Source of the DNA: Pseudomonas grandcourensis
Lineage (GTDB): Bacteria > Pseudomonadota > Gammaproteobacteria > Pseudomonadales > Pseudomonadaceae
Reading direction: 5' to 3'
Length of the DNA: 64,000 nucleotides
NCBI RefSeq assembly: GCF_039909015.1
Contig: NZ_CP150919.1
Span: 2,270,501-2,334,500, forward strand
The position numbers and the translations under genes were made by a program. This document shows positions 1 to 64,000 of the stretch, piece after piece (the stretch's first letter is position 1; each line of letters starts with the position of its first letter). The notes under the pieces are model-generated. The model worked only from the letters and a program-made list of their open reading frames with translations. It did no database searches and was not told the origin of the DNA.

Positions 1-783
1 TGCGCCGGCGCCGAGGATCAGCGACTGCAAAGTGATCCGCACGAAGCGCCCGGTGCTGCTGATCAAGGCGGCACGATCGGAGGCCATGGTCTGCATTTCC
101 AGGATGCGCAAATGGCTCAGGTACCAGCGCTTGCTGATCGACGGCAGCATGCCCATGGCCTCGATGACCTCGGCGTTGCGCAGGTTGTTGTTGGCGAATT
201 GGCCGGAGGAGATGGCGGCCTGGTTGGCTTCGGCGAGCGGCCTCTGTGTCGCCTTCTCGGTGAGCCAGGCCAGGGCCACCAGAATCACCGAGCCGATCAG
301 CGTGAGCAGCCCGAGCAGTGGATGGATCAGATAGGCGACCAGCAGGTAGATCGGCGTCCACGGTGCATCGAAGAAAGCGAACAGGGAATTGCCGGTGACG
401 AACTGACGGACCTGGGCGAGGTCTTGCAGGGCCTGGGCCGGGTTGCCTCCGGCGCGGCTCAGGTTGCGCTCGAATGCAGCAGTGAAAATGCGTCGATTGA
501 GGTCCATGTCGAGGCAGTTGCCGACCCGGATCAGTACGCGGGTGCGGACCATTTCCAGCATGGACATCAGCAGGAACAGACCCACCACCAGGACCGTCAA
601 CATCGCCAGCGTCGTGACGTTGCGACTGACCAAGGCTCGATCATAGACCTGCAGCATATAAATAGCTGGCGTCAACATCATGACGTTTATGACGCCGCTG
701 AATGCTCCCAGCGAATAAAAACTGCGACGCATGCGAAAGAGCGCGTCTGCCAGTTCGGAACGGATGCTCGACTGCTTGGGCAT
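1..783 (-). CDS. Type I secretion ABC permease/ATPase, N-terminal part (cut by window edge)
   Basis: Inner-membrane exporter of the PrtD/HasD class, which powers one-step secretion of RTX proteins. The 261 residues visible are the membrane half: MPKQSSIRSELADALFRMRR start, a first membrane helix around residues 20-45 (VMMLTPAIYMLQVYDR), then the loop VGNCLDMDLNRRIF and the NPAQALQDLAQVRQFVTGN and FFDAPWTPIYLL motifs typical of this family. The nucleotide-binding half lies off the left edge. The start is set by ATG at 783 with a GGGAGGA ribosome site at 789-795. It is divergent from the giant RTX peroxidase at 1455, which it probably exports. It resembles the complete exporter at 35207 over its whole visible length, so the window has two related but separate type I systems. 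Confidence 0.9.
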   Translation of the reverse strand, partial: MPKQSSIRSELADALFRMRRSFYSLGAFSGVINVMMLTPAIYMLQVYDRALVSRNVTTLAMLTVLVVGLFLLMSMLEMVRTRVLIRVGNCLDMDLNRRIFTAAFERNLSRAGGNPAQALQDLAQVRQFVTGNSLFAFFDAPWTPIYLLVAYLIHPLLGLLTLIGSVILVALAWLTEKATQRPLAEANQAAISSGQFANNNLRNAEVIEAMGMLPSISKRWYLSHLRILEMQTMASDRAALISSTGRFVRITLQSLILGAGA

Positions 784-1060
784 GTTGGTCCTCCCACTGC
801 GAAAAGCCGATTGCCCCTGGGGCGCAACAGCTAACAGTAAATGTAGTCCCGTAAACAACTTATGGACACGCAGGCTGGTCGCTCTATGGATGGCGAGTCT
901 TCCGAAATCGCTGCGTTGCTCCCTTATGCAGCAGCGTAGGTGGCGGTTAAACAGTCCGAAATAACATTTCGCTCTATACCAGCGCACAACTTTCTATATA
1001 TCGTTTAAAAACAGCTAGTTGTGATGCCTACCACCAGTCGTCTGTTTTAACGACGTAATA

Positions 1061-1089
1061 TTGACAAAGATTTGCTATGGAACTTTAGT
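1061..1089 (+). promoter_or_regulatory. Candidate sigma-70 promoter for the RTX peroxidase
   Basis: A perfect -35 box TTGACA at 1061-1066 is followed, 17 bases later, by TTTAGT at 1084-1089, a weak -10 match (4 of 6). It points to the peroxidase gene and would give a leader of about 360 bases. Only the -35 box is strong. Confidence 0.35.
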
Positions 1090-1176
1090 CTTAGTTATCG
1101 GCGGGTCCACCCGCCTGAAGCCTGCCATTGCTTTGGCAGTGCAAGGCGCGGTGATTTTCCCGAGAGGAGCAGAAAT

Positions 1177-1281
1177 ATGTCGATCATTTCGTTCTTTTGC
1201 AGAGGGAAGGGGCTTTCCAGGACGTTTGCCTTCACTTCCAGATTCCATGGCCCGCCCAGGGCTCGAATCCGCTCTGCCTGA
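1177..1281 (+). CDS. Possible small leader ORF (34 aa)
   Basis: An ATG at 1177 lies 7 bases after a strong GAGAGGAG ribosome site (1162-1169) and opens a 34-residue frame (MSIISFFCRGKGLSRTF...) in the leader of the peroxidase gene. The peptide has no recognisable domain and is basic (many R). It could be a translated leader peptide, or the ribosome site could be chance. The only support is the ribosome site. Confidence 0.2.
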   Translation: MSIISFFCRGKGLSRTFAFTSRFHGPPRARIRSA

Positions 1282-1454
1282 TCGCCCGGCGAGCAATTCA
1301 TATCGCGAATTCCAGGCGCGAATCCCGGGTCCCGGGTAACGCCAACTCTCGCAAAAAAACATAACCAACAAACTGCGCAAGCCAGCACTTGACTTGGCGC
1401 GGGAGGATTTTCTCGTCCCGCGCCTTTACCCAGACATATCGAGGGCAATCCAAA

Positions 1455-4400
1455 ATGGCCAATTTCAACAAGTCGGACCTGGAGTTCATCCTCAAGCAAA
1501 TCTTTATCGCTGAAGCCAATGCCAACGGCGCCAGCCTCATTGATTTGCTTCCCAACACTCAGGTGCCATTCGGCCTGCGTACCGTCGATGGCAGCTTTAA
1601 TAACCTGGTCACCGGCCAGAGTGAATTTGGCGCCGCGGACAATGCCTTCCCGCGCCTGCTCGATCCTTCCTTTCTTTCGCCGCAATACGCCGGAACAGGG
1701 ACGGTGATCGATCCGCAACCACGGATTATCAGTAACCTGGTCGTCGACCAGACCGCCAACAACCCGGCGGCCTATGCCTCAGCTTTCAATCCGGGCCTGG
1801 ACGGTGTCCTCAACTTCGGCGCGGTGGGTAATGACGACGTACTCAAGGATGGCGTACAGATAGTCGCCAGCCCCGGGCTGGATGGCGTGTTCGGCACGGC
1901 CGATGACAAGGACGTGTTCTTCATGCCCAACGTGTCGCCGGATGTCGGCCTGACCGCCAGCTTCAACTCGTGGATGACCTTCTTCGGCCAGTTCTTCGAC
2001 CACGGTCTCGACCTGGTCACCAAGAGCGCGACCGATGTCGTGTTCATTCCGCTGCAGGCGGACGATCCGTTGTTCGTACCGGGCAGCCCGACCAACTTCA
2101 TGGTGCTGTCACGTGCAGTGCGTACCGCGGGCGCGGACGGAGTCATCGGCACGGCCGATGATGGCCAGCCCAACACCACCTCGCCGTTCGTGGACCAGAG
2201 CCAGACCTACAGCTCGCACCCGTCGCATCAGGTGTTCCTGCGTGAGTACGTGCTCAACGCGGCGGGCGATCCTGTTGCAACGGGACGCTTGATTACCAAC
2301 CGCGACCTCGGTGCCGATGGCCTGTTCGGCACCGCCGATGATGGCCCCAGCGAAAATGGCGGCATGGCGACCTGGAAGGTGGTCAAGGCCCAGGCCCGTG
2401 ACATTCTCGGCATTGAACTGACTGACGCCGATGTACACAACGTGCCATTACTGGCAACCGATGCGTACGGCAACTTCATCCGCGGGCCGAACGGCATGCC
2501 GCAGGTGGTGATTCGCATCAGTAACGGTGCCGACGGCATCGCCGGGACAGCTGATGACGTCACTCAACTGGTCGAAGGCAACCGGGCAGCGCCCATCAGC
2601 CTGGCAAATGCTGTGAGCACCGGACATGCCTTCCTTGACGACATCGCCCACAACGCCGCACCGGTCGTCGTCGGCGGGGTTCTGCAGGCGGATACCGACA
2701 CCACTGTCGGCAATGCGCAGCCCGTTGGCCCTACCGGCAACAACCTGACCTATGACAACGAACTGCTCGACGCTCACTATATTGCCGGCGACGGCCGGGC
2801 GAACGAGAACATTGGCCTGACCACCGTGCACCATGTGTTCCACTCCGAGCACAACCGCCTGGTCCAGCAATCGAAGGACACCATCCTTGCCTCCGGCGAC
2901 CTGGCCTTCCTCAATCAGTGGCTGGTGGACGATGTGGCCGCGATACCGACTACACCTGCCGGGATCGCGGCGTTGGTGTGGGACGGTGAACGCCTGTTCC
3001 AGGCGGCCAAGTTCGGCACCGAGATGCAGTACCAGCACCTGGTGTTCGAGGAGTTCGCGCGGACCGTCCAGCCCCAGATCGACGGATTCCTTGCACCCAA
3101 CGGCTATGACACCTCGATCAACCCGGCCATCCTCGCCGAGTTCGCCCATGTGGTGTATCGCTTCGGTCACTCGATGTTGACCGAGACCGTCGATCGCTTC
3201 GACCCTGCGTTCAATCCGCTGCTCACTGACCCGGCCAATCCGGACTCGCAAATGGGTCTGATCGCAGCCTTCCTCAACCCGCTGGCGTTCGCCAGCAGCG
3301 GGGTGACTGCGGACCAGGCGGCAGGGGCGATCATTCGCGGTGTGACCCGCCAGGTCGGCAACGAGATCGATGAGTTCGTCACCGAAGCGTTGCGCAACAA
3401 CCTGCTCGGTCTGCCGCTCGATTTGCCGGCCCTGAACCTGGCACGTGGTCGCGACACTGGCATCCCTACCTTGAATGAGGCGCGCCGCGAGTTTTACGCA
3501 TCCACCGGCGACAGCCAGCTCAAGCCGTACATCAGCTGGGCTGACCTGGCGGACAGCCTCAAACACCCCGAGTCGCTGGTCAACTTCATCGCGGCCTATG
3601 GCACACATAGCTCGATCACGGCAGCGACCACGCTGGCAGACAAACGCGCTGCAGCCTCGGCGCTGGTATTCAATGGTGTGGGTTCGCCGGCTGACCGCCT
3701 GGACTTCCTCAACAGCACCGGTGCCTATGCCAACGTAACGACGGCCGGTAAAGATGGGGTACTGGGTACTGCCGATGACCAGGCAGGTGTGACGGTCACG
3801 GGTGTCGACGACATCGACTTCTGGGTCGGTGGCCTCGCCGAGCAGAAAATGCCGTTCGGCGGCATGCTCGGCTCGACGTTCAACTTCGTGTTTGAAACCC
3901 AATTGGAAGCATTGCAGAACGGCGACCGCTTCTATTACCTGTCGCGTACCGCGGGCCTGAACTTCGGCACCGAGTTGGAAAACAACTCCTTTGCCAAGCT
4001 GATCATGCTCAACACCGATGTCACCCACCTGTCGAACACCGTGTTCCTGACGCCGACATTCACCCTCGAAGTGAATCAGGCCACTCAGTTCACCGGCCTT
4101 GGCGTGGACGGCCGAGCCGATCCGACCGGCGGCATCATGATCAACGGCGTGGAAGTCGTCGCGCTGGTGATTCGCGACAACCCCGATACCGTGGGGCCGG
4201 ACGCCAATTATCTGCAATACACCGGTGAAGACCATATCGTCATGGGCGGCACCGCCGGCAATGACATCATCATTTCCGGTGACGGCGATGACACTCTTTA
4301 CGGCGATGCCGGCAATGACCGCCTCGAAGGCGGTGCCGGGAACGATGCGGTACTCGGCGGCGCAGGCGACGACATCATCACCGACTCGTTCGGCGACAAC

Positions 4401-7400
4401 CGTCTGGAAGGCAATGCCGGTAACGATGTAATCGTGGCTGGCAGCATGCTTGTCGCAGGCAACCTGATCCTGGGCGGCGATGGCCAGGACTTCATCGTCA
4501 CCACTGAAGACATCACCACCACCTTCGGTGGCCAGGGCGACGACTTCATCCTCGGTGCCAAGACCAACCTGCCACCTACCGGCAACGAAGGTGACGACTG
4601 GATCGAGAAGGGCATGCAGGACGGTGCGCCTGGCGATAACTTCTCACCACTGCTCGCTGACGATGTGATCGGTAACGACATCTTTGTTGGTGGTGGCGGT
4701 TTCGACGAAATGATCGGCGAGGGTGGCGATGACATCTTCGTCGGCAGCGATGCCCAGGACAAGATGGACGGCATGTCCGGTTTCGACTGGGTGACCTACA
4801 AGAATGACAAGGTCGGCGTGACCGTTGACCTGAGCCTGGCCGCGCTGGCGCAGCCACATGGCAATGCGCCAAACCAGAATGCCGGCGTGTTCAATCCGGT
4901 CGGTGCCTCGCCTGCCTCGATTCTTGACCGTTTTGCCGAGGTCGAAGGCTTGTCCGGTTCGAGTTTCGGCGATGTGCTCAAGGGCGATGATGTCGATGCG
5001 GTCACTATCGTCAACCACGGTGGTGCCACGGGCAGTGCGCTGACCAATGTGGCGTTGATCCGCGGACTGGATCAGTTCCTGGCCGATGCCGGATTACCGG
5101 TCACCGGTTTTGCCACGGGCAACATCATCCTCGGCGGTGATGGCAGTGACCTGATCGAAGGCCGCGGTGGCGATGACCTGATCGATGGCGACAAATGGAT
5201 CAACGTCAGGATTGCCGTTTATGCCGCTGGTGATGTCAACCATACCGGCCCCGAGATCGCCTCCTTCGACAGCATGGTCGATATGATCCCGCTCATGCTG
5301 GATCGCACCTATAACCCGGGTCAGCTCAAGGCCGTGCGGGAAATCATGCCTGGCACCTCAACCGGTGGGGCGGCCTTCGACACCGCCATTTACTCCGGGG
5401 TTGAGGCCGACTATGCGGTAACTGTCGATGACCGTGGCACTGCCGATGTGACGGACGATGTCTGGACAGTGGCCGATAGCGTCGCAGGTCGCGACGGCAC
5501 CGATACCCTGCTGCACATCGAACGCCTGCAATTCGCCGATGGCCAGCAAGTGCTGGTGCCCGGGCAGAATGCCCAACCGGTTGGCAGTCCTACCGTTTCG
5601 GATGGAAGCGGCGGGGCGATAACCGTGGGCGACACGCTGACGGTCAGCGTGGCCGGGGTGCGTGATGCGAACAACATCGCGGCGGGTAATCCACAGGGGT
5701 TCATTACCAACAGCTCGGTGTCCTACATCTGGCAGTTCGAGGCCAATCCGGGCACTGGCGTATTCGAGGACATCATCCTGTTGCCGGCTGGCGACCTGGC
5801 GTTCCAAAGCGCCGACGGCACCGCGTTCAAGGTCTCTCCGGACCTTGCCGGGCTGTCGTTGCGGGTCAAGGCGATCTATCAGGACGGTCACGGCACCACG
5901 GAGATCCTGTTCTCCACGCCGACGGCTACCATCGCCGCCGGTGCACCGGTCACGCCAACACCGCTGGTACCTGTAGTCGATGCCACCGCGGGTGGCGCGG
6001 GCCTGCACATGGTCCGCTCCGACCTCAACTTCATTCTTGACCAGATCAAGATTGCCGAGGCTGAGGCGGGCGGTCAGGACATCCTCTCGCTGATCCCGAA
6101 CATCCGCGCGCCGCTGGGCCTGCGTGCGGTCGACGGGTCGAACAACAACCTGATGAACCTCAACGGCAATAACCACACCGAGTTTGGTGCCGCCGACAAC
6201 GTCTTCCCGCGCTTGACCGATCCGGTCTTCAATCCGGCGGAACAGGGAACGTCGTATGCGCAGAACAGCGGCCTTGTGATTGACTCGCAGCCGCGCACCA
6301 TCAGTAACCTGATCGTCGACCAGACGTCGAACAACCCGGCGGCCTATGCCACGGCTTTCGACCCGGGCTTGAACGGTCATCTCGACTTCGGCGTGGTGGG
6401 TCCGCTGAATGACGACGTACTCAAGGATGGCGTACAGATTGTCGCCAGCCCCGGGCTGGATGGTCAGTTCGGTACTGCCGACGACCATGATGTGTACCTG
6501 TTCGAGAACACTGCGGCGGATGCGGGATTGTCCGCGCCGTTCAACGCCTGGATGACCTTCTTCGGGCAGTTCTTCGATCATGGTCTGGACCTGGTGACCA
6601 AAGGCGGGTCGGGCACTGTCTTCATCCCGTTGCAACCGGATGATCCGCTGTTTGTGCCAGGTAGCCCGACGAACTTCATGGTGCTGACCCGCGCGACCAA
6701 CTTGCCCGGAGCGGATGGCGTTCTCGGTACGGCCGACGACATCCATGAGCAAACCAACACCACCACGCCGTTCGTGGACCAGAACCAGACCTACAGCTCG
6801 CACCCGTCGCACCAGGTGTTCCTGCGCGGTTATGAGCTTACCGCCGGCGGCCCTGTAGCGACAGGCCGGTTGATCACTAACCGTGACCTGGGGGTGGATG
6901 GCACGTTTGGTACCGCGGACGATGTCGAAATCGGTGGCATGGCGACCTGGAAAGTGGTCAAGGCACAGGCCCGCGACATTCTGGGTATCAACCTTACCGA
7001 TGCCGATGTCGATAATGCCCCGCTATTGGCGACGGACGCCTATGGCAACTTCATCAAGGGGCCGAATGGCTTCCCGATGGTGGTGATGACAGGGAATGAC
7101 GGTATTGGTGGCACGGCTGATGACGTCCTTGTCGAAGGCAATCCGCTGGCTCCACTTAACCTGACCAATGCTGTGCGCACCGGTCACCAGTTCCTCGTCG
7201 ATATCGCCCACAATGCAACGCCGGTAGTCGTCGGCGGGGTTCTGCTGGCGGACGCCGACACACTTGTCGGCAATGCGCAGCCCGTTGGCCCGGGGGGCAA
7301 TAACCTCACCTATGACAACGAACTGCTCGACGCTCACTACATTGCTGGCGACGGCCGGGTCAACGAGAACATCGGCCTGACGACGGTGCATGCGATCTTC

Positions 7401-10400
7401 CACTCCGAGCACAACCGCCTGGTCCAGCAGACCAAGGATACCGTGCTCGATTCGGGTGACGTGGCCTTCCTCAATGAGTGGCTGCTCAATCCGGTGGTTG
7501 CATTGCCAGCCACTCAGGCTGAGTTCGATGCGCTGCAGTGGAATGGCGAGCGCTTGTTCCAGGCTGCCAAGTTCGGCACCGAAATGCAGTATCAGCACCT
7601 GGTGTTCGAGGAGTTTGCACGGACCATCCAGCCTAGAGTCGACCTGTTCTTCGCACCGACCCAGGTCTACGACGTCGACCTCGATGCCTCGATCGTCGCC
7701 GAGTTCGCCCACACCGTATACCGGTTTGGACACTCGATGCTGACCGAGACCGTCGATCGCTTCGACATCGACTTCAACGTGATAGGCGATCCGGCCAGCG
7801 CTAATCCCAATCAGCAAATGGGCTTGATCGCGGCGTTCCTCAACCCGCTGGCGTACGCCGCCAGTGGCGTATCACCTGAGGACGCAACCAGTGCGATCAT
7901 ACGTGGGGTGACTCGGCAAGCCGGTAACGAAATCGACGAGTTCGTCACCGAGGCGCTGCGCAACAACCTGCTCGGCCTGCCGCTCGACCTGCCGGCGCTC
8001 AATATCGCCCGTGGCCGCGACGTGGGGATTCCCTCACTCAATGCGATCCGCCGCGACATCTACAGCCAGACCGGTGATACCCAACTCAAGCCGTACACCA
8101 GCTGGGTCGATCTGGTGCAGTACCTCAAGCATCCGGAGTCGTTGATCAACTTCATCGCGGCCTATGGCACGCATGGCACGATCACGGGGGCGACCACACT
8201 TGATGGCAAGCGCGCTGCAGCTCTGGCGCTGGTCTTGGGTGGTGCGGGTGCACCGGCTGATCGCCTGGACTTCCTCAACAGCACTGGTGCCTATGCCAAC
8301 GTAACGCAGGCCGGCAAGGATGGCGTGCTGGGCACTGCCGACGACCTGAGGAACGTGACGGTCTCGGGCGTCGATGCCATCGATCTCTGGATCGGCGGCC
8401 TGGCCGAAGCGAAAACCCCGTTCGGCGGCATGCTCGGCTCGACCTTCAACTTCGTGTTCGAGAACCAGTTGGAAAAACTGCAGGACGGCGACCGCTTCTA
8501 CTACCTGGAGCGTACCTCTGGCCTGTCGATGAATGCCGAACTTGAAAGCAACTCGTTCGCCAAGCTGATCATGGCCAACACTTCGGCCACGCACTTGCCG
8601 GGCCTGGTGTTCTCGGACATGGGGTTCTATCTGGAAGTGGATCAGGGCAAGCAATTCAACGAAGGTCTGCTCTCCGTCGATCCGCTCGGCCCGAACGGCG
8701 AGCAGGTGGTGTTCCGCGACAACCCGCTGACCGTGGGGGCGGACACCAACTACATCCGGTACGGTGGTGAAGAGCACATCGTGCTGGGCGGCACCGACAA
8801 CGCAGACATCCTCATCTCCAGTGACGGCGATGACACGGTCTGGGGTGATGGCGGCAACGATCGCATCGACGGCGGTAACGGCAACGACCAATTGCGCGGT
8901 GGTGCCGGCGACGACATCATCACCGACACCGGTGGCGACGATAACATCCAGGGTGGCGACGGCAACGACGTGCTGCACGGAGGCAATGGCGTCAACCTGA
9001 TCATTGGCGGGTTCGGCAGCGACTTCATCATTACCGGTGAGGACGCCTCCGAGGCCATTGGTGGCCAGGGTAATGACTTCATCCTGGGCAGCAAAGCCAA
9101 CGAACAGGACATGGGTAACGAAGGCGACGACTGGATCGAGAAGGGCACCTCGGACGGTGCGCCTGGCGACAACTTCGATCCGCTGGGCAACGACCCGGTC
9201 ATTGGCCACGATGTATTCGTCGGTGGCAACGAGAACGATAAGTTCAACGGCGAAGGCGGCGACGACATCATGGTCGGCAGTCTCGGCATGGGTGACCGCT
9301 ATATCGGCGGCTCCGGCTATGACTGGGCGACCTTCAAGGATCTCGCCCAGGGCGTGACCATCGATTACAGCGACCGCTTCTTCGATGTTCCACCTGTACC
9401 GGGTTCGGGCGCCTCGGCGCTGGTGCGCTTCGACATCATGGAAGGTCTGTCGGGTTCGTCCCACGGTGACTTCCTGCGCGGTGACAACGAAGATGCGACA
9501 TCGCTACCCACCGCGGGTGCAACCGGCAGTGTGCTGACCAACATCAGCCTGATCAACGGTCTGGCGGGCCTGCTGCCAGTCGGAGCGACGTTCTTCGACG
9601 GCGGCAACATCATCCTCGGTGGCAGCGGCAGCGACCTCATTGAAGGGCGCGGTGGTGACGACATCATCGACGGTGACAAGTGGCTGAACGTACGCATCAG
9701 CGTACGGGCAAACGCTGATGGCACTGGCGCGGAAATCGCCACGTTCGACAGCATGGCACCGATGGTCCAGGCGATGTTGAACGGTACTTACAACCCGGGC
9801 CAGTTGGTCATCGTGCGGGAGATCCTGACCGGCACTGACAGCTTCGACACGGCGGTGTTCTCCGGTATTGCGTCGGAGTACACAGTTACTGTCGATGGTA
9901 ACGCGGTCATCGTGACCGACCTGGTTGCAGGGCGTGATGGCGTCGATCGCCTGACGGGCATCGAGCGCCTGCAGTTCTCTGACCAGGCCCAGGCCTCCGG
10001 TGTTGGCACCGCCACGAACAGCGCTCCTGTGGGGCGTCTGGCGATCCTCGATGCTACCACCGGTGCGCGTGTCGATGCGCCTGTCGCCGGCCAACTGTTG
10101 CGCGTCAGCAGCCAGTCGATACGCGACGCCAACAACCAGAGTGCGGCCAATGTGACCGGCGCGGTTACAGGCCCCGTGGCTTACTACTGGCAGGTTGAAA
10201 ACGTCCCTGGCTCGGGCGTCTATGAAGACATCACCTTTGTCGCCGCCGGCGAAGTCTCGCGGGCGATCGGCGCCTCCTTCCTGGTGACGGACGATGTCGC
10301 CGGTCTGAACATCCGCGTTCGGGCGGTGTATCAGGATGCCAGTGGTACGCTGGAGATCGTCGACTCGTCGGCGAACAACGCACCGATCGCAGGGCCGGGC

Positions 10401-12095
10401 ATTCTCGGGTTTGCGTTTCTGAACGAAGTGTTGACCGCCAACCTGTCGACCCTCGTCGACGTCGATGGCCTCAGCAATCCGCAGTTCACCTTCCAGTGGC
10501 AGGAGACCAACGGGGTCAGCTTCGTCAACATCCCCGGGGCTACCGGTAGCACGTTCACGCTTGGCCAGGCTCAGATCGGCGATCAGGTGCGCGTGGTGGT
10601 CAGTTTCGTGGATGACTTCGGTACAGCCGAAAGCGTTGCGTCCGACGCCACGGCCCCGGTGCTCATCGGTACTGTGTTTGCCGGTACTGCCGGTGTCGAC
10701 ACATGGATCGGCACGGCAGGCAATGATGTGGCCAGCGGAGGTGATGGCAACGACATCATGAACGGCCAGGGTGGCAACGACATCATCAATGGTGACGCGG
10801 GCAATGACATTCTCATCGGTGGTAACGGTGACGATACGATGGCCGGTGGTGCCGGCAACGACGTCTACGAAGTCACCTCCGTTGGGGACGTGGTGACCGA
10901 GCTCGCCGGTGGCGGTACCGATACTGTCTGGACCTCGCTCGCGACCTACACCCTGGGTGCCAACGTCGAGAATCTGTATTTCGGCGGTAGTGGCAATTTC
11001 AGGGCCACCGGTAACGCGCTCGCCAACACGCTTGTGGGTGGTGCGGGTAACGACATTCTTATCGGCGGTAACGGTAACGATACGATGGCCGGCGGTGCCG
11101 GCAACGACGTCTACGAAGTCACCAACCTAGGGGACGTGGTGACCGAGCTCGTCGGTGGCGGCATCGATACGGTCTGGACCTCGCTCTCGAGCTACACCCT
11201 GGGTGCCAACGTCGAGAATCTGTATTTCGGCGGTAGCGGCAACTTCGCGGGCACCGGTAATGCGCTGGCCAACACGGTCGTGGGCGGTGCGGGTAACGAC
11301 GTCATCCGAGGTGGCGGAGCTGCCGACACGATGGCCGGTGGTGCTGGCAACGATGTCTACGAGGTCACCGACCTTGGGGACGTGGTGACCGAACTCGCCG
11401 GTGGCGGTACCGATACGGTCTGGACCTCGCTCGCGACCTACTCCCTGAGTGCAAACGTCGACAATCTGTATTTCGGCGGTAGCGGCAACTTCCGGGGCAC
11501 TGGTAACGGGCTGGCCAACACGCTTGTGGGCGGTGCGGGTAACGATGTCATCATCGGTAGCTCAGGTGCCGACACGATGGTCGGCGGTGCTGGCAACGAT
11601 GTCTACGAAGTCACCGACCTCGGGGACGTAGTGACCGAGCTCGCCGGTGCCGGTAACGATACGGTCTGGACCTCGCTCTCGAGCTACACCCTGGGGGCCA
11701 ACGTCGACAGTCTGTTCTTCGGCGGCAGCGGCAACTTCACGGGCACGGGTAACGCGCTCAACAACACGATCGTGGGTGGTGCGGGTAACGACGTGCTCAC
11801 CGGTGGTGCTGGTAACGACCTGTTGAGTAGCGGTATCGCCGGCAACGATACCTTCGTGTTTGCTGCCGCGGGTTTCGGCACCGATGCGATCTTTAACTTC
11901 GGAGCCAATCTGGTCGTAGGGCACGACTTGCTCAATATCGCGGGGCTGGGGATCACCAGTGCGACATTCGCGGCCAACGTGCACATAACGACTGACGGGG
12001 CGGACACGATGGTGGGGATCGGGGCGGACTCCATCCGCCTTGTGGGTGTCGCCAGCGCGGCCGTTGATCAGACGGACTTCATTCTGGCCACTTGA
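1455..12095 (+). CDS. Giant secreted RTX protein with two animal-type heme peroxidase domains
   Basis: Predicted extracellular, calcium-dependent heme peroxidase of 3546 aa exported by type I secretion. Domain order: peroxidase 1 (about 40-830), RTX block (930-1075), linker, peroxidase 2 (about 1530-2360), RTX block (2440-2620), linker and Ig-like segment (2860-3070), then RTX and 82-residue repeats (3076-3466) and a typical type I C-terminus ending TDFILAT. Both peroxidases keep the family's key residues: distal His in GQFFDHGLD (H183, H1709), catalytic Arg and heme-linking Glu in GDGRxNENIGL (R448/E451, R1968/E1971), and proximal His in RFGHSM (H572, H2093). Each copy carries five xxDGxxGTADD insertions, matching the PERCAL calcium motif described for bacterial animal-type peroxidases such as P. 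putida PehA. The two halves are an obvious internal duplication. The start is ATG 1455 with GAGG upstream; an in-frame extension to 1389 has no ribosome site. A single-domain family member would be about half this size. Confidence 0.93.
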   Translation: MANFNKSDLEFILKQIFIAEANANGASLIDLLPNTQVPFGLRTVDGSFNNLVTGQSEFGAADNAFPRLLDPSFLSPQYAGTGTVIDPQPRIISNLVVDQTANNPAAYASAFNPGLDGVLNFGAVGNDDVLKDGVQIVASPGLDGVFGTADDKDVFFMPNVSPDVGLTASFNSWMTFFGQFFDHGLDLVTKSATDVVFIPLQADDPLFVPGSPTNFMVLSRAVRTAGADGVIGTADDGQPNTTSPFVDQSQTYSSHPSHQVFLREYVLNAAGDPVATGRLITNRDLGADGLFGTADDGPSENGGMATWKVVKAQARDILGIELTDADVHNVPLLATDAYGNFIRGPNGMPQVVIRISNGADGIAGTADDVTQLVEGNRAAPISLANAVSTGHAFLDDIAHNAAPVVVGGVLQADTDTTVGNAQPVGPTGNNLTYDNELLDAHYIAGDGRANENIGLTTVHHVFHSEHNRLVQQSKDTILASGDLAFLNQWLVDDVAAIPTTPAGIAALVWDGERLFQAAKFGTEMQYQHLVFEEFARTVQPQIDGFLAPNGYDTSINPAILAEFAHVVYRFGHSMLTETVDRFDPAFNPLLTDPANPDSQMGLIAAFLNPLAFASSGVTADQAAGAIIRGVTRQVGNEIDEFVTEALRNNLLGLPLDLPALNLARGRDTGIPTLNEARREFYASTGDSQLKPYISWADLADSLKHPESLVNFIAAYGTHSSITAATTLADKRAAASALVFNGVGSPADRLDFLNSTGAYANVTTAGKDGVLGTADDQAGVTVTGVDDIDFWVGGLAEQKMPFGGMLGSTFNFVFETQLEALQNGDRFYYLSRTAGLNFGTELENNSFAKLIMLNTDVTHLSNTVFLTPTFTLEVNQATQFTGLGVDGRADPTGGIMINGVEVVALVIRDNPDTVGPDANYLQYTGEDHIVMGGTAGNDIIISGDGDDTLYGDAGNDRLEGGAGNDAVLGGAGDDIITDSFGDNRLEGNAGNDVIVAGSMLVAGNLILGGDGQDFIVTTEDITTTFGGQGDDFILGAKTNLPPTGNEGDDWIEKGMQDGAPGDNFSPLLADDVIGNDIFVGGGGFDEMIGEGGDDIFVGSDAQDKMDGMSGFDWVTYKNDKVGVTVDLSLAALAQPHGNAPNQNAGVFNPVGASPASILDRFAEVEGLSGSSFGDVLKGDDVDAVTIVNHGGATGSALTNVALIRGLDQFLADAGLPVTGFATGNIILGGDGSDLIEGRGGDDLIDGDKWINVRIAVYAAGDVNHTGPEIASFDSMVDMIPLMLDRTYNPGQLKAVREIMPGTSTGGAAFDTAIYSGVEADYAVTVDDRGTADVTDDVWTVADSVAGRDGTDTLLHIERLQFADGQQVLVPGQNAQPVGSPTVSDGSGGAITVGDTLTVSVAGVRDANNIAAGNPQGFITNSSVSYIWQFEANPGTGVFEDIILLPAGDLAFQSADGTAFKVSPDLAGLSLRVKAIYQDGHGTTEILFSTPTATIAAGAPVTPTPLVPVVDATAGGAGLHMVRSDLNFILDQIKIAEAEAGGQDILSLIPNIRAPLGLRAVDGSNNNLMNLNGNNHTEFGAADNVFPRLTDPVFNPAEQGTSYAQNSGLVIDSQPRTISNLIVDQTSNNPAAYATAFDPGLNGHLDFGVVGPLNDDVLKDGVQIVASPGLDGQFGTADDHDVYLFENTAADAGLSAPFNAWMTFFGQFFDHGLDLVTKGGSGTVFIPLQPDDPLFVPGSPTNFMVLTRATNLPGADGVLGTADDIHEQTNTTTPFVDQNQTYSSHPSHQVFLRGYELTAGGPVATGRLITNRDLGVDGTFGTADDVEIGGMATWKVVKAQARDILGINLTDADVDNAPLLATDAYGNFIKGPNGFPMVVMTGNDGIGGTADDVLVEGNPLAPLNLTNAVRTGHQFLVDIAHNATPVVVGGVLLADADTLVGNAQPVGPGGNNLTYDNELLDAHYIAGDGRVNENIGLTTVHAIFHSEHNRLVQQTKDTVLDSGDVAFLNEWLLNPVVALPATQAEFDALQWNGERLFQAAKFGTEMQYQHLVFEEFARTIQPRVDLFFAPTQVYDVDLDASIVAEFAHTVYRFGHSMLTETVDRFDIDFNVIGDPASANPNQQMGLIAAFLNPLAYAASGVSPEDATSAIIRGVTRQAGNEIDEFVTEALRNNLLGLPLDLPALNIARGRDVGIPSLNAIRRDIYSQTGDTQLKPYTSWVDLVQYLKHPESLINFIAAYGTHGTITGATTLDGKRAAALALVLGGAGAPADRLDFLNSTGAYANVTQAGKDGVLGTADDLRNVTVSGVDAIDLWIGGLAEAKTPFGGMLGSTFNFVFENQLEKLQDGDRFYYLERTSGLSMNAELESNSFAKLIMANTSATHLPGLVFSDMGFYLEVDQGKQFNEGLLSVDPLGPNGEQVVFRDNPLTVGADTNYIRYGGEEHIVLGGTDNADILISSDGDDTVWGDGGNDRIDGGNGNDQLRGGAGDDIITDTGGDDNIQGGDGNDVLHGGNGVNLIIGGFGSDFIITGEDASEAIGGQGNDFILGSKANEQDMGNEGDDWIEKGTSDGAPGDNFDPLGNDPVIGHDVFVGGNENDKFNGEGGDDIMVGSLGMGDRYIGGSGYDWATFKDLAQGVTIDYSDRFFDVPPVPGSGASALVRFDIMEGLSGSSHGDFLRGDNEDATSLPTAGATGSVLTNISLINGLAGLLPVGATFFDGGNIILGGSGSDLIEGRGGDDIIDGDKWLNVRISVRANADGTGAEIATFDSMAPMVQAMLNGTYNPGQLVIVREILTGTDSFDTAVFSGIASEYTVTVDGNAVIVTDLVAGRDGVDRLTGIERLQFSDQAQASGVGTATNSAPVGRLAILDATTGARVDAPVAGQLLRVSSQSIRDANNQSAANVTGAVTGPVAYYWQVENVPGSGVYEDITFVAAGEVSRAIGASFLVTDDVAGLNIRVRAVYQDASGTLEIVDSSANNAPIAGPGILGFAFLNEVLTANLSTLVDVDGLSNPQFTFQWQETNGVSFVNIPGATGSTFTLGQAQIGDQVRVVVSFVDDFGTAESVASDATAPVLIGTVFAGTAGVDTWIGTAGNDVASGGDGNDIMNGQGGNDIINGDAGNDILIGGNGDDTMAGGAGNDVYEVTSVGDVVTELAGGGTDTVWTSLATYTLGANVENLYFGGSGNFRATGNALANTLVGGAGNDILIGGNGNDTMAGGAGNDVYEVTNLGDVVTELVGGGIDTVWTSLSSYTLGANVENLYFGGSGNFAGTGNALANTVVGGAGNDVIRGGGAADTMAGGAGNDVYEVTDLGDVVTELAGGGTDTVWTSLATYSLSANVDNLYFGGSGNFRGTGNGLANTLVGGAGNDVIIGSSGADTMVGGAGNDVYEVTDLGDVVTELAGAGNDTVWTSLSSYTLGANVDSLFFGGSGNFTGTGNALNNTIVGGAGNDVLTGGAGNDLLSSGIAGNDTFVFAAAGFGTDAIFNFGANLVVGHDLLNIAGLGITSATFAANVHITTDGADTMVGIGADSIRLVGVASAAVDQTDFILAT
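10833..11816 (+). repeat. Four tandem 246-bp (82-aa) units in the RTX peroxidase C-terminus
   Basis: The segment coding TMAGGAGNDVYEVT...GDVVTEL, then TDTVWTSL, LGANVENLYFGGSGNF and NTLVGGAGND recurs four times. The GAyACGATGG anchor falls at 10833, 11079, 11325 and 11571, exactly 246 bases apart each time. Each unit combines RTX nonapeptides with a YEVT...DTVWTSL...NVENL beta-strand segment known from other RTX proteins. Exact spacing and high identity suggest recent amplification. Confidence 0.9.
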
Positions 12096-12136
12096 GGTCC
12101 TGGTCAGTACTGTCGCAGGAAGCGTGGACAGAGCAG

Positions 12137-12168
12137 GGGAGGGCAATGGATGCCCTCCCTTTCTCCTT
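12137..12168 (+). terminator. Rho-independent terminator of the RTX peroxidase gene
   Basis: Perfect 9-bp stem GGGAGGGCA/TGCCCTCCC (12137-12145 and 12151-12159) with a 5-base loop, followed by a T-rich run, 42 bases after the stop codon. Confidence 0.85.
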
Positions 12169-12280
12169 CCATTCAATTGCCCATCAGCTATCGGGGTGCC
12201 AGCAGCGTACTGGAACTCATCAATGCAGGTTGGAACCGAACTGCGAAATCAAAGAAACAATGTAAAAAGGAAACCCGGCC

Positions 12281-12856
12281 TTGAACATTTCAGCCATCTG
12301 CCTCTTGAGCAGCCTATTGGTTTCGGTCACGGCTACTGCCAGCGGGGTCACTCCGCTCTTCGACCTGGACTTCACCCGATCAGCCACGCAAACGCTGAAA
12401 GAAATGGGCATCAACGACGCCTGTATTATCGCCGTCTCAAGTCCTGCTGCGTTTACCTACTGCCGGGAAGGATCATCAACGCTCTGGAAGTATCAGGCGC
12501 TGGATCTGGAGCAACAGGCGGTAATCCAGATTGGTCAAAAGCGGGCTTCGGCGGACTATCAGCGAATAACCGTTGTGGAAGTCGATAGCGTTGCTTGCGA
12601 ACAGAATCACCTTGCGCCATTGGATAAACCGGCTTTCAGGCATGGACTTGTCCTTGGCCTGATTACCCTGTTTCTGCTGGCCGGTCTGCGATATACCTAC
12701 CGGGCAATCATGCATTACTGTTATGACCAGGCCGGCTTTTCGAAGTTCGGCTTGCAGCGATTGGACGAATCCCGGCCAACGCAACATTCAACGGTAATGG
12801 CGTTGGCCGCATGGGGAATCGTGGCAGCTACGGCATTTATCTACTTCGGGTTTTGA
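12281..12856 (+). CDS. Hypothetical membrane protein (191 aa)
   Basis: Not recognised. The N-terminus MNISAICLLSSLLVSVTATAS looks like a Sec signal peptide. A predicted periplasmic part of about 100 residues contains two Cys (DACIIA, TYCREG) and a third in VACEQN. A second membrane helix follows near residues 125-143 (LVLGLITLFLLAGLRY), then a short HYCYDQAG loop, and a third helix at the very C-terminus (VMALAAWGIVAATAFIYFGF). The start is TTG at 12281 with AAGG upstream; there is no better ATG. It follows the peroxidase terminator, so it is probably transcribed separately. The paired cysteines hint at a disulfide-bonded periplasmic domain, but I assign no function. Confidence 0.6.
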   Translation: MNISAICLLSSLLVSVTATASGVTPLFDLDFTRSATQTLKEMGINDACIIAVSSPAAFTYCREGSSTLWKYQALDLEQQAVIQIGQKRASADYQRITVVEVDSVACEQNHLAPLDKPAFRHGLVLGLITLFLLAGLRYTYRAIMHYCYDQAGFSKFGLQRLDESRPTQHSTVMALAAWGIVAATAFIYFGF

Positions 12857-13541
12857 ACATGATCACAATTAAAGGGTGTGTCGTTTCAATGTGCTCGCCT
12901 TTCGATGTGGTTTGACCGCGCTCAGTTTCATTCGCTGGCGATTAACTGACTTGATTATCATCCTGTTTGTTTCAATTAGTTCTGCGTTGCTGTCTGCCTG
13001 AACGGTTGGCTGGATCACCGTGAAATCCGCAGTTGGTGTTTACTCTGGATGAGAGTCGCTCGCTATTGCGCGAGTTGTGAGATGTATAACAACTAGCGGA
13101 TCCAATTTGCAGTTGTCGAAGTGCATCTAGTCAAGCAGGCCAGTTGTCGTGGGCAATAGCGCGAAAGTTGACTCATTGCTGTCGCGTCAGGCGAACTTGC
13201 ACCACACACCGTTTGTCGGTGGTTTGTGCGAAAAATGAACATTGTAGCGTCTGTGGCCTCTGATCCTTGAGCAAGTCAGCCATGACCTGCCTCCGCGATT
13301 GTAAAAAAAGAAGTGGAAATGGAATCTCAAATGCAGTGAGTGCAAATGGGGGTTTTTATCTGAAACTCAGGGAGACAGTAAACCAACCGGTCATTGATTC
13401 GCCAAGTGAGTTAATGAGGTTGACAGTGCCGAGTCCATGATTTGGCTTATCTTTTAGAAGTAAGGTCGTACAGGGTTTTTAATAATTAAAGATTCTGTCA
13501 GGTGGTCGATCCGTACTCTCGAATAAGGTGGAGAAAATACC
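12857..13541. other. Long intergenic region without recognisable genes
   Basis: About 685 bases, less GC-rich than its surroundings, with no good coding frame on either strand. It holds short hairpin-like pieces (for example ACCAC...GTGGT near 13202-13225) and A/T-rich stretches near 13300 and 13480. The last 100 bases must carry the promoter of the membrane protein at 13542. I identify no RNA gene here. Confidence 0.5.
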
Positions 13542-14189
13542 GTGGCTATAAATACCATTATGAGTCTGCTGGAAAATAAGGAGTTCATGGAGTTTTTGCG
13601 TCTGGGCGTTATTTACGTTCATTTGGTGGCGTGTTGTGTGGCCATCGGTTTAGTGCTGACCAGTGATGTTGCGATGGTCAGGGACCTTTTAAAACGGAAA
13701 GTATTTACTGAGCATGATAATGCTCACATGGAAAGTCTTCAGAAGTCGGTCATCGTTGCACTAATAGCGCTGTGGGTAACGGGGGTTGCTGTCGTCGGTA
13801 TCGATTACCTGGGTAAAGGTGTCGAATACTTCATGAATCCAAAGCTTCAAGCCAAAGTCATTATTGTCGCGTTGTTGAGTTACAACGGCGTCCTGTTGCA
13901 TCGCCTGGTACTGCCGGCACTGCAAAAGGCAGGTTCCTTGCTCAATCTCGGATTCAGTGCACGGATGCTGGCGTTGGCCTGCGGGTCGTTGTCGGCAGTG
14001 TCCTGGATGTATGCCGCCATGCTGGGTGTCGGACGTCCTTTGGCCTGGAAGTATTCCCTTTCCGAACTGTTGATGGCTTATCCGGTACTGATTGCGCTCG
14101 GGTTCCTGACGATGCTGGTGTTGACCCAGCGAGCGAAACAACAGGACGACTACGTTGCGCCTGCGCGGGCAGTAGCAAGCGCATGCTAA
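13542..14189 (+). CDS. Hypothetical integral membrane protein with five helices (215 aa)
   Basis: Not recognised by name. Five hydrophobic segments are visible at about residues 17-43 (LGVIYVHLVACCVAIGLVLT), 69-90, 101-126, 136-162 and 176-198, with a charged loop (LLKRKVFTEHDNAHMESLQK) after the first. Histidines sit in helix 1 (YVHLVACC) and helix 3 (VLLHRLVLP). This pattern is reminiscent of small heme- or metal-handling membrane families (CopD/DUF2214-like), but the match is too loose to assign. It starts at GTG 13542, 9 bases after GGTGGAG, and has its own terminator. It stands alone between long intergenic regions, so it is probably monocistronic. Confidence 0.65.
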   Translation: MAINTIMSLLENKEFMEFLRLGVIYVHLVACCVAIGLVLTSDVAMVRDLLKRKVFTEHDNAHMESLQKSVIVALIALWVTGVAVVGIDYLGKGVEYFMNPKLQAKVIIVALLSYNGVLLHRLVLPALQKAGSLLNLGFSARMLALACGSLSAVSWMYAAMLGVGRPLAWKYSLSELLMAYPVLIALGFLTMLVLTQRAKQQDDYVAPARAVASAC

Positions 14190-14210
14190 GCCGGTTCTGC
14201 GCGTAAATCT

Positions 14211-14250
14211 TGCGGGCTTGTCCAGAGCCCGCAGGGTCGTTTTTGTTTTG
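14211..14250 (+). terminator. Rho-independent terminator
   Basis: Perfect 8-bp stem TGCGGGCT/AGCCCGCA (14211-14218, 14226-14233), 7-base loop, then GGGTCG and a T-rich tail, just after the membrane protein stop. Confidence 0.8.
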
Positions 14251-14388
14251 AGTCATCCCCGGTTTCCCAAAGTTGCTGCTCATTTCGATCAATAATTTGT
14301 CAGTTACGGTCATTGAGGGATGGCGGCGCGACTCTTAGTCTGTCGAACATGAATGATGGGGGCCGTAGAGCTCCTGCACTTTCCGTGA

Positions 14389-16449
<2,061 letters not shown>

Positions 16450-16488
16450 CTCACATCGATTGGGTTCACAGGGCAAGTCGGCTGTTAA

Positions 16489-16518
16489 GATGCCGGATCT
16501 TTCCATAGATCCGGCATC
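16489..16518 (+). promoter_or_regulatory. Perfect 12-bp hairpin abutting a start codon
   Basis: GATGCCGGATCT and AGATCCGGCATC form a perfect 12-bp stem with a 6-base loop. The stem ends at 16518, directly before ATG 16519, and no ribosome site is visible elsewhere. It could be the fadH terminator (but it lacks a T-run), an operator, or a translational control element for the following gene. Confidence 0.6.
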
Positions 16519-17445
16519 ATGCTTTCTCCTCCTGACAACTGGCTTCCTCACGCCCCCCTAGACCCCCTTCACCTCGACTGGCTCACTCAAGCCAGCATCG
16601 AAGTGGCGATCCTGCGCCTGGACCAGATCGACCCGCTGATCAGCGGCAACAAATGGTGCAAGCTCATCGAGCACCTGAAAACCGCCGACCGCTTGGGCGC
16701 CGAAGGCATCATCAGCCTCGGTGGCGCGCACTCCAATCACCTCCACGCGTTGGCGGCGGCGGGCCAGCGCTTCGGTTTTTCCACTGTCGGCCTGTTGCGC
16801 GGGCATCCTCAGCAAACTCCGACGGTCAAGGACTTGCTGGCGTTCGGCATGGAGTTGCACTGGCTGGGCTTCGCAGGCTATCGAGCGAGGCATGAAGCGA
16901 ACTTCTGGCAACCCTGGCAAACCCGCTATCCGACGTTGCATCCGGTGCCTGAAGGGGGAGGTGGTTTGCCAGGCGCCCTGGGTTGCATGCAACTGCGGGC
17001 CAGCGTATGCAACCAATTGGTGGACTTGGGCTGGAGTGACTACGACGGCTGGTGGCTGGCCTGCGGAACAGGCACGACCCTGGCCGGCCTGGTGCTGGCC
17101 GAAGCGGGGGATCATCCGGTGTACGGTGCCCTGGCGGTGCCTGATGACCACGGGGTAGCGCAGCAGGTCCAGAGGATCGTGCAGGAAGCGGGTCTGATCG
17201 ATGCAGTGTATGAGCTGTTCGAGGCCAGTCGCGGCGGGTTTGCCAAGGTTGACCCACCGCTGATCGACTTTATCGAAAGGACAGAGCAGACCGGGACTAT
17301 TCCATTGGAACCGCTGTACACCGGCAAGGCACTCATGGCCCTCAAGCAACAAGTCGAGGCGGGCAAGTTCGCCCGTGGCACGCGACTGATCTTTGTCCAC
17401 ACCGGCGGCTTGCAGGGGCGAAGGGGCTTCAGTCTACAAATCTGA
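16519..17445 (+). CDS. PLP-dependent ACC deaminase / D-cysteine desulfhydrase family protein
   Basis: Cytoplasmic fold-type II PLP enzyme of 308 aa. The pyridoxal Lys lies in SGNKWCKL (about residue 45), followed by the family's Ser/Asn motif GGAHSNHLHALAAAG, the PEGGG segment and, further on, the glycine-rich phosphate-binding stretch CGTGTTLAGL. Related enzymes open 1-aminocyclopropane-1-carboxylate or desulfhydrate D-cysteine. Many Pseudomonas homologues of this length are D-cysteine desulfhydrase-like rather than true ACC deaminases (usually about 338 aa), so the substrate is open. ATG 16519 follows a perfect hairpin and lacks a clear ribosome site, so expression may be controlled at translation. 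A REP-like palindrome follows. Confidence 0.8.
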   Translation: MLSPPDNWLPHAPLDPLHLDWLTQASIEVAILRLDQIDPLISGNKWCKLIEHLKTADRLGAEGIISLGGAHSNHLHALAAAGQRFGFSTVGLLRGHPQQTPTVKDLLAFGMELHWLGFAGYRARHEANFWQPWQTRYPTLHPVPEGGGGLPGALGCMQLRASVCNQLVDLGWSDYDGWWLACGTGTTLAGLVLAEAGDHPVYGALAVPDDHGVAQQVQRIVQEAGLIDAVYELFEASRGGFAKVDPPLIDFIERTEQTGTIPLEPLYTGKALMALKQQVEAGKFARGTRLIFVHTGGLQGRRGFSLQI

Positions 17446-17464
17446 AGCACACATGCAATCTCAT

Positions 17465-17492
17465 GTGGCAGCGAGCAGGCTCGCTCCCACAG
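17465..17492. repeat. REP-like palindrome
   Basis: Imperfect inverted repeat (TGTGG...GCGAGC AGG CTCGCT...CCACA) between two converging genes. It is one of a family of palindromes in this window and could terminate transcription on both sides. Confidence 0.7.
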
Positions 17493-17507
17493 GTTTTGCC
17501 AGTGATC

Positions 17508-18068
17508 TCAGGAGTCGCGGTTCACCCGCTTGGGCATCATCCGCAGCAAGGTGTTATCGCCCACCACATAATGGTGATAAAGCCCGGCCACGGCATGCAG
17601 GCCGATCAGCCAGTAGCCGATAGTGCCGCCGAGCTCGTGCCAGCCCTGGAGCTGTTTGGCCAGGTCCTTGTTTTCCGCTATCAACATCGGCAGGTCGATA
17701 CCGTAGAACATCACCTGATTGCCTTTGGCGCTGGTGACCAGCCAACCGAGAATCGGCGTGACGATCATGAAAATGTACAGCGCCCAGTGCATCAGCCTGG
17801 CCAGCGTCGTTTGCCAGTGCGCCGAGGCCGGGAATATCTGCGGCGCCGGGCCGAGGCTGCGCGCGAACAATCGCAGCCAGACCAGAACGAATACGGTCAG
17901 GCCGAGCATGAAGTGTGATTCGACGATCAGCGTGCGCCCGCCACTGCCCTTTGGAAATAGCCCGCGAAACTCGATACAGGCGTAAACCAGCGCCAGCAGG
18001 ACCAGCATCAACCAATGCAGCGCGATCGATACGGTGCTGTAGCGCGATTCGGAGTTTTTCCACGGCAT
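17508..18068 (-). CDS. Cytochrome b561 family protein
   Basis: Four-helix inner-membrane diheme electron carrier of 186 aa (Ni-hydrogenase/cytochrome b561 superfamily), expected to take electrons from quinol. Helices: YSTVSIALHWLMLVLLALVY, VESHFMLGLTVFVLVWLRLF, LMHWALYIFMIVTPILGWLV and GYWLIGLHAVAGLYHHYVVG. The histidines ALHW, ESHFM, LMHW and the pair LHAVAGLYHHY are the likely heme ligands. The start is ATG 18068 with GAGGAA upstream; an in-frame extension to 18101 lacks one. It stands alone. A second, diverged b561 is at 32903, linked to a catalase. Confidence 0.92.
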   Translation of the reverse strand: MPWKNSESRYSTVSIALHWLMLVLLALVYACIEFRGLFPKGSGGRTLIVESHFMLGLTVFVLVWLRLFARSLGPAPQIFPASAHWQTTLARLMHWALYIFMIVTPILGWLVTSAKGNQVMFYGIDLPMLIAENKDLAKQLQGWHELGGTIGYWLIGLHAVAGLYHHYVVGDNTLLRMMPKRVNRDS

Positions 18069-18202
18069 ACGGTGTTCCTCAGAGGTCCGGTTTAAAGCCA
18101 CCGTTCTTGTCCGACGGTGTGCTCTAACTGTAATCCTGTTTCACCGGGTTTGCCTGAGGCGATTGGTCGCTGGATGCTCTGGTTTGGGTAATACGCAGAA
18201 AA

Positions 18203-18236
18203 CCCTGTAGGAGCGAGCAAGCTCGCTCCTACAGGG
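18203..18236. repeat. REP-type palindrome
   Basis: Perfect 16-bp arms CCCTGTAGGAGCGAGC and reverse complement around AA, between the b561 and phnX genes, just 13 bases after the phnX stop. Probably also terminates phnX transcription. Confidence 0.8.
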
Positions 18237-18249
18237 GGGAGTTGCGTTT

Positions 18250-19077
18250 TTAGCTCGATTGCGGCATTTCGCCCTTGGCCAGGCGCTTGTTGATGTCGGC
18301 GATCACTTCCGGCAGATCGGTGATGGTGTCGATCATGTAGTGTGGGCGTGAACCTTCGAACATTGCGTGGATGCGCTTGCGCTCGCTGTCCAGTTGGTCG
18401 CTGCCCAAGGCGCGATAGCCTTCGTAGTCCAGGCCCAAAGCGTTGCCCGAGCAGATCAGCGCCACGGTCCACATGCCGGCGCGGCGACCTTCGAGAATGC
18501 CCGGCACGGTGTCGTCGATCTTCACACAGGCGGCAACATCGTCGATGCCCAGGGCGATGACGTTGGCCAGCGCCTGGGCGGGCCATGGGCGACCATTCGG
18601 GACTTCGTCGGTGGCAACCACGTGATCGGCCACGTAGCCGTTGGTGGCGGCCAGTTCAACCACCTTGTCCATGACCTGTTTCGGGTAACCGGAGCAGGAG
18701 CCGATCTTGATCCCTTGCTGGCGCAGGTTGGCAATGGTCTCCAGCGCCCCGGGAATCAGCGCCGAGTGTTCGGCGATTTTTTCGATCTGCAGCGGCATGA
18801 AGCGTTGGTAAATCGCGGTGACGTCATCGTCGGTCGGCGTGCGGCCGAACGCTTTGCGATAACGCTCGGCAACTTGCGGTTGATCGCACAGGGTGCGGAT
18901 ATGGTCCCACTTGCCCATGCCCATCGGGCCACGGGCTTCTTCGATGGATACCTGGACGTCGAATTCGGCGAAGGCCTCGACGAAAATCTGCGTCGGGGCG
19001 AAGGAGCCGAAGTCGACCACGGTGCCGGCCCAGTCGAGGATGGCGGCTTGCAGTTTGGTTGGGTTGGCGTAGTTCAT
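18250..19077 (-). CDS. phnX: Phosphonoacetaldehyde hydrolase (phosphonatase)
   Basis: Cytoplasmic HAD-superfamily enzyme that splits phosphonoacetaldehyde into acetaldehyde and phosphate, the second step of 2-aminoethylphosphonate breakdown. At 275 aa it is full length. The nucleophile is D15 in the diagnostic DWAGTVVD motif, and the Schiff-base Lys is K56 in [10 protein letters not shown]. Further HAD motifs are [12 protein letters not shown] and [17 protein letters not shown]. It lies downstream of phnW on the same strand, separated by a REPIN, so the two are probably co-transcribed or at least co-regulated. Confidence 0.97.
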
Positions 19078-19124
19078 GGAGATTTGAGTCCTGTAATAAA
19101 TGGCTATCTAGGAAAACGGTTCTT

Positions 19125-19214
19125 TGTAGGAGCGAGCCTGCTCGCGATTGCGGGCTGTCATTCAACATCGGTGTCAACTGGTCTGGCCTCATCGCGAGCA
19201 GGCTCGCTCCTACA
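19125..19214. repeat. REPIN (two inverted REP sequences)
   Basis: Two 24-base REP copies, exact reverse complements of each other, at 19125-19148 and 19191-19214, separated by 42 bases, in the phnW-phnX gap. Each copy holds the GAGCGAGCC/GCTCGC hairpin core. Confidence 0.85.
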
Positions 19215-19232
19215 GGGGAATTGCGGTGTGGA

Positions 19233-20342
19233 TCAGATTTCCAGCACTTCCATCTCGCGCAACACTTCAGCAATCGCCGCCACCGCTTCGCGCATTTCGG
19301 CCGGCTGGACATGACCGATGCAGCCGACACGGAAGGTTTCGACCTGGGTCAGTTTGCCGGGGTAGAGGATGTAGCCCTTGGCCTTGACCCGCTCGTAGAA
19401 TTCCTTGAATGCGTAGCGCGGATCTTTCGGGGCGTGGAAGGTGGCGATGATCGGCGCCTGGATAGCCGCCGGCAGGAAGCTGCGCAGCCCCAGTTTGCCC
19501 ATCTCTTCCATCAATGCCTGGCAGTTGACGGCGTAGCGCTCGTGCCGCGCCGGCAAGCCGCCTTCTTCGTTGTATTGCAGCAGGGCTTCGTGCAGTGCCG
19601 CGACCACATGGGTCGGCGGGGTGAAACGCCATTGGCCGGTCTTGGCCATGTAGGCGTGCTGGTCCTGCAAGTCCATCGCCAGCGAATGCGAGTTACCGGC
19701 GGCGCCGGCCAGGGATTCTTTGCGAGCGAAGACAAAACCCATGCCCGGCACGCCTTCCAGGCACTTGCCCGAGGCGGCGATCAGTGCGTCGAACGGCACT
19801 TGCTGGGCATCCACTGGCAGGGCGCCGAAGGAGCTCATGGCGTCGATGATCAGGCGTTTGCCGTGTTGCGCAACGACCTGGGCAATCTCTGGCAGCGGAT
19901 TGAGGATGCCGGTGCTGGTTTCGCAGTGAATCAGGGCAACGTGGGTGATGTCTTGATCAGCACGCAGCAGGCGGTCGACGTCGGCGGCGGTGGTCGGCTC
20001 GTCTTCGGCGGTTTCGAAGGTGCTGAAGGAGCGACCGAGCACTTCGCAGATTTTCGCCAGGCGCTTGCCGTAGGCGCCGTTGATCAGTACCAGAATCTTG
20101 CCGTCCCGAGGCACCAGCGTGCCGATTGCCGCCTCGACCGCGAAGGTGCCGCTGCCTTGCAGGGGCACGCAGTGGTGGGTGGCGGCGCCGTTGAGGATGG
20201 CCAGCAGTTGCTCGCAGAGGCTGGCGGTCAGTTGATTGAAGCGGTCATCCCATGAACCCCAATCAACCATCATTGCCTGACGGGTGCGGGCCGACGTGGT
20301 CAACGGGCCGGGGGTGAGCAGGATGGGTTCGGCAGTACTCAT
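19233..20342 (-). CDS. phnW: 2-aminoethylphosphonate--pyruvate transaminase
   Basis: Cytoplasmic PLP aminotransferase (class V fold) that turns 2-aminoethylphosphonate plus pyruvate into phosphonoacetaldehyde and L-alanine, feeding PhnX. 369 aa, normal length. It starts with the family signature [11 protein letters not shown]; the pyridoxal Lys is K193 in [11 protein letters not shown], and the upstream Asp is in [13 protein letters not shown]. The start is ATG 20342 with GAGGA 8 bases upstream. It is divergent from a LysR gene whose product is the likely activator. Confidence 0.97.
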
Positions 20343-20451
20343 TCTCGTGTCCTCGCAATCGATGGGATGAAGCTACGGGACTTAAATTGCAATTTGCCGT
20401 GTTATCAATCAAATTGTTTGTTGTTATGCCAGCCATCAGTGAGAGTTATTC
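20343..20451. promoter_or_regulatory. Divergent phnW / lysR promoter region
   Basis: 109 bases holding both promoters. It contains the palindrome AAATTGCAATTT (20384-20395) and the A/T-rich stretch ATCAATCAAATTGTTTGTTG, plausible LysR-binding sequence. I saw no clear Pho box (CTGTCAT repeats). Confidence 0.5.
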
Positions 20452-21312
20452 ATGAACCTGTTTCAGCTCCGCGCCTTCGATGCCGTGGCCCGGGAAGGCA
20501 GCTTTACCCGGGCGGCGGCGCGGCTGTTCATCAGCCAGCCGGCGGTCACCGGACACATCAAGGCCCTGGAGGAGCACTACCAGATCACCCTGCTGCGCCG
20601 CACCGCCCGACGGGTGGAACTGACGGAGGAGGGCACCAAACTGGCGGCAATCACCCGGGCGATGTTCGGCCTGGCCGAAGAGGCGCAGGTGATGCTCGAA
20701 GCCAACCGGCAATTGCTGACCGGGCGCCTGGAGGTGGCGGCGGACGGTCCGCACATGGTCATGCCGATGCTCGCCAGCCTGCGGGCGCGCTATCCGGGGA
20801 TCACCGTGAACCTGCGCCTGGGCAACGCCCAGGAAACCCTGGCGGCGCTGCTGTCCGAACATGCCGACGTGGCGGTGCTGACCGAAGTCGAACCGCGCAA
20901 GGGCTTGCATCTGCAAGCGCTGAACGAATCACGGATTTGCGCGCTGGTGCCCGACGGGCATCCTTGGGCGCAGAAGACCAAAGGCGTGCAGCTCAAGGAA
21001 CTGGATCAGGTGATCATGGTGCTGCGCGAACCGAGTTCGATTACCCGGCGCACCTTCGATGAGGCGTGCGCCCAGGCCAAGGTCAATCCGCGGGTGCTGC
21101 TGGAACTGGACAGCCGCGAAGCGGTGACCGAGGCGGTGGCCGCCGAACTGGGGGTGGGAGTGGTGTCGTCGGTGGAGGTCAGTCACGATCCACGGGTGGC
21201 AGCGGTGCCGATCATTGGCGAGGGGCTGGTGAATCGGCACATGATGGGGTGCATGGAGCGGCGGCGGGATTTGCGCTTGATACAGGCGTTTTTTGGGTTG
21301 GCACCGGTGTAG
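20452..21312 (+). CDS. LysR-family regulator, probable activator of phnWX
   Basis: 286-aa LysR protein. Winged helix-turn-helix at residues 1-60 (LRAFDAVAREGSFTRAAARL, ISQPAVTGHIKALE), then a co-inducer domain with the usual LRxRYPGI and GVGVVSS segments. It is divergent from phnW across a 109-base region, the classical layout for an activator that senses the pathway substrate, here presumably 2-aminoethylphosphonate or a derivative. It is a paralogue of the LysR at 21347, which it meets tail to tail; both carry SQPA/TQPA recognition helices and related effector domains. Confidence 0.9.
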   Translation: MNLFQLRAFDAVAREGSFTRAAARLFISQPAVTGHIKALEEHYQITLLRRTARRVELTEEGTKLAAITRAMFGLAEEAQVMLEANRQLLTGRLEVAADGPHMVMPMLASLRARYPGITVNLRLGNAQETLAALLSEHADVAVLTEVEPRKGLHLQALNESRICALVPDGHPWAQKTKGVQLKELDQVIMVLREPSSITRRTFDEACAQAKVNPRVLLELDSREAVTEAVAAELGVGVVSSVEVSHDPRVAAVPIIGEGLVNRHMMGCMERRRDLRLIQAFFGLAPV

Positions 21313-21336
21313 GAGCAGCCTTCGGCAGCTCCTACA
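21308..21336. terminator. Bidirectional hairpin between converging lysR genes
   Basis: TGTAGGAGC...GCTCCTACA stem (one internal A-A mismatch, then GCC/GGC) that overlaps the stop codon of the first LysR gene and lies 11 bases from the end of the second. REP-like. Confidence 0.65.
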
Positions 21337-21346
21337 GGGGATGGGG

Positions 21347-22219
21347 TCAGTTCAGGCTCTCGCGCACCATCTGCAGAAAAGTCGCCACCACCCGCCGCGA
21401 ACTCTGCTCGCGCAGGCACACCAGGGTTTCAGTCAACCGTCGCTTGCAATCGATAATCGGCAACGCACACACCCGCGAATCCGCGCCAAACTCGGCAGCC
21501 GACACCACGCCCACCCCGATCCCCACCACCACAGCCTCACGCGCGGCCTCCCGACCTTCAACCTGAATCGCCGGGCGAATGCGAAACCCGGCCCCCGCCA
21601 TTTCCTCCTCCAGGGTCTGCCGGGTTACAGAACCAATCTCCCGCAACACCAGTGGCGTGTCGTCGAGGTCGGCGAGGGTGATGGATTCGCGCTCGGCCCA
21701 CGGATGATTGCGCGACACGAATGCCACCATCGGATCATTGCGCAAGGGCAGGGAGATCAGGCGTTCGTCGCTGACGTCGCGGCCCAGCAACGCCAGGTCG
21801 GCCTGATAGTTGAACAGTCGGAACAGCGATTCATCGGTGTTGCCGGTCTCGATCTTCACGCTGATCCCCGGGTAGCGCTCGCAGAATCGGGCAATCTGCG
21901 GCAGCACATGCACCGGCGCATCCACCGCCAGAATCAGGCTGCCGGTCTGCAAGGCCTGGGAATCCTGGAGCAGTTCCTGGGCCTCGGCTTCAATGACGAA
22001 CAATTTCTGGGTCACGCCGAGCAAGCGCTCGCCCAGATCGGTCAGGCGCACCGAGCGCTTGTTGCGGTGAAACAGCAAAACCCCGTAGCGCTCTTCGAGT
22101 TTGCGCACCTGGTCGGAAATCGCCGGTTGCGTCAGAAACAGGCGCTCGGCGGCCTTGGTAAAGCTTCCATGGACCGCCACGGCATGGAAAGCTTTGAGCT
22201 GGGCGTGGGACACCGACAT
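21347..22219 (-). CDS. LysR-family regulator, probable regulator of the phosphonate transporter genes
   Basis: 290-aa LysR protein with N-terminal helix-turn-helix (AFHAVAVHGSFTKAAERLFL, TQPAISDQVRKLEERYG) and effector domain (RYPGISVKIETGN, VGIGVGVVSAAEFG). The start is ATG 22219, 7 bases after GGAG; a 6-codon extension to 22237 has no ribosome site. It is divergent from the MFS transporter at 22488 and convergent with the phnW-linked LysR. By position it should control the transporter and FAD oxidase. Similarity between the two LysR proteins suggests a duplicated regulator sensing related phosphonates. Confidence 0.88.
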   Translation of the reverse strand: MSVSHAQLKAFHAVAVHGSFTKAAERLFLTQPAISDQVRKLEERYGVLLFHRNKRSVRLTDLGERLLGVTQKLFVIEAEAQELLQDSQALQTGSLILAVDAPVHVLPQIARFCERYPGISVKIETGNTDESLFRLFNYQADLALLGRDVSDERLISLPLRNDPMVAFVSRNHPWAERESITLADLDDTPLVLREIGSVTRQTLEEEMAGAGFRIRPAIQVEGREAAREAVVVGIGVGVVSAAEFGADSRVCALPIIDCKRRLTETLVCLREQSSRRVVATFLQMVRESLN

Positions 22220-22487
22220 GGGAATCTCCAGTAACAAGCTGAAATTATATTTGAAATACGATAAATCGATTTCACTTATTAATCAGTAATTGTTTTTATC
22301 CACCTCAGCCCCGGTGACTGGTCAGTCGAACAGCAGCGGGTGCCATGAGCCTGTGCGTGCAACAGCAGGACTCATCTGACCGGTATCCGCCGTAGGGACA
22401 GGGCGATATCGAAGTGCTCAACAATAAAAAAACAGGCGTTTTCTTCCAATTCTGCCGGCACACTCACACCCTGAGGTCAGAACCACA

Positions 22488-23813
22488 ATGAACAAGCACA
22501 TCGGCACCATCAAGCGTTGGCGCGTGCAGATCTTCGCGATCACCTGGCTCGCCTACGCCGCATTCTACTTCACCCGCAAAGCCTTCTCGGTCGCCAAACT
22601 TGGTATTGGCGAAGACCCGACCTTCATGCTCGACAAAATGGCCATGGCCAACCTCGACGCCATCTACCTGACGGCCTACGCCGTCGGTCAATTCACCTGG
22701 GGCATCCTGGCCGACCGCTTCGGGCCGCGGGTGGTGGTGCTCGGCGGGTTGCTGATTTCCGCCGCCGCGGCGCTGGTGATGGGCAACTTCGCAACGTTAC
22801 CGATTTTCGCTACCTGCATGCTGATACAAGGCCTGGCGCAGTCCACCGGTTGGTCGGGGCTGTGCAAGAACCTCGGCAGCTTCTTTCCCTCCGAGCAACG
22901 CGGACGGGTATTGGGCCTGTGGAGTTCCTGCTACGCCTTTGGCGGTCTGGTAGCCTCGCCGTTTGCCGGCTGGTGGGCGTACACGCTCATCGGCAGCTGG
23001 CATGCGGCGTTCATTTCCAGTGCGGCGGTGGTTGGGCTGGTCGCCGTGCTGTTTTTTATTTTCCAACGCAACAAACCGGAAGACGTCGGCTTGCCGGCGG
23101 TGGAGCCGGAACCCGAGCTGACCGCCGAAGAGGCTGAAGCGCAAAGCAAAATCAGCATGTGGGAGCCGTTGAAGGAAATCCTGCGCAACCGCACGGTGCT
23201 GGTGCTGGGGTTGGCGTACTTCATGCTCAAGCCGGCGCGCTACGCGATTCTGTTGTGGGGACCGGTGATCGTTTTCGAACAGATGCCTTCGGTGGGCAAG
23301 GTCGGTGCGGCGATCATTCCGACATCGTTTGAACTGGCCGGGTTGCTCGGACCGATCCTGATCGGCCTGGCCTCGGACAAATTGTTCGGCGCCCGGCGCA
23401 TGCCTGCCTGCGTGATCAGCCTGTTGGCGTTGACCGTGTCCCTGGCGTTTTTCATGGGCGCCCTGCATACCGGCAGCGTGCTGCTGGTGGTGGCGCTGCT
23501 GTTCGTCATGGGCCTGACCCTCTATGGGCCGGACTCGATGATCAGCGGCTCGGCCGCCATCGACTTCGGCACCGCCAAGGCGGGCGCCACGGCGGCCGGT
23601 TTCGTCAATGGTTGTGGTTCGGTCGGTGCGATTCTCGGTGGGCTGCTGCCGGGCTACTTCGACACCGTTACCGTGTTCATCGTCTTCGCCGGCTGCGCCA
23701 TGTTCTCGGCGCTGGTGTTGATCCCGCACTGGAACAGCCGCCCCGGTGGCCTGGGTACTCACTTCGCCTACGTGCCCAATCAAGCGATGACCATCAAACC
23801 CCTGCGTACCTGA
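22488..23813 (+). CDS. MFS transporter of the organophosphate:phosphate antiporter type, probable aminoethylphosphonate uptake
   Basis: 441-aa inner-membrane protein with about 12 helices and the GlpT/UhpT/PgtP style N-terminus (WLAYAAFYFTRKAFSVAK; Arg in the first helix binds the phospho group in this family). The sequence GQFTWGILADRFGPRVVVLGG after helix 2 is the MFS motif A region. A hydrophilic central loop (PEPELTAEEAEAQ) separates the two six-helix halves. Its place between phnW/phnX with LysR genes on one side and a FAD amine oxidase on the other points to 2-aminoethylphosphonate or an N-alkylated relative as substrate. An MFS carrier of this type (AepP) has been described for aminoethylphosphonate uptake in P. 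putida; equivalence is inference. Confidence 0.8.
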   Translation: MNKHIGTIKRWRVQIFAITWLAYAAFYFTRKAFSVAKLGIGEDPTFMLDKMAMANLDAIYLTAYAVGQFTWGILADRFGPRVVVLGGLLISAAAALVMGNFATLPIFATCMLIQGLAQSTGWSGLCKNLGSFFPSEQRGRVLGLWSSCYAFGGLVASPFAGWWAYTLIGSWHAAFISSAAVVGLVAVLFFIFQRNKPEDVGLPAVEPEPELTAEEAEAQSKISMWEPLKEILRNRTVLVLGLAYFMLKPARYAILLWGPVIVFEQMPSVGKVGAAIIPTSFELAGLLGPILIGLASDKLFGARRMPACVISLLALTVSLAFFMGALHTGSVLLVVALLFVMGLTLYGPDSMISGSAAIDFGTAKAGATAAGFVNGCGSVGAILGGLLPGYFDTVTVFIVFAGCAMFSALVLIPHWNSRPGGLGTHFAYVPNQAMTIKPLRT

Positions 23814-23883
23814 ATCCTGTCCCTCGTCGCCTGCTGCACCTGCGGCAGGCCGGCGTGTGGGCCACTGACCGGAGATTGACCCC

Positions 23884-25275
23884 ATGAGACCCTTTTGGCT
23901 GGACCAGGCCTTGAAGGCTGATGCATCCGAAACCTGTCCGCCACTGGAAGGCGACACCCGCGCCGACGTGTGTATCGTCGGCGGTGGCTACACCGGGTTG
24001 TGGACCGCGATCATGCTCAAGGAGCAGAACCCCGAGCTGGATGTGTTGCTGATCGAAGCGGACATCTGCGGTGCCGGGGCCAGTGGACGCAATGGCGGTT
24101 GTGCGTTGTCGTGGTCGGCCAAGTATTTCACCCTTGAGCGTTTGTTCGGCGTCGAAGAGGCTGTGCGGCTGGTCAAGGAGTCCGAACACAGCATCCATGC
24201 CATTGGCGCTTTCTGCGAACAGTATGGGGTGGACGCCGATTACCGTCTCGATGGCACCCTCTACACCGCGACCAATCGCGCTCAGGTCGGTTCGACTGAC
24301 GCTGTGATCGCGGCGCTGGAGCGCAACGGCATCAACTCGTTCACCCAGCGGCCGGTGGCCGATGTGCAGCGCATGGCCGGTTCCAGCAAGCACCTGGAAG
24401 GCTGGTTTTCCCCGGCCGCGGCCAGTGTGCAGCCGGGCAAACTGGTGCGTGGCTTGCGCCGGGTAGCCCTGCAACTGGGGGTGAAGATTCATGAAAACAC
24501 CGCGATGACCGGGCTGGAGGAAGGCAAGCCAGCGGGGATACAAACGCCGAATGGCAGCATTCGCGCCGACCGCGTGGTGCTGGCGATGAACGCCTGGATG
24601 GCCCGGGCGTTCCCGCAGTTCGAACGCAGCGTGGCGATCGTTTCCAGTGACATGCTGATCACCGAGCCTCGGCCGGATTTGCTCGACGAAATCGGCTTGA
24701 CCAGCGGCGTTACGGTGCTCGATTCGCGGATTTTCGTGCACTACTACCACAACACCCCGGACGGCCGGATCATGCTTGGCAAGGGCGGCAACACCTTCGC
24801 CTATGGTGGGCGCATGTTGCCGGTGTTCGACAAGCCTTCGCCTTACGCCGGTTTGCTGCAGAACAGCCTGGCGGATTTCTTCCCGGCGTTTGCCGACGTC
24901 AAGGTCGAGGCGACCTGGAATGGTCCGTCGGATCGCTCGGTGACCGGGCTGCCGTTTTTCGGGCAGATGAGCGCCAGTGGCAATGTGTTCTACGGTTTCG
25001 GCTATTCCGGCAGCGGTGTCGGGCCGTGCCATATGGGTGGGCAGATTCTGGCGTCGATGGTCCAGGGCCTGGACAACCCCTGGACCCGCTCACCGCTGGT
25101 CAACGGACCGCTGGGGTTTTTCCCGCCGGAGCCGATTCGCTACATCGGCTCGCTGATGGTGCGCAACGCCATCCGCCGCAAGGAGCGCGCGGAGGATCAC
25201 GGGCGTCGGCCACGGCATCTGGACGTGCGCCTGGCGAAGTTCGCCGCCGCCGCCGGCAAGGCTGACAAGGGCTGA
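23884..25275 (+). CDS. FAD-dependent amine oxidase/dehydrogenase (DAO family), phosphonate-linked
   Basis: 463-aa flavoenzyme of the D-amino-acid/glycine oxidase fold. The FAD-binding Rossmann motif is at about residues 26-58 (ADVCIVGGGYTGLWTAIMLK ... LLIEADICGAGASGRNGG), and the C-terminal FAD site is YGFGYSGSGVGP. The start is ATG 23884, 9 bases after GGAG, 70 bases after the transporter stop, so probably co-transcribed with it. Enzymes of this family recur in aminoethylphosphonate gene clusters; one (PbfD) acts oxidatively on aminoethylphosphonate or its N-alkyl derivatives. The same role here would feed phosphonoacetaldehyde or aminoethylphosphonate to PhnX/PhnW. Other secondary amines are possible substrates. 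Confidence 0.8.
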   Translation: MRPFWLDQALKADASETCPPLEGDTRADVCIVGGGYTGLWTAIMLKEQNPELDVLLIEADICGAGASGRNGGCALSWSAKYFTLERLFGVEEAVRLVKESEHSIHAIGAFCEQYGVDADYRLDGTLYTATNRAQVGSTDAVIAALERNGINSFTQRPVADVQRMAGSSKHLEGWFSPAAASVQPGKLVRGLRRVALQLGVKIHENTAMTGLEEGKPAGIQTPNGSIRADRVVLAMNAWMARAFPQFERSVAIVSSDMLITEPRPDLLDEIGLTSGVTVLDSRIFVHYYHNTPDGRIMLGKGGNTFAYGGRMLPVFDKPSPYAGLLQNSLADFFPAFADVKVEATWNGPSDRSVTGLPFFGQMSASGNVFYGFGYSGSGVGPCHMGGQILASMVQGLDNPWTRSPLVNGPLGFFPPEPIRYIGSLMVRNAIRRKERAEDHGRRPRHLDVRLAKFAAAAGKADKG

Positions 25276-25278
25276 GCG

Positions 25279-26700
25279 TCAGTGCGCAAGGTCCGAGCGG
25301 TTGAGCAGCCAGTCGAACAGCAGGCGGGTATCGCCACGGGGCTCGCGCGGGCGAGGGCGATGAGTTTGTGGCCGAGGGCCCATGGCCGTACAAAGCACCG
25401 GGCGATCCGGGTCACTGTCGAGAAAAATCACCAGTACCTCGCTGCCAGCCACGGGCAAGCGGGTCGGATCGATCCATTCCTCGGCGGTGGTCAGCGCCAG
25501 CGGTAGCCACAGGCCGTCGGACATCTCTGCGGCGGGTTGTGTGGCGGGCCAGAGGTGCACCTGAACCCGGCCATCTTCGTCCACTGTCGCCGGTTGCCCG
25601 ATCGGGCCGCACACCTGGCCGGGCTGATACCCGGGGATACTCGGCCTGGGTTGTTTGAGGGCAGGCCTGAACACCGTCGACCAGGGGATGGCGCTGAATT
25701 GATTGCGGTAACCCGGGGCCATGTCGGGTGTGTCGTCGAGCAGAATGGATGAATGACGGCCCTGATGGCGGATTTCGGTAACCAGCCATTGATCATTGAA
25801 GTTCGCCAGCGGGTGCTCGGCCACCTGCAGGATCCCGCCACTGCGTACTGCCCTCTGGTTACTTTGACCGTGGATCTGCAGGTGTCGGCAGCGCAGTCGT
25901 TCCAGTTGTCGACGGCTGAGTTGGTCGCGATGTTGTTGCTCACCAGCGGGAAAGTGCCTCACGGTGGCGAGCGAGTGATTGGCTGCGCCTTCGCTGATGT
26001 CCGCTGCACCCGGATTCCTGGCGCCAGGGCGCACAGGGGAGAGCGGAGCATCATGGCGCTGGAACAGTTCGCTGATCACCGGTTCCTGGTGTTCGTCGAG
26101 GGCATCGCTGCTCATCGACATGAGCAGGGGCTCCTGTGGAAAACACAGGCTGTCATCGGCCAGCACCAGCACATGGCCGTCCCGTTGATGCTCGAAGTGA
26201 TAGTGGATGCCTTCTTCCTCGCACAGCCGTTGCAGCAACGCCAGGTCGGTTTCTTCGTACTGAATGCAAAAAGGTCGCAGGGGATAGTGCCCGGTTGCCA
26301 GCTCAAAGCGATAGCTGTCGGCGGGCAACCCATGTTCCTCCAGCAACCGGCACAGAATCATGGGTACGCTGGCGCGCTGGAAAATACGTCGGCATCGTTG
26401 CTGATCCAGCGCCTGGACGCGGGGCACCAGCACCAGTCTGTAAGCGACCCGGTGTCCGCTTCGATGTTCACAACTGGCGCTGTGCAGTACGCCATGAATG
26501 CCTTGATCGTGGCCGAACTCGAGGAACGCCGGTTGGAGCAGCAATCGCTCAAGGTTCAGGGCCGGTGCCAGCCCGATCACCTCGATCTCGAATCGATAGG
26601 GCTGGTTGAGAGCTTCATGACCACTGAACCGGACTACCCGGAAGCTCAGGTCGTCGTCGAGAAGCGTCAGGGTGGTGGGACTTTCCTTGTCGTTGTGCAT
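25279..26700 (-). CDS. vgrG: Short VgrG-type type VI secretion tip protein
   Basis: 473-aa VgrG-like protein, the trimeric spike tip of type VI secretion. The gp27-like base is visible (LSFRVVRFSGHEALNQPYRF ... FCIQYEETDLALLQRLCEEEGIHYHFEH), followed by the gp5-type OB domain (GPIGQPATVDEDGRVQVHLW ... GSEVLVIFLDSDPDRPVLCT). The long beta-helical needle that normally follows is absent; the chain ends after a short Pro/Arg-rich tail (RPQTHRPRPREPRGD). Typical VgrGs have 600-750 aa. ATG 26700 has only a weak ribosome site; an in-frame ATG at 26754 is an alternative. No other type VI gene is adjacent, so this is an orphan that would depend on a system elsewhere. The stop lies 3 bases from the FAD oxidase stop on the other strand. 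Confidence 0.8.
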   Translation of the reverse strand: MHNDKESPTTLTLLDDDLSFRVVRFSGHEALNQPYRFEIEVIGLAPALNLERLLLQPAFLEFGHDQGIHGVLHSASCEHRSGHRVAYRLVLVPRVQALDQQRCRRIFQRASVPMILCRLLEEHGLPADSYRFELATGHYPLRPFCIQYEETDLALLQRLCEEEGIHYHFEHQRDGHVLVLADDSLCFPQEPLLMSMSSDALDEHQEPVISELFQRHDAPLSPVRPGARNPGAADISEGAANHSLATVRHFPAGEQQHRDQLSRRQLERLRCRHLQIHGQSNQRAVRSGGILQVAEHPLANFNDQWLVTEIRHQGRHSSILLDDTPDMAPGYRNQFSAIPWSTVFRPALKQPRPSIPGYQPGQVCGPIGQPATVDEDGRVQVHLWPATQPAAEMSDGLWLPLALTTAEEWIDPTRLPVAGSEVLVIFLDSDPDRPVLCTAMGPRPQTHRPRPREPRGDTRLLFDWLLNRSDLAH

Positions 26701-26925
26701 CGAACGCGCTACCGCCGTGGAGTAGGGTGCAAAGCGTACGGAACCCCGGCGCATTGCGGGCACGGTAAAGCGACATTTCCGAATCGCCCTACAACCGCTG
26801 GTGAAGATGTCGATGCCAGTCGGGATTTTTTGGTCGATTGCCAACTTTAGGCCGTATAAACTTGCGCAAAGCGTCGGCCAATAGATGTCTCGGCGCCACA
26901 GTTGCCACAGATAAGAGAGTGAGAA

Positions 26926-27630
26926 ATGGGCGCACAGTGGAAGGTTAAACACAAAGAAGCGGCAGCCAATGCCAAGGGCAAGATCTTCGGCAAACTGGTG
27001 AAGGAAATCACCATTGCTGCGCGCAACGGCGCTGATATTACTACCAACGCGCACTTGCGCCTGGTGGTTGAACAGGCCAAGAAAGCTTCGATGCCCAAGG
27101 AAACACTGGATCGCGCCATCAAGAAGGGCGCGGGCCTGCTGGGCGAAACCGTACAATACCATCGCGTGACCTATGAAGGGTTCGCCCCGCATCAGGTGCC
27201 GTTGATCGTCGAATGCGTGACCGACAACATCAACCGCACCGTCGCCGAGATCCGCGTGGCGTTCCGCAAGGGCCAACTGGGCGCTTCCGGTTCCGTGGCC
27301 TGGGACTTCAACCACGTCGGTATGATCGAAGCGTCGCCGGACACCCCGGACGCCGATCCGGAAATGGCCGCCATCGAAGCCGGTGCACAGGATTTCGAGC
27401 CGGGTGAAGAGGGTGCAACCCTGTTCCTGACCGAACCGACCGACCTCGACGCGGTACAGAAGGCCCTTCCGGAACAAGGCTTCACCGTGCTGTCGGCCAA
27501 ACTGGGCTACCAGCCGAAAAACCCGGTCAGCGGCCTGAGCGATGAGCAGATGGCGGAAGTCGAAGCGTTCCTCGAAGGCCTCGATAACCATGACGACGTG
27601 CAGGATATGTTTGTCGGCTTGGCGGGTTGA
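26926..27630 (+). CDS. YebC/PmpR family protein (TACO1 family)
   Basis: 234-aa member of the YebC family. These proteins act as DNA-binding regulators in some bacteria and as translation factors easing ribosome stalling at proline-rich stretches in others. Seen here: the N-terminal basic start [20 protein letters not shown], the helical segment [20 protein letters not shown], and the [17 protein letters not shown] and [14 protein letters not shown] motifs of the family. The start [10 protein letters not shown] differs from the usual GHSKWANIKHRK of the ruvC-linked YebC, so this is probably the second, YeeN-like paralogue. It is divergent from vgrG and followed by a hairpin terminator. Confidence 0.9.
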
Positions 27631-27652
27631 TCGAACTGGCCTGGATCTGACT

Positions 27653-27682
27653 TGTGGCGAGGGAGCTTGCTCCCTCGCCACA
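27653..27682. terminator. Perfect 14-bp hairpin between convergent genes
   Basis: TGTGGCGAGGGAGC and its exact reverse complement around TT. It lies between the YebC stop (27630) and the kinase stop (27694) and can serve both. It matches the REP-like GTGGCGAGGGAGC family common in Pseudomonas. Confidence 0.75.
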
Positions 27683-27693
27683 TTGAGTTGTAT

Positions 27694-29028
27694 TTACAAT
27701 TTGAACTCAGCTAATTCCTGAACAATCGCCTCAAACCCAGGCCGCGCCAGCACCTGCGGCTGACAGCAACGCCGCTCCAGATCCTCCAGCACCCCACGCA
27801 GTTCATCGCTCAACCCCGAGTCGATTCGTGCCAGCAATTCCCCCAGCAACACCCCGAATGCCCGCACCTCGATCCGTTGCAAGGCACGGCTTTCAAGGCT
27901 GTCGGAAATCTCGTGGAACGACGCCGCACCAAAATCCCCCAGCAAGCAATCACCCTGTTCATTCCACAGAATATTGTGCCCGTAGAGGTCGCCGTGGGTA
28001 ATGCCGTGGTTGTGCAGGTGTTCGGCCACCGAGGCAATGCCCTTGGCAATGCGCAGCGCCACCGCCGCACTGAAACGCAAGCCATCGGCATAAATGTCGC
28101 GGCTGCACGACGCCAGGCTCGGCAGGCTGGCGAGGTTGAGAAAACTCGGCGGGATCAACTGCATCACCAGCCCGGCGGTTTGTTGCGGGTGATCGACAAT
28201 CCGCCCTTCGACGCGAATCAGGTTCGGGTGCAGCCCGGCGGTGATGCAGGCGTTCATCTCGTGCAGCGGCGAGCCATCGCTGGTCATTTCGCCCTTGTAG
28301 AGCTTCACCGCAACGGGCGTGGCCGGTTGGTCGGCCGGTTGCCAGACCGCCTGATGAATCACCCCGGACGCCCCTTCGCCGAGCTTTTTCTCCAGGTACA
28401 ATGCCGACCAATCAATGCGCGGTGTGGCGTCGAGGGCGGCGGCATCCGCTTCGGTTTCCAGAGGGTTACCGGCATAGGCCAGCCAGGTCAGGCTCGGCAG
28501 CGTCAGCAGCCATTGCGGCAAGTCGGTGAACTGGTTGGCGGCGATGCGGATCAGTTCCAGCCGATGGCAATTGCGCATCGACTCCGGCAACGCCTGCAGG
28601 CGGTTACCGGCAAGCATGAGCTTTTGCAGGTAGGGCCGTTCTCCCAACTCTCTCGGCAGTGTCTCGATGCAATTGTCGGTCAGGATCAGCCAGCGCAGCA
28701 GCGGTGGGAGTGCCACAGCGGGCACGTGGGCGATGCGGTTGGCCTTGAAGCCGATCATCGTCAGTGCGGCGCATTGGCCAACACAGGCCGGCAACTCGGT
28801 GAAACGGTTTTCGGAGCAGAACAGCACGCGCAAACGGGTAAGGCGGTGCAAGTCCTCCGGCAGTGCGCTTAGGGCATTGCCGCTGAGGTTGAGCACTTCC
28901 AGCGAATCCGCCAGATCGAAGATCTCCCGGGGAAACTCGGTCAGGTCTTCGGCCAGATCCAGCCGCGTGATGCCCGACAACTCGCCGGCGCGCAATTGAG
29001 CAAGGGTATGCATGAACAGATTCGCCAT
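27694..29028 (-). CDS. Leucine-rich-repeat serine/threonine protein kinase
   Basis: 444-aa cytoplasmic protein with two parts. Residues about 15-205 are leucine-rich repeats (LEVLNLSGNALSALPEDLHR, LRVLFCSENRFTELP, LMLAGNRLQALPESM, LELIRIAANQFTDLPQWL). Residues about 215-444 are a protein kinase domain with glycine loop LGEGASGVIHQAVW, Lys in VAVKLYKG, catalytic loop HGDLYGHNIL (Gly in place of the usual Arg of HRD) and metal site GDFGAASF, so it should be active. No signal peptide or membrane helix is seen after the chosen start ATG 29028; ATG 29013 is an alternative and neither has a good ribosome site. Bacterial LRR-kinase fusions are uncommon outside this genus. Substrate unknown; no phosphatase is adjacent. 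Confidence 0.88.
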   Translation of the reverse strand: MANLFMHTLAQLRAGELSGITRLDLAEDLTEFPREIFDLADSLEVLNLSGNALSALPEDLHRLTRLRVLFCSENRFTELPACVGQCAALTMIGFKANRIAHVPAVALPPLLRWLILTDNCIETLPRELGERPYLQKLMLAGNRLQALPESMRNCHRLELIRIAANQFTDLPQWLLTLPSLTWLAYAGNPLETEADAAALDATPRIDWSALYLEKKLGEGASGVIHQAVWQPADQPATPVAVKLYKGEMTSDGSPLHEMNACITAGLHPNLIRVEGRIVDHPQQTAGLVMQLIPPSFLNLASLPSLASCSRDIYADGLRFSAAVALRIAKGIASVAEHLHNHGITHGDLYGHNILWNEQGDCLLGDFGAASFHEISDSLESRALQRIEVRAFGVLLGELLARIDSGLSDELRGVLEDLERRCCQPQVLARPGFEAIVQELAEFKL

Positions 29029-29137
29029 TAACCAAGGGAGGGCGCGGGGCCCTGGAAATGGGCGACATGATAGCGGGAAAGATGTGGCGACTGTCAGACC
29101 GCCTTCGCGAGCAGTCAATACAACAAAAAGCTATCGA

Positions 29138-30355
29138 TCAGACCGGTTCGCTGACTTCGACCAGTTGCCCCAATCGGCTGCGGGTGCGCGCCAGATCAAT
29201 GGCATCGCCATCCAGGCTTTCGCGCAATGAGTGCTGCCCGAGCAACGTCAGGTGCTTGTCCTGGTCGTACAGCACGTCGATGAGATTGATAAAGCGCTGC
29301 TGGGCGGCAATCGTGCAATCGCCCAGCAGTGGCAGTTCATCGATGATCCAGCGGTCGAACTGGCGGCACAGCTCCAGATAATCCATCACCGCCGTGGGCT
29401 GATCGCACAACTCGGTGAAGGTAAAACCGATGCCGCGCCCTTCGCACAAACGCGCTCGCAAATGCCGGGTGCCCACCGGCAACGAAACAGGCGGGGCATT
29501 GCGCTTGGGCAGGTTCAGCGATTGTCGTTGCGCCACGCTCGCCGGCCAGACGTAGTGACCTTGAGTGAACAACTGATGCGCATGGGGCCGGGCCTGGCTG
29601 CGATAGTCGTGCGGCCCGCCGACTTCCATCACCTGCATGCGCGCATGGATCAAGTCGATCACCGGTTTGAAGCGTGCGTGGTACAGCGGATTGGGCAGCA
29701 GGCCTTCGGGCGGGTAATTGGAGGTGACCAGCAACAGGATGCCGCGCTGGAACAGTGCCTTGAACAATCGGGTGATGAGCATCGCATCGCCGATGTCGTG
29801 CACATGGAACTCGTCGAAACACAGCACCCGGCAATTGCTGAGCAGTTCATCGAGGGTGATCGCCAAGGCGTCGGCCTGTTCGCGGTGTTCGAACATGCCC
29901 TGGTGCAGTTGGGCGAAAAACTGATGGAAGTGCAGGCGTTGTTTTTGCGCGAGGGGAATGGCCCGGAAAAACCCGTCGAGCAGCCAGCTTTTGCCGCGTC
30001 CCACGGCACCATGCAGGTAAAGGCCGGGAAGGGGGTTCGCCGCAGCACCCATCAGCATGCAGGCATGCCGGGCCATGCAGTCGATCACCCGCTGTTGGCT
30101 GTGACTGAGGGTGTAGCCCTGGGCATGGGCCTGATGTCGAAAGTAGTCGTGGATGACTTGGCCTGCCACGGCGCTGCCGGCAGCCGGTACCTTGCCGAGA
30201 AGGCGACGCAACGTTTGCCAGCGCGATTTGATTGGCGAACGGTTGGGCGGTCGAACGGCCACTGGGATATCACCTCTGGTGTGCGGGCAGGCTCTTTGTG
30301 TTGCGGCGCGATAGTGTAACCAGAGCAGGGAATCTGCTTCCATCAGTGTCGGCAT
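29138..30355 (-). CDS. zapE: ZapE / AFG1-family ATPase
   Basis: 405-aa P-loop ATPase of the AFG1 family; in E. coli ZapE acts on the Z-ring late in division, and mitochondrial AFG1 helps degrade respiratory subunits. Walker A is GAVGRGKS (about 116-123), Walker B is VLCFDEFHVHD, followed by the sensor segment LLVTSNYPPEGLLPN and family blocks WLLDGFFRAIP and LCRQFDRWIIDELP. The start is ATG 30355 behind a modest GGTGG site; MEADS four codons on is possible. It has an N-terminal region of about 60 residues longer than the E. coli protein. Pseudomonas often has another ZapE copy elsewhere, so this may be a paralogue. It follows the anti-sigma gene on the same strand with 46 bases between. Confidence 0.85.
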   Translation of the reverse strand: MPTLMEADSLLWLHYRAATQRACPHTRGDIPVAVRPPNRSPIKSRWQTLRRLLGKVPAAGSAVAGQVIHDYFRHQAHAQGYTLSHSQQRVIDCMARHACMLMGAAANPLPGLYLHGAVGRGKSWLLDGFFRAIPLAQKQRLHFHQFFAQLHQGMFEHREQADALAITLDELLSNCRVLCFDEFHVHDIGDAMLITRLFKALFQRGILLLVTSNYPPEGLLPNPLYHARFKPVIDLIHARMQVMEVGGPHDYRSQARPHAHQLFTQGHYVWPASVAQRQSLNLPKRNAPPVSLPVGTRHLRARLCEGRGIGFTFTELCDQPTAVMDYLELCRQFDRWIIDELPLLGDCTIAAQQRFINLIDVLYDQDKHLTLLGQHSLRESLDGDAIDLARTRSRLGQLVEVSEPV

Positions 30356-30401
30356 ATATGGGCCACCGTCACTGGGTTCTAAAGGAACACCGCAGGGGGG
30401 A

Positions 30402-31154
30402 TCAGAACTGAGAGGTCTGTTTGAGCATCCGCGCCGCCGCTGTATCCGCCGGGCTGACCATCGCATAGTTGTAGCCACTTCCCGACCAGTACTCGGCCTG
30501 CAACTCGCCATCACTGCGACTGCCCCTGGGCAGCAGGAAGTTTTTCGGCCCTGGCGGGCGCACATAGAAACTGATTTTCTGCCCGCCCTGATCCTCGTAG
30601 ACCACCATCGCCGCAGGGCCTTGCTCGGTACTCAGCAAACGCCCGCTGGCCGGCTTGAACCCGGCACCCGAGAGATCGGGCAGGCGATTGGCCTGGGTGA
30701 AGTAGCGGTCGAGCCAACCCTGCATGTCGCCGTCGTCGCTGGCCTGGTAATCCGCCGGCAGGAGGCCTTGCTGGGCAATCAGGCGATAGGCTTGCAGGGC
30801 ATCGGTCATTGGCAGCTGGGGGCTCGCCAGCGTCATCTCCCGCGCTTGCCAACCGCTGAAACCGCCGACGCTGACGGCGATGAGCAACACCGCGGCACTG
30901 GCCAGGTGTCGACGGGATTGGCGTTTGAGGCGCTGGCGAATCACCGCCGGATCCAGGTCCGGGTTCGACGGTTGTTGCAAGGCACCGCTCAGGGCTGCGC
31001 GCAGTGTCTGGGCATCCTGCTGCCAGGCGCGCACTTGCGCGGCCACCTGCGGGTCAGTGGCCAGATAAGTCTCCACCAGGCGTCGGTCGGCGTCGCTCAG
31101 TTGGTGGTCGACGTAGGCGTGCAGGTCTCGCTCGCCGGGGGGCATGCTGATCAT
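30402..31154 (-). CDS. Anti-sigma factor (RskA-like), partner of the ECF sigma
   Basis: 250-aa single-pass membrane protein. Residues 1-85 are the cytoplasmic sigma-binding part (ERDLHAYVDHQLSDADRRLVETYL), residues about 86-104 a membrane helix (LASAAVLLIAVSVGGFSGW), the rest periplasmic with an RskA-like C-terminal domain (KISFYVRPPGPKN). There is no zinc-binding HxxxCxxC motif. Its start overlaps the sigma gene stop by four bases, so translation is coupled. It should hold the sigma factor until a periplasmic signal, probably oxidative, releases it. The divergent catalase supports an oxidative-stress role (inference). Confidence 0.9.
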   Translation of the reverse strand: MISMPPGERDLHAYVDHQLSDADRRLVETYLATDPQVAAQVRAWQQDAQTLRAALSGALQQPSNPDLDPAVIRQRLKRQSRRHLASAAVLLIAVSVGGFSGWQAREMTLASPQLPMTDALQAYRLIAQQGLLPADYQASDDGDMQGWLDRYFTQANRLPDLSGAGFKPASGRLLSTEQGPAAMVVYEDQGGQKISFYVRPPGPKNFLLPRGSRSDGELQAEYWSGSGYNYAMVSPADTAAARMLKQTSQF

Positions 31155-31657
31155 TTGAGTCTCCGCAGGGAAGGGCGGTTGATTTCGCCATCGCTGAGTT
31201 GGCGCAGGGCCTGGCGAGCCCGGGACAGGCGGGACATCACGGTGCCGGTGGGTACGTCGAGAATCTCGGCGACCTCTTTGTAGCTCAAGCCTTCCACAGA
31301 CACCCAGAGCAGCAACGCGCGTTGCTCGGTGGGCAGTCGGTCGAAGGCGTTGAGGGTCGATTGGGCAATCACGGTGCGTTCCACCGAGGGCTGGGCATCG
31401 TCACGCCCGGTGAAGAACTCGAGCATGCGCGCATAACGCCGGGAGCGGCGGTGCGCGTCGAGAAACTGCCGATAGAGAATCGAGAACAGCCAGGCGCGCA
31501 AGTCACCCTCGGCGCGTTTGCCGGCCCAACTCGAGAGTGCCCGCTCCAGGCTCGCCTGCACCAGGTCGTCCGCGCTGCTGGTGTTGCGTGTCAACGACAC
31601 GGCAAACCGTCGCATTCCGGGAATGATTTCTCTGAGTTGTTCGTCGATATCGTTCAT
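31151..31657 (-). CDS. ECF RNA polymerase sigma factor
   Basis: 168-aa extracytoplasmic-function sigma factor. Region 2 covers about 14-85 (SADDLVQASLERALSSW ... DLRAWLFSILYRQFLDAHRR), which binds the -10 element and core polymerase. Region 4 covers about 105-160 (LPTEQRALLLWVSVEGLSYK, EVAEILDVPTGTVMSRLSRA) with the -35 helix-turn-helix. The start is ATG 31657; an in-frame GTG at 31675 would add six residues and leave only a very short leader after the predicted promoter. It is co-transcribed with the anti-sigma gene and divergent from the catalase. Both directions carry the same promoter motif, so it probably activates itself and the catalase. Confidence 0.93.
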   Translation of the reverse strand: MNDIDEQLREIIPGMRRFAVSLTRNTSSADDLVQASLERALSSWAGKRAEGDLRAWLFSILYRQFLDAHRRSRRYARMLEFFTGRDDAQPSVERTVIAQSTLNAFDRLPTEQRALLLWVSVEGLSYKEVAEILDVPTGTVMSRLSRARQALRQLSDGEINRPSLRRLK

Positions 31658-31698
31658 GAAGTTCTGGCTAGTCACTACGCTGGACTGTGGACCAGGAA

Positions 31699-31723
31699 GA
31701 CGCCCGGCATTCGAGGTTATTCC
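31699..31723 (-). promoter_or_regulatory. Predicted ECF promoter for the sigma/anti-sigma operon
   Basis: Reading on the minus strand: GGAATAA (31717-31723), 14 bases, CGTC (31699-31702). Same boxes and identical spacing as the promoter facing the catalase. Predicted start near 31691, about 34 bases before ATG 31657. Confidence 0.7.
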
Positions 31724-31751
31724 ACGTCAGAAAAAATAAAAACCGCATGTG

Positions 31752-31776
31752 GGAATAAACCTGCGTGCGGTTCGTC
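31752..31776 (+). promoter_or_regulatory. Predicted ECF promoter for the catalase operon
   Basis: GGAATAA (31752-31758), 14 bases, CGTC (31773-31776), mirror of the promoter for the sigma gene. It lies 45 bases before the catalase start codon, which supports ATG 31821 rather than the earlier in-frame starts at 31749 and 31803. Confidence 0.7.
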
Positions 31777-31820
31777 TGCTTGATTCTTCTCACTTGTGGC
31801 CGATGGCCCTGGAGTCTTTC

Positions 31821-32906
31821 ATGGTAGATCGATCATCACCGCCAACCCGGCCACCCTTGAGTGCGACGAGCCTGACGTTGCGCCTGGCTGGCATTGCCGT
31901 GGTCGTTGCCGCCGTGGCGGGGGCGTTTGCCTACGTCAACGGCACCTTCGACCCACAGCGCCTGACCCCGAAGAAACTGATCAACGTGCTGGAAACCAAC
32001 AACGGCGTGCATCCGGGTTTCCGCCGCAACCATTCCAAAGGCGTGTGCGTGATCGGGCATTTCGAGAGCAGCGGTGAGGCGCGCAGCTATTCCACCGCCC
32101 AGGTGTTCAACGAGGCGCAGACACCGGTGGTTGGGCGTTTCGCCTTGCCGGCCGGTAACCCCTATGCGCCGGACAGTGCCGTGCCGATCCGCAGCATGGC
32201 CTTGCGCTTCATCCAGGCCAACGGCCAGCAGTGGCGCACGGGGATGAACAGCATGCCGGTGTTCCCGGTCGGCACGCCCGAGGCGTTCTATCAATTGCAG
32301 CAGGCGCAGTCGCCAGACCCGGCCACCGGCAAGCCGAATCCGACCGCGGTTCCGACGTTTTTTGGTGCGCATCCGGAAGCCGCTCCGTTCCTGGCCTGGA
32401 TCAAGACCGCCAAGCCGTCGGCCAGTTACGTCACGGAGACCTATAACAGCGTCAACGCGTTTTATCTGGTGAGCGCCACCGGACAACGCCAGGCCGTGCG
32501 CTGGAGCATGGTGCCGGTGGCTCAGGATGCGCCGGGTGCTACGGCGCCGGAGGGGAACGACTTTCTGGAGAAAGACCTGGTTCAGCGTATAACCGCAGGG
32601 CCGTTGCGTTGGCAGTTGAACATCACCCTGGCCAATCCTGGCGATCCGGTGAGCGACGCCAGCAAAGCCTGGCCCGAAGGGCGCAAGGTGTTGAACGCGG
32701 GCACCCTGGTGCTGGAAAAAACCCAGCCGCAACTCAATGGCGAATGCCGTGACATCAACTACGACCCACTGGTATTGCCCGCCGGCATCGAAGGTTCCGA
32801 CGACCCGTTGCTCGCCGCTCGCTCAGCCGGTTACGCCAATTCCTACCTGCGTCGCACCAGCGAAGTCAGCCAGTTGCCCGCCGCCAAACAGGAGGCCCAG
32901 CAATGA
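31821..32906 (+). CDS. Catalase-family peroxidase (SrpA-like), membrane-anchored or periplasmic
   Basis: 361-aa heme protein of the small catalase-related family, which removes peroxides and typically has peroxidase more than catalase activity. After a short cytoplasmic tail there is a hydrophobic segment at about 21-40 (LRLAGIAVVVAAVAGAFAYV) acting as signal or anchor, so the enzyme faces the periplasm. The heme pocket His lies in FRRNHSKGVCVIGHF, and the FALPAGNPYAPDSAVPIRSM block is the catalase-like core. The start is ATG 31821, 7 bases after GGAG. The last four bases overlap the start of a cytochrome b561 gene, suggesting that electrons reach the peroxidase from the quinone pool. Controlled by the divergent ECF sigma. 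Confidence 0.92.
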   Translation: MVDRSSPPTRPPLSATSLTLRLAGIAVVVAAVAGAFAYVNGTFDPQRLTPKKLINVLETNNGVHPGFRRNHSKGVCVIGHFESSGEARSYSTAQVFNEAQTPVVGRFALPAGNPYAPDSAVPIRSMALRFIQANGQQWRTGMNSMPVFPVGTPEAFYQLQQAQSPDPATGKPNPTAVPTFFGAHPEAAPFLAWIKTAKPSASYVTETYNSVNAFYLVSATGQRQAVRWSMVPVAQDAPGATAPEGNDFLEKDLVQRITAGPLRWQLNITLANPGDPVSDASKAWPEGRKVLNAGTLVLEKTQPQLNGECRDINYDPLVLPAGIEGSDDPLLAARSAGYANSYLRRTSEVSQLPAAKQEAQQ

Positions 32907-33448
32907 GCACCCAACCGAACCACTTCGCTCCATTGGCGCGGCTGCTGCACTGGCTGATGGCGCTGATGATCATCGCCATGCTGTTTATCGGTGCCGGTAT
33001 GGTTGCCTCGGTCTCCGAGCGGCATGAATGGCTGATTCATCTGCACAAACCTTTGGGCGTCGCGATTTTGCTGCTGGTGATCGTGCGGCTGGTGGTGCGT
33101 TTCTCCACCACGCAACCACCGCTGCCGGCGGATCTGCCAGGTTGGCAAGCGCTGGCGGCCAAGGCGTCCCATGTGTTGCTGTACGCCTTGATGCTGGTCT
33201 TGCCGCTGCTGGGCTGGGCGATGATTTCGGCGTCGGGTGAGCCGGTGATGCTCAGCAGTTCGTTGCAATTGCCATCGATCGTGCCGGCGAACGCGCAGCT
33301 GTTTGCGTTTTTACGCAAGGCCCATGGGTATCTGGCGTACCTGCTGTTTCTGACGGTGTTGCTGCATTTGGCAGCCGCGTTGTTTCACGGCTGGGTGCGT
33401 CGTGATGATGTGCTGGACAGCATGTTGCGGGGCAAGGATCGCGGCTAG
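32903..33448 (+). CDS. Cytochrome b561, partner of the catalase-family peroxidase
   Basis: 181-aa four-helix membrane cytochrome. Helices: RLLHWLMALMIIAMLFIGAG, HKPLGVAILLLVIVRLVVRF, ASHVLLYALMLVLPLLGWAM and HGYLAYLLFLTVLLHLAAAL; probable heme ligands are the His in LLHW, HLHKP, ASHV and LLHLAAALFHGW. ATGA overlap with the catalase gene means tight translational coupling. It probably shuttles electrons from ubiquinol to the periplasmic peroxidase. A convergent hairpin terminator follows. Confidence 0.92.
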   Translation: MSTQPNHFAPLARLLHWLMALMIIAMLFIGAGMVASVSERHEWLIHLHKPLGVAILLLVIVRLVVRFSTTQPPLPADLPGWQALAAKASHVLLYALMLVLPLLGWAMISASGEPVMLSSSLQLPSIVPANAQLFAFLRKAHGYLAYLLFLTVLLHLAAALFHGWVRRDDVLDSMLRGKDRG

Positions 33449-33460
33449 TTGCAATGGAGA

Positions 33461-33495
33461 AAAAGATCGCAGCCTGCGGCAGGCTGCGATCTTTT
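33461..33495. terminator. Bidirectional terminator, 16-bp perfect stem
   Basis: AAAAGATCGCAGCCTG and its exact reverse complement around CGG, with A/T-runs on both sides. It lies between the b561 stop (33448) and the M14 peptidase stop (33511), so it can work in both directions. Confidence 0.88.
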
Positions 33496-33510
33496 GATCT
33501 TAAAGGGCAA

Positions 33511-34662
33511 TCAACGCAGGCTATCGACCATCTCGGCCACGGTGGTCAACACATCCTTGCCCAACTGCTTCGAGCGCTTGCCCGACCAGCCTGTCAGCGG
33601 GTTCGGATGATCGTCGTGATCCTTGAACGGCATTTCCAGGGTCAACGACAGGCAGTCGTACTTCTGGCCCACGCTGTTGCAGGCCAACGTCATGTTGGCC
33701 TGGCCCGGCTCGTCGCGGGTGTAGCCGTACTTGGTCTGGAAGTCCTTGGTGGTGTGCTTCAGGTGGCTGCGGAAGTGTTCTTCGAGCTTTTCGATCCGTG
33801 GCGTGTAGCCTGGATTACCTTCGCAACCGGCGGTGAACACGTGAGGAATTTCCTCGTCACCATGCACGTCGAGGAACAGGTCGACGCCGTGCTTTTCCAT
33901 CTGCTGCTGTACGAAAAAGACTTCCGGGCTGATTTCCTGGCTCGCGTTCTGCCAGGCGCGGTTCAGGTCCTGTCCCATGGCGTTGGTGCGAAGGTGACCG
34001 TGGAAGGCGCCGTCCGGGTTCATGTTTGGCACAAGGTACAGGTCGGCGCTGGCCAGCAGTTTGTTCAGCACCGGGTCGTCGTGCTTTTCCAGGCGTTCGA
34101 TCACGCCTTCCATGAACCACTCGGCCATGTGCTCGCCCGGATGTTGCTGGGCGATGATCCACACTTTGCGCTGGCTTTCGGCGCCGGTGCCTTTACGCAA
34201 TAACTGGATGTCGCGACCTTCGACACTCTTGCCGGTGGCCAGCAGTTCGGTGCCGGCCTTGGTCAGTGCCTGCTCGATCAGCCAGTCGTGGCGGCCGCGG
34301 CTGTAGGGTTCGAAGTAGGCGAACCAGGCATGGGTCTGCTCGGCTTCGAGGCTGAAACGCAGGCAGTCGCCTTCGAAAATGGTGGGTACGCGGAACCAGT
34401 TGACGTGATCGTAAGACGCCACCGCCTGATAGCCGGTCCAGGCCTTGTTATAGGAGGATTGACTGGCATTGTTCAGGCGAAACCAGTGCTCCTGGCCGAC
34501 ATGCAGGCCGCTGGCCTTGAAGTGGAACCATTGGAAATGGTCGCTTTTGGTATCGGGGCGGATCGCCAGCAGGGGCTTGAGCGGGTCGCTGACGTCGATC
34601 ACCTGGATGTTGCCGCTGTCGAAGTTGGCACTGATGTCGAAAGAAGATTTAGCCACGGCCAT
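33511..34662 (-). CDS. M14-family zinc carboxypeptidase (cytosolic carboxypeptidase type)
   Basis: 383-aa peptidase of the M14D (CCP-like) group. The N-terminal 120 residues form the beta-sandwich typical of this group (ISANFDSGNIQVID ... HFQWFHFKASGLH). The zinc site is H-x-x-E in QQHPGEHMAEWF plus the later His in LDVHGDEE; the substrate-binding stretch is NMNPDGAFHGHLRTNAMGQD (next residue Leu); the catalytic Glu is in SLTLEMPF. No signal peptide, so cytoplasmic. Eukaryotic relatives trim polyglutamate from tubulin; the bacterial substrate is unknown. Monocistronic on the minus strand, with a shared terminator. Confidence 0.9.
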   Translation of the reverse strand: MAVAKSSFDISANFDSGNIQVIDVSDPLKPLLAIRPDTKSDHFQWFHFKASGLHVGQEHWFRLNNASQSSYNKAWTGYQAVASYDHVNWFRVPTIFEGDCLRFSLEAEQTHAWFAYFEPYSRGRHDWLIEQALTKAGTELLATGKSVEGRDIQLLRKGTGAESQRKVWIIAQQHPGEHMAEWFMEGVIERLEKHDDPVLNKLLASADLYLVPNMNPDGAFHGHLRTNAMGQDLNRAWQNASQEISPEVFFVQQQMEKHGVDLFLDVHGDEEIPHVFTAGCEGNPGYTPRIEKLEEHFRSHLKHTTKDFQTKYGYTRDEPGQANMTLACNSVGQKYDCLSLTLEMPFKDHDDHPNPLTGWSGKRSKQLGKDVLTTVAEMVDSLR

Positions 34663-35206
34663 AATCGGGTCCTGAATATGATTTTTATGGTGGCTACTTT
34701 ACACGCAAGAGTGGGGTGAAACCGAGGGGAATTGCGGGGTGCACAGGTGGGGGGGGCGTCCTCCTTGACGCCGCCGCAGCTTAGAGACTGTGCGACTGAT
34801 TCTCAAGTGCTATCTGTCGCCGGTTTGAACCAATGATGCCGTGCAATTACTGGGTAATTGCACGGACTAGCCCCCTATTTGCATTCGACCTGACCAGTCA
34901 TTTGCATCGGATGTGACCCGCACGCTTCGTGGACATGACCGGCAGAGAACGCTCCAAAGTCGACTTCCTCAGAGCACGAAGCGGGCCTGCCCTATGCCTG
35001 CGTCGAGCCGGCCTGGCCGACTGCTCGTCGGCCCATCGAAAACCCACTCAAGATCGCCTCCTTCAAGCCGATGGAGTAGAGGTGCCAACTTGCTTCAAGC
35101 AGTTCATTAACTAGGGGCAAAGTGCTAGCATCGCCGCCGCGCAATGCACCCCGGGCATCAACATAACCGTCGTCTTTCCCAATGCTTTTTTCATCTTTCG
35201 GACTTT
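34663..35206. other. Intergenic region upstream of the second type I secretion operon
   Basis: About 540 bases with no supportable gene. It holds a perfect 12-bp inverted repeat at 34839-34865 and, just after it, two similar 18-base stretches (TTTGCATTCGACCTGACC near 34878 and TTTGCATCGGATGTGACC near 34902). Around 34980-35078 a short frame reads like a decayed protein end (LPYACVEPAWPTARRPIE...), with no start. Possibly a relic of a mobile element. Confidence 0.4.
34839..34865. repeat. Perfect 12-bp inverted repeat
   Basis: CCGTGCAATTAC (34839-34850), loop TGG, GTAATTGCACGG (34854-34865). No T-run follows on either strand, so it is not an obvious terminator; it may be an operator or part of a lost element's end. 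Confidence 0.6.
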
Positions 35207-36928
35207 ATGCGATTTTTCCTAGATCCCCAGCGAGATATCGATGCAGCGTTGCTACGTTATCGCCGGCTGTTTGGCGTGTTGGCACTGTTCAGTGGGGTGA
35301 TCAACCTGCTGATGCTGGTCCCGTCCATCTACATGATGCAGGTTTTCGACCGCGTCCTGACCAGTCGCAATGAAACCACGCTGTTGATGCTGAGCCTGAT
35401 CTTGCTCGGGTTCTTTGCCCTTGGCTGTGTGCTGGAGTGGGTGCGCGGCCAGGTGATGATCAAGATGAGCGCCGGCCTGGACACTCAGTTGGGCGAGCGG
35501 GTATTCGATGCGGCGTTCGAGCGTAGCCTGAAGGAGCACAGCTCCAACCCGGCGCAGGTGCTGAGCGATTTGAACAGCATCCGGCAGTTCGTCACCGGTC
35601 CGGCACTGATTGCCATCTTCGATGCGCCGTGGCTGCCGATCTATGTCATCGCGACGTTCCTGTTCCATCCCTGGCTTGGGAGTTTCACTGTCATCGGTTC
35701 GCTGATCCTTGCCGGGCTGGGAGTCTGGAACGAGCTGACCACCCGCAAAAGCATGAGCGAAGCCAACCGTTTGTCCGTGGCGTCTTCCAGCTACGTGAAC
35801 AGTACCTTGCAGAACGCCGAGGTGATTCAGGCGATGGGCATGCTCGCGCCCTTGCGCCAGCGCTGGTACAACGTGCAGCAGCGGGTCATTACCGAGCAGG
35901 GCGAGGCCAGTGACCGCAGTTCGCGGATCGCTGCGCTGTCACGTTTTGTGCGCATGACCTGGCAATCGCTGGCCCTTGGCCTGGGCGCCATCCTGGTGAT
36001 CGAGAACCAGATTTCCGCCGGGGTGATGATCGCCGTGTCGGTATTGCTGGGACGGGCCATGGCGCCGGCCGAAGCGCTGATCGGTTCGTGGAAGCAGATG
36101 GGTAACGCCAAGAGCAGCTACGAACGCTTGAACCGCCTGCTCGGCGAATTTCCCAAAACCGCGCCAGGCATGCCCCTGCCAGCGCCGACCGGGGCCCTGA
36201 GCATCGACCGCCTGGTGATCATCCCGCCGGGCATGCACAAGCCTGCGGTCAATGGCGTGACCATCAGCCTGGCCAAGGGCGAAGTACTGGCGATCATCGG
36301 TCCGAGCGCGTCGGGCAAGTCTTCCCTGGCGCGCGCCATGGTCGGCATCTGGACCGCCAGGCAGGGCTCGGTACGCCTGGACAGCGCCGAGGTCGGCCAG
36401 TGGTCGCGTGCAGACCTCGGCCCGCACTTGGGGTACCTGCCCCAGGACATCGAGCTGTTCGATGGCAGCATCGCCGAAAACATCGCGCGCTTCGGCGAGG
36501 TGGACGCAGGCAAGGTCATCGCAGCGGCGCAACTGGCTGGTATCAACGAGATGATCCTGCACTTTCCCAAAGGCTATGACACCTTGCTCGGGACTGGCGG
36601 GCTGGGGTTGTCCGGCGGCCAGAAGCAACGTATCGGCCTGGCCCGTGCGTTGTATGGCCAGCCGGCGCTGGTGGTGCTCGACGAGCCCAACTCCAACCTC
36701 GACGATGCCGGTGAAGCGGCGCTGGTACAGGCCGTGCGCAAGCTCAAGGCAGAAGGCTGCACCGTGGTGCTGGTCACCCACAGGCCGAGCATTCTCGGCG
36801 CGGTCGACAAGCTGTTGTTCCTCAAGGACGGCGTACAAACCCTGTTCGGCCCGCGTGACCAGGTGCTCAAGACCCTGGTGCCAGCGACGCCGGCAAAAGC
36901 CGTCGAACTCCGTAATCAAGAAGCCTGA
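35207..36928 (+). CDS. Type I secretion permease/ATPase (PrtD/HasD type)
   Basis: 573-aa inner-membrane ABC exporter, first gene of a complete type I secretion operon. Membrane domain: about residues 15-290, helices at LFGVLALFSGVINLLMLVP and LLMLSLILLGFFALGCVLEW plus the NPAQVLSDLNSIRQFVTGP motif. ATPase domain: about 320-570, with Walker A GPSASGKSS, signature LSGGQKQRIGLARAL, Walker B LVVLDEPNSNLDD and switch His VTHRPS. There is no N-terminal C39 peptidase domain, so the substrate is not cleaved at a double-glycine leader. The start is ATG 35207 (MRFFLDPQRD aligns with family starts); a 21-codon upstream extension looks non-coding. Likely cargo: the octad-repeat protein at 41572, which the operon faces across the glycosyltransferase gene. 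Confidence 0.94.
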   Translation: MRFFLDPQRDIDAALLRYRRLFGVLALFSGVINLLMLVPSIYMMQVFDRVLTSRNETTLLMLSLILLGFFALGCVLEWVRGQVMIKMSAGLDTQLGERVFDAAFERSLKEHSSNPAQVLSDLNSIRQFVTGPALIAIFDAPWLPIYVIATFLFHPWLGSFTVIGSLILAGLGVWNELTTRKSMSEANRLSVASSSYVNSTLQNAEVIQAMGMLAPLRQRWYNVQQRVITEQGEASDRSSRIAALSRFVRMTWQSLALGLGAILVIENQISAGVMIAVSVLLGRAMAPAEALIGSWKQMGNAKSSYERLNRLLGEFPKTAPGMPLPAPTGALSIDRLVIIPPGMHKPAVNGVTISLAKGEVLAIIGPSASGKSSLARAMVGIWTARQGSVRLDSAEVGQWSRADLGPHLGYLPQDIELFDGSIAENIARFGEVDAGKVIAAAQLAGINEMILHFPKGYDTLLGTGGLGLSGGQKQRIGLARALYGQPALVVLDEPNSNLDDAGEAALVQAVRKLKAEGCTVVLVTHRPSILGAVDKLLFLKDGVQTLFGPRDQVLKTLVPATPAKAVELRNQEA

Positions 36929-36935
36929 GGCGTCA

Positions 36936-38270
36936 ATGCAAGCCAGTTCGACCGACATTTCGACCCCCGAGAACAAGCCCGATGCGGATGCCGCGGGCAT
37001 TGCCAGGATCGGTATGTGGTTTTTGCTCCTGGGCCTCGGCGGGTTCCTGCTCTGGGCCTGCCTGGCGCCGCTTGACCGCGGCGTGGTCGGTAGCGGCACA
37101 GTGGTGGTTTCCGGCGAGCGCAAGACCGTGCAGTCGCGCACCGGCGGCACGATCGACAACATCCTGGTACGTGAAGGCGACCGGGTGCAGCAGGGGCAGG
37201 TGGTGATGCAACTCAACACCGTCCAGGCCAAGTCGCAACTTGATGTCGCCCTGGGCCAGTGGCTCGGCGCCCGCGCCGTCGAGGATCGGCTGATGGCCGA
37301 ACGCCTGAACCGCGACACTGTGCAGTGGTCCGCAGCATTGCTGGCCCGCGCCGGCGACCCGCGCGCCGTCGCGGCGATGGAGCTGCAAGGCTATCTGTTC
37401 GCCACCCGCCGTGCCGAACTGGCCAGCCGCATGCAAATCAGCCAGCACGAAATAGCCTCGCTCAAAGAACAGCTCCAGGGCTTCGAAGAGATCAAGCGCA
37501 ACCACGCCGTACAGCTGCAATTCCAGCAGCAGGCGCTCACGGGGCTGCGGGAACTGGCCCGTGAAGGTTATCTGCCACGCAACCGGCTGTTCGAAGCGGA
37601 AAGCAGTGCGGCGCAGTTGGGCGCCCAATTGGCTTCGAGCATTTCCGATATCGGCCGCACGCGCCAGGCGATCAATGAAAGCGAGCTCAAGGCGCTGCAA
37701 CAGGGGCAGGTCTTTCGCAGCGACGCAGAGTCGCAATTGACCCAGGTCGTGGCGCAGACATCGAGCCTGATCGACCAGATCAAGTCATTGGAATTCGAAG
37801 TCAACAGCGCCGCAATCGTCGCGCCCGTCGCCGGCCAGGTGATGGGAATGACGGTGCACACCGTCGGCGGCGTCGCACCAGCGGGCCAGCGCCTGATGGA
37901 CATTGTCCCGCAAGGCTCCAGCTGGGTGGTCAAGGCGCAATTCCCGCCGATGATGGCCGACCGGCTCAAGCCTGAGCTGCCGGTCGATCTGCGTTTCGGT
38001 TCGTTGCAACGGGTCCACACCCCGGTGATCGTCGGCAAGGTGCTCACGGTGTCGGCCGACCAGTTGATCGACGAACACAGCGGTTCGCCCTACTTCTCGG
38101 TGGAGGTCTCGGTCAGCCCCGAGGCGATCATCCATCTGCGCGAGCTGGGCCTGGATGTCAAGCCAGGCATGCAGGCCGAAGTATTGGTCAAGACCGGCGA
38201 ACGCACCCTTGCCAACTACTTGATGCAGCCGGTGACCGAACGTATGGCTGGCGCTTTCAAGGAAGAATGA
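36936..38270 (+). CDS. Type I secretion periplasmic adaptor (HlyD/PrtE family)
   Basis: 444-aa membrane fusion protein linking the ABC exporter to the outer-membrane channel. One N-terminal helix (about 27-46, MWFLLLGLGGFLLWACLAPL), first half of the lipoyl domain (SGERKTVQSRTGGTIDNILV, VREGDRVQQGQVVM), a long coiled-coil hairpin (about 130-290), second lipoyl half (SAAIVAPVAGQVMGMTVHTV), then beta-barrel (LPVDLRFGSL) and the conserved PGMQAEVLVKTGERTLANYL end. The start is ATG 36936, 6 bases after GAGG and 7 bases after the exporter stop; a long in-frame extension into the exporter gene is spurious. Its stop overlaps the TolC gene start. Confidence 0.95.
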   Translation: MQASSTDISTPENKPDADAAGIARIGMWFLLLGLGGFLLWACLAPLDRGVVGSGTVVVSGERKTVQSRTGGTIDNILVREGDRVQQGQVVMQLNTVQAKSQLDVALGQWLGARAVEDRLMAERLNRDTVQWSAALLARAGDPRAVAAMELQGYLFATRRAELASRMQISQHEIASLKEQLQGFEEIKRNHAVQLQFQQQALTGLRELAREGYLPRNRLFEAESSAAQLGAQLASSISDIGRTRQAINESELKALQQGQVFRSDAESQLTQVVAQTSSLIDQIKSLEFEVNSAAIVAPVAGQVMGMTVHTVGGVAPAGQRLMDIVPQGSSWVVKAQFPPMMADRLKPELPVDLRFGSLQRVHTPVIVGKVLTVSADQLIDEHSGSPYFSVEVSVSPEAIIHLRELGLDVKPGMQAEVLVKTGERTLANYLMQPVTERMAGAFKEE

Positions 38271-39595
38271 CCGTGTCCGTACGTATCGCCTTGCTACTCT
38301 CCGTGTTCTGCTCGTGCCGACTGCTGGCGGCTGAAGCGCCGTTGTCACTGGTCGCCCTCTACGACGCCTCGCGACTCAACGATGCGACCTACCAGGTTGC
38401 CAACCATGACTATGAGGCATCGCGCCAGGAAGAGGCTATCGGCCGCAGCGGCTTGCTGCCTCAGGTCGCCATCAACTCACGCTACGGCCATGGCGGCCAG
38501 TTCGAACACCAGTCCTCGGCCAATAGCCAGAGCGATCAGTACGCTTCCGACAGCATAGCCCTGTCGGTTATCCAGCCGCTGTTCGACAAAGGCCGCTGGG
38601 CCTCCTACGAACAGGCCAAGGCGCGTGGGCAGTTGGGCGGAGTCCAGCACGAAGGCGCCGACCAGGAGCTGTTCGATCGCGTGGTTCAGGCCTATTTCGA
38701 TCTCGCCCAGGTGGAAAACGAACTCAAGCTGACGATCCAGCAGAAAGCCTCGGTCGAAGAATTGGCCAAGCAATCCCGACGCCTGTTCGAAGCCGGTGAA
38801 GGCAGCATCACCGACCTTGAAGAGGCGCAAGCCCGGCTCGATTCGATCCGCGCCCTGGAAATTCAGTTGCAGGCCCAGCAGCGAGCGGCCCTGCGCAAGC
38901 TGGCGGGCCGTGCCGGGATTGCCGTCAGCGAGATCCCGCAGATGCAGGAGCAGGCACCGGCCGCCGCCTTGCTTGCCCCCGAGCAGGACCTCGACTACTG
39001 GCTGATCAAGGCCGACCAGACCGCGTCTGCACTGGGCATCAGCCGTGCTTCGATCAAAGTGGCCGAAGCCAACCTCAAGCTGCAGAAGGCCGGGCACTAC
39101 CCGACCGTGGCGCTGAGCGGCCGGCTGGCACGGGTCGACCAGAGCGACCTCAACGAAACGTCCCAGCGCCAGTCGACATACTACTTGGGCGTCGTCATCG
39201 ATATCCCGCTGTACCAGGGCGGAGGGGTCAGCGCTTCTTCCGAAAAGGCCCGGGCTGCCCTGGAGAGCGCCCGGTCCGGCTATGAGGTCCAGCTCCAGCA
39301 AATGAACGAGGACCTCGAGCTCAACTACCTGGGGGTGGTGGCGGGCTTCGAGAAGATCAAGGCCCTGGTGACCGCCGTGCGCTCCAGCCAGACCGCCCTG
39401 AAATCCGCGGAAAAAGGCTATGAGGCCGGCGTGCGCTCGACGGTCGATATCCTCGACGCCCAACAGCGCCTGTTTTCCTCCAAGCGTGACCTGCTCGATA
39501 CCAAGCTGGCGATGCTGCAAAGCTATGTCAACCTGCACACCCACACCGGCCTGATGACCCGCAACGAGCTGGAAAAGGTCCAGGGGTTGTTCTGA
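38267..39595 (+). CDS. Type I secretion outer-membrane channel (TolC/PrtF family)
   Basis: 442-aa TolC-type protein. Signal peptide about 1-21 (VRIALLLSVFCSCRLLAAEA). Two tandem outer-membrane-efflux-protein repeats with long helices; typical blocks are LSVIQPLFDKGRWASYEQAK, VVQAYFDLAQVENEL, GEGSITDLEEAQARL, VAEANLKLQKAGHYPTVALS and GVRSTVDILDAQQRLFSSK. It overlaps the adaptor gene by four bases (ATGA), giving a tight three-gene operon. A 44-base perfect palindrome 5 bases after the stop ends the operon. Confidence 0.95.
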   Translation: MTVSVRIALLLSVFCSCRLLAAEAPLSLVALYDASRLNDATYQVANHDYEASRQEEAIGRSGLLPQVAINSRYGHGGQFEHQSSANSQSDQYASDSIALSVIQPLFDKGRWASYEQAKARGQLGGVQHEGADQELFDRVVQAYFDLAQVENELKLTIQQKASVEELAKQSRRLFEAGEGSITDLEEAQARLDSIRALEIQLQAQQRAALRKLAGRAGIAVSEIPQMQEQAPAAALLAPEQDLDYWLIKADQTASALGISRASIKVAEANLKLQKAGHYPTVALSGRLARVDQSDLNETSQRQSTYYLGVVIDIPLYQGGGVSASSEKARAALESARSGYEVQLQQMNEDLELNYLGVVAGFEKIKALVTAVRSSQTALKSAEKGYEAGVRSTVDILDAQQRLFSSKRDLLDTKLAMLQSYVNLHTHTGLMTRNELEKVQGLF

Positions 39596-39600
39596 CAAGC

Positions 39601-39644
39601 TGTTTCTCTGTAGGCGCGAGCACGCTCGCGCCTACAGAGAAACA
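39601..39644. terminator. Perfect 44-base palindrome between converging genes (REP-type)
   Basis: Two exact 21-base arms (TGTTTCTCTGTAGGCGCGAG, then C) around AC. It lies between the TolC stop (39595) and the glycosyltransferase stop (39654) and can terminate both transcripts. Confidence 0.85.
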
Positions 39645-39653
39645 GCATTACGG

Positions 39654-41489
39654 TTAGACCCGGCCAGGCGCCACACTGCTGATCGCGTCCTCGAAATCCC
39701 TGACGAAGCGTGGCGTGTCGAACAGCGCCGAGTGCTCGCGGCCCTGGTGCAGACGCTCACGCAAGCCGGGCAACAGATCCGCCTGGGTCGCCAGTTCGAC
39801 GGCACGCTCTTCGTACTCGGCCAGCGTGGTGGTGATCAACTCCGGCAGGTCCAGCGCAGTCAGCAGGCTGCCGGCCATGCGCGAGGCAAAAGTGCGTCCC
39901 GAGCGGGTCAGCACCGGCAGGCCCATCCACAGGGCATCGTTGGCCGTGGTCCCGGCGTTGAACGGATACGCGTCGAGGAACAGATCCGCGGCACTGTAGC
40001 GGGCCAGGTATTGCGCCGGTGCGACCCGCGGGGCGAACAGCAGGCGTGCCGGGTTCACGCCATGTGCCTGGGCCCTGGCGCAGAGTTTTTCCTGGGCCCA
40101 GGGGTTGTCGGCCAGCAGCCACAACACACTGTCGGGGGCGCGCTGCAGGATACGCATCCAGCAGTCGAACACTTCCTCGTTGAACTTGTAGTTGTTGTTG
40201 AACGAGCAAAACACGAAACGGTCTTGCGGCAAGCCGCACTCGGCGCGGGTCGGCAACGCGGCAACGGGGCGCTGGCGGTCGCTGCATTGGTAGATCTGCG
40301 CCAGGTACAGCGGTGTTTCGCTGTAGTACGCCTTCTCGCTGTCGGGGATCAGGTAGCGATCGGCGATCACATAATCGATGCCCGGCAGCCCGGTCGACCC
40401 GGGAAAGCCCAGGTAGGTCATCTGCACTGCAGCCGGGCGGTAAGCCGGAATGTCCGGACGGGCTCCGGACGTCAGCCCATGCAGGTCGATGAGGATGTCG
40501 ATCTCATGGTCGCGGATGCATTGCGCGGCAGCGGCATCATCCATGGCGTCGATGCGCACGAAGTGATCCATTGCCTGCCTGACCCGCTCGCGCAGGGGCG
40601 AGCCGTCTTCGCGGCTCCAGCAAAAACCGTACACCTCAAAGCGCTGCCGATCGATCAGTTCGAACAGCTCCACCGTCAGCAACGACACCGCATGCAGGCA
40701 GAAGTCCGAAGACAGGAAGCCGATGCGCAACTTCTGGTGGCCATAGCCCTGGGCCGGAGCCAGGGCGGGGACCCGGACATTGACCCGCTCCTTGACGAAG
40801 TGCACCGCGGCGGCCAGTTGCAGGCCGGGGTCATCGCTGCCGGCGAGCAGTGCCAAGGGTGAGGATGCCTTGAGCAGGTCGCCACGGGTCAAGCCTGCCG
40901 GCGGCTCATAGACCGGCCAGACGCATTGTTTCTGACGCAAGTGCACCCAGTGCTGAATCACCTTGGGTTGATGCGGGTCGGCTTCCAGGCTGGTGCGCAG
41001 GATGGCTTCGGATTTCTGCAACTGCCGGGTTTCCTCGAACAGGCGGCCCAGATTGTTGCAGGTCATCAGGTACAGCTCGCGGCTTTGCGTGGCGTCGACC
41101 AGGCGGTCATCGAGCATCGACTGCCAGATGGCCAGGGCCTCCTGCGGTTTGTGCTGACGTTCCAGCAGCGTCCCCAGATTGAACCACGCCTGGGCGAATT
41201 CCGGGTTCTGGGCAATGGCGGCGCGATAGGCTGCCTCTGCGGCCTCGATCTGCCCCAGTTGCGACAGCGTGGTCCCCAGGTTGAACTGGATAATGTAATT
41301 GACCGACGAATGGCAGTGCTGCAGCCAGCGCTGGTAGAGCGCAGCGACATCGGTGATGCGCTGTGCGCCATTGAGCCGGTCTGCGGTTTCGAGCAACTTC
41401 ATCGGTTCCAGAGCGACGCCCTCGGCCAGCTGCAGGGCTGCGGCCAGCACGATATCGAGGTTCGGGCTCTCAAGATTCTGTCTAGGCAT
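39654..41489 (-). CDS. OGT/SPINDLY-type protein O-glycosyltransferase with TPRs
   Basis: 611-aa cytoplasmic protein. N-terminal TPRs (about 60-200: IQFNLGTTLSQLGQIEAAEA, AWFNLGTLLERQHKPQEALA). The C-terminal half is the glycosyltransferase-41 domain: KLRIGFLSSDFCLHAVSLL (the His matches the catalytic-region His of human OGT), DILIDLHGLTSGARPDI, YLGFPGSTGLPGIDYVIADR, SFNNNYKFNEEVFDCW (Lys that binds the UDP group) and LDAYPFNAGTTANDALWMG. The human HTT motif is GTT here, as in many bacterial members. Such enzymes put GlcNAc or Glc on Ser/Thr or Asn of proteins. It sits just downstream, on the same strand, of a protein with some 470 threonines in octad repeats, the obvious candidate target. The start is ATG 41489; a TTG at 41555 is rejected because the extension runs through the terminator hairpin of the upstream gene. 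Confidence 0.88.
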   Translation of the reverse strand: MPRQNLESPNLDIVLAAALQLAEGVALEPMKLLETADRLNGAQRITDVAALYQRWLQHCHSSVNYIIQFNLGTTLSQLGQIEAAEAAYRAAIAQNPEFAQAWFNLGTLLERQHKPQEALAIWQSMLDDRLVDATQSRELYLMTCNNLGRLFEETRQLQKSEAILRTSLEADPHQPKVIQHWVHLRQKQCVWPVYEPPAGLTRGDLLKASSPLALLAGSDDPGLQLAAAVHFVKERVNVRVPALAPAQGYGHQKLRIGFLSSDFCLHAVSLLTVELFELIDRQRFEVYGFCWSREDGSPLRERVRQAMDHFVRIDAMDDAAAAQCIRDHEIDILIDLHGLTSGARPDIPAYRPAAVQMTYLGFPGSTGLPGIDYVIADRYLIPDSEKAYYSETPLYLAQIYQCSDRQRPVAALPTRAECGLPQDRFVFCSFNNNYKFNEEVFDCWMRILQRAPDSVLWLLADNPWAQEKLCARAQAHGVNPARLLFAPRVAPAQYLARYSAADLFLDAYPFNAGTTANDALWMGLPVLTRSGRTFASRMAGSLLTALDLPELITTTLAEYEERAVELATQADLLPGLRERLHQGREHSALFDTPRFVRDFEDAISSVAPGRV

Positions 41490-41511
41490 TTGCGCGACGA
41501 TCTCTTCCAAT

Positions 41512-41543
41512 AAAAAAATACCGAGCTCTTTCGAGCCCGGTAT
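41512..41543 (-). terminator. Rho-independent terminator after the octad-repeat gene
   Basis: On the minus strand: ATACCGGGCTC, GAAA loop, GAGCTCGGTAT (11 pairs with one G-U), then seven T. It lies 29 bases after the repeat-protein stop and 23 bases before the glycosyltransferase ATG, so read-through would be needed for co-transcription. Confidence 0.88.
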
Positions 41544-41571
41544 CGGATCAGTCAAGGTTTACCACTGAAAC

Positions 41572-44500
41572 TCAGTGAATCCAAGTCTGCACGTCGGTTG
41601 CGACCAACAGCTGGACGTCGCCGTCGTTGAACACGTTGTAGCTGGCGCCATCGACCGTGGTGGTCCCGGCCGCTTGCCACTCGCCACTGTTGCCAGTGAT
41701 GTTGACCGTGTCGTTGTGGTCACCGTCGATGATCATCTGCACCGGTGTCGCGGCACCGCTGGCCACATCCACCTGTCCAGCCTGGCCGAGCTTGGCGACT
41801 GTCTCGGCATCGACGGTCAGTACGCTGGCCTTGCCGCCATCGGTCGACAGATCGATGGCACCCAGGGAGTGGGCATCGAGTGTCGACGAATCCAGCTTGG
41901 TCAGGTCCAGGGACTGATTGCCATTGGCGTCGGTGCGGAACCAGACGTCCGCGATCGTATGGCTCTGGCCATCGCTGGTTTCGTAGCTGCTGTTCAGACC
42001 GATCAGGTTGCCATGGTTGAGCTCGGCGGTCTTGGCCACATCCAGATTGAACTGGGTGATGCCCAGCTCCTTGAGGGTGTGCATCTCGCCCTTTTCACTG
42101 ACGCCATCGTTGTTGGCATCGACCCAGACTTGCAGCGCCGCGAACAGCTGGTCCGCCGAGTTGAGTGCGCCGTCATGGTTGCTGTCCAGGCTGACGAGTG
42201 CCTCGAAGCCGTCCTTGGCCAACGAACCGTCCGGCAGACGGAACGAGGAACCGAACAGCTCGGAGCCATCGTTGACCTGGCCATCGCCGTTGAGGTCGAG
42301 CGCCAGCAGGCCGTCACCGCCAGCGGTCCAGCCAGTGGCTTCCTTGTGGCCGTCGGCATTGAGGTCGAACTTGACGCCGTTGCTCAGGTGGGTGGTCTGC
42401 ACGCCATCGCCGTTGAGGTCCAGGACCAGCGGTGTGGACAGGGCCAGCGCGTCGATCTGGGTGGCGGTCATCGCCTGCAGTTGCGCAGTGGTGAACGAAT
42501 CAACCTGGGTCATCGACAGGTGCGACAGTTGCGCCGTGGTCAGCACTGCGGCTTGCGCCGTGGTGAGGGCCGCGACTTGTGCCGTGGTCAATGCCGCCAT
42601 GTCGGTGGTTTCGATCGCCACGATCTGCGCGGTGGTCAGGGCCGCTACATCGGCGGTTTCCAGGGCGCTGATCTGGGTCGGCTTGAAGGCCGCGATCTGC
42701 GCCGTGGTCAGGGCCGCCACCTGGGCAGTGGTCAACGCTACCAGTTGGGCAGAAGTCAGCGCGCCGATATCGGCGGTTTCCATGGCCGCCACTTGCGTGG
42801 TGGTCAGGGCTGCGATCTGGGTCACCTTCAGCGCCGCCACTTGGGCGGTGGTCAGGGCAACTACCTGGGCGGTGGTCAGGGCAGCAGTCTGCGCAGTGGT
42901 CAGGCTTGCAGTGTCGGTCACTGTCAGCGCGGCGATGTCTGCCGTTTCAAAGGCCGCCACTTGCGTGGTGGTCAATGCCGCCGTTTGGGCGGTGGTCAAG
43001 GCCGCCACCTGAGCGGTGGTCAGGGCCACGACCTGGGCGGTGGTCAGCGCCGCGACATCGGCGGTTTCCATGGCGCTGATCTGGGTCGGTTTCAGTGCAG
43101 CCACTTGTGCCGTGGTCAGTGCCGCGACCTGGGCGGTGGTCAAGGCTACCAGTTGAGTGGCAGTCAGGACGCCGACATCGGCAGTTTCCATGGCCGCCAC
43201 TTGCGTGGTGGTCAGGGCGGCCACCTGGGCGGCGGTCAGTGCCGTCACTTGGGCGGTGCTCAGCGCCACGACCTGGGCGGTGGTCAGGGCGGCCACATCG
43301 GCGGTTTCCATGGCACTGATCTGGGTCGGCTTCAGGGCCGCCACCTGGGCGGTGGTCAACGCTGCCACTTGGGCGGTGGTCAGGGCCACGACGCCGGCGG
43401 TTGTCAGCGCGGCAACATCGGCAGTTTCCATGGCCGCCACTTGCGTGGTGGTCAGTGCAGCCACTTGGGCCGGTTTCAGCGCGGCCACCTGGGCAGTGGT
43501 CAATGCCACCACCTGGGCGGTGGTCAGTGCAGCGGTCTGCGCGGTGGTCAGGGCCGCAACGCTGGTCGCTGGCAAGGCGGCGATGTCAGCGGTTTCGATG
43601 GCCGCCACTTGCGTGGTGGTCAAGGCAGCCACTTGCGCGGTGGTCAGTGCAGCCACCTGGGCGGTGGTCAGGGCCACCACCTGAGCCGTGGTCAAGGCGG
43701 CCACGTCGGCGGTTTCCAGGGCGCTGATCTGGGTCGCTTTCAGTGCCACCACTTGTGCCGTGGTCAGTGCCGCGACCTGGGCAGTGGTCAACGCTACCAG
43801 TTGGGCAGAAGTCAGCGCGCCGACATCGGCAGTTTCCATGGCCGCCACTTGCGTGGTGGTCAGGGCAGCCACCTGGGCCGGTTTCAGCGCGGCCACCTGG
43901 GCAGTGGTCAATGCCACGACCTGGGCGGTGGTGAGGGCAGCGGTCTGCGCGGTGGTCAGGGCCGCAACGCTGGCCGCAGGCAAGGCGGCGATGTCAGCGG
44001 TTTCCATGGCCGCCACTTGGGTGGTGGTCAAAGCAGCCACTTGCGCGGTAGTCAAAGCAGCCACCTGGGCGGTGGTCAGGGCCACGACCTGGGCGGTGGT
44101 CATCGCCGCAACATCGACAGTCTGCAGGGCGCTGATCTGGGTCGGTTTCAGCGCAGCCACCTGGGCGGTGGTCAGTGCCGCGACCTGGGCAGTGGTCAAG
44201 GCGACCACACCAGCGGTGGTCAACGCACCGATATCAGCGGTTTCGATGGCCGCCACTTGCGTAGTGGTCAAAGCAGCCACTTGCGCGGTGGTCAGGGCTG
44301 CCACCTGAGCGGTGGTCAACGCCACCACCTGAGCGGTAGTCAATGCCGCCACGTCAGCGGTTTCCATAGCCGCGATCTGAACCGGGGTCAGCGCCGCGAC
44401 CTGGGCGGTGGTCAGCGCCGCCACCTGGGCGGTGGTCAAGGCCACGACGCTGGCGGTGGTCAGCGCGGCGACATCGGCGGCCTGCATGGCAGCCACTTGC

Positions 44501-47500
44501 GTGGTGGTCAGTGCAGCCACTTGGGCCGGTTTCAGCGCGGCCACCTGGGCAGTGGTCAATGCCACGACCTGGGCGGTGGTCAGGGCAGCGGCCTGCGCGG
44601 TGGTCAGGGCGGCGACGCTGGTCACTGGCAAGGCAGCGATGTCAGCAGTTTCGATGGCCGCCACTTGGGTGGTGGTCAAAGCAGCCACTTGCACGGTGGT
44701 CAGTGCAGCCACCTGGGCGGTGGTCAGGGCCACTACCTGAGCGGTGGTCAAGGCAGCCACGTCGGCGGTTTCCAGGGCGCTGATCTGGGTCGGCTTCAGT
44801 GCCGCCACTTGTGCCGTGGTCAGTGCTGCGACCTGGGCAGTAGTCAACGCTACCAGTTGGGCAGAAGTCAGCGCGCCGACATCGGCAGTTTCCATGGCCG
44901 CCACTTGCGTGGTGGTCAGGGCTGCGATCTGGGTCACCTTCAGCGCCGCCACCTGGGCAGTGGTCAATGCCACCACTTGGGCGGTGGTCAGTGCAGCGGT
45001 CTGCGCGGTGGTCAGGGCCGCAACGCTGGTCGCTGGCAAGGCGGCGATGTCAGCGGTTTCGATGGCCGCCACTTGCGTGGTGGTCAAAGCAGCCACTTGT
45101 ACGGTGGTCAGTGCAGCCACTTGGGCGGTGGTCAGGGCCACCACTTGAGCGGTGGTCAAGGCAGCCACGTCAGCGGTTTCCAGGGCGCTGATCTGGGTCG
45201 GCTTCAGTGCCGCCACTTGTGCCGTGGTCAGTGCTGCGACCTGGGCAGTGGTCAACGCTACCAGTTGGGCAGAAGTCAGCGCGCCGACATCGGCAGTTTC
45301 CATGGCAGCCACTTGCGTGGTGGTCAGTGCAGCCACCTGGGCCGGTTTCAGCGCGGCCACTTGGGCAGTGGTCAATGCCACCACCTGGGCGGTGGTCAGT
45401 GCAGCGGTCTGCGCGGTGGTCAGCGCGGCGACGCTGGTCGCTGGCAAGGCGGCGATGTCAGCGGTTTCGATGGCCGCCACTTGCGTGGTGGTCAAAGCAG
45501 CCACTTGCGCGGTGGTCAGAGCCGCCACCTGGGCGGTGGTGAGGGCCACGACCTGGGCGGTGGTCAACGCAGCGACATCGACAGTCTGCAGGGCGCTGAT
45601 CTGGGTCGGTTTCAGCGCCGCCACCTGGGCGGTGGTCAGAGCCGCGACCTGGGCAGTGGTCAGGGCCACGACACCTGCGGTGGTCAACGCACCGATATCG
45701 GCAGTTTCGATGGCCGCCACTTGCGTGGTGGTCAGGGCGGCCACCTGCGCGGTGGTCAGTGCAGCCACCTGAGCGGTGGTCAACGCCACCACCTGAGCGG
45801 TAGTCAATGCCGCCACGTCAGCGGTTTCCATCGCAGCGATCTGAGCCGGGGTCAGCGCTGCGACCTGGGCGGTGGTCAGAGCCGCGACCTGAGCGGTGGT
45901 CAGGGCCACGACGCTGGCGGTGGTCAGCGCGGCGACATCGGCGACCTGCATGGCCGCCACTTGCGTGGTGGTCAGTGCAGCCACTTGGGCCGGTTTCAAC
46001 GCAGCCACCTGGGCGGTGGTGAGGGCCACGACCTGGGCGGTGGTCAGGGCAGCGGCCTGCGCGGTGGTCAGGGCGGCGACGCTGGTCACTGGCAAGGCCG
46101 CGATGTCAGCGGTTTCGATGGCCGCCACTTGCGTGGTGGTCAAGGCAGCCACTTGCGCGGTGGTCAGTGCCGCGACTTGAGCGGTGGTCAGGGCCACCAC
46201 CTGGCCGGTGGTCAAGGCGGCCACGTCGGCGGTTTCCAGGGCGCTGATCTGGGTCGGTTTCAGTGCCGCCACTTGTGCCGTGGTCAGTGCCGCGACCTGG
46301 GCGGTGGTCAAGGCTACCAGTTGAGCGGCAGTCAGGGCGCCGACATCGGCAGTTTCCATGGCCGCCACTTGGGTGGTGGTCAAAGCAGCCACTTGCGCGG
46401 TGGTCAGTGCCACCACCTGGGCGGTGGTCAAGGCCACGACCTGGGCGGTGGTCAGCGCCGCGACATCGACAGTCTGCATGGCGCTGATCTGGGTCGGTTT
46501 CAGAGCCGCCACCTGGGCGGTGGTCAGAGCCGCGACCTGGGCAGTGGTCAAGGCGACGACACCAGCGGTGGTCAATGCACCGATATCGGCCGTTTCGATG
46601 GCCGCCACTTGCGTGGTGGTCATGGCCGCCACTTGCGCGGTGGTCAGTGCAGCCACCTGGGCGGTGGTCAACGCCACCACCTGAGCGGTAGTCAATGCCG
46701 CCACGTCAGCGGTTTCCATAGCAGCGATCTGAATCGGGGTCAGCGCTGCGACCTGGGCGGTGGTCAGTGCCGCGACCTGAGCGGTGGTCAGGGCCACGAT
46801 GCTGGCGGTGGTCAGTGCGGCGACATCGACGGCCTGCATGGCCGCCACTTGCGTGGTGGTCAGTGCAGCCACTTGGGCCGGTTTCAGCGCGGCCACCTGG
46901 GCGGTGGTCAGGGCCACCACCTGGGCGGTGGTCAGGGCAGCGGCCTGGGCGGTGGTCAGGGCGGCAACGCTGGCCACCGGCAAGGCGGCGATGTCAGCGG
47001 TTTCGATGGCCGCCACTTGCGTGGTGGTCATAGCAGCCACTTGCGCGGTGGTCAGTGCAGCCACTTGGGCGGTGGTCAGGGCCACCACCTGAGCCGTGGT
47101 CAAGGCGGCCACGTCGGCGGTTTCCAGGGCACTGATCTGGGTCGGTTTCAGTGCCGCGATCTGCGCGGTGGTCAATGCCGCGACCTGGGCGGTGGTCAGG
47201 GCGACGACGTCAGCGGTGGTCAGTGCGGCGACATCGGCGGCCTCCATGGCCGCCACTTGCGTGGTGGTCAGTGCAGCCACCTGGGCCGGTTTCAGCGCGG
47301 CCACCTGGGCGGTGGTGAGGGCCACGACCTGGGCGGTGGTCAGGGCAGCGGTCTGCGCGGTGGTCAGTGCGGCGATGCTGGCCACTGGCAAGGCGGCGAT
47401 GTCAGCGGTTTCGATGGCCGCCACCTGGGTGGTGGTCAAGGCAGCGATCTGTGTGGTTTTCAGCGCGGCGACCTGGGCGGTGGTCAGGGCCACTACTTGA

Positions 47501-48105
47501 GCCGTGGTCAAGGCGGCCACGTCGGCGGTTTCCAGAGCACCGACCTGGGTCGGGGTCAGCGCCGCGACCTGGGCAGTGGTCAGTGCCGCCACCTGAGCGG
47601 TGGTCAGGGCCACGACGCTGGCGGTGGTCAGCGCGGCGACATCGACGGTCTGCAGGGCCGCCACTTGCGTGGTGGTCAGTGCTGCGACTTGCGTGGTTTT
47701 CAGCGCCGCAACTTGGGCAGTGGTCAGGGCAACAACCTGTGCGGTGGTCAGTGCGGCAGTCTGGGCCGTGGTCAGGCTGGCGAGCGAGGCAACGGGCAGC
47801 GCAGCGATATCCGTCGTTTCGAAGGCAGCGACTTGCGTAGTCGTCAGCGCAGCGATCTGCGTGGTTTTCAGTGCGGTGACCTGAGCGGTGGTCAGGGCAA
47901 CAACCTGTGCGGTGGTCAGTGCCGGTACCTGCACGGTCGAAAACACGGCAATGTTCGGCGTGGTGATGACCGCGATCTGCGCAGTGGTCATCACGGCGAT
48001 CTGAGCGGTGCTCAAGGCGGCAATATCCTGGGTCGCAAGCCCAGCAATGGTGGTTGTACTCAGGGCAGCGACTTGCGCTGGGGTCAACGAAGAAATAAAG
48101 CTCAT
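41572..48105 (-). CDS. Giant secreted Thr-rich octapeptide-repeat protein with C-terminal calcium-binding domain
   Basis: 2177-aa protein. After MSFISSL it consists of about 235 octapeptides of consensus ALTTAQVA (variants ALKPTQIS, AMETADVA, ALPVASVA) up to about residue 1888. The C-terminal 290 residues hold six DxNxDG-type calcium loops (LDLNGDGVQT, DLNADGHKEATGW, LDLNGDGQVNDGSELFG, LDSNHDGALNS, VDANNDGVSEKGE, DANGNQSLD), a domain common at the end of type I secreted RTX-like proteins. No Sec signal, no double-glycine leader, and no LapA-style N-terminal retention module, so it is probably released or held by its repeats. The start is ATG 48105, 7 bases after AGGA; the upstream in-frame ATG at 48129 has no ribosome site. 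Neighbours: an OGT-type glycosyltransferase downstream, a type I secretion operon beyond it, a methyltransferase divergent. Function inferred as adhesin or surface/matrix protein. Confidence 0.88.
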   Translation of the reverse strand: MSFISSLTPAQVAALSTTTIAGLATQDIAALSTAQIAVMTTAQIAVITTPNIAVFSTVQVPALTTAQVVALTTAQVTALKTTQIAALTTTQVAAFETTDIAALPVASLASLTTAQTAALTTAQVVALTTAQVAALKTTQVAALTTTQVAALQTVDVAALTTASVVALTTAQVAALTTAQVAALTPTQVGALETADVAALTTAQVVALTTAQVAALKTTQIAALTTTQVAAIETADIAALPVASIAALTTAQTAALTTAQVVALTTAQVAALKPAQVAALTTTQVAAMEAADVAALTTADVVALTTAQVAALTTAQIAALKPTQISALETADVAALTTAQVVALTTAQVAALTTAQVAAMTTTQVAAIETADIAALPVASVAALTTAQAAALTTAQVVALTTAQVAALKPAQVAALTTTQVAAMQAVDVAALTTASIVALTTAQVAALTTAQVAALTPIQIAAMETADVAALTTAQVVALTTAQVAALTTAQVAAMTTTQVAAIETADIGALTTAGVVALTTAQVAALTTAQVAALKPTQISAMQTVDVAALTTAQVVALTTAQVVALTTAQVAALTTTQVAAMETADVGALTAAQLVALTTAQVAALTTAQVAALKPTQISALETADVAALTTGQVVALTTAQVAALTTAQVAALTTTQVAAIETADIAALPVTSVAALTTAQAAALTTAQVVALTTAQVAALKPAQVAALTTTQVAAMQVADVAALTTASVVALTTAQVAALTTAQVAALTPAQIAAMETADVAALTTAQVVALTTAQVAALTTAQVAALTTTQVAAIETADIGALTTAGVVALTTAQVAALTTAQVAALKPTQISALQTVDVAALTTAQVVALTTAQVAALTTAQVAALTTTQVAAIETADIAALPATSVAALTTAQTAALTTAQVVALTTAQVAALKPAQVAALTTTQVAAMETADVGALTSAQLVALTTAQVAALTTAQVAALKPTQISALETADVAALTTAQVVALTTAQVAALTTVQVAALTTTQVAAIETADIAALPATSVAALTTAQTAALTTAQVVALTTAQVAALKVTQIAALTTTQVAAMETADVGALTSAQLVALTTAQVAALTTAQVAALKPTQISALETADVAALTTAQVVALTTAQVAALTTVQVAALTTTQVAAIETADIAALPVTSVAALTTAQAAALTTAQVVALTTAQVAALKPAQVAALTTTQVAAMQAADVAALTTASVVALTTAQVAALTTAQVAALTPVQIAAMETADVAALTTAQVVALTTAQVAALTTAQVAALTTTQVAAIETADIGALTTAGVVALTTAQVAALTTAQVAALKPTQISALQTVDVAAMTTAQVVALTTAQVAALTTAQVAALTTTQVAAMETADIAALPAASVAALTTAQTAALTTAQVVALTTAQVAALKPAQVAALTTTQVAAMETADVGALTSAQLVALTTAQVAALTTAQVVALKATQISALETADVAALTTAQVVALTTAQVAALTTAQVAALTTTQVAAIETADIAALPATSVAALTTAQTAALTTAQVVALTTAQVAALKPAQVAALTTTQVAAMETADVAALTTAGVVALTTAQVAALTTAQVAALKPTQISAMETADVAALTTAQVVALSTAQVTALTAAQVAALTTTQVAAMETADVGVLTATQLVALTTAQVAALTTAQVAALKPTQISAMETADVAALTTAQVVALTTAQVAALTTAQTAALTTTQVAAFETADIAALTVTDTASLTTAQTAALTTAQVVALTTAQVAALKVTQIAALTTTQVAAMETADIGALTSAQLVALTTAQVAALTTAQIAAFKPTQISALETADVAALTTAQIVAIETTDMAALTTAQVAALTTAQAAVLTTAQLSHLSMTQVDSFTTAQLQAMTATQIDALALSTPLVLDLNGDGVQTTHLSNGVKFDLNADGHKEATGWTAGGDGLLALDLNGDGQVNDGSELFGSSFRLPDGSLAKDGFEALVSLDSNHDGALNSADQLFAALQVWVDANNDGVSEKGEMHTLKELGITQFNLDVAKTAELNHGNLIGLNSSYETSDGQSHTIADVWFRTDANGNQSLDLTKLDSSTLDAHSLGAIDLSTDGGKASVLTVDAETVAKLGQAGQVDVASGAATPVQMIIDGDHNDTVNITGNSGEWQAAGTTTVDGASYNVFNDGDVQLLVATDVQTWIH
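42450..48090 (-). repeat. 24-bp coding repeats with a 408-bp higher-order unit
   Basis: About 235 copies of a 24-base unit coding ALTTAQVA-type octapeptides. Marker octads (xxETADxA) recur at 5- and 7-octad steps, making blocks of 17 octads (136 aa, 408 bases); for example, near-identical sequence begins at 44744 and 45152, exactly 408 bases apart. Strong base-level identity between blocks suggests recent amplification or gene conversion, and the array is probably variable in length between strains. Confidence 0.92.
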
Positions 48106-48503
48106 GGACGCATCCTGTATAGGGGTCATTTACGGCGCTGCCAGCGTTGTCGCCGTAGCCTTGGGCGGAAATCTGGTAGCCCTCGTGTCATTAGCGACAC
48201 ATGCGGTAAAAACATTAAGAATCTTTTTGATGGCTTTTTGCCTTTTTTAAACTTTTAGTTATAAAAAGTCTTTGTTTTATAGGCTCGGATAGTAATGAGT
48301 GGGTGTCATATGGCCACTATCGTAGGTTTCCGCCATTCTTTGCGAGCTGACCCAACGGCACGCCGCTGTGCTGCCATGAACTTGACCCTTGCCCAGCACT
48401 TCCCCTAGTGTGCGCGGGCGTCCGTTGGCAGGCATTGGCCAGCGGAACATGCCCCCATTTCCCCTTTTGCCATCCGGCAAGGGCCTTGATCGAGTAACTG
48501 ATT
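48106..48503. other. Divergent intergenic region of repeat protein and methyltransferase
   Basis: About 400 bases without a supportable gene. 48200-48300 is A/T-rich (TTTTTTAAACTTTTAGTTAT, ATAAAAAGTC) in contrast to the GC-rich genes and probably carries the promoters. A short GTGTC...GACAC inverted repeat is at 48185-48200. Confidence 0.5.
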
Positions 48504-49106
48504 GTGAAAACCTTCCTCCATGTAGGATGCGGTCCAAAGAGCAAGAACAGCACGACCAAGGGCTTCGCCTCGGAGCAGTGGCAGGAACTGCGCTTCGATA
48601 TCGATGAGAGTGTCAACCCGGACATCGTCGGCACCATGACCGACATGTCCCAGGTCAAGGACGCTTCGGTGGATGCGCTGTTCTCCAGCCACAACATCGA
48701 GCATCTCTATCCCCATGAGGTGCCGGTCGCCCTGGCGGAGTTCAAGCGCGTCCTCAAGCCTGGCGGCTTCGTGATCATCACTTGCCCGGACCTGCAATCG
48801 GTGTGCGCCCTGGTGGCAGAAGACAAGCTGACCGACGAGGCCTACCTTTCACCGGCCGGCCCGATCGCGCCCATCGACATCCTCTACGGTCATCGCCCGG
48901 CCATGGCCAACGGCAACGTGTTCATGGCGCACCGTTGCGGTTTCACCAAGAAGGTCCTGACCGGCTCCCTGCAAGCGGCCGGCTTCGACATGGTGCTGCC
49001 GATCCAGCGTGCCCATCCGGCCTATGACCTGTGGGCGGTGGCGGCACTTGCGCCGATCTCCGAGCAGGAAGTGGTGGCGATCGCCAACCAGCATTTCCCT
49101 GCCTGA
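48504..49106 (+). CDS. Class I SAM-dependent methyltransferase
   Basis: 200-aa cytoplasmic protein. SAM-binding motif I is at the very start (FLHVGCGPKSK), the acidic motif II in LRFDIDESVNPDIVG, then SSHNIEHLYPHEV and the motif LKPGGFVIITCPDLQ. The C-terminal part (GHRPAMANGNVFMAHRCGFT) resembles methyltransferases found in glycan and surface-polysaccharide loci. The start is GTG 48504 with a weak ribosome site. It is divergent from the repeat-protein gene; with the glycosyltransferase on the other side it could modify the same glycan, but the substrate is unknown. Confidence 0.85.
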   Translation: MKTFLHVGCGPKSKNSTTKGFASEQWQELRFDIDESVNPDIVGTMTDMSQVKDASVDALFSSHNIEHLYPHEVPVALAEFKRVLKPGGFVIITCPDLQSVCALVAEDKLTDEAYLSPAGPIAPIDILYGHRPAMANGNVFMAHRCGFTKKVLTGSLQAAGFDMVLPIQRAHPAYDLWAVAALAPISEQEVVAIANQHFPA

Positions 49107-49244
49107 GCCATGCTGAACCGCGGGCCCGGCATGCAGGGCCCGTCTCCGCCCAAGCGGATTTTGCGGTGAACGTTTGCGCAAAGGTACTAAGCGGAAAGCG
49201 CCGTGCAATTGATGCCTTACGCAAAAATACGGAATGCAGCGGAC

Positions 49245-49356
49245 AAAAAAGACCCGGCAAAAAGCCGGGTCAAAAACCGTGATTAGCCTGATGAGGAGAT
49301 AGTCCAGGAGACCGACCTAAGGTCACCTGGTCCATCGACTGATCTCGCGACCAGTT
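49245..49356 (-). ncRNA. prrF: PrrF-type Fur-regulated small RNA
   Basis: On the minus strand the 112-base transcript begins AACTGGTCGCGAGATCAG, holds the conserved PrrF pairing core CTCCTCATCAGGCTAATCAC near its middle, and ends in a perfect terminator: GACCCGGC/GCCGGGTC stem (49251-49258, 49264-49271), AAAAA-type loop, six T. PrrF RNAs pair with mRNAs of iron-containing proteins and lower their level when iron is short. A Fur box overlaps the promoter directly upstream. Identification is from remembered PrrF sequence features plus promoter and terminator; which prrF copy it is cannot be told. Confidence 0.9.
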
Positions 49357-49358
49357 GA

Positions 49359-49390
49359 TGCAATAATAATCATTCTCGTTTAAGGGTCAA
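49359..49390 (-). promoter_or_regulatory. prrF promoter with Fur box
   Basis: On the minus strand: -35 TTGACC (49385-49390), about 16 bases, -10 TATTAT, then the RNA start near 49356. A Fur box (AATAATAATCATTCTC in 49362-49377, 14 of 19 matches to the palindromic consensus) covers the -10 and spacer, so Fur-iron should block transcription. Confidence 0.85.
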
Positions 49391-49449
49391 GCATTTTTAC
49401 CTGTGCGACAGGAGAATTCTTTCCTGTCCTCTCGATTTGCTTTCTCACT

Positions 49450-49791
49450 TCAACCGTTTGCAAACTTCTCCAGCGATCGATCGACCATCGCCTTGGCCAT
49501 GTCGATCATGTGCACCGTCGAAAACGCCAGGTCACGGCTTGCGCCTTGCAGGTGACTGGCTGACTCGTACGCGGTGGCGGCAGCACAGCGCAACAGGTCC
49601 AGAGCATGGACCAGCGCCTCTTCGCCGCTGATATTGCGGTTCACATCAAAAAAGCGCGGCTCGGCCACTTCCTCTGAAATAGCTGGTTTCAAGTAATAGT
49701 CCAGCGCGCGTTGTGCCGCCGCAGAGTCCAGGGGCGAGGTGAAAGTGTTGTCGATTTGCATGTCCGGGCGGTCATTGGTGGGTTGGTTCAT
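49450..49791 (-). CDS. Small hypothetical protein, DUF3077/DUF6124-like
   Basis: 113-aa protein (MNQPTNDRPDMQIDNTFTSP...). The first half is polar and probably flexible; the second half is helical with the block ISGEEALVHALDLLRCAAAT, AYESASHLQG and IDMAKAMVDRSLEKFANG, resembling a small Pseudomonas family of unknown function. The start is ATG 49791; GGAG lies 12 bases upstream, rather far. Divergent from the XRE-S24 repressor gene; prrF lies downstream on the same strand. Confidence 0.7.
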   Translation of the reverse strand: MNQPTNDRPDMQIDNTFTSPLDSAAAQRALDYYLKPAISEEVAEPRFFDVNRNISGEEALVHALDLLRCAAATAYESASHLQGASRDLAFSTVHMIDMAKAMVDRSLEKFANG

Positions 49792-49920
49792 GGCGATGGC
49801 AAGCTCCGTGTTAGATTCAGATCCGTGAATCGATCCTAATACGAACTGTATTTGTGACGAAAATTTAAATACTACATTTTGTGTTTTGATGGCCGGAGTC
49901 GCCCACGTATCGTGCCGCAC

Positions 49921-50568
49921 ATGGATAAATGGATTGAATTGGTCAAGGCCAAGATGAGTGAACTCAAAATCACTCAAGAGATACTCGCCGAGCGCCTCGG
50001 GATGTCCCAGGGCGGCATTGGCCACTGGCTCAACAAACGTCGTGAACCCGGCATCGAAGACATGAACCGTGTGCTGCGGGCGCTGGGTCTTGAGTTTCTC
50101 GAAGTGGCGCTGGTGATCCGGGAACCGCAGGCGTCAACGGACGACGAAATTCCCCTGACACAGAAGTACAACCCGTACTTTCGCTATCCGGTCAGTGACT
50201 GGCGCGAACCTGCCGAAGTGCGCGACGGCGAGGTCCCGGCGTACGGGAAAGGGCACTTTGAACTGTCCGATTACCACGCCCGGGGGCCGGCATTCTGGTT
50301 GAGAGTGGCAGGCGATGCGATGACCGCACCCAATGGCATCAGCATCCCGGAAGGCATGCTGATCCTGGTGGACCCTGCGGTGGACGCCGAACCTGGCAAA
50401 CTGGTCATTGCCCAGTGGCCGGAGAGCACCGAAGCCACGTTCCGCAAGCTCATCGAAGAGGGCGGGCAGCGTTATCTGGTCCCGCTCAATCCGACGTATC
50501 CGAAAGCCTTGTACACCGAAGAGTGTCGAATCATCGGCGTAGTGGTTCAGGCAACAGCCAGGTTCTGA
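49921..50568 (+). CDS. XRE-S24 (LexA/CI-like) repressor lacking the catalytic serine
   Basis: 215-aa phage-repressor-like protein. N-terminal helix-turn-helix at about 1-65 (LKITQEILAERLGMSQGGIG, HWLNKRREPGIEDMNRVLRA). The C-terminal S24 dimerisation/peptidase domain is at about 115-210 (FWLRVAGDAMTAPNGISIPE, GMLILVDPAVDAEPGKLVIA, RKLIEEGGQRYLVPLNPTYP). The usual nucleophile in GDSM is Ala here (A133, codon GCG); the partner Lys is K176. Without the serine it should not cleave itself in the SOS response. No phage or pyocin genes are nearby. Divergent from the small DUF gene, which it may control. The start ATG 49921 lacks a clear ribosome site; a TTG at 49879 is an alternative. Confidence 0.85.
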   Translation: MDKWIELVKAKMSELKITQEILAERLGMSQGGIGHWLNKRREPGIEDMNRVLRALGLEFLEVALVIREPQASTDDEIPLTQKYNPYFRYPVSDWREPAEVRDGEVPAYGKGHFELSDYHARGPAFWLRVAGDAMTAPNGISIPEGMLILVDPAVDAEPGKLVIAQWPESTEATFRKLIEEGGQRYLVPLNPTYPKALYTEECRIIGVVVQATARF

Positions 50569-50607
50569 TCAGATCGGTCCTCGCGGTGCGTAGGACCGAT
50601 CTTCATT

Positions 50608-52563
50608 TCACGCTTCTTCCAGTTCGACCAGCGCACTGCCTTCGCTGACCATCTCACCTTCCTGGCAATACAGCGCCTTGATCACCCCGGCGTGGGGGGC
50701 GCGGATGCTGTGCTCCATCTTCATCGCTTCCAGTACCACCAGTTGCGCCCCGGCTTCGACCGATTGCCCGGCCTCCACCAGCACCCGGACGATGCTGCCG
50801 TTCATGGGCGCGGTCAGCCCGCCCTGATGGCTGTGGCTGGCCTCGACGGCGCTGATCGGGTCGTAGGCCTCGATGCGACGCAACTCGCCATCCCACTGCA
50901 AATACACATGTTCGCCACGGCGTATTGCGCGGTGTTGACGACGTACGCCAGCCTGCTCGGTCAGCAGCTGCTCGCCCTTGAGCAGAGCGCTGTGGGCATT
51001 GATGTCGCCCAGGGTCAGTGCCCTGTCCTGGCCTTCACAACTCAGGTGAAGGGTGATTTCTCTCGGCAATCCGGCACGCAGCCCGTTACCCGTCGCCCAC
51101 GGCGAACTCGGGTCATCGGCGCGGGTGGCAGGCGGCTGGCTCTGGGCAAACGCCTGGGCGGCGGCTTGCCAGAAATCATCGCTGAGTTCCGCAGGGGCGG
51201 GCAGCAACTGCTCCTGATAGCGCGGAATGAAGCCGGTATCCAGTTCGGCAGCGGCAAACGCCGGGTGACCGATGATGCGCCGCAGGAAATTGATGTTGGT
51301 CTTCAGCCCGCCGATGGCGAATTCGTCGAGCATGCTCAACAGGCGCAAGCGTGCCTGTTCACGGTCTTCGCCCCAGGCAATCAACTTGCCGAGCATCGGG
51401 TCGTAGAACGGCGAGATCTCGTCGCCTTCTTCGACGCCACTGTCCACTCGACGCCCCGGCCCCTGGGTGGATTCGCGATACAGCTCCAGGCGACCGGTCG
51501 CCGGCAGGAAATCATTGCCCGGGTCTTCGGCATACAGCCGCACTTCGATCGCGTGGCCCACCAGCGGTACCTGGTCCTGAGTCATCGGCAACGCTTCGCC
51601 ACGAGCCACGCGAATCTGCCAGGCCACCAGGTCGAGGCCGGTAATGGCTTCGGTGACCGGGTGTTCCACTTGCAGGCGGGTATTCATCTCCATGAAGAAG
51701 AACTCGCCGCGCGCATCCAGCAAAAATTCCACGGTGCCGGCACCGACATAACCGATGGCCTGGGCCGAACGCACGGCGGCTTCACCCATGGCGCGCCGCA
51801 ACTCCGGGCTCAGGCCAGGCGCGGGGGCTTCTTCGACGACTTTCTGGTGCCGACGTTGAATCGAGCAGTCACGCTCATTGAGGTACAGGCAGTTGCCGTG
51901 CTGGTCGGCGAATACCTGGATTTCCACGTGACGCGGCTTGAGCAGGTATTTCTCCACCAGCATCCGCGAATCGCCGAACGACGATTGCGCCTCACGCTGG
52001 GCCGAGGCCAGGGCTTCGGCCAGTTGGCTGACGTCCTCGACCACTTTCATGCCTTTGCCGCCGCCCCCGGCCGTGGCCTTGAGCAGCACCGGGTAACCGA
52101 TGCGTTCGCAGGCGGCGCGGAAGGTTTCCAGGTCCTGGGCTTCACCGTGATAGCCCGGCACCAATGGCACGCCAGCGGTTTCCATCAAGGCCTTGGCGGC
52201 GGATTTGCTGCCCATGGCGTCGATGGCCGAGGCGGGTGGGCCGAGGAAAATCAGGCCGGCGTTTTCGATGGCGCGGGCGAACCCGGCGTTCTCCGACAAA
52301 AAGCCATAGCCGGGGTGAATCGCCTGGGCACCGCTGGCCTTGGCCGCCGCGATCAGTTTGTCGATTTGCAGGTAGCTGTCGGCGGCTTTGCTGCCACCGA
52401 GGTCGACTCGAATGTCAGCTTCGCGGCTGTGCCGGGCGTCACGGTCGGTGGCGCTGTGCACGGCCACGGTAGTCAAGCCCAGGGCCTTGGCGGTACGCAT
52501 TACCCGGCAAGCGATTTCGCCACGGTTGGCCACCAGTAGCGTGGTGATAACAGGTGCGCTCAT
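50608..52563 (-). CDS. liuD: 3-methylcrotonyl-CoA carboxylase, biotin-carrying alpha subunit
   Basis: 651-aa subunit that carboxylates biotin with ATP and bicarbonate for 3-methylcrotonyl-CoA carboxylase, in leucine/isovalerate breakdown. Biotin carboxylase part about 1-450 (LLVANRGEIACRVMRTAKAL; ATP loop KATAGGGGKGM; EMNTRLQVEHPVTE), a middle domain, and the C-terminal biotinyl domain with K615 in VLEAMKMEHS. The start is ATG 52563, 8 bases after AAGGAG and overlapping the liuC stop by one base; the longer frame to 52785 is spurious. Last gene of liuABCD. Confidence 0.97.
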   Translation of the reverse strand: MSAPVITTLLVANRGEIACRVMRTAKALGLTTVAVHSATDRDARHSREADIRVDLGGSKAADSYLQIDKLIAAAKASGAQAIHPGYGFLSENAGFARAIENAGLIFLGPPASAIDAMGSKSAAKALMETAGVPLVPGYHGEAQDLETFRAACERIGYPVLLKATAGGGGKGMKVVEDVSQLAEALASAQREAQSSFGDSRMLVEKYLLKPRHVEIQVFADQHGNCLYLNERDCSIQRRHQKVVEEAPAPGLSPELRRAMGEAAVRSAQAIGYVGAGTVEFLLDARGEFFFMEMNTRLQVEHPVTEAITGLDLVAWQIRVARGEALPMTQDQVPLVGHAIEVRLYAEDPGNDFLPATGRLELYRESTQGPGRRVDSGVEEGDEISPFYDPMLGKLIAWGEDREQARLRLLSMLDEFAIGGLKTNINFLRRIIGHPAFAAAELDTGFIPRYQEQLLPAPAELSDDFWQAAAQAFAQSQPPATRADDPSSPWATGNGLRAGLPREITLHLSCEGQDRALTLGDINAHSALLKGEQLLTEQAGVRRQHRAIRRGEHVYLQWDGELRRIEAYDPISAVEASHSHQGGLTAPMNGSIVRVLVEAGQSVEAGAQLVVLEAMKMEHSIRAPHAGVIKALYCQEGEMVSEGSALVELEEA

Positions 52564-53375
52564 CAACGGGGCTCCTTGGTGGTTTCGGCTTGCCAGTTCG
52601 GCGGACGTTTTTGCAGGAAGGCGCGCAGGCCTTCCTGGCCTTCGGGGCTGACGCGGATGCGGGCGATGGCGTTTTCGGTGTAGCGGCGCAATGCCGGGGT
52701 CAGTGAGCCGTCGCCGACTTCGCGCAACAGGTCCTTGCTGGCGCGCATCGCGGCCGGACTGTTGAGCAGCAGATTGTCGACCCATTGCTCGACTTTCTGC
52801 TCCAGCTCGGCACTTACATAACTCTCCGACAACAAGCCGATTTCCCGTGCCCGTTGCCCGCCGAAGCGCTCGGCAGTCAAGGCATAGCGACGGGTCGCGC
52901 GCTCGCCGATGGCTTGCACCACGAACGGGCTGATCACCGCTGGCGCCAGGCCGATGCGTACTTCCGACAGGCAGAACTGCGCGTCATCGGCGCCGATGGC
53001 CATGTCACAGCAACTGATCAGGCCCAGCGCGCCACCAAAGGCAGCGCCTTGCACCACCGCCAGGGTCGGAACTTTAAGTTTGGCCAGGTTGTACATCAAT
53101 TCCGCCAGTTCCCGGGCGTCATCGAGGTTGGTGGCGTAATCGAGCTCGGCCGATTGCTGCATCCAGGCCAGGTCAGCGCCAGCGCTGAAATGCTTGCCGC
53201 GACCGCGCACGATCAGAAACCGCAGGCTGGCATCGCTCGCGACTTTGTCGAGGGCGAGGATCAGTTCGCGGATCATTTCGGCGTTGAAGGCGTTGTTCTT
53301 TTCTTCACGGCTGAGCCACAGCGTGGCAAAACCACGGGGGTCGGTCAGCAGTTCGAGGGTGTTGAAGTCGCTCAT
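52563..53375 (-). CDS. liuC: Methylglutaconyl-CoA hydratase
   Basis: 270-aa crotonase-family enzyme that hydrates 3-methylglutaconyl-CoA to HMG-CoA. Oxyanion-hole segments HFSAGADLAWMQ and VQGAAFGGALGLISCCDMAI; catalytic-region Glu in FCLSEVRIGLAPAVISPFV. Length is normal. It lies 13 bases after liuB and overlaps liuD by one base, within the liuABCD operon. Confidence 0.96.
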   Translation of the reverse strand: MSDFNTLELLTDPRGFATLWLSREEKNNAFNAEMIRELILALDKVASDASLRFLIVRGRGKHFSAGADLAWMQQSAELDYATNLDDARELAELMYNLAKLKVPTLAVVQGAAFGGALGLISCCDMAIGADDAQFCLSEVRIGLAPAVISPFVVQAIGERATRRYALTAERFGGQRAREIGLLSESYVSAELEQKVEQWVDNLLLNSPAAMRASKDLLREVGDGSLTPALRRYTENAIARIRVSPEGQEGLRAFLQKRPPNWQAETTKEPR

Positions 53376-53388
53376 GTTCTTCTCCCGA

Positions 53389-54996
<1,608 letters not shown>

Positions 54997-55008
54997 GGAC
55001 AGCTCCGT

Positions 55009-56172
55009 TTAGCGGGTTTCGTTGAACAGTTCGCGACCGATCAGCATGCGACGGATCTCACTGGTGCCGGCACCGATTTCGTACAGCTTGGCGTCACGCA
55101 GCAGACGGCCAGCCGGGAATTCGTTGATGTAGCCGTTGCCACCGAGAATCTGGATCGCGTCGAGGGCCATTTGCGTGGCGCGCTCGGCGCTGTAGAGGAT
55201 CACGCCGGCGGCGTCCTTGCGCGTGGTTTCGCCGCGCTCGCAGGCCTGGGCCACGGCGTACAGGTAAGCGCGGCTGGCGTTGAGTTGGGTGTACATGTCG
55301 GCGACCTTGCCCTGGATCAGCTGGAATTCGCCGATGCTTTGGCCGAACTGCTTGCGGTCGTGGATGTACGGCACGATCAGGTCCATACACGCCTGCATGA
55401 TCCCGGTCGGGCCACCGGACAGAACGACGCGCTCGTAGTCGAGGCCGCTCATCAGCACTTTCACGCCGCCATTGAGCACGCCGAGGATGTTTTCTTCCGG
55501 CACTTCGACGTCATCGAAGAACAGCTCGCAAGTGTTCGAGCCACGCATGCCGAGCTTGTCGAATTTGTTGCTGCGGCTGAAGCCTTTCCAGTCGCGCTCG
55601 ACGATGAAGGCGGTGATGCCGTGGGGGCCCTTTTCCAGGTCGGTCTTGGCGTAGATCACGTAGGTGTCGGCGTCCGGACCATTGGTGATCCAGGTCTTGC
55701 TGCCATTGAGCACGTACTTGTCGCCACGCTTGTCGGCGCGCAGTTTCATCGACACCACGTCGGAACCGGCATTCGGTTCGCTCATGGCCAGGGCGCCGAT
55801 GTGCTCGCCGCTGATCAGCTTGGGCAGGTACTTGGATTTCTGTTCGTGGTTGCCGTTGCGGTTGATCTGGTTGACGCACAGATTGGAGTGGGCGCCGTAG
55901 GACAGCGCCACCGAAGCCGAGCCACGGCTGATTTCTTCCATGGACACCACGTGGGCCAGGTAACCCAGGCCTGCACCGCCGTACTCTTCCGGCACGGTAA
56001 TGCCCAGCAGGCCCATGTCGCCGAACTTGCGCCACAGGTCGGCGGGGAACAGGTTGTCGATGTCGATCTGAGCGGCGCGCGGGGCGATCTCCTTGGCGAC
56101 GAAGGACTGAACTTGATCGCGCAGCATGTCGATGGTTTCACCGAGGGCAAAATTCAGGGATGGATAGCTCAT
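55009..56172 (-). CDS. liuA: Isovaleryl-CoA dehydrogenase
   Basis: 387-aa FAD enzyme that oxidises isovaleryl-CoA to 3-methylcrotonyl-CoA, first step of the Liu pathway. Acyl-CoA dehydrogenase signatures: [40 protein letters not shown], and the C-terminal [20 protein letters not shown] followed by [12 protein letters not shown]. In isovaleryl-CoA dehydrogenases the catalytic Glu lies not at this last site but in the [14 protein letters not shown] region; here that region has the same [14 protein letters not shown] sequence with Glu present. The start is ATG 56172, 6 bases after AAGGTG. Two LiuR operators lie upstream. Confidence 0.96.
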
Positions 56173-56227
56173 GGGTCACCTTTTGGCTTTTTTGTCGGTT
56201 GGTGAGACTGTCAATGGGTTCTCACCT

Positions 56228-56241
56228 TTACGTTAACGTAA
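56228..56241. promoter_or_regulatory. LiuR operator 1 (liuA / acyl-CoA synthetase divergent promoter)
   Basis: Perfect palindrome TTACGTTAACGTAA, 56 bases upstream of the liuA start. Matches the LiuR motif by its second copy nearby and a third before liuR itself. Confidence 0.85.
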
Positions 56242-56269
56242 GCCTGTGACGAATGGCTGTCAATCGCCC

Positions 56270-56285
56270 TTTACGTTAACGTCAA
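56270..56285. promoter_or_regulatory. LiuR operator 2
   Basis: TTTACGTTAACGTCAA, near-perfect palindrome 42 bases (four helical turns) from operator 1, on the side of the acyl-CoA synthetase gene. Spacing suggests binding on the same DNA face and joint control of both directions. Confidence 0.85.
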
Positions 56286-56376
56286 CTTGAGCGAGAGTAG
56301 AGCCAGTTCAAGATAGAACGCGGACCACGTCTGTGGGATCGCCGGTAGCCCATAAATAAAGACAATAGGGGTCGTC

Positions 56377-58071
56377 ATGGATCAACCCAGTGCAAGCCCG
56401 CAACGCAGTTACACCCGTGGTTCCCAGGACAAAGCCTTGCTGGCGATGACCATCGGCCAGGCGTTCGACAACACGGTCGCGCAGTACCCGGACGGGGAGG
56501 CGCTGGTGGTGCGCCATCAACAGTTGCGTTACACCTGGCGGCAATTGGCGGAGGCTGCGGACCTGCACGCCAGAGCACTGCTGGCGCTGGGGCTGCAAGC
56601 CGGGGACCGCCTTGGCATCTGGGCGCCGAACTGTGCGCAGTGGTGCATCAGCCAGATTGCCACCGCGAAAATCGGCGTGATCCTGGTCAACATCAACCCC
56701 GCCTATCGCAGTTCCGAACTCGAATACGTGCTGAAGCAGTCTGGCTGCCAATGGCTGGTGTGTGCCGGGGCCTTCAAGTCCTCGAACTATCACGCGATGC
56801 TGCAAGGCCTGGTGCCGGAGCTGGCCGGGCAATCCATCGGCAAGTTGCAGAGTGAGCGGTTGCCGGAGTTGCGTGGCGTCATCAGCCTGGATGCGCAGCC
56901 ACCGTCAGGGTTCCTGCCTTGGTCGCAACTGGCCGATCTGGCGGGCGGCGTGACGGTCGAGCAACTGCATGAACGCCAGGACAGCCTGCATTTCGATCAG
57001 CCGGTGAATATCCAGTACACCTCGGGCACCACCGGCTTCCCCAAGGGCGCGACCCTCAGTCACTACAACATTCTCAACAACGGCTACATGGTCGGCGAAA
57101 GCCTCGGCTTGACCGCAGCTGATCGCCTGGTGATCCCGGTGCCGTTGTATCACTGCTTCGGTATGGTCATGGGCAACCTCGGCTGCATCACCCATGGCAG
57201 TACGATGATTTATCCGAACGACGCGTTCGATCCATTGCTGACTCTGGGCGCCGTGGCTGAAGAAAAAGCCACGGCGCTGTACGGCGTACCGACCATGTTC
57301 ATCGCCATGCTCGATCAACCCCAGCGCGCCGGGTTTGATCTGTCGAGCCTGCGCACCGGGATCATGGCAGGCGCAACCTGTCCTATCGAGGTGATGCGCC
57401 GGGTCATCAGCGAGATGCACATGAGCGAAGTGCAGATTGCCTACGGCATGACGGAAACCAGTCCGGTGTCGTTGCAGACCGGTCCTTCAGACGACCTGGA
57501 GCTGCGCGTGACCACAGTCGGTCGCACCCAGCCGCAATTGGAAAGCAAGATCATCGACGAAGCGGGCAACCTGGTACCGCGCGGCACCATCGGCGAACTG
57601 TGCACCCGCGGTTACAGCGTGATGCTCGGCTATTGGAACAACCCCGAAGGCACGGCGGATGCCATCGATCAGGCGGGGTGGATGCACACCGGTGACCTGG
57701 CGAGCATGAACGACGAGGGTTACGTGTGCATTGCCGGGCGCAACAAGGACATGATCATCCGTGGTGGTGAGAATATTTACCCACGGGAGCTGGAAGAGTT
57801 TTTCTTCACTCATCCGGCTGTCGCAGACGTGCAGGTGATCGGCATTCCTTGCTCGCGCTACGGTGAAGAGATCGTCGCCTGGATCAAGTTCCACCCCGGC
57901 CACAGCGCCACCGAGCAAGAGCTGCAAACCTGGTGCAAGGAGCGCATCGCGCACTTCAAGACGCCGCGTTACTTCAAGTTCGTCGAGGAGTTTCCGATGA
58001 CGGTGACCGGCAAGATCCAGAAATTCAGGATGCGCGAGATCAGTATCGAGGAGCTCAAAGCGATACGGTAG
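56377..58071 (+). CDS. AMP-forming acyl-CoA synthetase linked to the liu genes
   Basis: 564-aa adenylate-forming enzyme that activates a carboxylic acid to its CoA ester. P-loop [16 protein letters not shown] (about 210-225), [45 protein letters not shown] and the catalytic C-terminal Lys in [14 protein letters not shown]. The start is ATG 56377 after AGGGG. It is divergent from liuA with LiuR operators between, so the substrate is probably isovalerate, 3-methylcrotonate or another short branched acid, or acetoacetate from the end of the pathway. Its chain is close to medium-chain fatty-acid ligases, so a broader range is possible. Confidence 0.88.
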
Positions 58072-58147
58072 GAGCTGCCGAAGGCTGCGATCTTTTAGGG
58101 TTGGCGAAGGTCACGATCAAAAGATCGCAGGCTGTGCCAGCTCCTAC
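58068..58147. repeat. Long imperfect inverted repeat (REP-type)
   Basis: Outer arms GTAGGAGCTG (58068-58077) and CAGCTCCTAC (58138-58147), inner arms GCTGCGATCTTTT and AAAAGATCGCAGGC. It begins on the synthetase stop codon. Confidence 0.75.
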
Positions 58148-58184
58148 AAGGTTGTGCTTGGATATCTCAAACGCCAGACAGCAC

Positions 58185-58214
58185 AAAGGGGAGCCGAAGC
58201 TCCCCTTTAATTTT
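58185..58214 (+). terminator. Rho-independent terminator
   Basis: Perfect 10-bp stem AAAGGGGAGC/GCTCCCCTTT with CGAA loop (58185-58208) followed by AATTTT. Ends the acyl-CoA synthetase transcript. Confidence 0.88.
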
Positions 58215-58732
58215 CGTTTCGCGTGCTCTTTTTTTATTATTGAGGGTCGGTCTGTTTTTGTTTTTGGCAACCGTTGCCCTTTACCGCTGTTTTTGGCGAT
58301 CCCCATTCGGGATCAAGAGCAAACGTATTTTTTTGAGCGCTGATCTACTTTCTCGCTGAGCGATCCAACCAGTTCGGGAGCTACCTGAAGGTAGTTTTAT
58401 TATTCTCTGCCCGGTTGCGGGTAACTTCGAAAAGCACCCTGAAAAGCACATCTTCTCCAAAAAAATCTGTTAGCTGCGTCTCTGCCGTGTTGTTTTTGTT
58501 ATGTCAGAGTCGTTACGTCTTGTTTTTATTAGGTTTGCCGCAATTTTTTTATTCTTGTTGTGCGATAGATATAGCAGGAGGCGTGCCAACTTTTTAAAAG
58601 CCTTTAAAATCAATGGTTTGAAAATTTGTAAGGTTTTGCGCCTCAGGCAAACCCCTACATTTTGTTTCCGTGTTACTCGCTTGTGCCCCACGTTTCAGAC
58701 ACAGCGGTAACACCCGGACACACTCAGCACAC
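58209..58732. other. A/T-rich intergenic region
   Basis: About 520 bases, much poorer in GC than the flanks, with no convincing gene. It holds a GATCCC/GGGATC hairpin near 58298-58315, a CTACCT/AGGTAG hairpin with a T-rich tail at 58381-58404, and A/T-rich DNA at 58500-58650. A small RNA or foreign insertion is possible; nothing can be assigned. Confidence 0.4.
58381..58404 (+). terminator. Possible terminator of an unknown short transcript
   Basis: CTACCT GA AGGTAG stem followed by TTTTATTATT. It has no upstream gene on this strand, so if real it would end an unannotated RNA starting within 58210-58370. Confidence 0.35.
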
Positions 58733-59632
58733 TCACTGTGCGCTGCGGGCCTTGGCCACGCGGGAACCGGTAGGGCGACCCAATACAGCGCAAATCTGCT
58801 GACCGGCATGCATCAAGGCGTCGAGGTCGATTCCGGTGTCGATGCCCAGGCCGTTGAGCAGGTAAACCACGTCTTCGGTGGCGACGTTACCGCTGGCGCC
58901 CTTGGCATAGGGGCAGCCGCCCAGACCTGCGATGGAGCTGTCGAACACCGAGATGCCTTCCAGCAGGCTGGCGTAGATGTTGGCCACAGCCTGGCCGTAG
59001 GTGTCGTGGAAGTGACCTGCGAGTTTCTCCCGGGGCACATCCTTCGATACCACTTCAAACATCCTGCGGGTTGCGCCTGCGGTGCCGGTGCCGATGGTGT
59101 CCCCCAGCGAAACCTCATAGCAGCCCATGGCATACAGCTCGCGGGCGACCACGGCGACCTGTTCCGGGGCGACGTTACCTTCATAGGGGCAGCCCAGCAC
59201 GCAGGACACGTAACCGCGCACCGTCACGCCATGTTGTCTGGCGGCGTCCATGATCGGCCCGAAACGTTCCAGGCTTTCGCTGATCGAGCAATTGATGTTG
59301 CGCTGTGAAAACGCTTCGGACGCCGCCGCGAACACGGCCACTTCCTTGACCCCGGCGGCGAGGGCGTCTTCGAAACCGCGCAGATTGGGGGCGAGTGCGC
59401 CGTAGACCACGCCGGGTTTGCGCTGGATCTGCGCAAAGACCTCGGCGGAGCCGGCCATCTGCGGCACCCACTTGGGCGAAACGAAACTGCCGACTTCTAT
59501 ATAGCCGAGCCCGGCTGCGGTCAGCGCGTCGACCAGTTGTACCTTGTCGGTAACACTGATGGGTTGGGCTTCATTTTGCAGGCCGTCGCGTGGGCCGACT
59601 TCGACAATGCGTACGTGGGTGGGGAGGGGCAT
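58733..59632 (-). CDS. liuE: Hydroxymethylglutaryl-CoA lyase
   Basis: 299-aa enzyme that splits HMG-CoA to acetyl-CoA and acetoacetate, last step of the Liu pathway. Family blocks: VEVGPRDGLQNE, GYIEVGSFVSPKWVPQMAG, the active-site loop with Cys in AGLGGCPYAKGASGNVATED and metal ligands in AGHFHDTYGQAVANIYASL. The start is ATG 59632; an in-frame extension to 59704 runs through a REP and is rejected. It is separated from liuABCD by the synthetase gene and lies downstream of liuR on the same strand, unlike the contiguous liuRABCDE order of P. aeruginosa. Confidence 0.96.
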   Translation of the reverse strand: MPLPTHVRIVEVGPRDGLQNEAQPISVTDKVQLVDALTAAGLGYIEVGSFVSPKWVPQMAGSAEVFAQIQRKPGVVYGALAPNLRGFEDALAAGVKEVAVFAAASEAFSQRNINCSISESLERFGPIMDAARQHGVTVRGYVSCVLGCPYEGNVAPEQVAVVARELYAMGCYEVSLGDTIGTGTAGATRRMFEVVSKDVPREKLAGHFHDTYGQAVANIYASLLEGISVFDSSIAGLGGCPYAKGASGNVATEDVVYLLNGLGIDTGIDLDALMHAGQQICAVLGRPTGSRVAKARSAQ

Positions 59633-59666
59633 GGGGATCGACCTGTGCTGATTGTTCGGAGAACCC

Positions 59667-59766
59667 TGTAGGAGCGAGCCTGCTCGCGATGGGCTCCCAA
59701 GCACCGCGTTTATCCAGCAAACACGCGTTATCGTTAACGACCATCGCGAGCAAGCTCGCTCCTACA
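59667..59766. repeat. REPIN between liuR and liuE
   Basis: Two inverted 26-base REP copies (59667-59692 and 59741-59766) differing at only one or two positions, about 48 bases apart. Same REP family as at 19125. Confidence 0.82.
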
Positions 59767-59779
59767 AGGGGGGCGGGTT

Positions 59780-60181
59780 TTATTGAATGACTTCCTGGCT
59801 TTTGAGCGTCTGCTCCAGCGCCTGCACGCAGCGCTCTTCGGCGGTATCGAGCTCCAGTTTCATCTGTTCGATGTCGAGCATTTGCTGTTCAAGCTGTTCC
59901 CGGCGCTCGCTGATTTTCGCCAGCATGCTGTGCAGTTGCTTGGTGTTACCGCTGGACGGGTCGTAGAGCTCGATCAGTTCGCGGCATTCAGCCAGGGAGA
60001 AACCGATGCGCTTGCCCCGCAGGATCAGCTTCAGGCTGACCTTGTCGCGAGGCGAGTAAATGCGTTCCTGGCCGCGACGCTCAGGACTGAGCAGGCCTTG
60101 CTCTTCATAAAAGCGAATGGCACGGGTGGTGATGTCGAGCTCGCGAGCGAGATCGGAAATGCTGTAGGTCTGGCTGCTCAT
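59780..60181 (-). CDS. liuR: MerR-family regulator of leucine/isovalerate catabolism
   Basis: 133-aa MerR protein. N-terminal winged helix-turn-helix (YSISDLARELDITTRAIRFY, EEQGLLSPERRG), a linker (SLKLILRGKRIGFSLAECRE) and a C-terminal coiled coil (about 80-125). It lacks the cysteines of metal-sensing MerRs, as expected for LiuR, which responds to pathway intermediates. A palindromic operator lies upstream of its own start, and matching sites lie before liuA, which ties it to the pathway. liuE follows downstream, past a REPIN. Confidence 0.94.
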   Translation of the reverse strand: MSSQTYSISDLARELDITTRAIRFYEEQGLLSPERRGQERIYSPRDKVSLKLILRGKRIGFSLAECRELIELYDPSSGNTKQLHSMLAKISERREQLEQQMLDIEQMKLELDTAEERCVQALEQTLKSQEVIQ

Positions 60182-60223
60182 GGACGCGCTCGCAAAAGGT
60201 CATGGCGCTAAGCTAATGGCAGG

Positions 60224-60239
60224 TTGACGTTTACGTCAA
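60224..60239. promoter_or_regulatory. LiuR operator 3 (autoregulation of liuR)
   Basis: TTGACGTTTACGTCAA, almost perfect palindrome 43 bases upstream of the liuR start; same motif as the two sites before liuA. Confidence 0.85.
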
Positions 60240-60268
60240 GGGGCAGCGATTTTTGCTGTTCTTGCTGG

Positions 60269-60296
60269 CCCCATCGCGAGCTTGCTCGCGATGGGG
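60269..60296. repeat. REP-type palindrome
   Basis: Perfect 13-bp arms CCCCATCGCGAGC and reverse complement around TT, just after the LysR gene stop (60315, minus strand). May act as its terminator. Confidence 0.7.
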
Positions 60297-60314
60297 GCGC
60301 CTCGGTATCAAGCC

Positions 60315-61244
60315 CTACACCTTCTCGAGCTTTTTCTCCTGTGCCGTCACCTGCTGGCACAACTCGATCATCTGCTCGCGCATCCAGCGGTTCGCCGGGT
60401 CCTGGTCGGTGCTTTCGTGCCAGTAGAGGTGGGTTTCCACCGGTGGCACGTCGTTGACCGGCAGATAAAAGGCGTGCAGATCGTTACGACGGGCGAAGCG
60501 TTCCGGCACGGTCATGACCATGTCGGTCTGCTGCAACACTTGCGAGGCCATCAGGTAATGCTGGGAGCGCAGGGCGATCTTGCGCTGGATGCCCATCTTG
60601 CCCAGCGCCAGGTCGACATAGCCGAGGCCGCTGCGTCGGCTGGAAATATGGATGTGGGTCAGGCCCATGTAATCATCCAGCGTGAGTTTCTCCTTGCCCG
60701 CCAGCGGATGCCCCTTGCGCATGGCGCACACGTAGCGGTCCTCCATCAACTTGACGTGACGCACCTGCGGGTCGGTGTTGAGCGGCGCATCCACCGCGAA
60801 GTCGAGGCGGCCGGCCGCCAGCTCCTTGGTGGTTTCCCGGCGTTTGGACAGGAAGCTTTCGATGATCACCGTCGGCGCCAGGCGACGCAGGCGCTGGAAT
60901 AGCAGCGGCAGGATCACCGCTTCGGTGAGGTCGGTCATGCTGATGCGATAGGTCTTGACCGCTTGCTGCGGGTTGAAAATGCGGCTTTCCTGCACCGACA
61001 CGCGCAGCAGCGAGAGCGCATTGCGCACCGGGCCGATGATGTTCTGCGCCATGGGCGTGGGCACCATGCCCTGGGCGGTGCGCACGAACAACGGGTCGTT
61101 GAAGGTCTCGCGCAACCGGGCCAGCGCGTTCGACACCGCTGGCTGGGTAATGCCCACAATCTGCCCGGCACGGGTCAGGTTGGCTTCGGTGTAGATCGCG
61201 TCGAAGACGATGAAAAGGTTGAGATCGACCTTGCTCAGATTCAT
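60315..61244 (-). CDS. LysR-family regulator (NodD/SyrM-like group)
   Basis: 309-aa LysR regulator. Helix-turn-helix at about 6-65 (LNLFIVFDAIYTEANLTRAG, ITQPAVSNALARLRETFNDP, LFVRTAQGMVPTPMA, the last being typical of the NodD-like group), then an effector domain (TYRISMTDLTEAVILPLLFQ, GRLDFAVDAPLN). Divergent from the acyl-CoA dehydrogenase at 61409 across 164 bases, so probably its regulator. The inducer is unknown, presumably an acyl-CoA or the parent acid. Confidence 0.9.
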   Translation of the reverse strand: MNLSKVDLNLFIVFDAIYTEANLTRAGQIVGITQPAVSNALARLRETFNDPLFVRTAQGMVPTPMAQNIIGPVRNALSLLRVSVQESRIFNPQQAVKTYRISMTDLTEAVILPLLFQRLRRLAPTVIIESFLSKRRETTKELAAGRLDFAVDAPLNTDPQVRHVKLMEDRYVCAMRKGHPLAGKEKLTLDDYMGLTHIHISSRRSGLGYVDLALGKMGIQRKIALRSQHYLMASQVLQQTDMVMTVPERFARRNDLHAFYLPVNDVPPVETHLYWHESTDQDPANRWMREQMIELCQQVTAQEKKLEKV

Positions 61245-61408
61245 TACGCGGCTCTCTTATTGTGTGGGCGGACTGACCGTGACGATCAGTCGATCATATA
61301 TCGGTGATGAATGTTTATACACGCCGAGAATAGGCTAGGTAAATTATCAACGCTGTTCTAGCATCGATACATGACCTAAACAACCTCCCCCAAGAAGGTA
61401 TCTCGCTC

Positions 61409-62638
61409 ATGGATTTCGCTTATTCGCCCAAGGTTCAGGAACTGCGTGAGCGCGTAACAGCGTTCATGGACACCTACGTTTATCCGGCCGAAGCCGTGTT
61501 CGAGCGCCAGGTTGCCGAAGGCGATCGCTGGCAGCCGACCGCGATCATGGAAGAACTCAAACTCAAGGCCAAGGCCGAGGGTCTGTGGAATTTGTTTCTG
61601 CCTGAGTCTGAGCTTGGCGCCGGCCTGACCAACCTCGAATACGCTCCGCTGGCGGAAATCATGGGCCGTTCGCTATTGGGGCCAGAGCCGTTCAACTGCT
61701 CGGCACCGGACACCGGCAACATGGAAGTGCTGGTGCGTTATGCCAACGAAGAGCAGAAGCAACGCTGGCTCGAACCCTTGCTGCGCGGCGAGATCCGCTC
61801 GGCATTCGCCATGACCGAACCGGACGTTGCGTCCTCCGACGCTACCAACATGGCCGCCCGTGCGGTGCGCGATGGCGACGAGTGGGTGATCAACGGCAAG
61901 AAGTGGTGGACGTCGGGTGCGTGCGACCCGCGCTGCAAGATCCTGATCTTCATGGGCCTGAGCAATCCGGATGCGCCACGTCATGCCCAGCACTCGATGA
62001 TTCTGGTGCCGGTGGATGCGCCCGGCGTGAAGATCGTGCGTCCGCTGCCGGTGTTCGGTTACGACGATGCTCCTCATGGCCACGCAGAAGTGCACTTTGA
62101 AAACGTGCGTGTGCCGTACGAAAACGTCCTGTTGGGTGAAGGACGCGGCTTTGAAATCGCACAAGGTCGCCTTGGCCCTGGCCGGATTCACCACTGCATG
62201 CGTTCGATCGGCATGGCCGAGCGCGCACTGGAACTGATGTGCAAACGCTCGGTGAACCGCACGGCGTTCGGCAAGCCTCTGGCACGCCTGGGCGGCAACA
62301 TCGACAAGATCGCCGACTCGCGGATGGAAATCGACATGGCACGCCTGCTGACGTTGAAAGCGGCGTACATGATGGACACCGTCGGCAACAAAGTGGCGAA
62401 AAGCGAGATCGCGCAGATCAAGGTCGTGGCGCCGAACGTGGCGCTGCGGGTGATCGACCGGGCGATCCAGATTCATGGCGGGGCAGGGGTTTCCAACGAT
62501 TTCCCGCTGGCCTACATGTACGCGATGCAGCGCACCCTGCGCTTGGCCGACGGCCCGGACGAAGTGCACCGAGCAGCGGTCGGCAAGTTCGAAATCGGCA
62601 AATATGTGCCGAAAGAGATGATGCGCAGCGGGCACTGA
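61409..62638 (+). CDS. Acyl-CoA dehydrogenase, ACAD10/11-like
   Basis: 409-aa FAD-dependent dehydrogenase. Domain blocks: [80 protein letters not shown]. At the C-terminal active-site position the motif is [10 protein letters not shown], as in ACAD10/11-type enzymes, which use Asp where most acyl-CoA dehydrogenases have Glu. The human relatives handle 4-hydroxyacyl substrates together with a kinase domain; no kinase is fused here. The start is ATG 61409 after AAGGT. Divergent from a LysR gene; followed by a REPIN. Confidence 0.9.
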
Positions 62639-62660
62639 CAGACACCGCGTTATCGTTCTT

Positions 62661-62720
62661 CGCGGGCAAGCCCGCTCCCACAGGTTCCGTGTGATCCCTG
62701 TGGGAGCGGGCTTGCCCGCG
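62661..62720. repeat. REP-type inverted pair with exact 24-base arms
   Basis: Arms at 62661-62684 and 62697-62720 are exact reverse complements (CGCGGGCAAGCCCGCTCCCA, then CAGG) with a 12-base loop. It lies between the dehydrogenase stop and the convergent OmpA-fusion stop and probably terminates both. Confidence 0.82.
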
Positions 62721-62755
62721 ATTGCGTCAGTCGATCCAGCACATCAACAGCAGAT

Positions 62756-64000
62756 TCAGTAAACCCAAACCTCAACCCGCCGATTCTTGATCCTTCCTTC
62801 ATCGGCGCTATTGGCCGCCACCGGCATTTCCGCGCCAAAACCGCGAATCTCGCGAAACACCACGCCGTTCTTCACCAACTCGCGCCGTACCGCCATGGCC
62901 CGCAGCTTCGACAACAGATCGGCGCGCGCCGGGTCGCTCTTGGCATCGCCAAACCCCACCAGCGTCACTTGCCCGGACATTTTGTCTTGCTGCTTTATAT
63001 AGTCGAGCACTCGCGTCAGGTCTTGCCGCGCCTTGTTGTCCAGGCTGGCACTGCCTTCTTCGAAGCGAAAATTCACCGACAACCGCTGGGCGTGACGACT
63101 GAGGGACTGGTATCCCTCGGGCATCAGCGCATTCGGCGTGACGGCCATGGCCTGGACGGTCTGGGCAATAAACCCGTTGGCGGCGACAATCGCTTGCCCT
63201 TTGCTGCTTTGGGCATAGGCCACCAGCGCTTGGGCCCAGGGATTTTTCCCCGTCGGCGGCAGATAGAAGAACAACCGACGGGACAGCGGATAATCTTCCG
63301 TGGCTATCAGGCTGTTGAGCGGCAGCATGGCTTGTGATTGACCGTCGACAATGGCCACCGCTTTGGCCCGGCGCACGTAGGGTAAACCGATAAAGCCGAT
63401 GCCTTGCGGGTCCGCGCTGACCGCATCGGACAGTTGCTCGCTGGACTCGAAGCGTTTCGCCGCGCTACCGAGGGTTTTCCCGCGGCCGCTGAGGACCAGT
63501 TCCTTGAAGGTGTCGTAGGTCCCGGACTGATCATCCCGCGCATACAGATGAATCGGCCCGCCGCGACCGCCGATGTCTTCCCAGGTCTTCACCTCGCCAC
63601 TGAAGATGCGCGCCAGTTGCACGGTGTCGAGTTGGTTCAGCGGATTGTCCGGATGAAGGATGATCGCCAGGCCGTCGATGGCGATGACCTGTTCGGCGCT
63701 CGGGCTTTTCAGGTCACCGAGTGATTGCAGGCTGGCCAGTTCGCTGTCCTTGATCGGGCGCGACGAGGCGGCAAGATCGGCGCTGGCGGTTTTTAGCGCG
63801 GTGAACCCGGTGCTGGAACCATGGGCCGCCACCTCCACCAGGACCCGACGGCCCTGAACGGTTTCTCCGACGATGCGCAGTTCGTTGGCGGTGTCCGGGG
63901 TTTCCCGGTGGATCTTGCGCAGGCCCTGTTCACTCAACAGGCCCTCGACCAGCGCCGGTCCCAATGCGGCACCGATGGTGTTGGAACCCTGAATCCTCAG
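62756..64000 (-). CDS. Phosphate-binding-like (PstS-type) protein fused to an OmpA domain, N-terminus off the window
   Basis: At least 414 aa; the start lies beyond 64000 (the frame is open to the edge, reading LRIQGSNTIGAALGPALVEG at the visible N-end). The first 290 residues are a PstS-like solute-binding domain (HGSSTGFTALKTASADLAAS, IALD-type segment IAIDGLAIILHPDNPLNQL, RDDQSGTYDTFKELVL). The last 110 residues are an OmpA/MotB peptidoglycan-binding domain (SVNFRFEEGSASLDNKARQD, GFGDAKSDPARADLLSKLRA, NRRVEVWVY). It is probably periplasmic and tethered to peptidoglycan, perhaps sensing or scavenging phosphate; the ligand is not proven by sequence. Confidence 0.88.
   Translation of the reverse strand: MRIQGSNTIGAALGPALVEGLLSEQGLRKIHRETPDTANELRIVGETVQGRRVLVEVAAHGSSTGFTALKTASADLAASSRPIKDSELASLQSLGDLKSPSAEQVIAIDGLAIILHPDNPLNQLDTVQLARIFSGEVKTWEDIGGRGGPIHLYARDDQSGTYDTFKELVLSGRGKTLGSAAKRFESSEQLSDAVSADPQGIGFIGLPYVRRAKAVAIVDGQSQAMLPLNSLIATEDYPLSRRLFFYLPPTGKNPWAQALVAYAQSSKGQAIVAANGFIAQTVQAMAVTPNALMPEGYQSLSRHAQRLSVNFRFEEGSASLDNKARQDLTRVLDYIKQQDKMSGQVTLVGFGDAKSDPARADLLSKLRAMAVRRELVKNGVVFREIRGFGAEMPVAANSADEGRIKNRRVEVWVY

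Follow-up and report, generated by a model that had tools for sequence, protein, structure and literature searches.

A gene cluster of Pseudomonas grandcourensis that joins an octad-repeat protein, an OGT-type glycosyltransferase and a type I exporter: a candidate route to secreted, sugar-coated rods

Introduction

Serine-rich repeat adhesins, which use the accessory Sec system, and HMW1, the substrate of HMW1C, are repeat or large adhesins that receive their sugar in the cytoplasm from an enzyme encoded alongside them and then leave the cell by a dedicated export route. A cytoplasmic step before export is also described for FlmG of Caulobacter: in the part of the report used here, its TPR part binds flagellin, its glycosyltransferase part modifies this acceptor while it is still in the cytoplasm, and the sugar is pseudaminic acid (PMC7591256). 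For the cyanobacterial proteins oscillin and SwmA, which are calcium-binding secreted RTX proteins, glycosylation is reported, and in FrpC calcium binding to the self-processing module leads to cleavage at Asp414–Pro415, both as given in the portion of the source drawn on here (PMC3034196).

Here, we describe a gene cluster whose parts are of known kinds and whose repeat, PF20080, is already in Pfam. The combination of octad protein, GT41 enzyme, and type I exporter was not found in the literature searched (titles and the starts of abstracts, with few subscription papers covered). An earlier note on this DNA had proposed that the Thr-rich octads are O-glycosylated in the cytoplasm, perhaps methylated, and then exported. 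We consider the core of this proposal rather probable, that is, a candidate pathway in which GT41 O-glycosylates octad Thr in the cytoplasm, after which the type I system exports the rod.

Results

Layout of the gene cluster

The window is the whole stretch of DNA analyzed here, 64,000 nucleotides long, and it belongs to a genome that was searched in full (6.76 Mb, one contig). The features of the cluster are collected in Table 1. The earlier note had described an exporter/adaptor/TolC operon converging on an OGT-type GT41 gene, a 2177-residue octad protein encoded directly upstream of that gene on the same strand, and a divergent SAM methyltransferase. This observation is confirmed with small corrections only. 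The ABC protein, adaptor, and TolC protein all score above their model cut-offs, and 58 bp separate the end of the GT41 gene (39654) from the convergent TolC gene. The distance from the end of the octad gene to the likely GT41 start is 82 bp, and the methyltransferase, which carries LHVGCG near its N terminus, starts 398 bp from the octad gene start. A recount of the octads, given earlier as about 235, yielded about 235–240, and five DxNxDG-type motifs were counted. The earlier figure of about 470 Thr in the octad protein was too high; we counted 434 in the 2185-residue open reading frame.

Three gene starts were reassigned. The open frame of the HlyD gene begins too early (36576), and an in-frame ATG at 36936 lies directly after the ABC stop. 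The GT41 frame opens with TTG at 41555, and the in-frame ATG at 41489 is the likelier start because most close homologs have 611 to 613 residues. The start of the octad protein that is common to relatives, MSFISS, is residue 9 of the 2185-residue frame, which gives 2177 residues. PF20080 and PF13844 have no further matches elsewhere in the genome. With the GT41 of Pseudomonas sp. GM74, the window enzyme shares 98% identity.

Table 1. Features of the cluster, in window coordinates
Feature	Position	Strand	Basis
ABC exporter, PrtD type	35144..36928	+	TIGR01842 733 bits, cut-off 510
HlyD-type adaptor	36936..38270	+	TIGR01843 327 bits, cut-off 209
TolC-type outer membrane channel	38267..39595	+	TIGR01844 257 bits, cut-off 225
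GT41 glycosyltransferase with TPRs, OGT type	39654..41489	-	PF13844 253 bits; XcOGT E 4e-90
Octad protein, 2177 aa	41572..48105	-	PF20080 1736 bits, 63 stretches; start common to relatives
Octad array, limits approximate	42445..48087	-	Octad pattern counts; modeled at array end: one 5–6-residue helix per octad
Calcium-type domain, homologous to FrpC self-processing module	41929..42432	-	6sjw E 6e-38; Foldseek E 3e-17
Class I SAM methyltransferase, divergent, accessory	48504..49106	+	PF08241 42 bits; lineage-restricted

The octad protein and its C-terminal domain

The octads correspond to the Pfam ALTTAQ repeat (PF20080; curated cut-off, 26.4 bits), and the strength and extent of the match (1736 bits over 63 stretches) rule out a chance repeat. 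An octad pattern found 243 matches, three of them false and situated in the C-terminal part; ALTTAQ occurs 98 times in the protein and the exact unit ALTTAQVA 59 times. Within the 1892 residues of the array there are 410 Thr, 41 Ser, and no Arg. Octads lacking both Ser and Thr number 14 of the 243 (column-shuffle mean, 10.8). An excess of octads with at least one hydroxyl was thus ruled out, a result that counts against the main reading. Counted from MSFISS, four related octad proteins have 2449 (L019), 2473 (L020), 1609 (L021), and 2529 (L041) residues, and all differ in length from the window protein by multiples of 8.

We modeled the last 486 residues (window 41575–43032) with AlphaFold2, using 26 sequences. 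The model has a mean pLDDT of 85.9; taken in blocks of ten residues, 15 of the first 20 blocks reach at least 92. Helices recur every 8 residues (6–10, 14–18, 22–26, and on), each opening with octad position 3 and directly preceded by position 2, so that the protein, as modeled, is a solenoid with one short helix per octad. HeliScrew4 (Protein Data Bank 9zem), a solved chain with units such as LTPEQIAA, matches the octads. A Foldseek search with the model returned the FrpC module and then weak matches only, the best being that of the solenoid to mesothelin (E 0.01, low TM-scores). By eye, no signal peptide was seen at the N terminus (MSFISSLTPAQ), and the protein has no match to the RTX nonapeptide family PF00353. 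The C-terminal piece gave one match to a PHROGs family named protease (phrog_3677).

The C-terminal domain is homologous to the self-processing module of FrpC (44% identity in the Foldseek match; 6sjx is a further solved structure besides 6sjw). At the junction, STPLVLDLNGDG, the window protein has Thr before Pro (STP) where FrpC has Asp. Among 61 open reading frames from octad loci, the residue before this Pro is Thr in 42 and Ser in 14, and five are unreadable. FrpC-like clip-and-link chemistry was ruled out by the absence of Asp-Pro, and because the scissile Asp is missing, the domain is probably a calcium-dependent fold that does without FrpC-type cleavage. Domains of this kind are widespread in giant secreted proteins; among 118 junctions examined there, 77 have Thr or Ser before the Pro and 16 have Asp. 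Since Thr/Ser is common there, it is no special mark of the octad proteins. The domain of the octad protein is also found in RTX proteins.

The GT41 enzyme and its linkage to octads

The GT41 protein combines TPR matches with a match to PF13844 (cut-off, 25 bits), and its closest solved relatives are XcOGT and animal OGT. The active-site residues His288 and Lys457 align with His218 and Lys388 of XcOGT (counted on the alignment) and are invariant in 17 homologs. Against the HMW1C/NGT N-glycosyltransferase model NF049992, the protein reaches 26 bits at a cut-off of 1000.

Across 149 genomes of the genus, GT41 (called at E ≤ 1e-50) occurs in seven and octads in eight; both occur in seven, octads alone in one, and GT41 alone in none (Fisher p 2.9e-11, kinship ignored). 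The eighth octad genome, G123, is a fragmented assembly; its octads lie where a contig ends, and its GT41 match is weaker. In G128, a 43%-identical GT41 adjoins another octad protein. Among the best 79 of 248 GT41 relatives from GTDB, the octad gene immediately precedes the GT41 gene, on the same strand, in 55 loci, which span Pseudomonadota and Thermodesulfobacteriota; within these 79, it does so in 24 of 25 loci at 61% identity or more. The remaining 24 loci of the 79 have octads elsewhere (5), the C-terminal domain only (3), no octads (13), or no octads with less than 2.5 kb of upstream sequence (3). On a tree of 86 GT rows, in which long branches were flagged, the octad label needs 10 changes versus a shuffle mean of 21.

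Of 398 genomes from the phylum, 133 have GT41 and 28 have PF20080, and 19 of the 28 have GT41, namely our own genome and 18 of the 27 others. Where at least 18 PF20080 matches were listed, GT41 is present in 17 of 18 genomes, 14 of the 18 belonging to one family (f47). The exception, G536, encodes a 1435-residue octad protein and has no GT41; the other eight GT41-free genomes have one to five PF20080 matches each. Octads were also found in 16 of 399 Burkholderiales genomes, and 14 of these were taken further (G769, with no place listed, and G376, with weak matches, were left out). Four loci cut at a contig edge (G623, G689, G715, G763) were excluded, and of the 10 with downstream sequence, eight have GT41 in the stretch, that of G822 being partial. 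G709 and G794 have none in the stretch around the octad gene, which alone was searched. In G702, about 12 kb separate GT41 from the PF20080 match, and the octad pattern did not find the octads again in two stretches.

The link between octad protein and GT41 is thus strongly supported by joint presence and kept neighborhood, and, as judged from these genome comparisons, the pair is a conserved unit. Octads without GT41, which the earlier note would have taken as counter-evidence, occur rarely, with G536 as the clear case.

Two side observations belong here. A 9542-residue open frame with PF20080 matches lies in G702 (C16, near 304720), with GT41, ABC, and HlyD matches some 12 to 20 kb off, and the Caulobacter vibrioides control genome matches both PF20080 and GT41.

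Alternatively, GT41 could act on flagellin, like FlmG of Caulobacter, or on some other protein, and merely adjoin an octad gene whose product is exported bare. Related GT41 loci do adjoin flagellin or FliD genes (L083, L056, L075, L060, and L087, of which L056 and L087 also have octads), which fits FlmG as a TPR-type flagellin enzyme in the account used here; GT41 is also far commoner than octads in the phylum (133 versus 28 of 398), and the octads of G536 do without it. These last two points, and the 13 octad-free loci among the best 79, count against the main reading as well. However, the kept upstream position in 55 of the best 79 of 248 loci, the octads in all seven GT41 genomes of the genus, the site pattern described below, and the lack of a flagellar gene among the window genes scanned (part of the window open reading frames) make this alternative quite improbable.

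Ser/Thr pattern of the octads

Ser/Thr positions were compared between 73 GT41-associated octad proteins and four from GT41-free genomes. The 73 rows comprise the 55 GTDB loci, seven further loci (L102–L107 and L111), and 11 alpha-proteobacterial stretches (L117–L127) from genomes with GT41, five of the 11 stretches showing a GT41 match themselves, one of them weak (67 bits). For the GT41-free set, seven stretches were tried, three of which (L114, L115, L116) were dropped with fewer than 12 octads, and G278 and G402 were left out; the four proteins measured come from G536 and from G339, G342, and G418, which are of one genus, and so represent about two lineages.

In the GT41-free proteins, the Ser/Thr fraction is 0.78 to 0.86 at position 2 and at most 0.05 to 0.25 at position 3 or 4. 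In the GT41-associated proteins, the larger of the values at positions 3 and 4 is 0.48 to 1.00 (median, 0.80), with 0.37 to 0.76 at position 2. The hydroxyl at position 2 looks like a helix cap, and that at position 3 or 4 looks like an extra. Because PF20080 is itself TT-rich, TT-type octads are what a search of GT41-free genomes should most readily turn up; all four proteins measured there are of another type. The claim that the repeats are O-glycosylated gains indirect support from position 3/4 Thr/Ser tracking GT41 and from sister GT41 genes, some of which adjoin flagellin or FliD.

The same pattern could arise if GT41 acted outside the octads, or if the third-position Thr were kept for folding or charge only, the repeats then being no acceptor. 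The position 3/4 hydroxyls could be passed on by descent together with the octad type, and the GT41-free set contains few independent lineages. Against this, some octads carry Pro-Glu or Ala-Ala at positions 3–4, and because one such chain, HeliScrew4, has been solved, Thr at these positions is not needed for the fold. We give this explanation little credence.

Three octad proteins of family f47 have 2.6 to 3.2 Ser/Thr per octad. In this alpha-proteobacterial family, single proteins of up to 3781 residues hold several GT41 matches. G252, G212, G264, and G276 encode giant proteins of about 2500 to 3800 residues with several matches each (e.g., L104, 3–9596), and octad proteins of the same genomes are Ser/Thr-rich.

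The exporter

The trio lies beside GT41 in 18 of the 55 octad loci (among the best 79 of 248), all from Pseudomonas; a more distant ABC gene was found in three, and no related exporter in the examined stretch of 34. The co-occurrence that the earlier note had proposed to look for in other genomes was found for octads and GT41, and no related exporter was seen in many of these stretches. Other exporters adjoin octads in 11 loci (L054, L092, L103, L106, L119, L120, L122, L123, L142, L143, and L146), with the gene orders octad-ABC-HlyD-TolC in L146 and octad-ABC-HlyD-GT in L054. That several kinds of exporter adjoin octad genes speaks for the type I link, against which stand the 34 stretches without a related exporter.

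Relatives of the exporter also occur away from octads. G093, which has no octads, encodes a 79%-identical relative in an intact 579-residue frame convergent with an RTX protein, and 15 further octad-free genomes of the genus have relatives at 64 to 67%. The exporter was therefore dropped as a specific marker of the octad system, and its lack of exclusivity counts against the main reading. One explanation is that the octad protein is glycosylated and leaves by another exporter, the neighboring trio serving an RTX protein. The related trios convergent with RTX proteins in G093 and G135 (66% identical in the latter) are in line with this, as are the 85 to 86% identical exporters of G003 and G144, located elsewhere in the genome and away from the octad gene, and a second PrtD-type gene, 53% identical, at the left edge of the window. 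On the other hand, the trio converges on the GT41 gene in 18 Pseudomonas loci, different exporters directly adjoin octads elsewhere (L146 and L054, for example), and the window has no RTX gene between trio and octad gene. Export by another system thus seems unlikely to us; in this cluster, we infer, an exporter of the RTX type has the octad protein as its substrate.

The second PrtD-type ABC gene (window 1–756, minus strand; G000:C1:2269601-2271256) overlaps the left window edge. Close to it, at 1389–12095 on the plus strand, a 3568-residue protein has animal heme peroxidase (PF03098) and RTX (PF00353) matches and a 246-bp tandem repeat, and the two look like a separate type I cassette.

The methyltransferase

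The methyltransferase flanks the octad gene in all eight window-clade Pseudomonas loci with the whole gene (L019, L020, L021, L024, L026, L027, L028, and L041), and in G118 and G516 no relative was found at this place. It was downgraded from a core part on this ground and is accessory. In L074, L076, L089, and L091, a relative is situated shortly downstream of the GT41 gene, and in a Duganella octad locus (L046, 9854–13156) GT41 is fused to a Methyltransf_23 domain. Methylation, suggested earlier, thus has weak backing, from one Pseudomonas clade, with G118 and G516 against it.

Discussion

In the pathway that we favor, the octad protein would fold into a solenoid of short helices, as modeled, and would be held in the cytoplasm by the TPR part of GT41. 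The enzyme would use a nucleotide sugar as donor and attach the monosaccharide to Thr or Ser where the helices start, at octad position 3 and, in some lineages, 4. PrtD/HlyD/TolC, to go by its family and neighbors, would recognize the C-terminal region and export the rod in one step. Outside the cell, the FrpC-like domain would fold on calcium and cap or anchor the rod, and its missing Asp suggests that it would do so without Asp-Pro cleavage. More speculatively, some lineages may use the methyltransferase to modify the sugar.

The recurrence of octads, GT41, and a pump in distant bacteria suggests that secreted rods with a sugar coat form a family not yet described. A broader version, which we hold to be evenly balanced between right and wrong, is a widespread class of secretion-coupled glycosylation, in which GT41 enzymes decorate a helical octad solenoid on at least one hydroxyl in every eight residues, amounting to hundreds in each molecule, and so make it a stiff, mucin-like rod for type I export; the number of hydroxyls per octad would have changed in evolution together with that of GT41 modules, and close relatives would differ in rod length by whole octads. 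If true, the pathway would assign a role to PF20080, a repeat family already catalogued, and substrates to many bacterial OGT homologs, and it would offer a regular acceptor, its site pattern repeated from helix to helix, on which to study OGT-type site choice. As the third-position Thr tracks GT41, the idea is directly testable by mass spectrometry.

Compared with known systems, PF20080 and HeliScrew4 have the same kind of octad as the window protein, but their entries, as seen here, include no enzyme or exporter, whereas the window cluster has both. The FrpC module is a homolog of the C-terminal domain with a different residue before Pro. XcOGT and human OGT share the TPR and GT41 fold and the aligned His and Lys and, unlike the window enzyme, come without a secretion cassette. 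In the portion of the source used here, oscillin and SwmA have RTX nonapeptides and no octads, unlike the window protein. FlmG, as far as the account used here goes, is like the proposed enzyme in binding its acceptor through the TPR part and in acting in the cytoplasm before export, and differs in its acceptor (flagellin), its flagellar export route, and its sugar. Serine-rich repeat adhesins and HMW1C/HMW1 have export routes and acceptors other than those of the window cluster; if the pathway holds, type I secretion would join the routes by which proteins glycosylated on repeats in the cytoplasm are exported.
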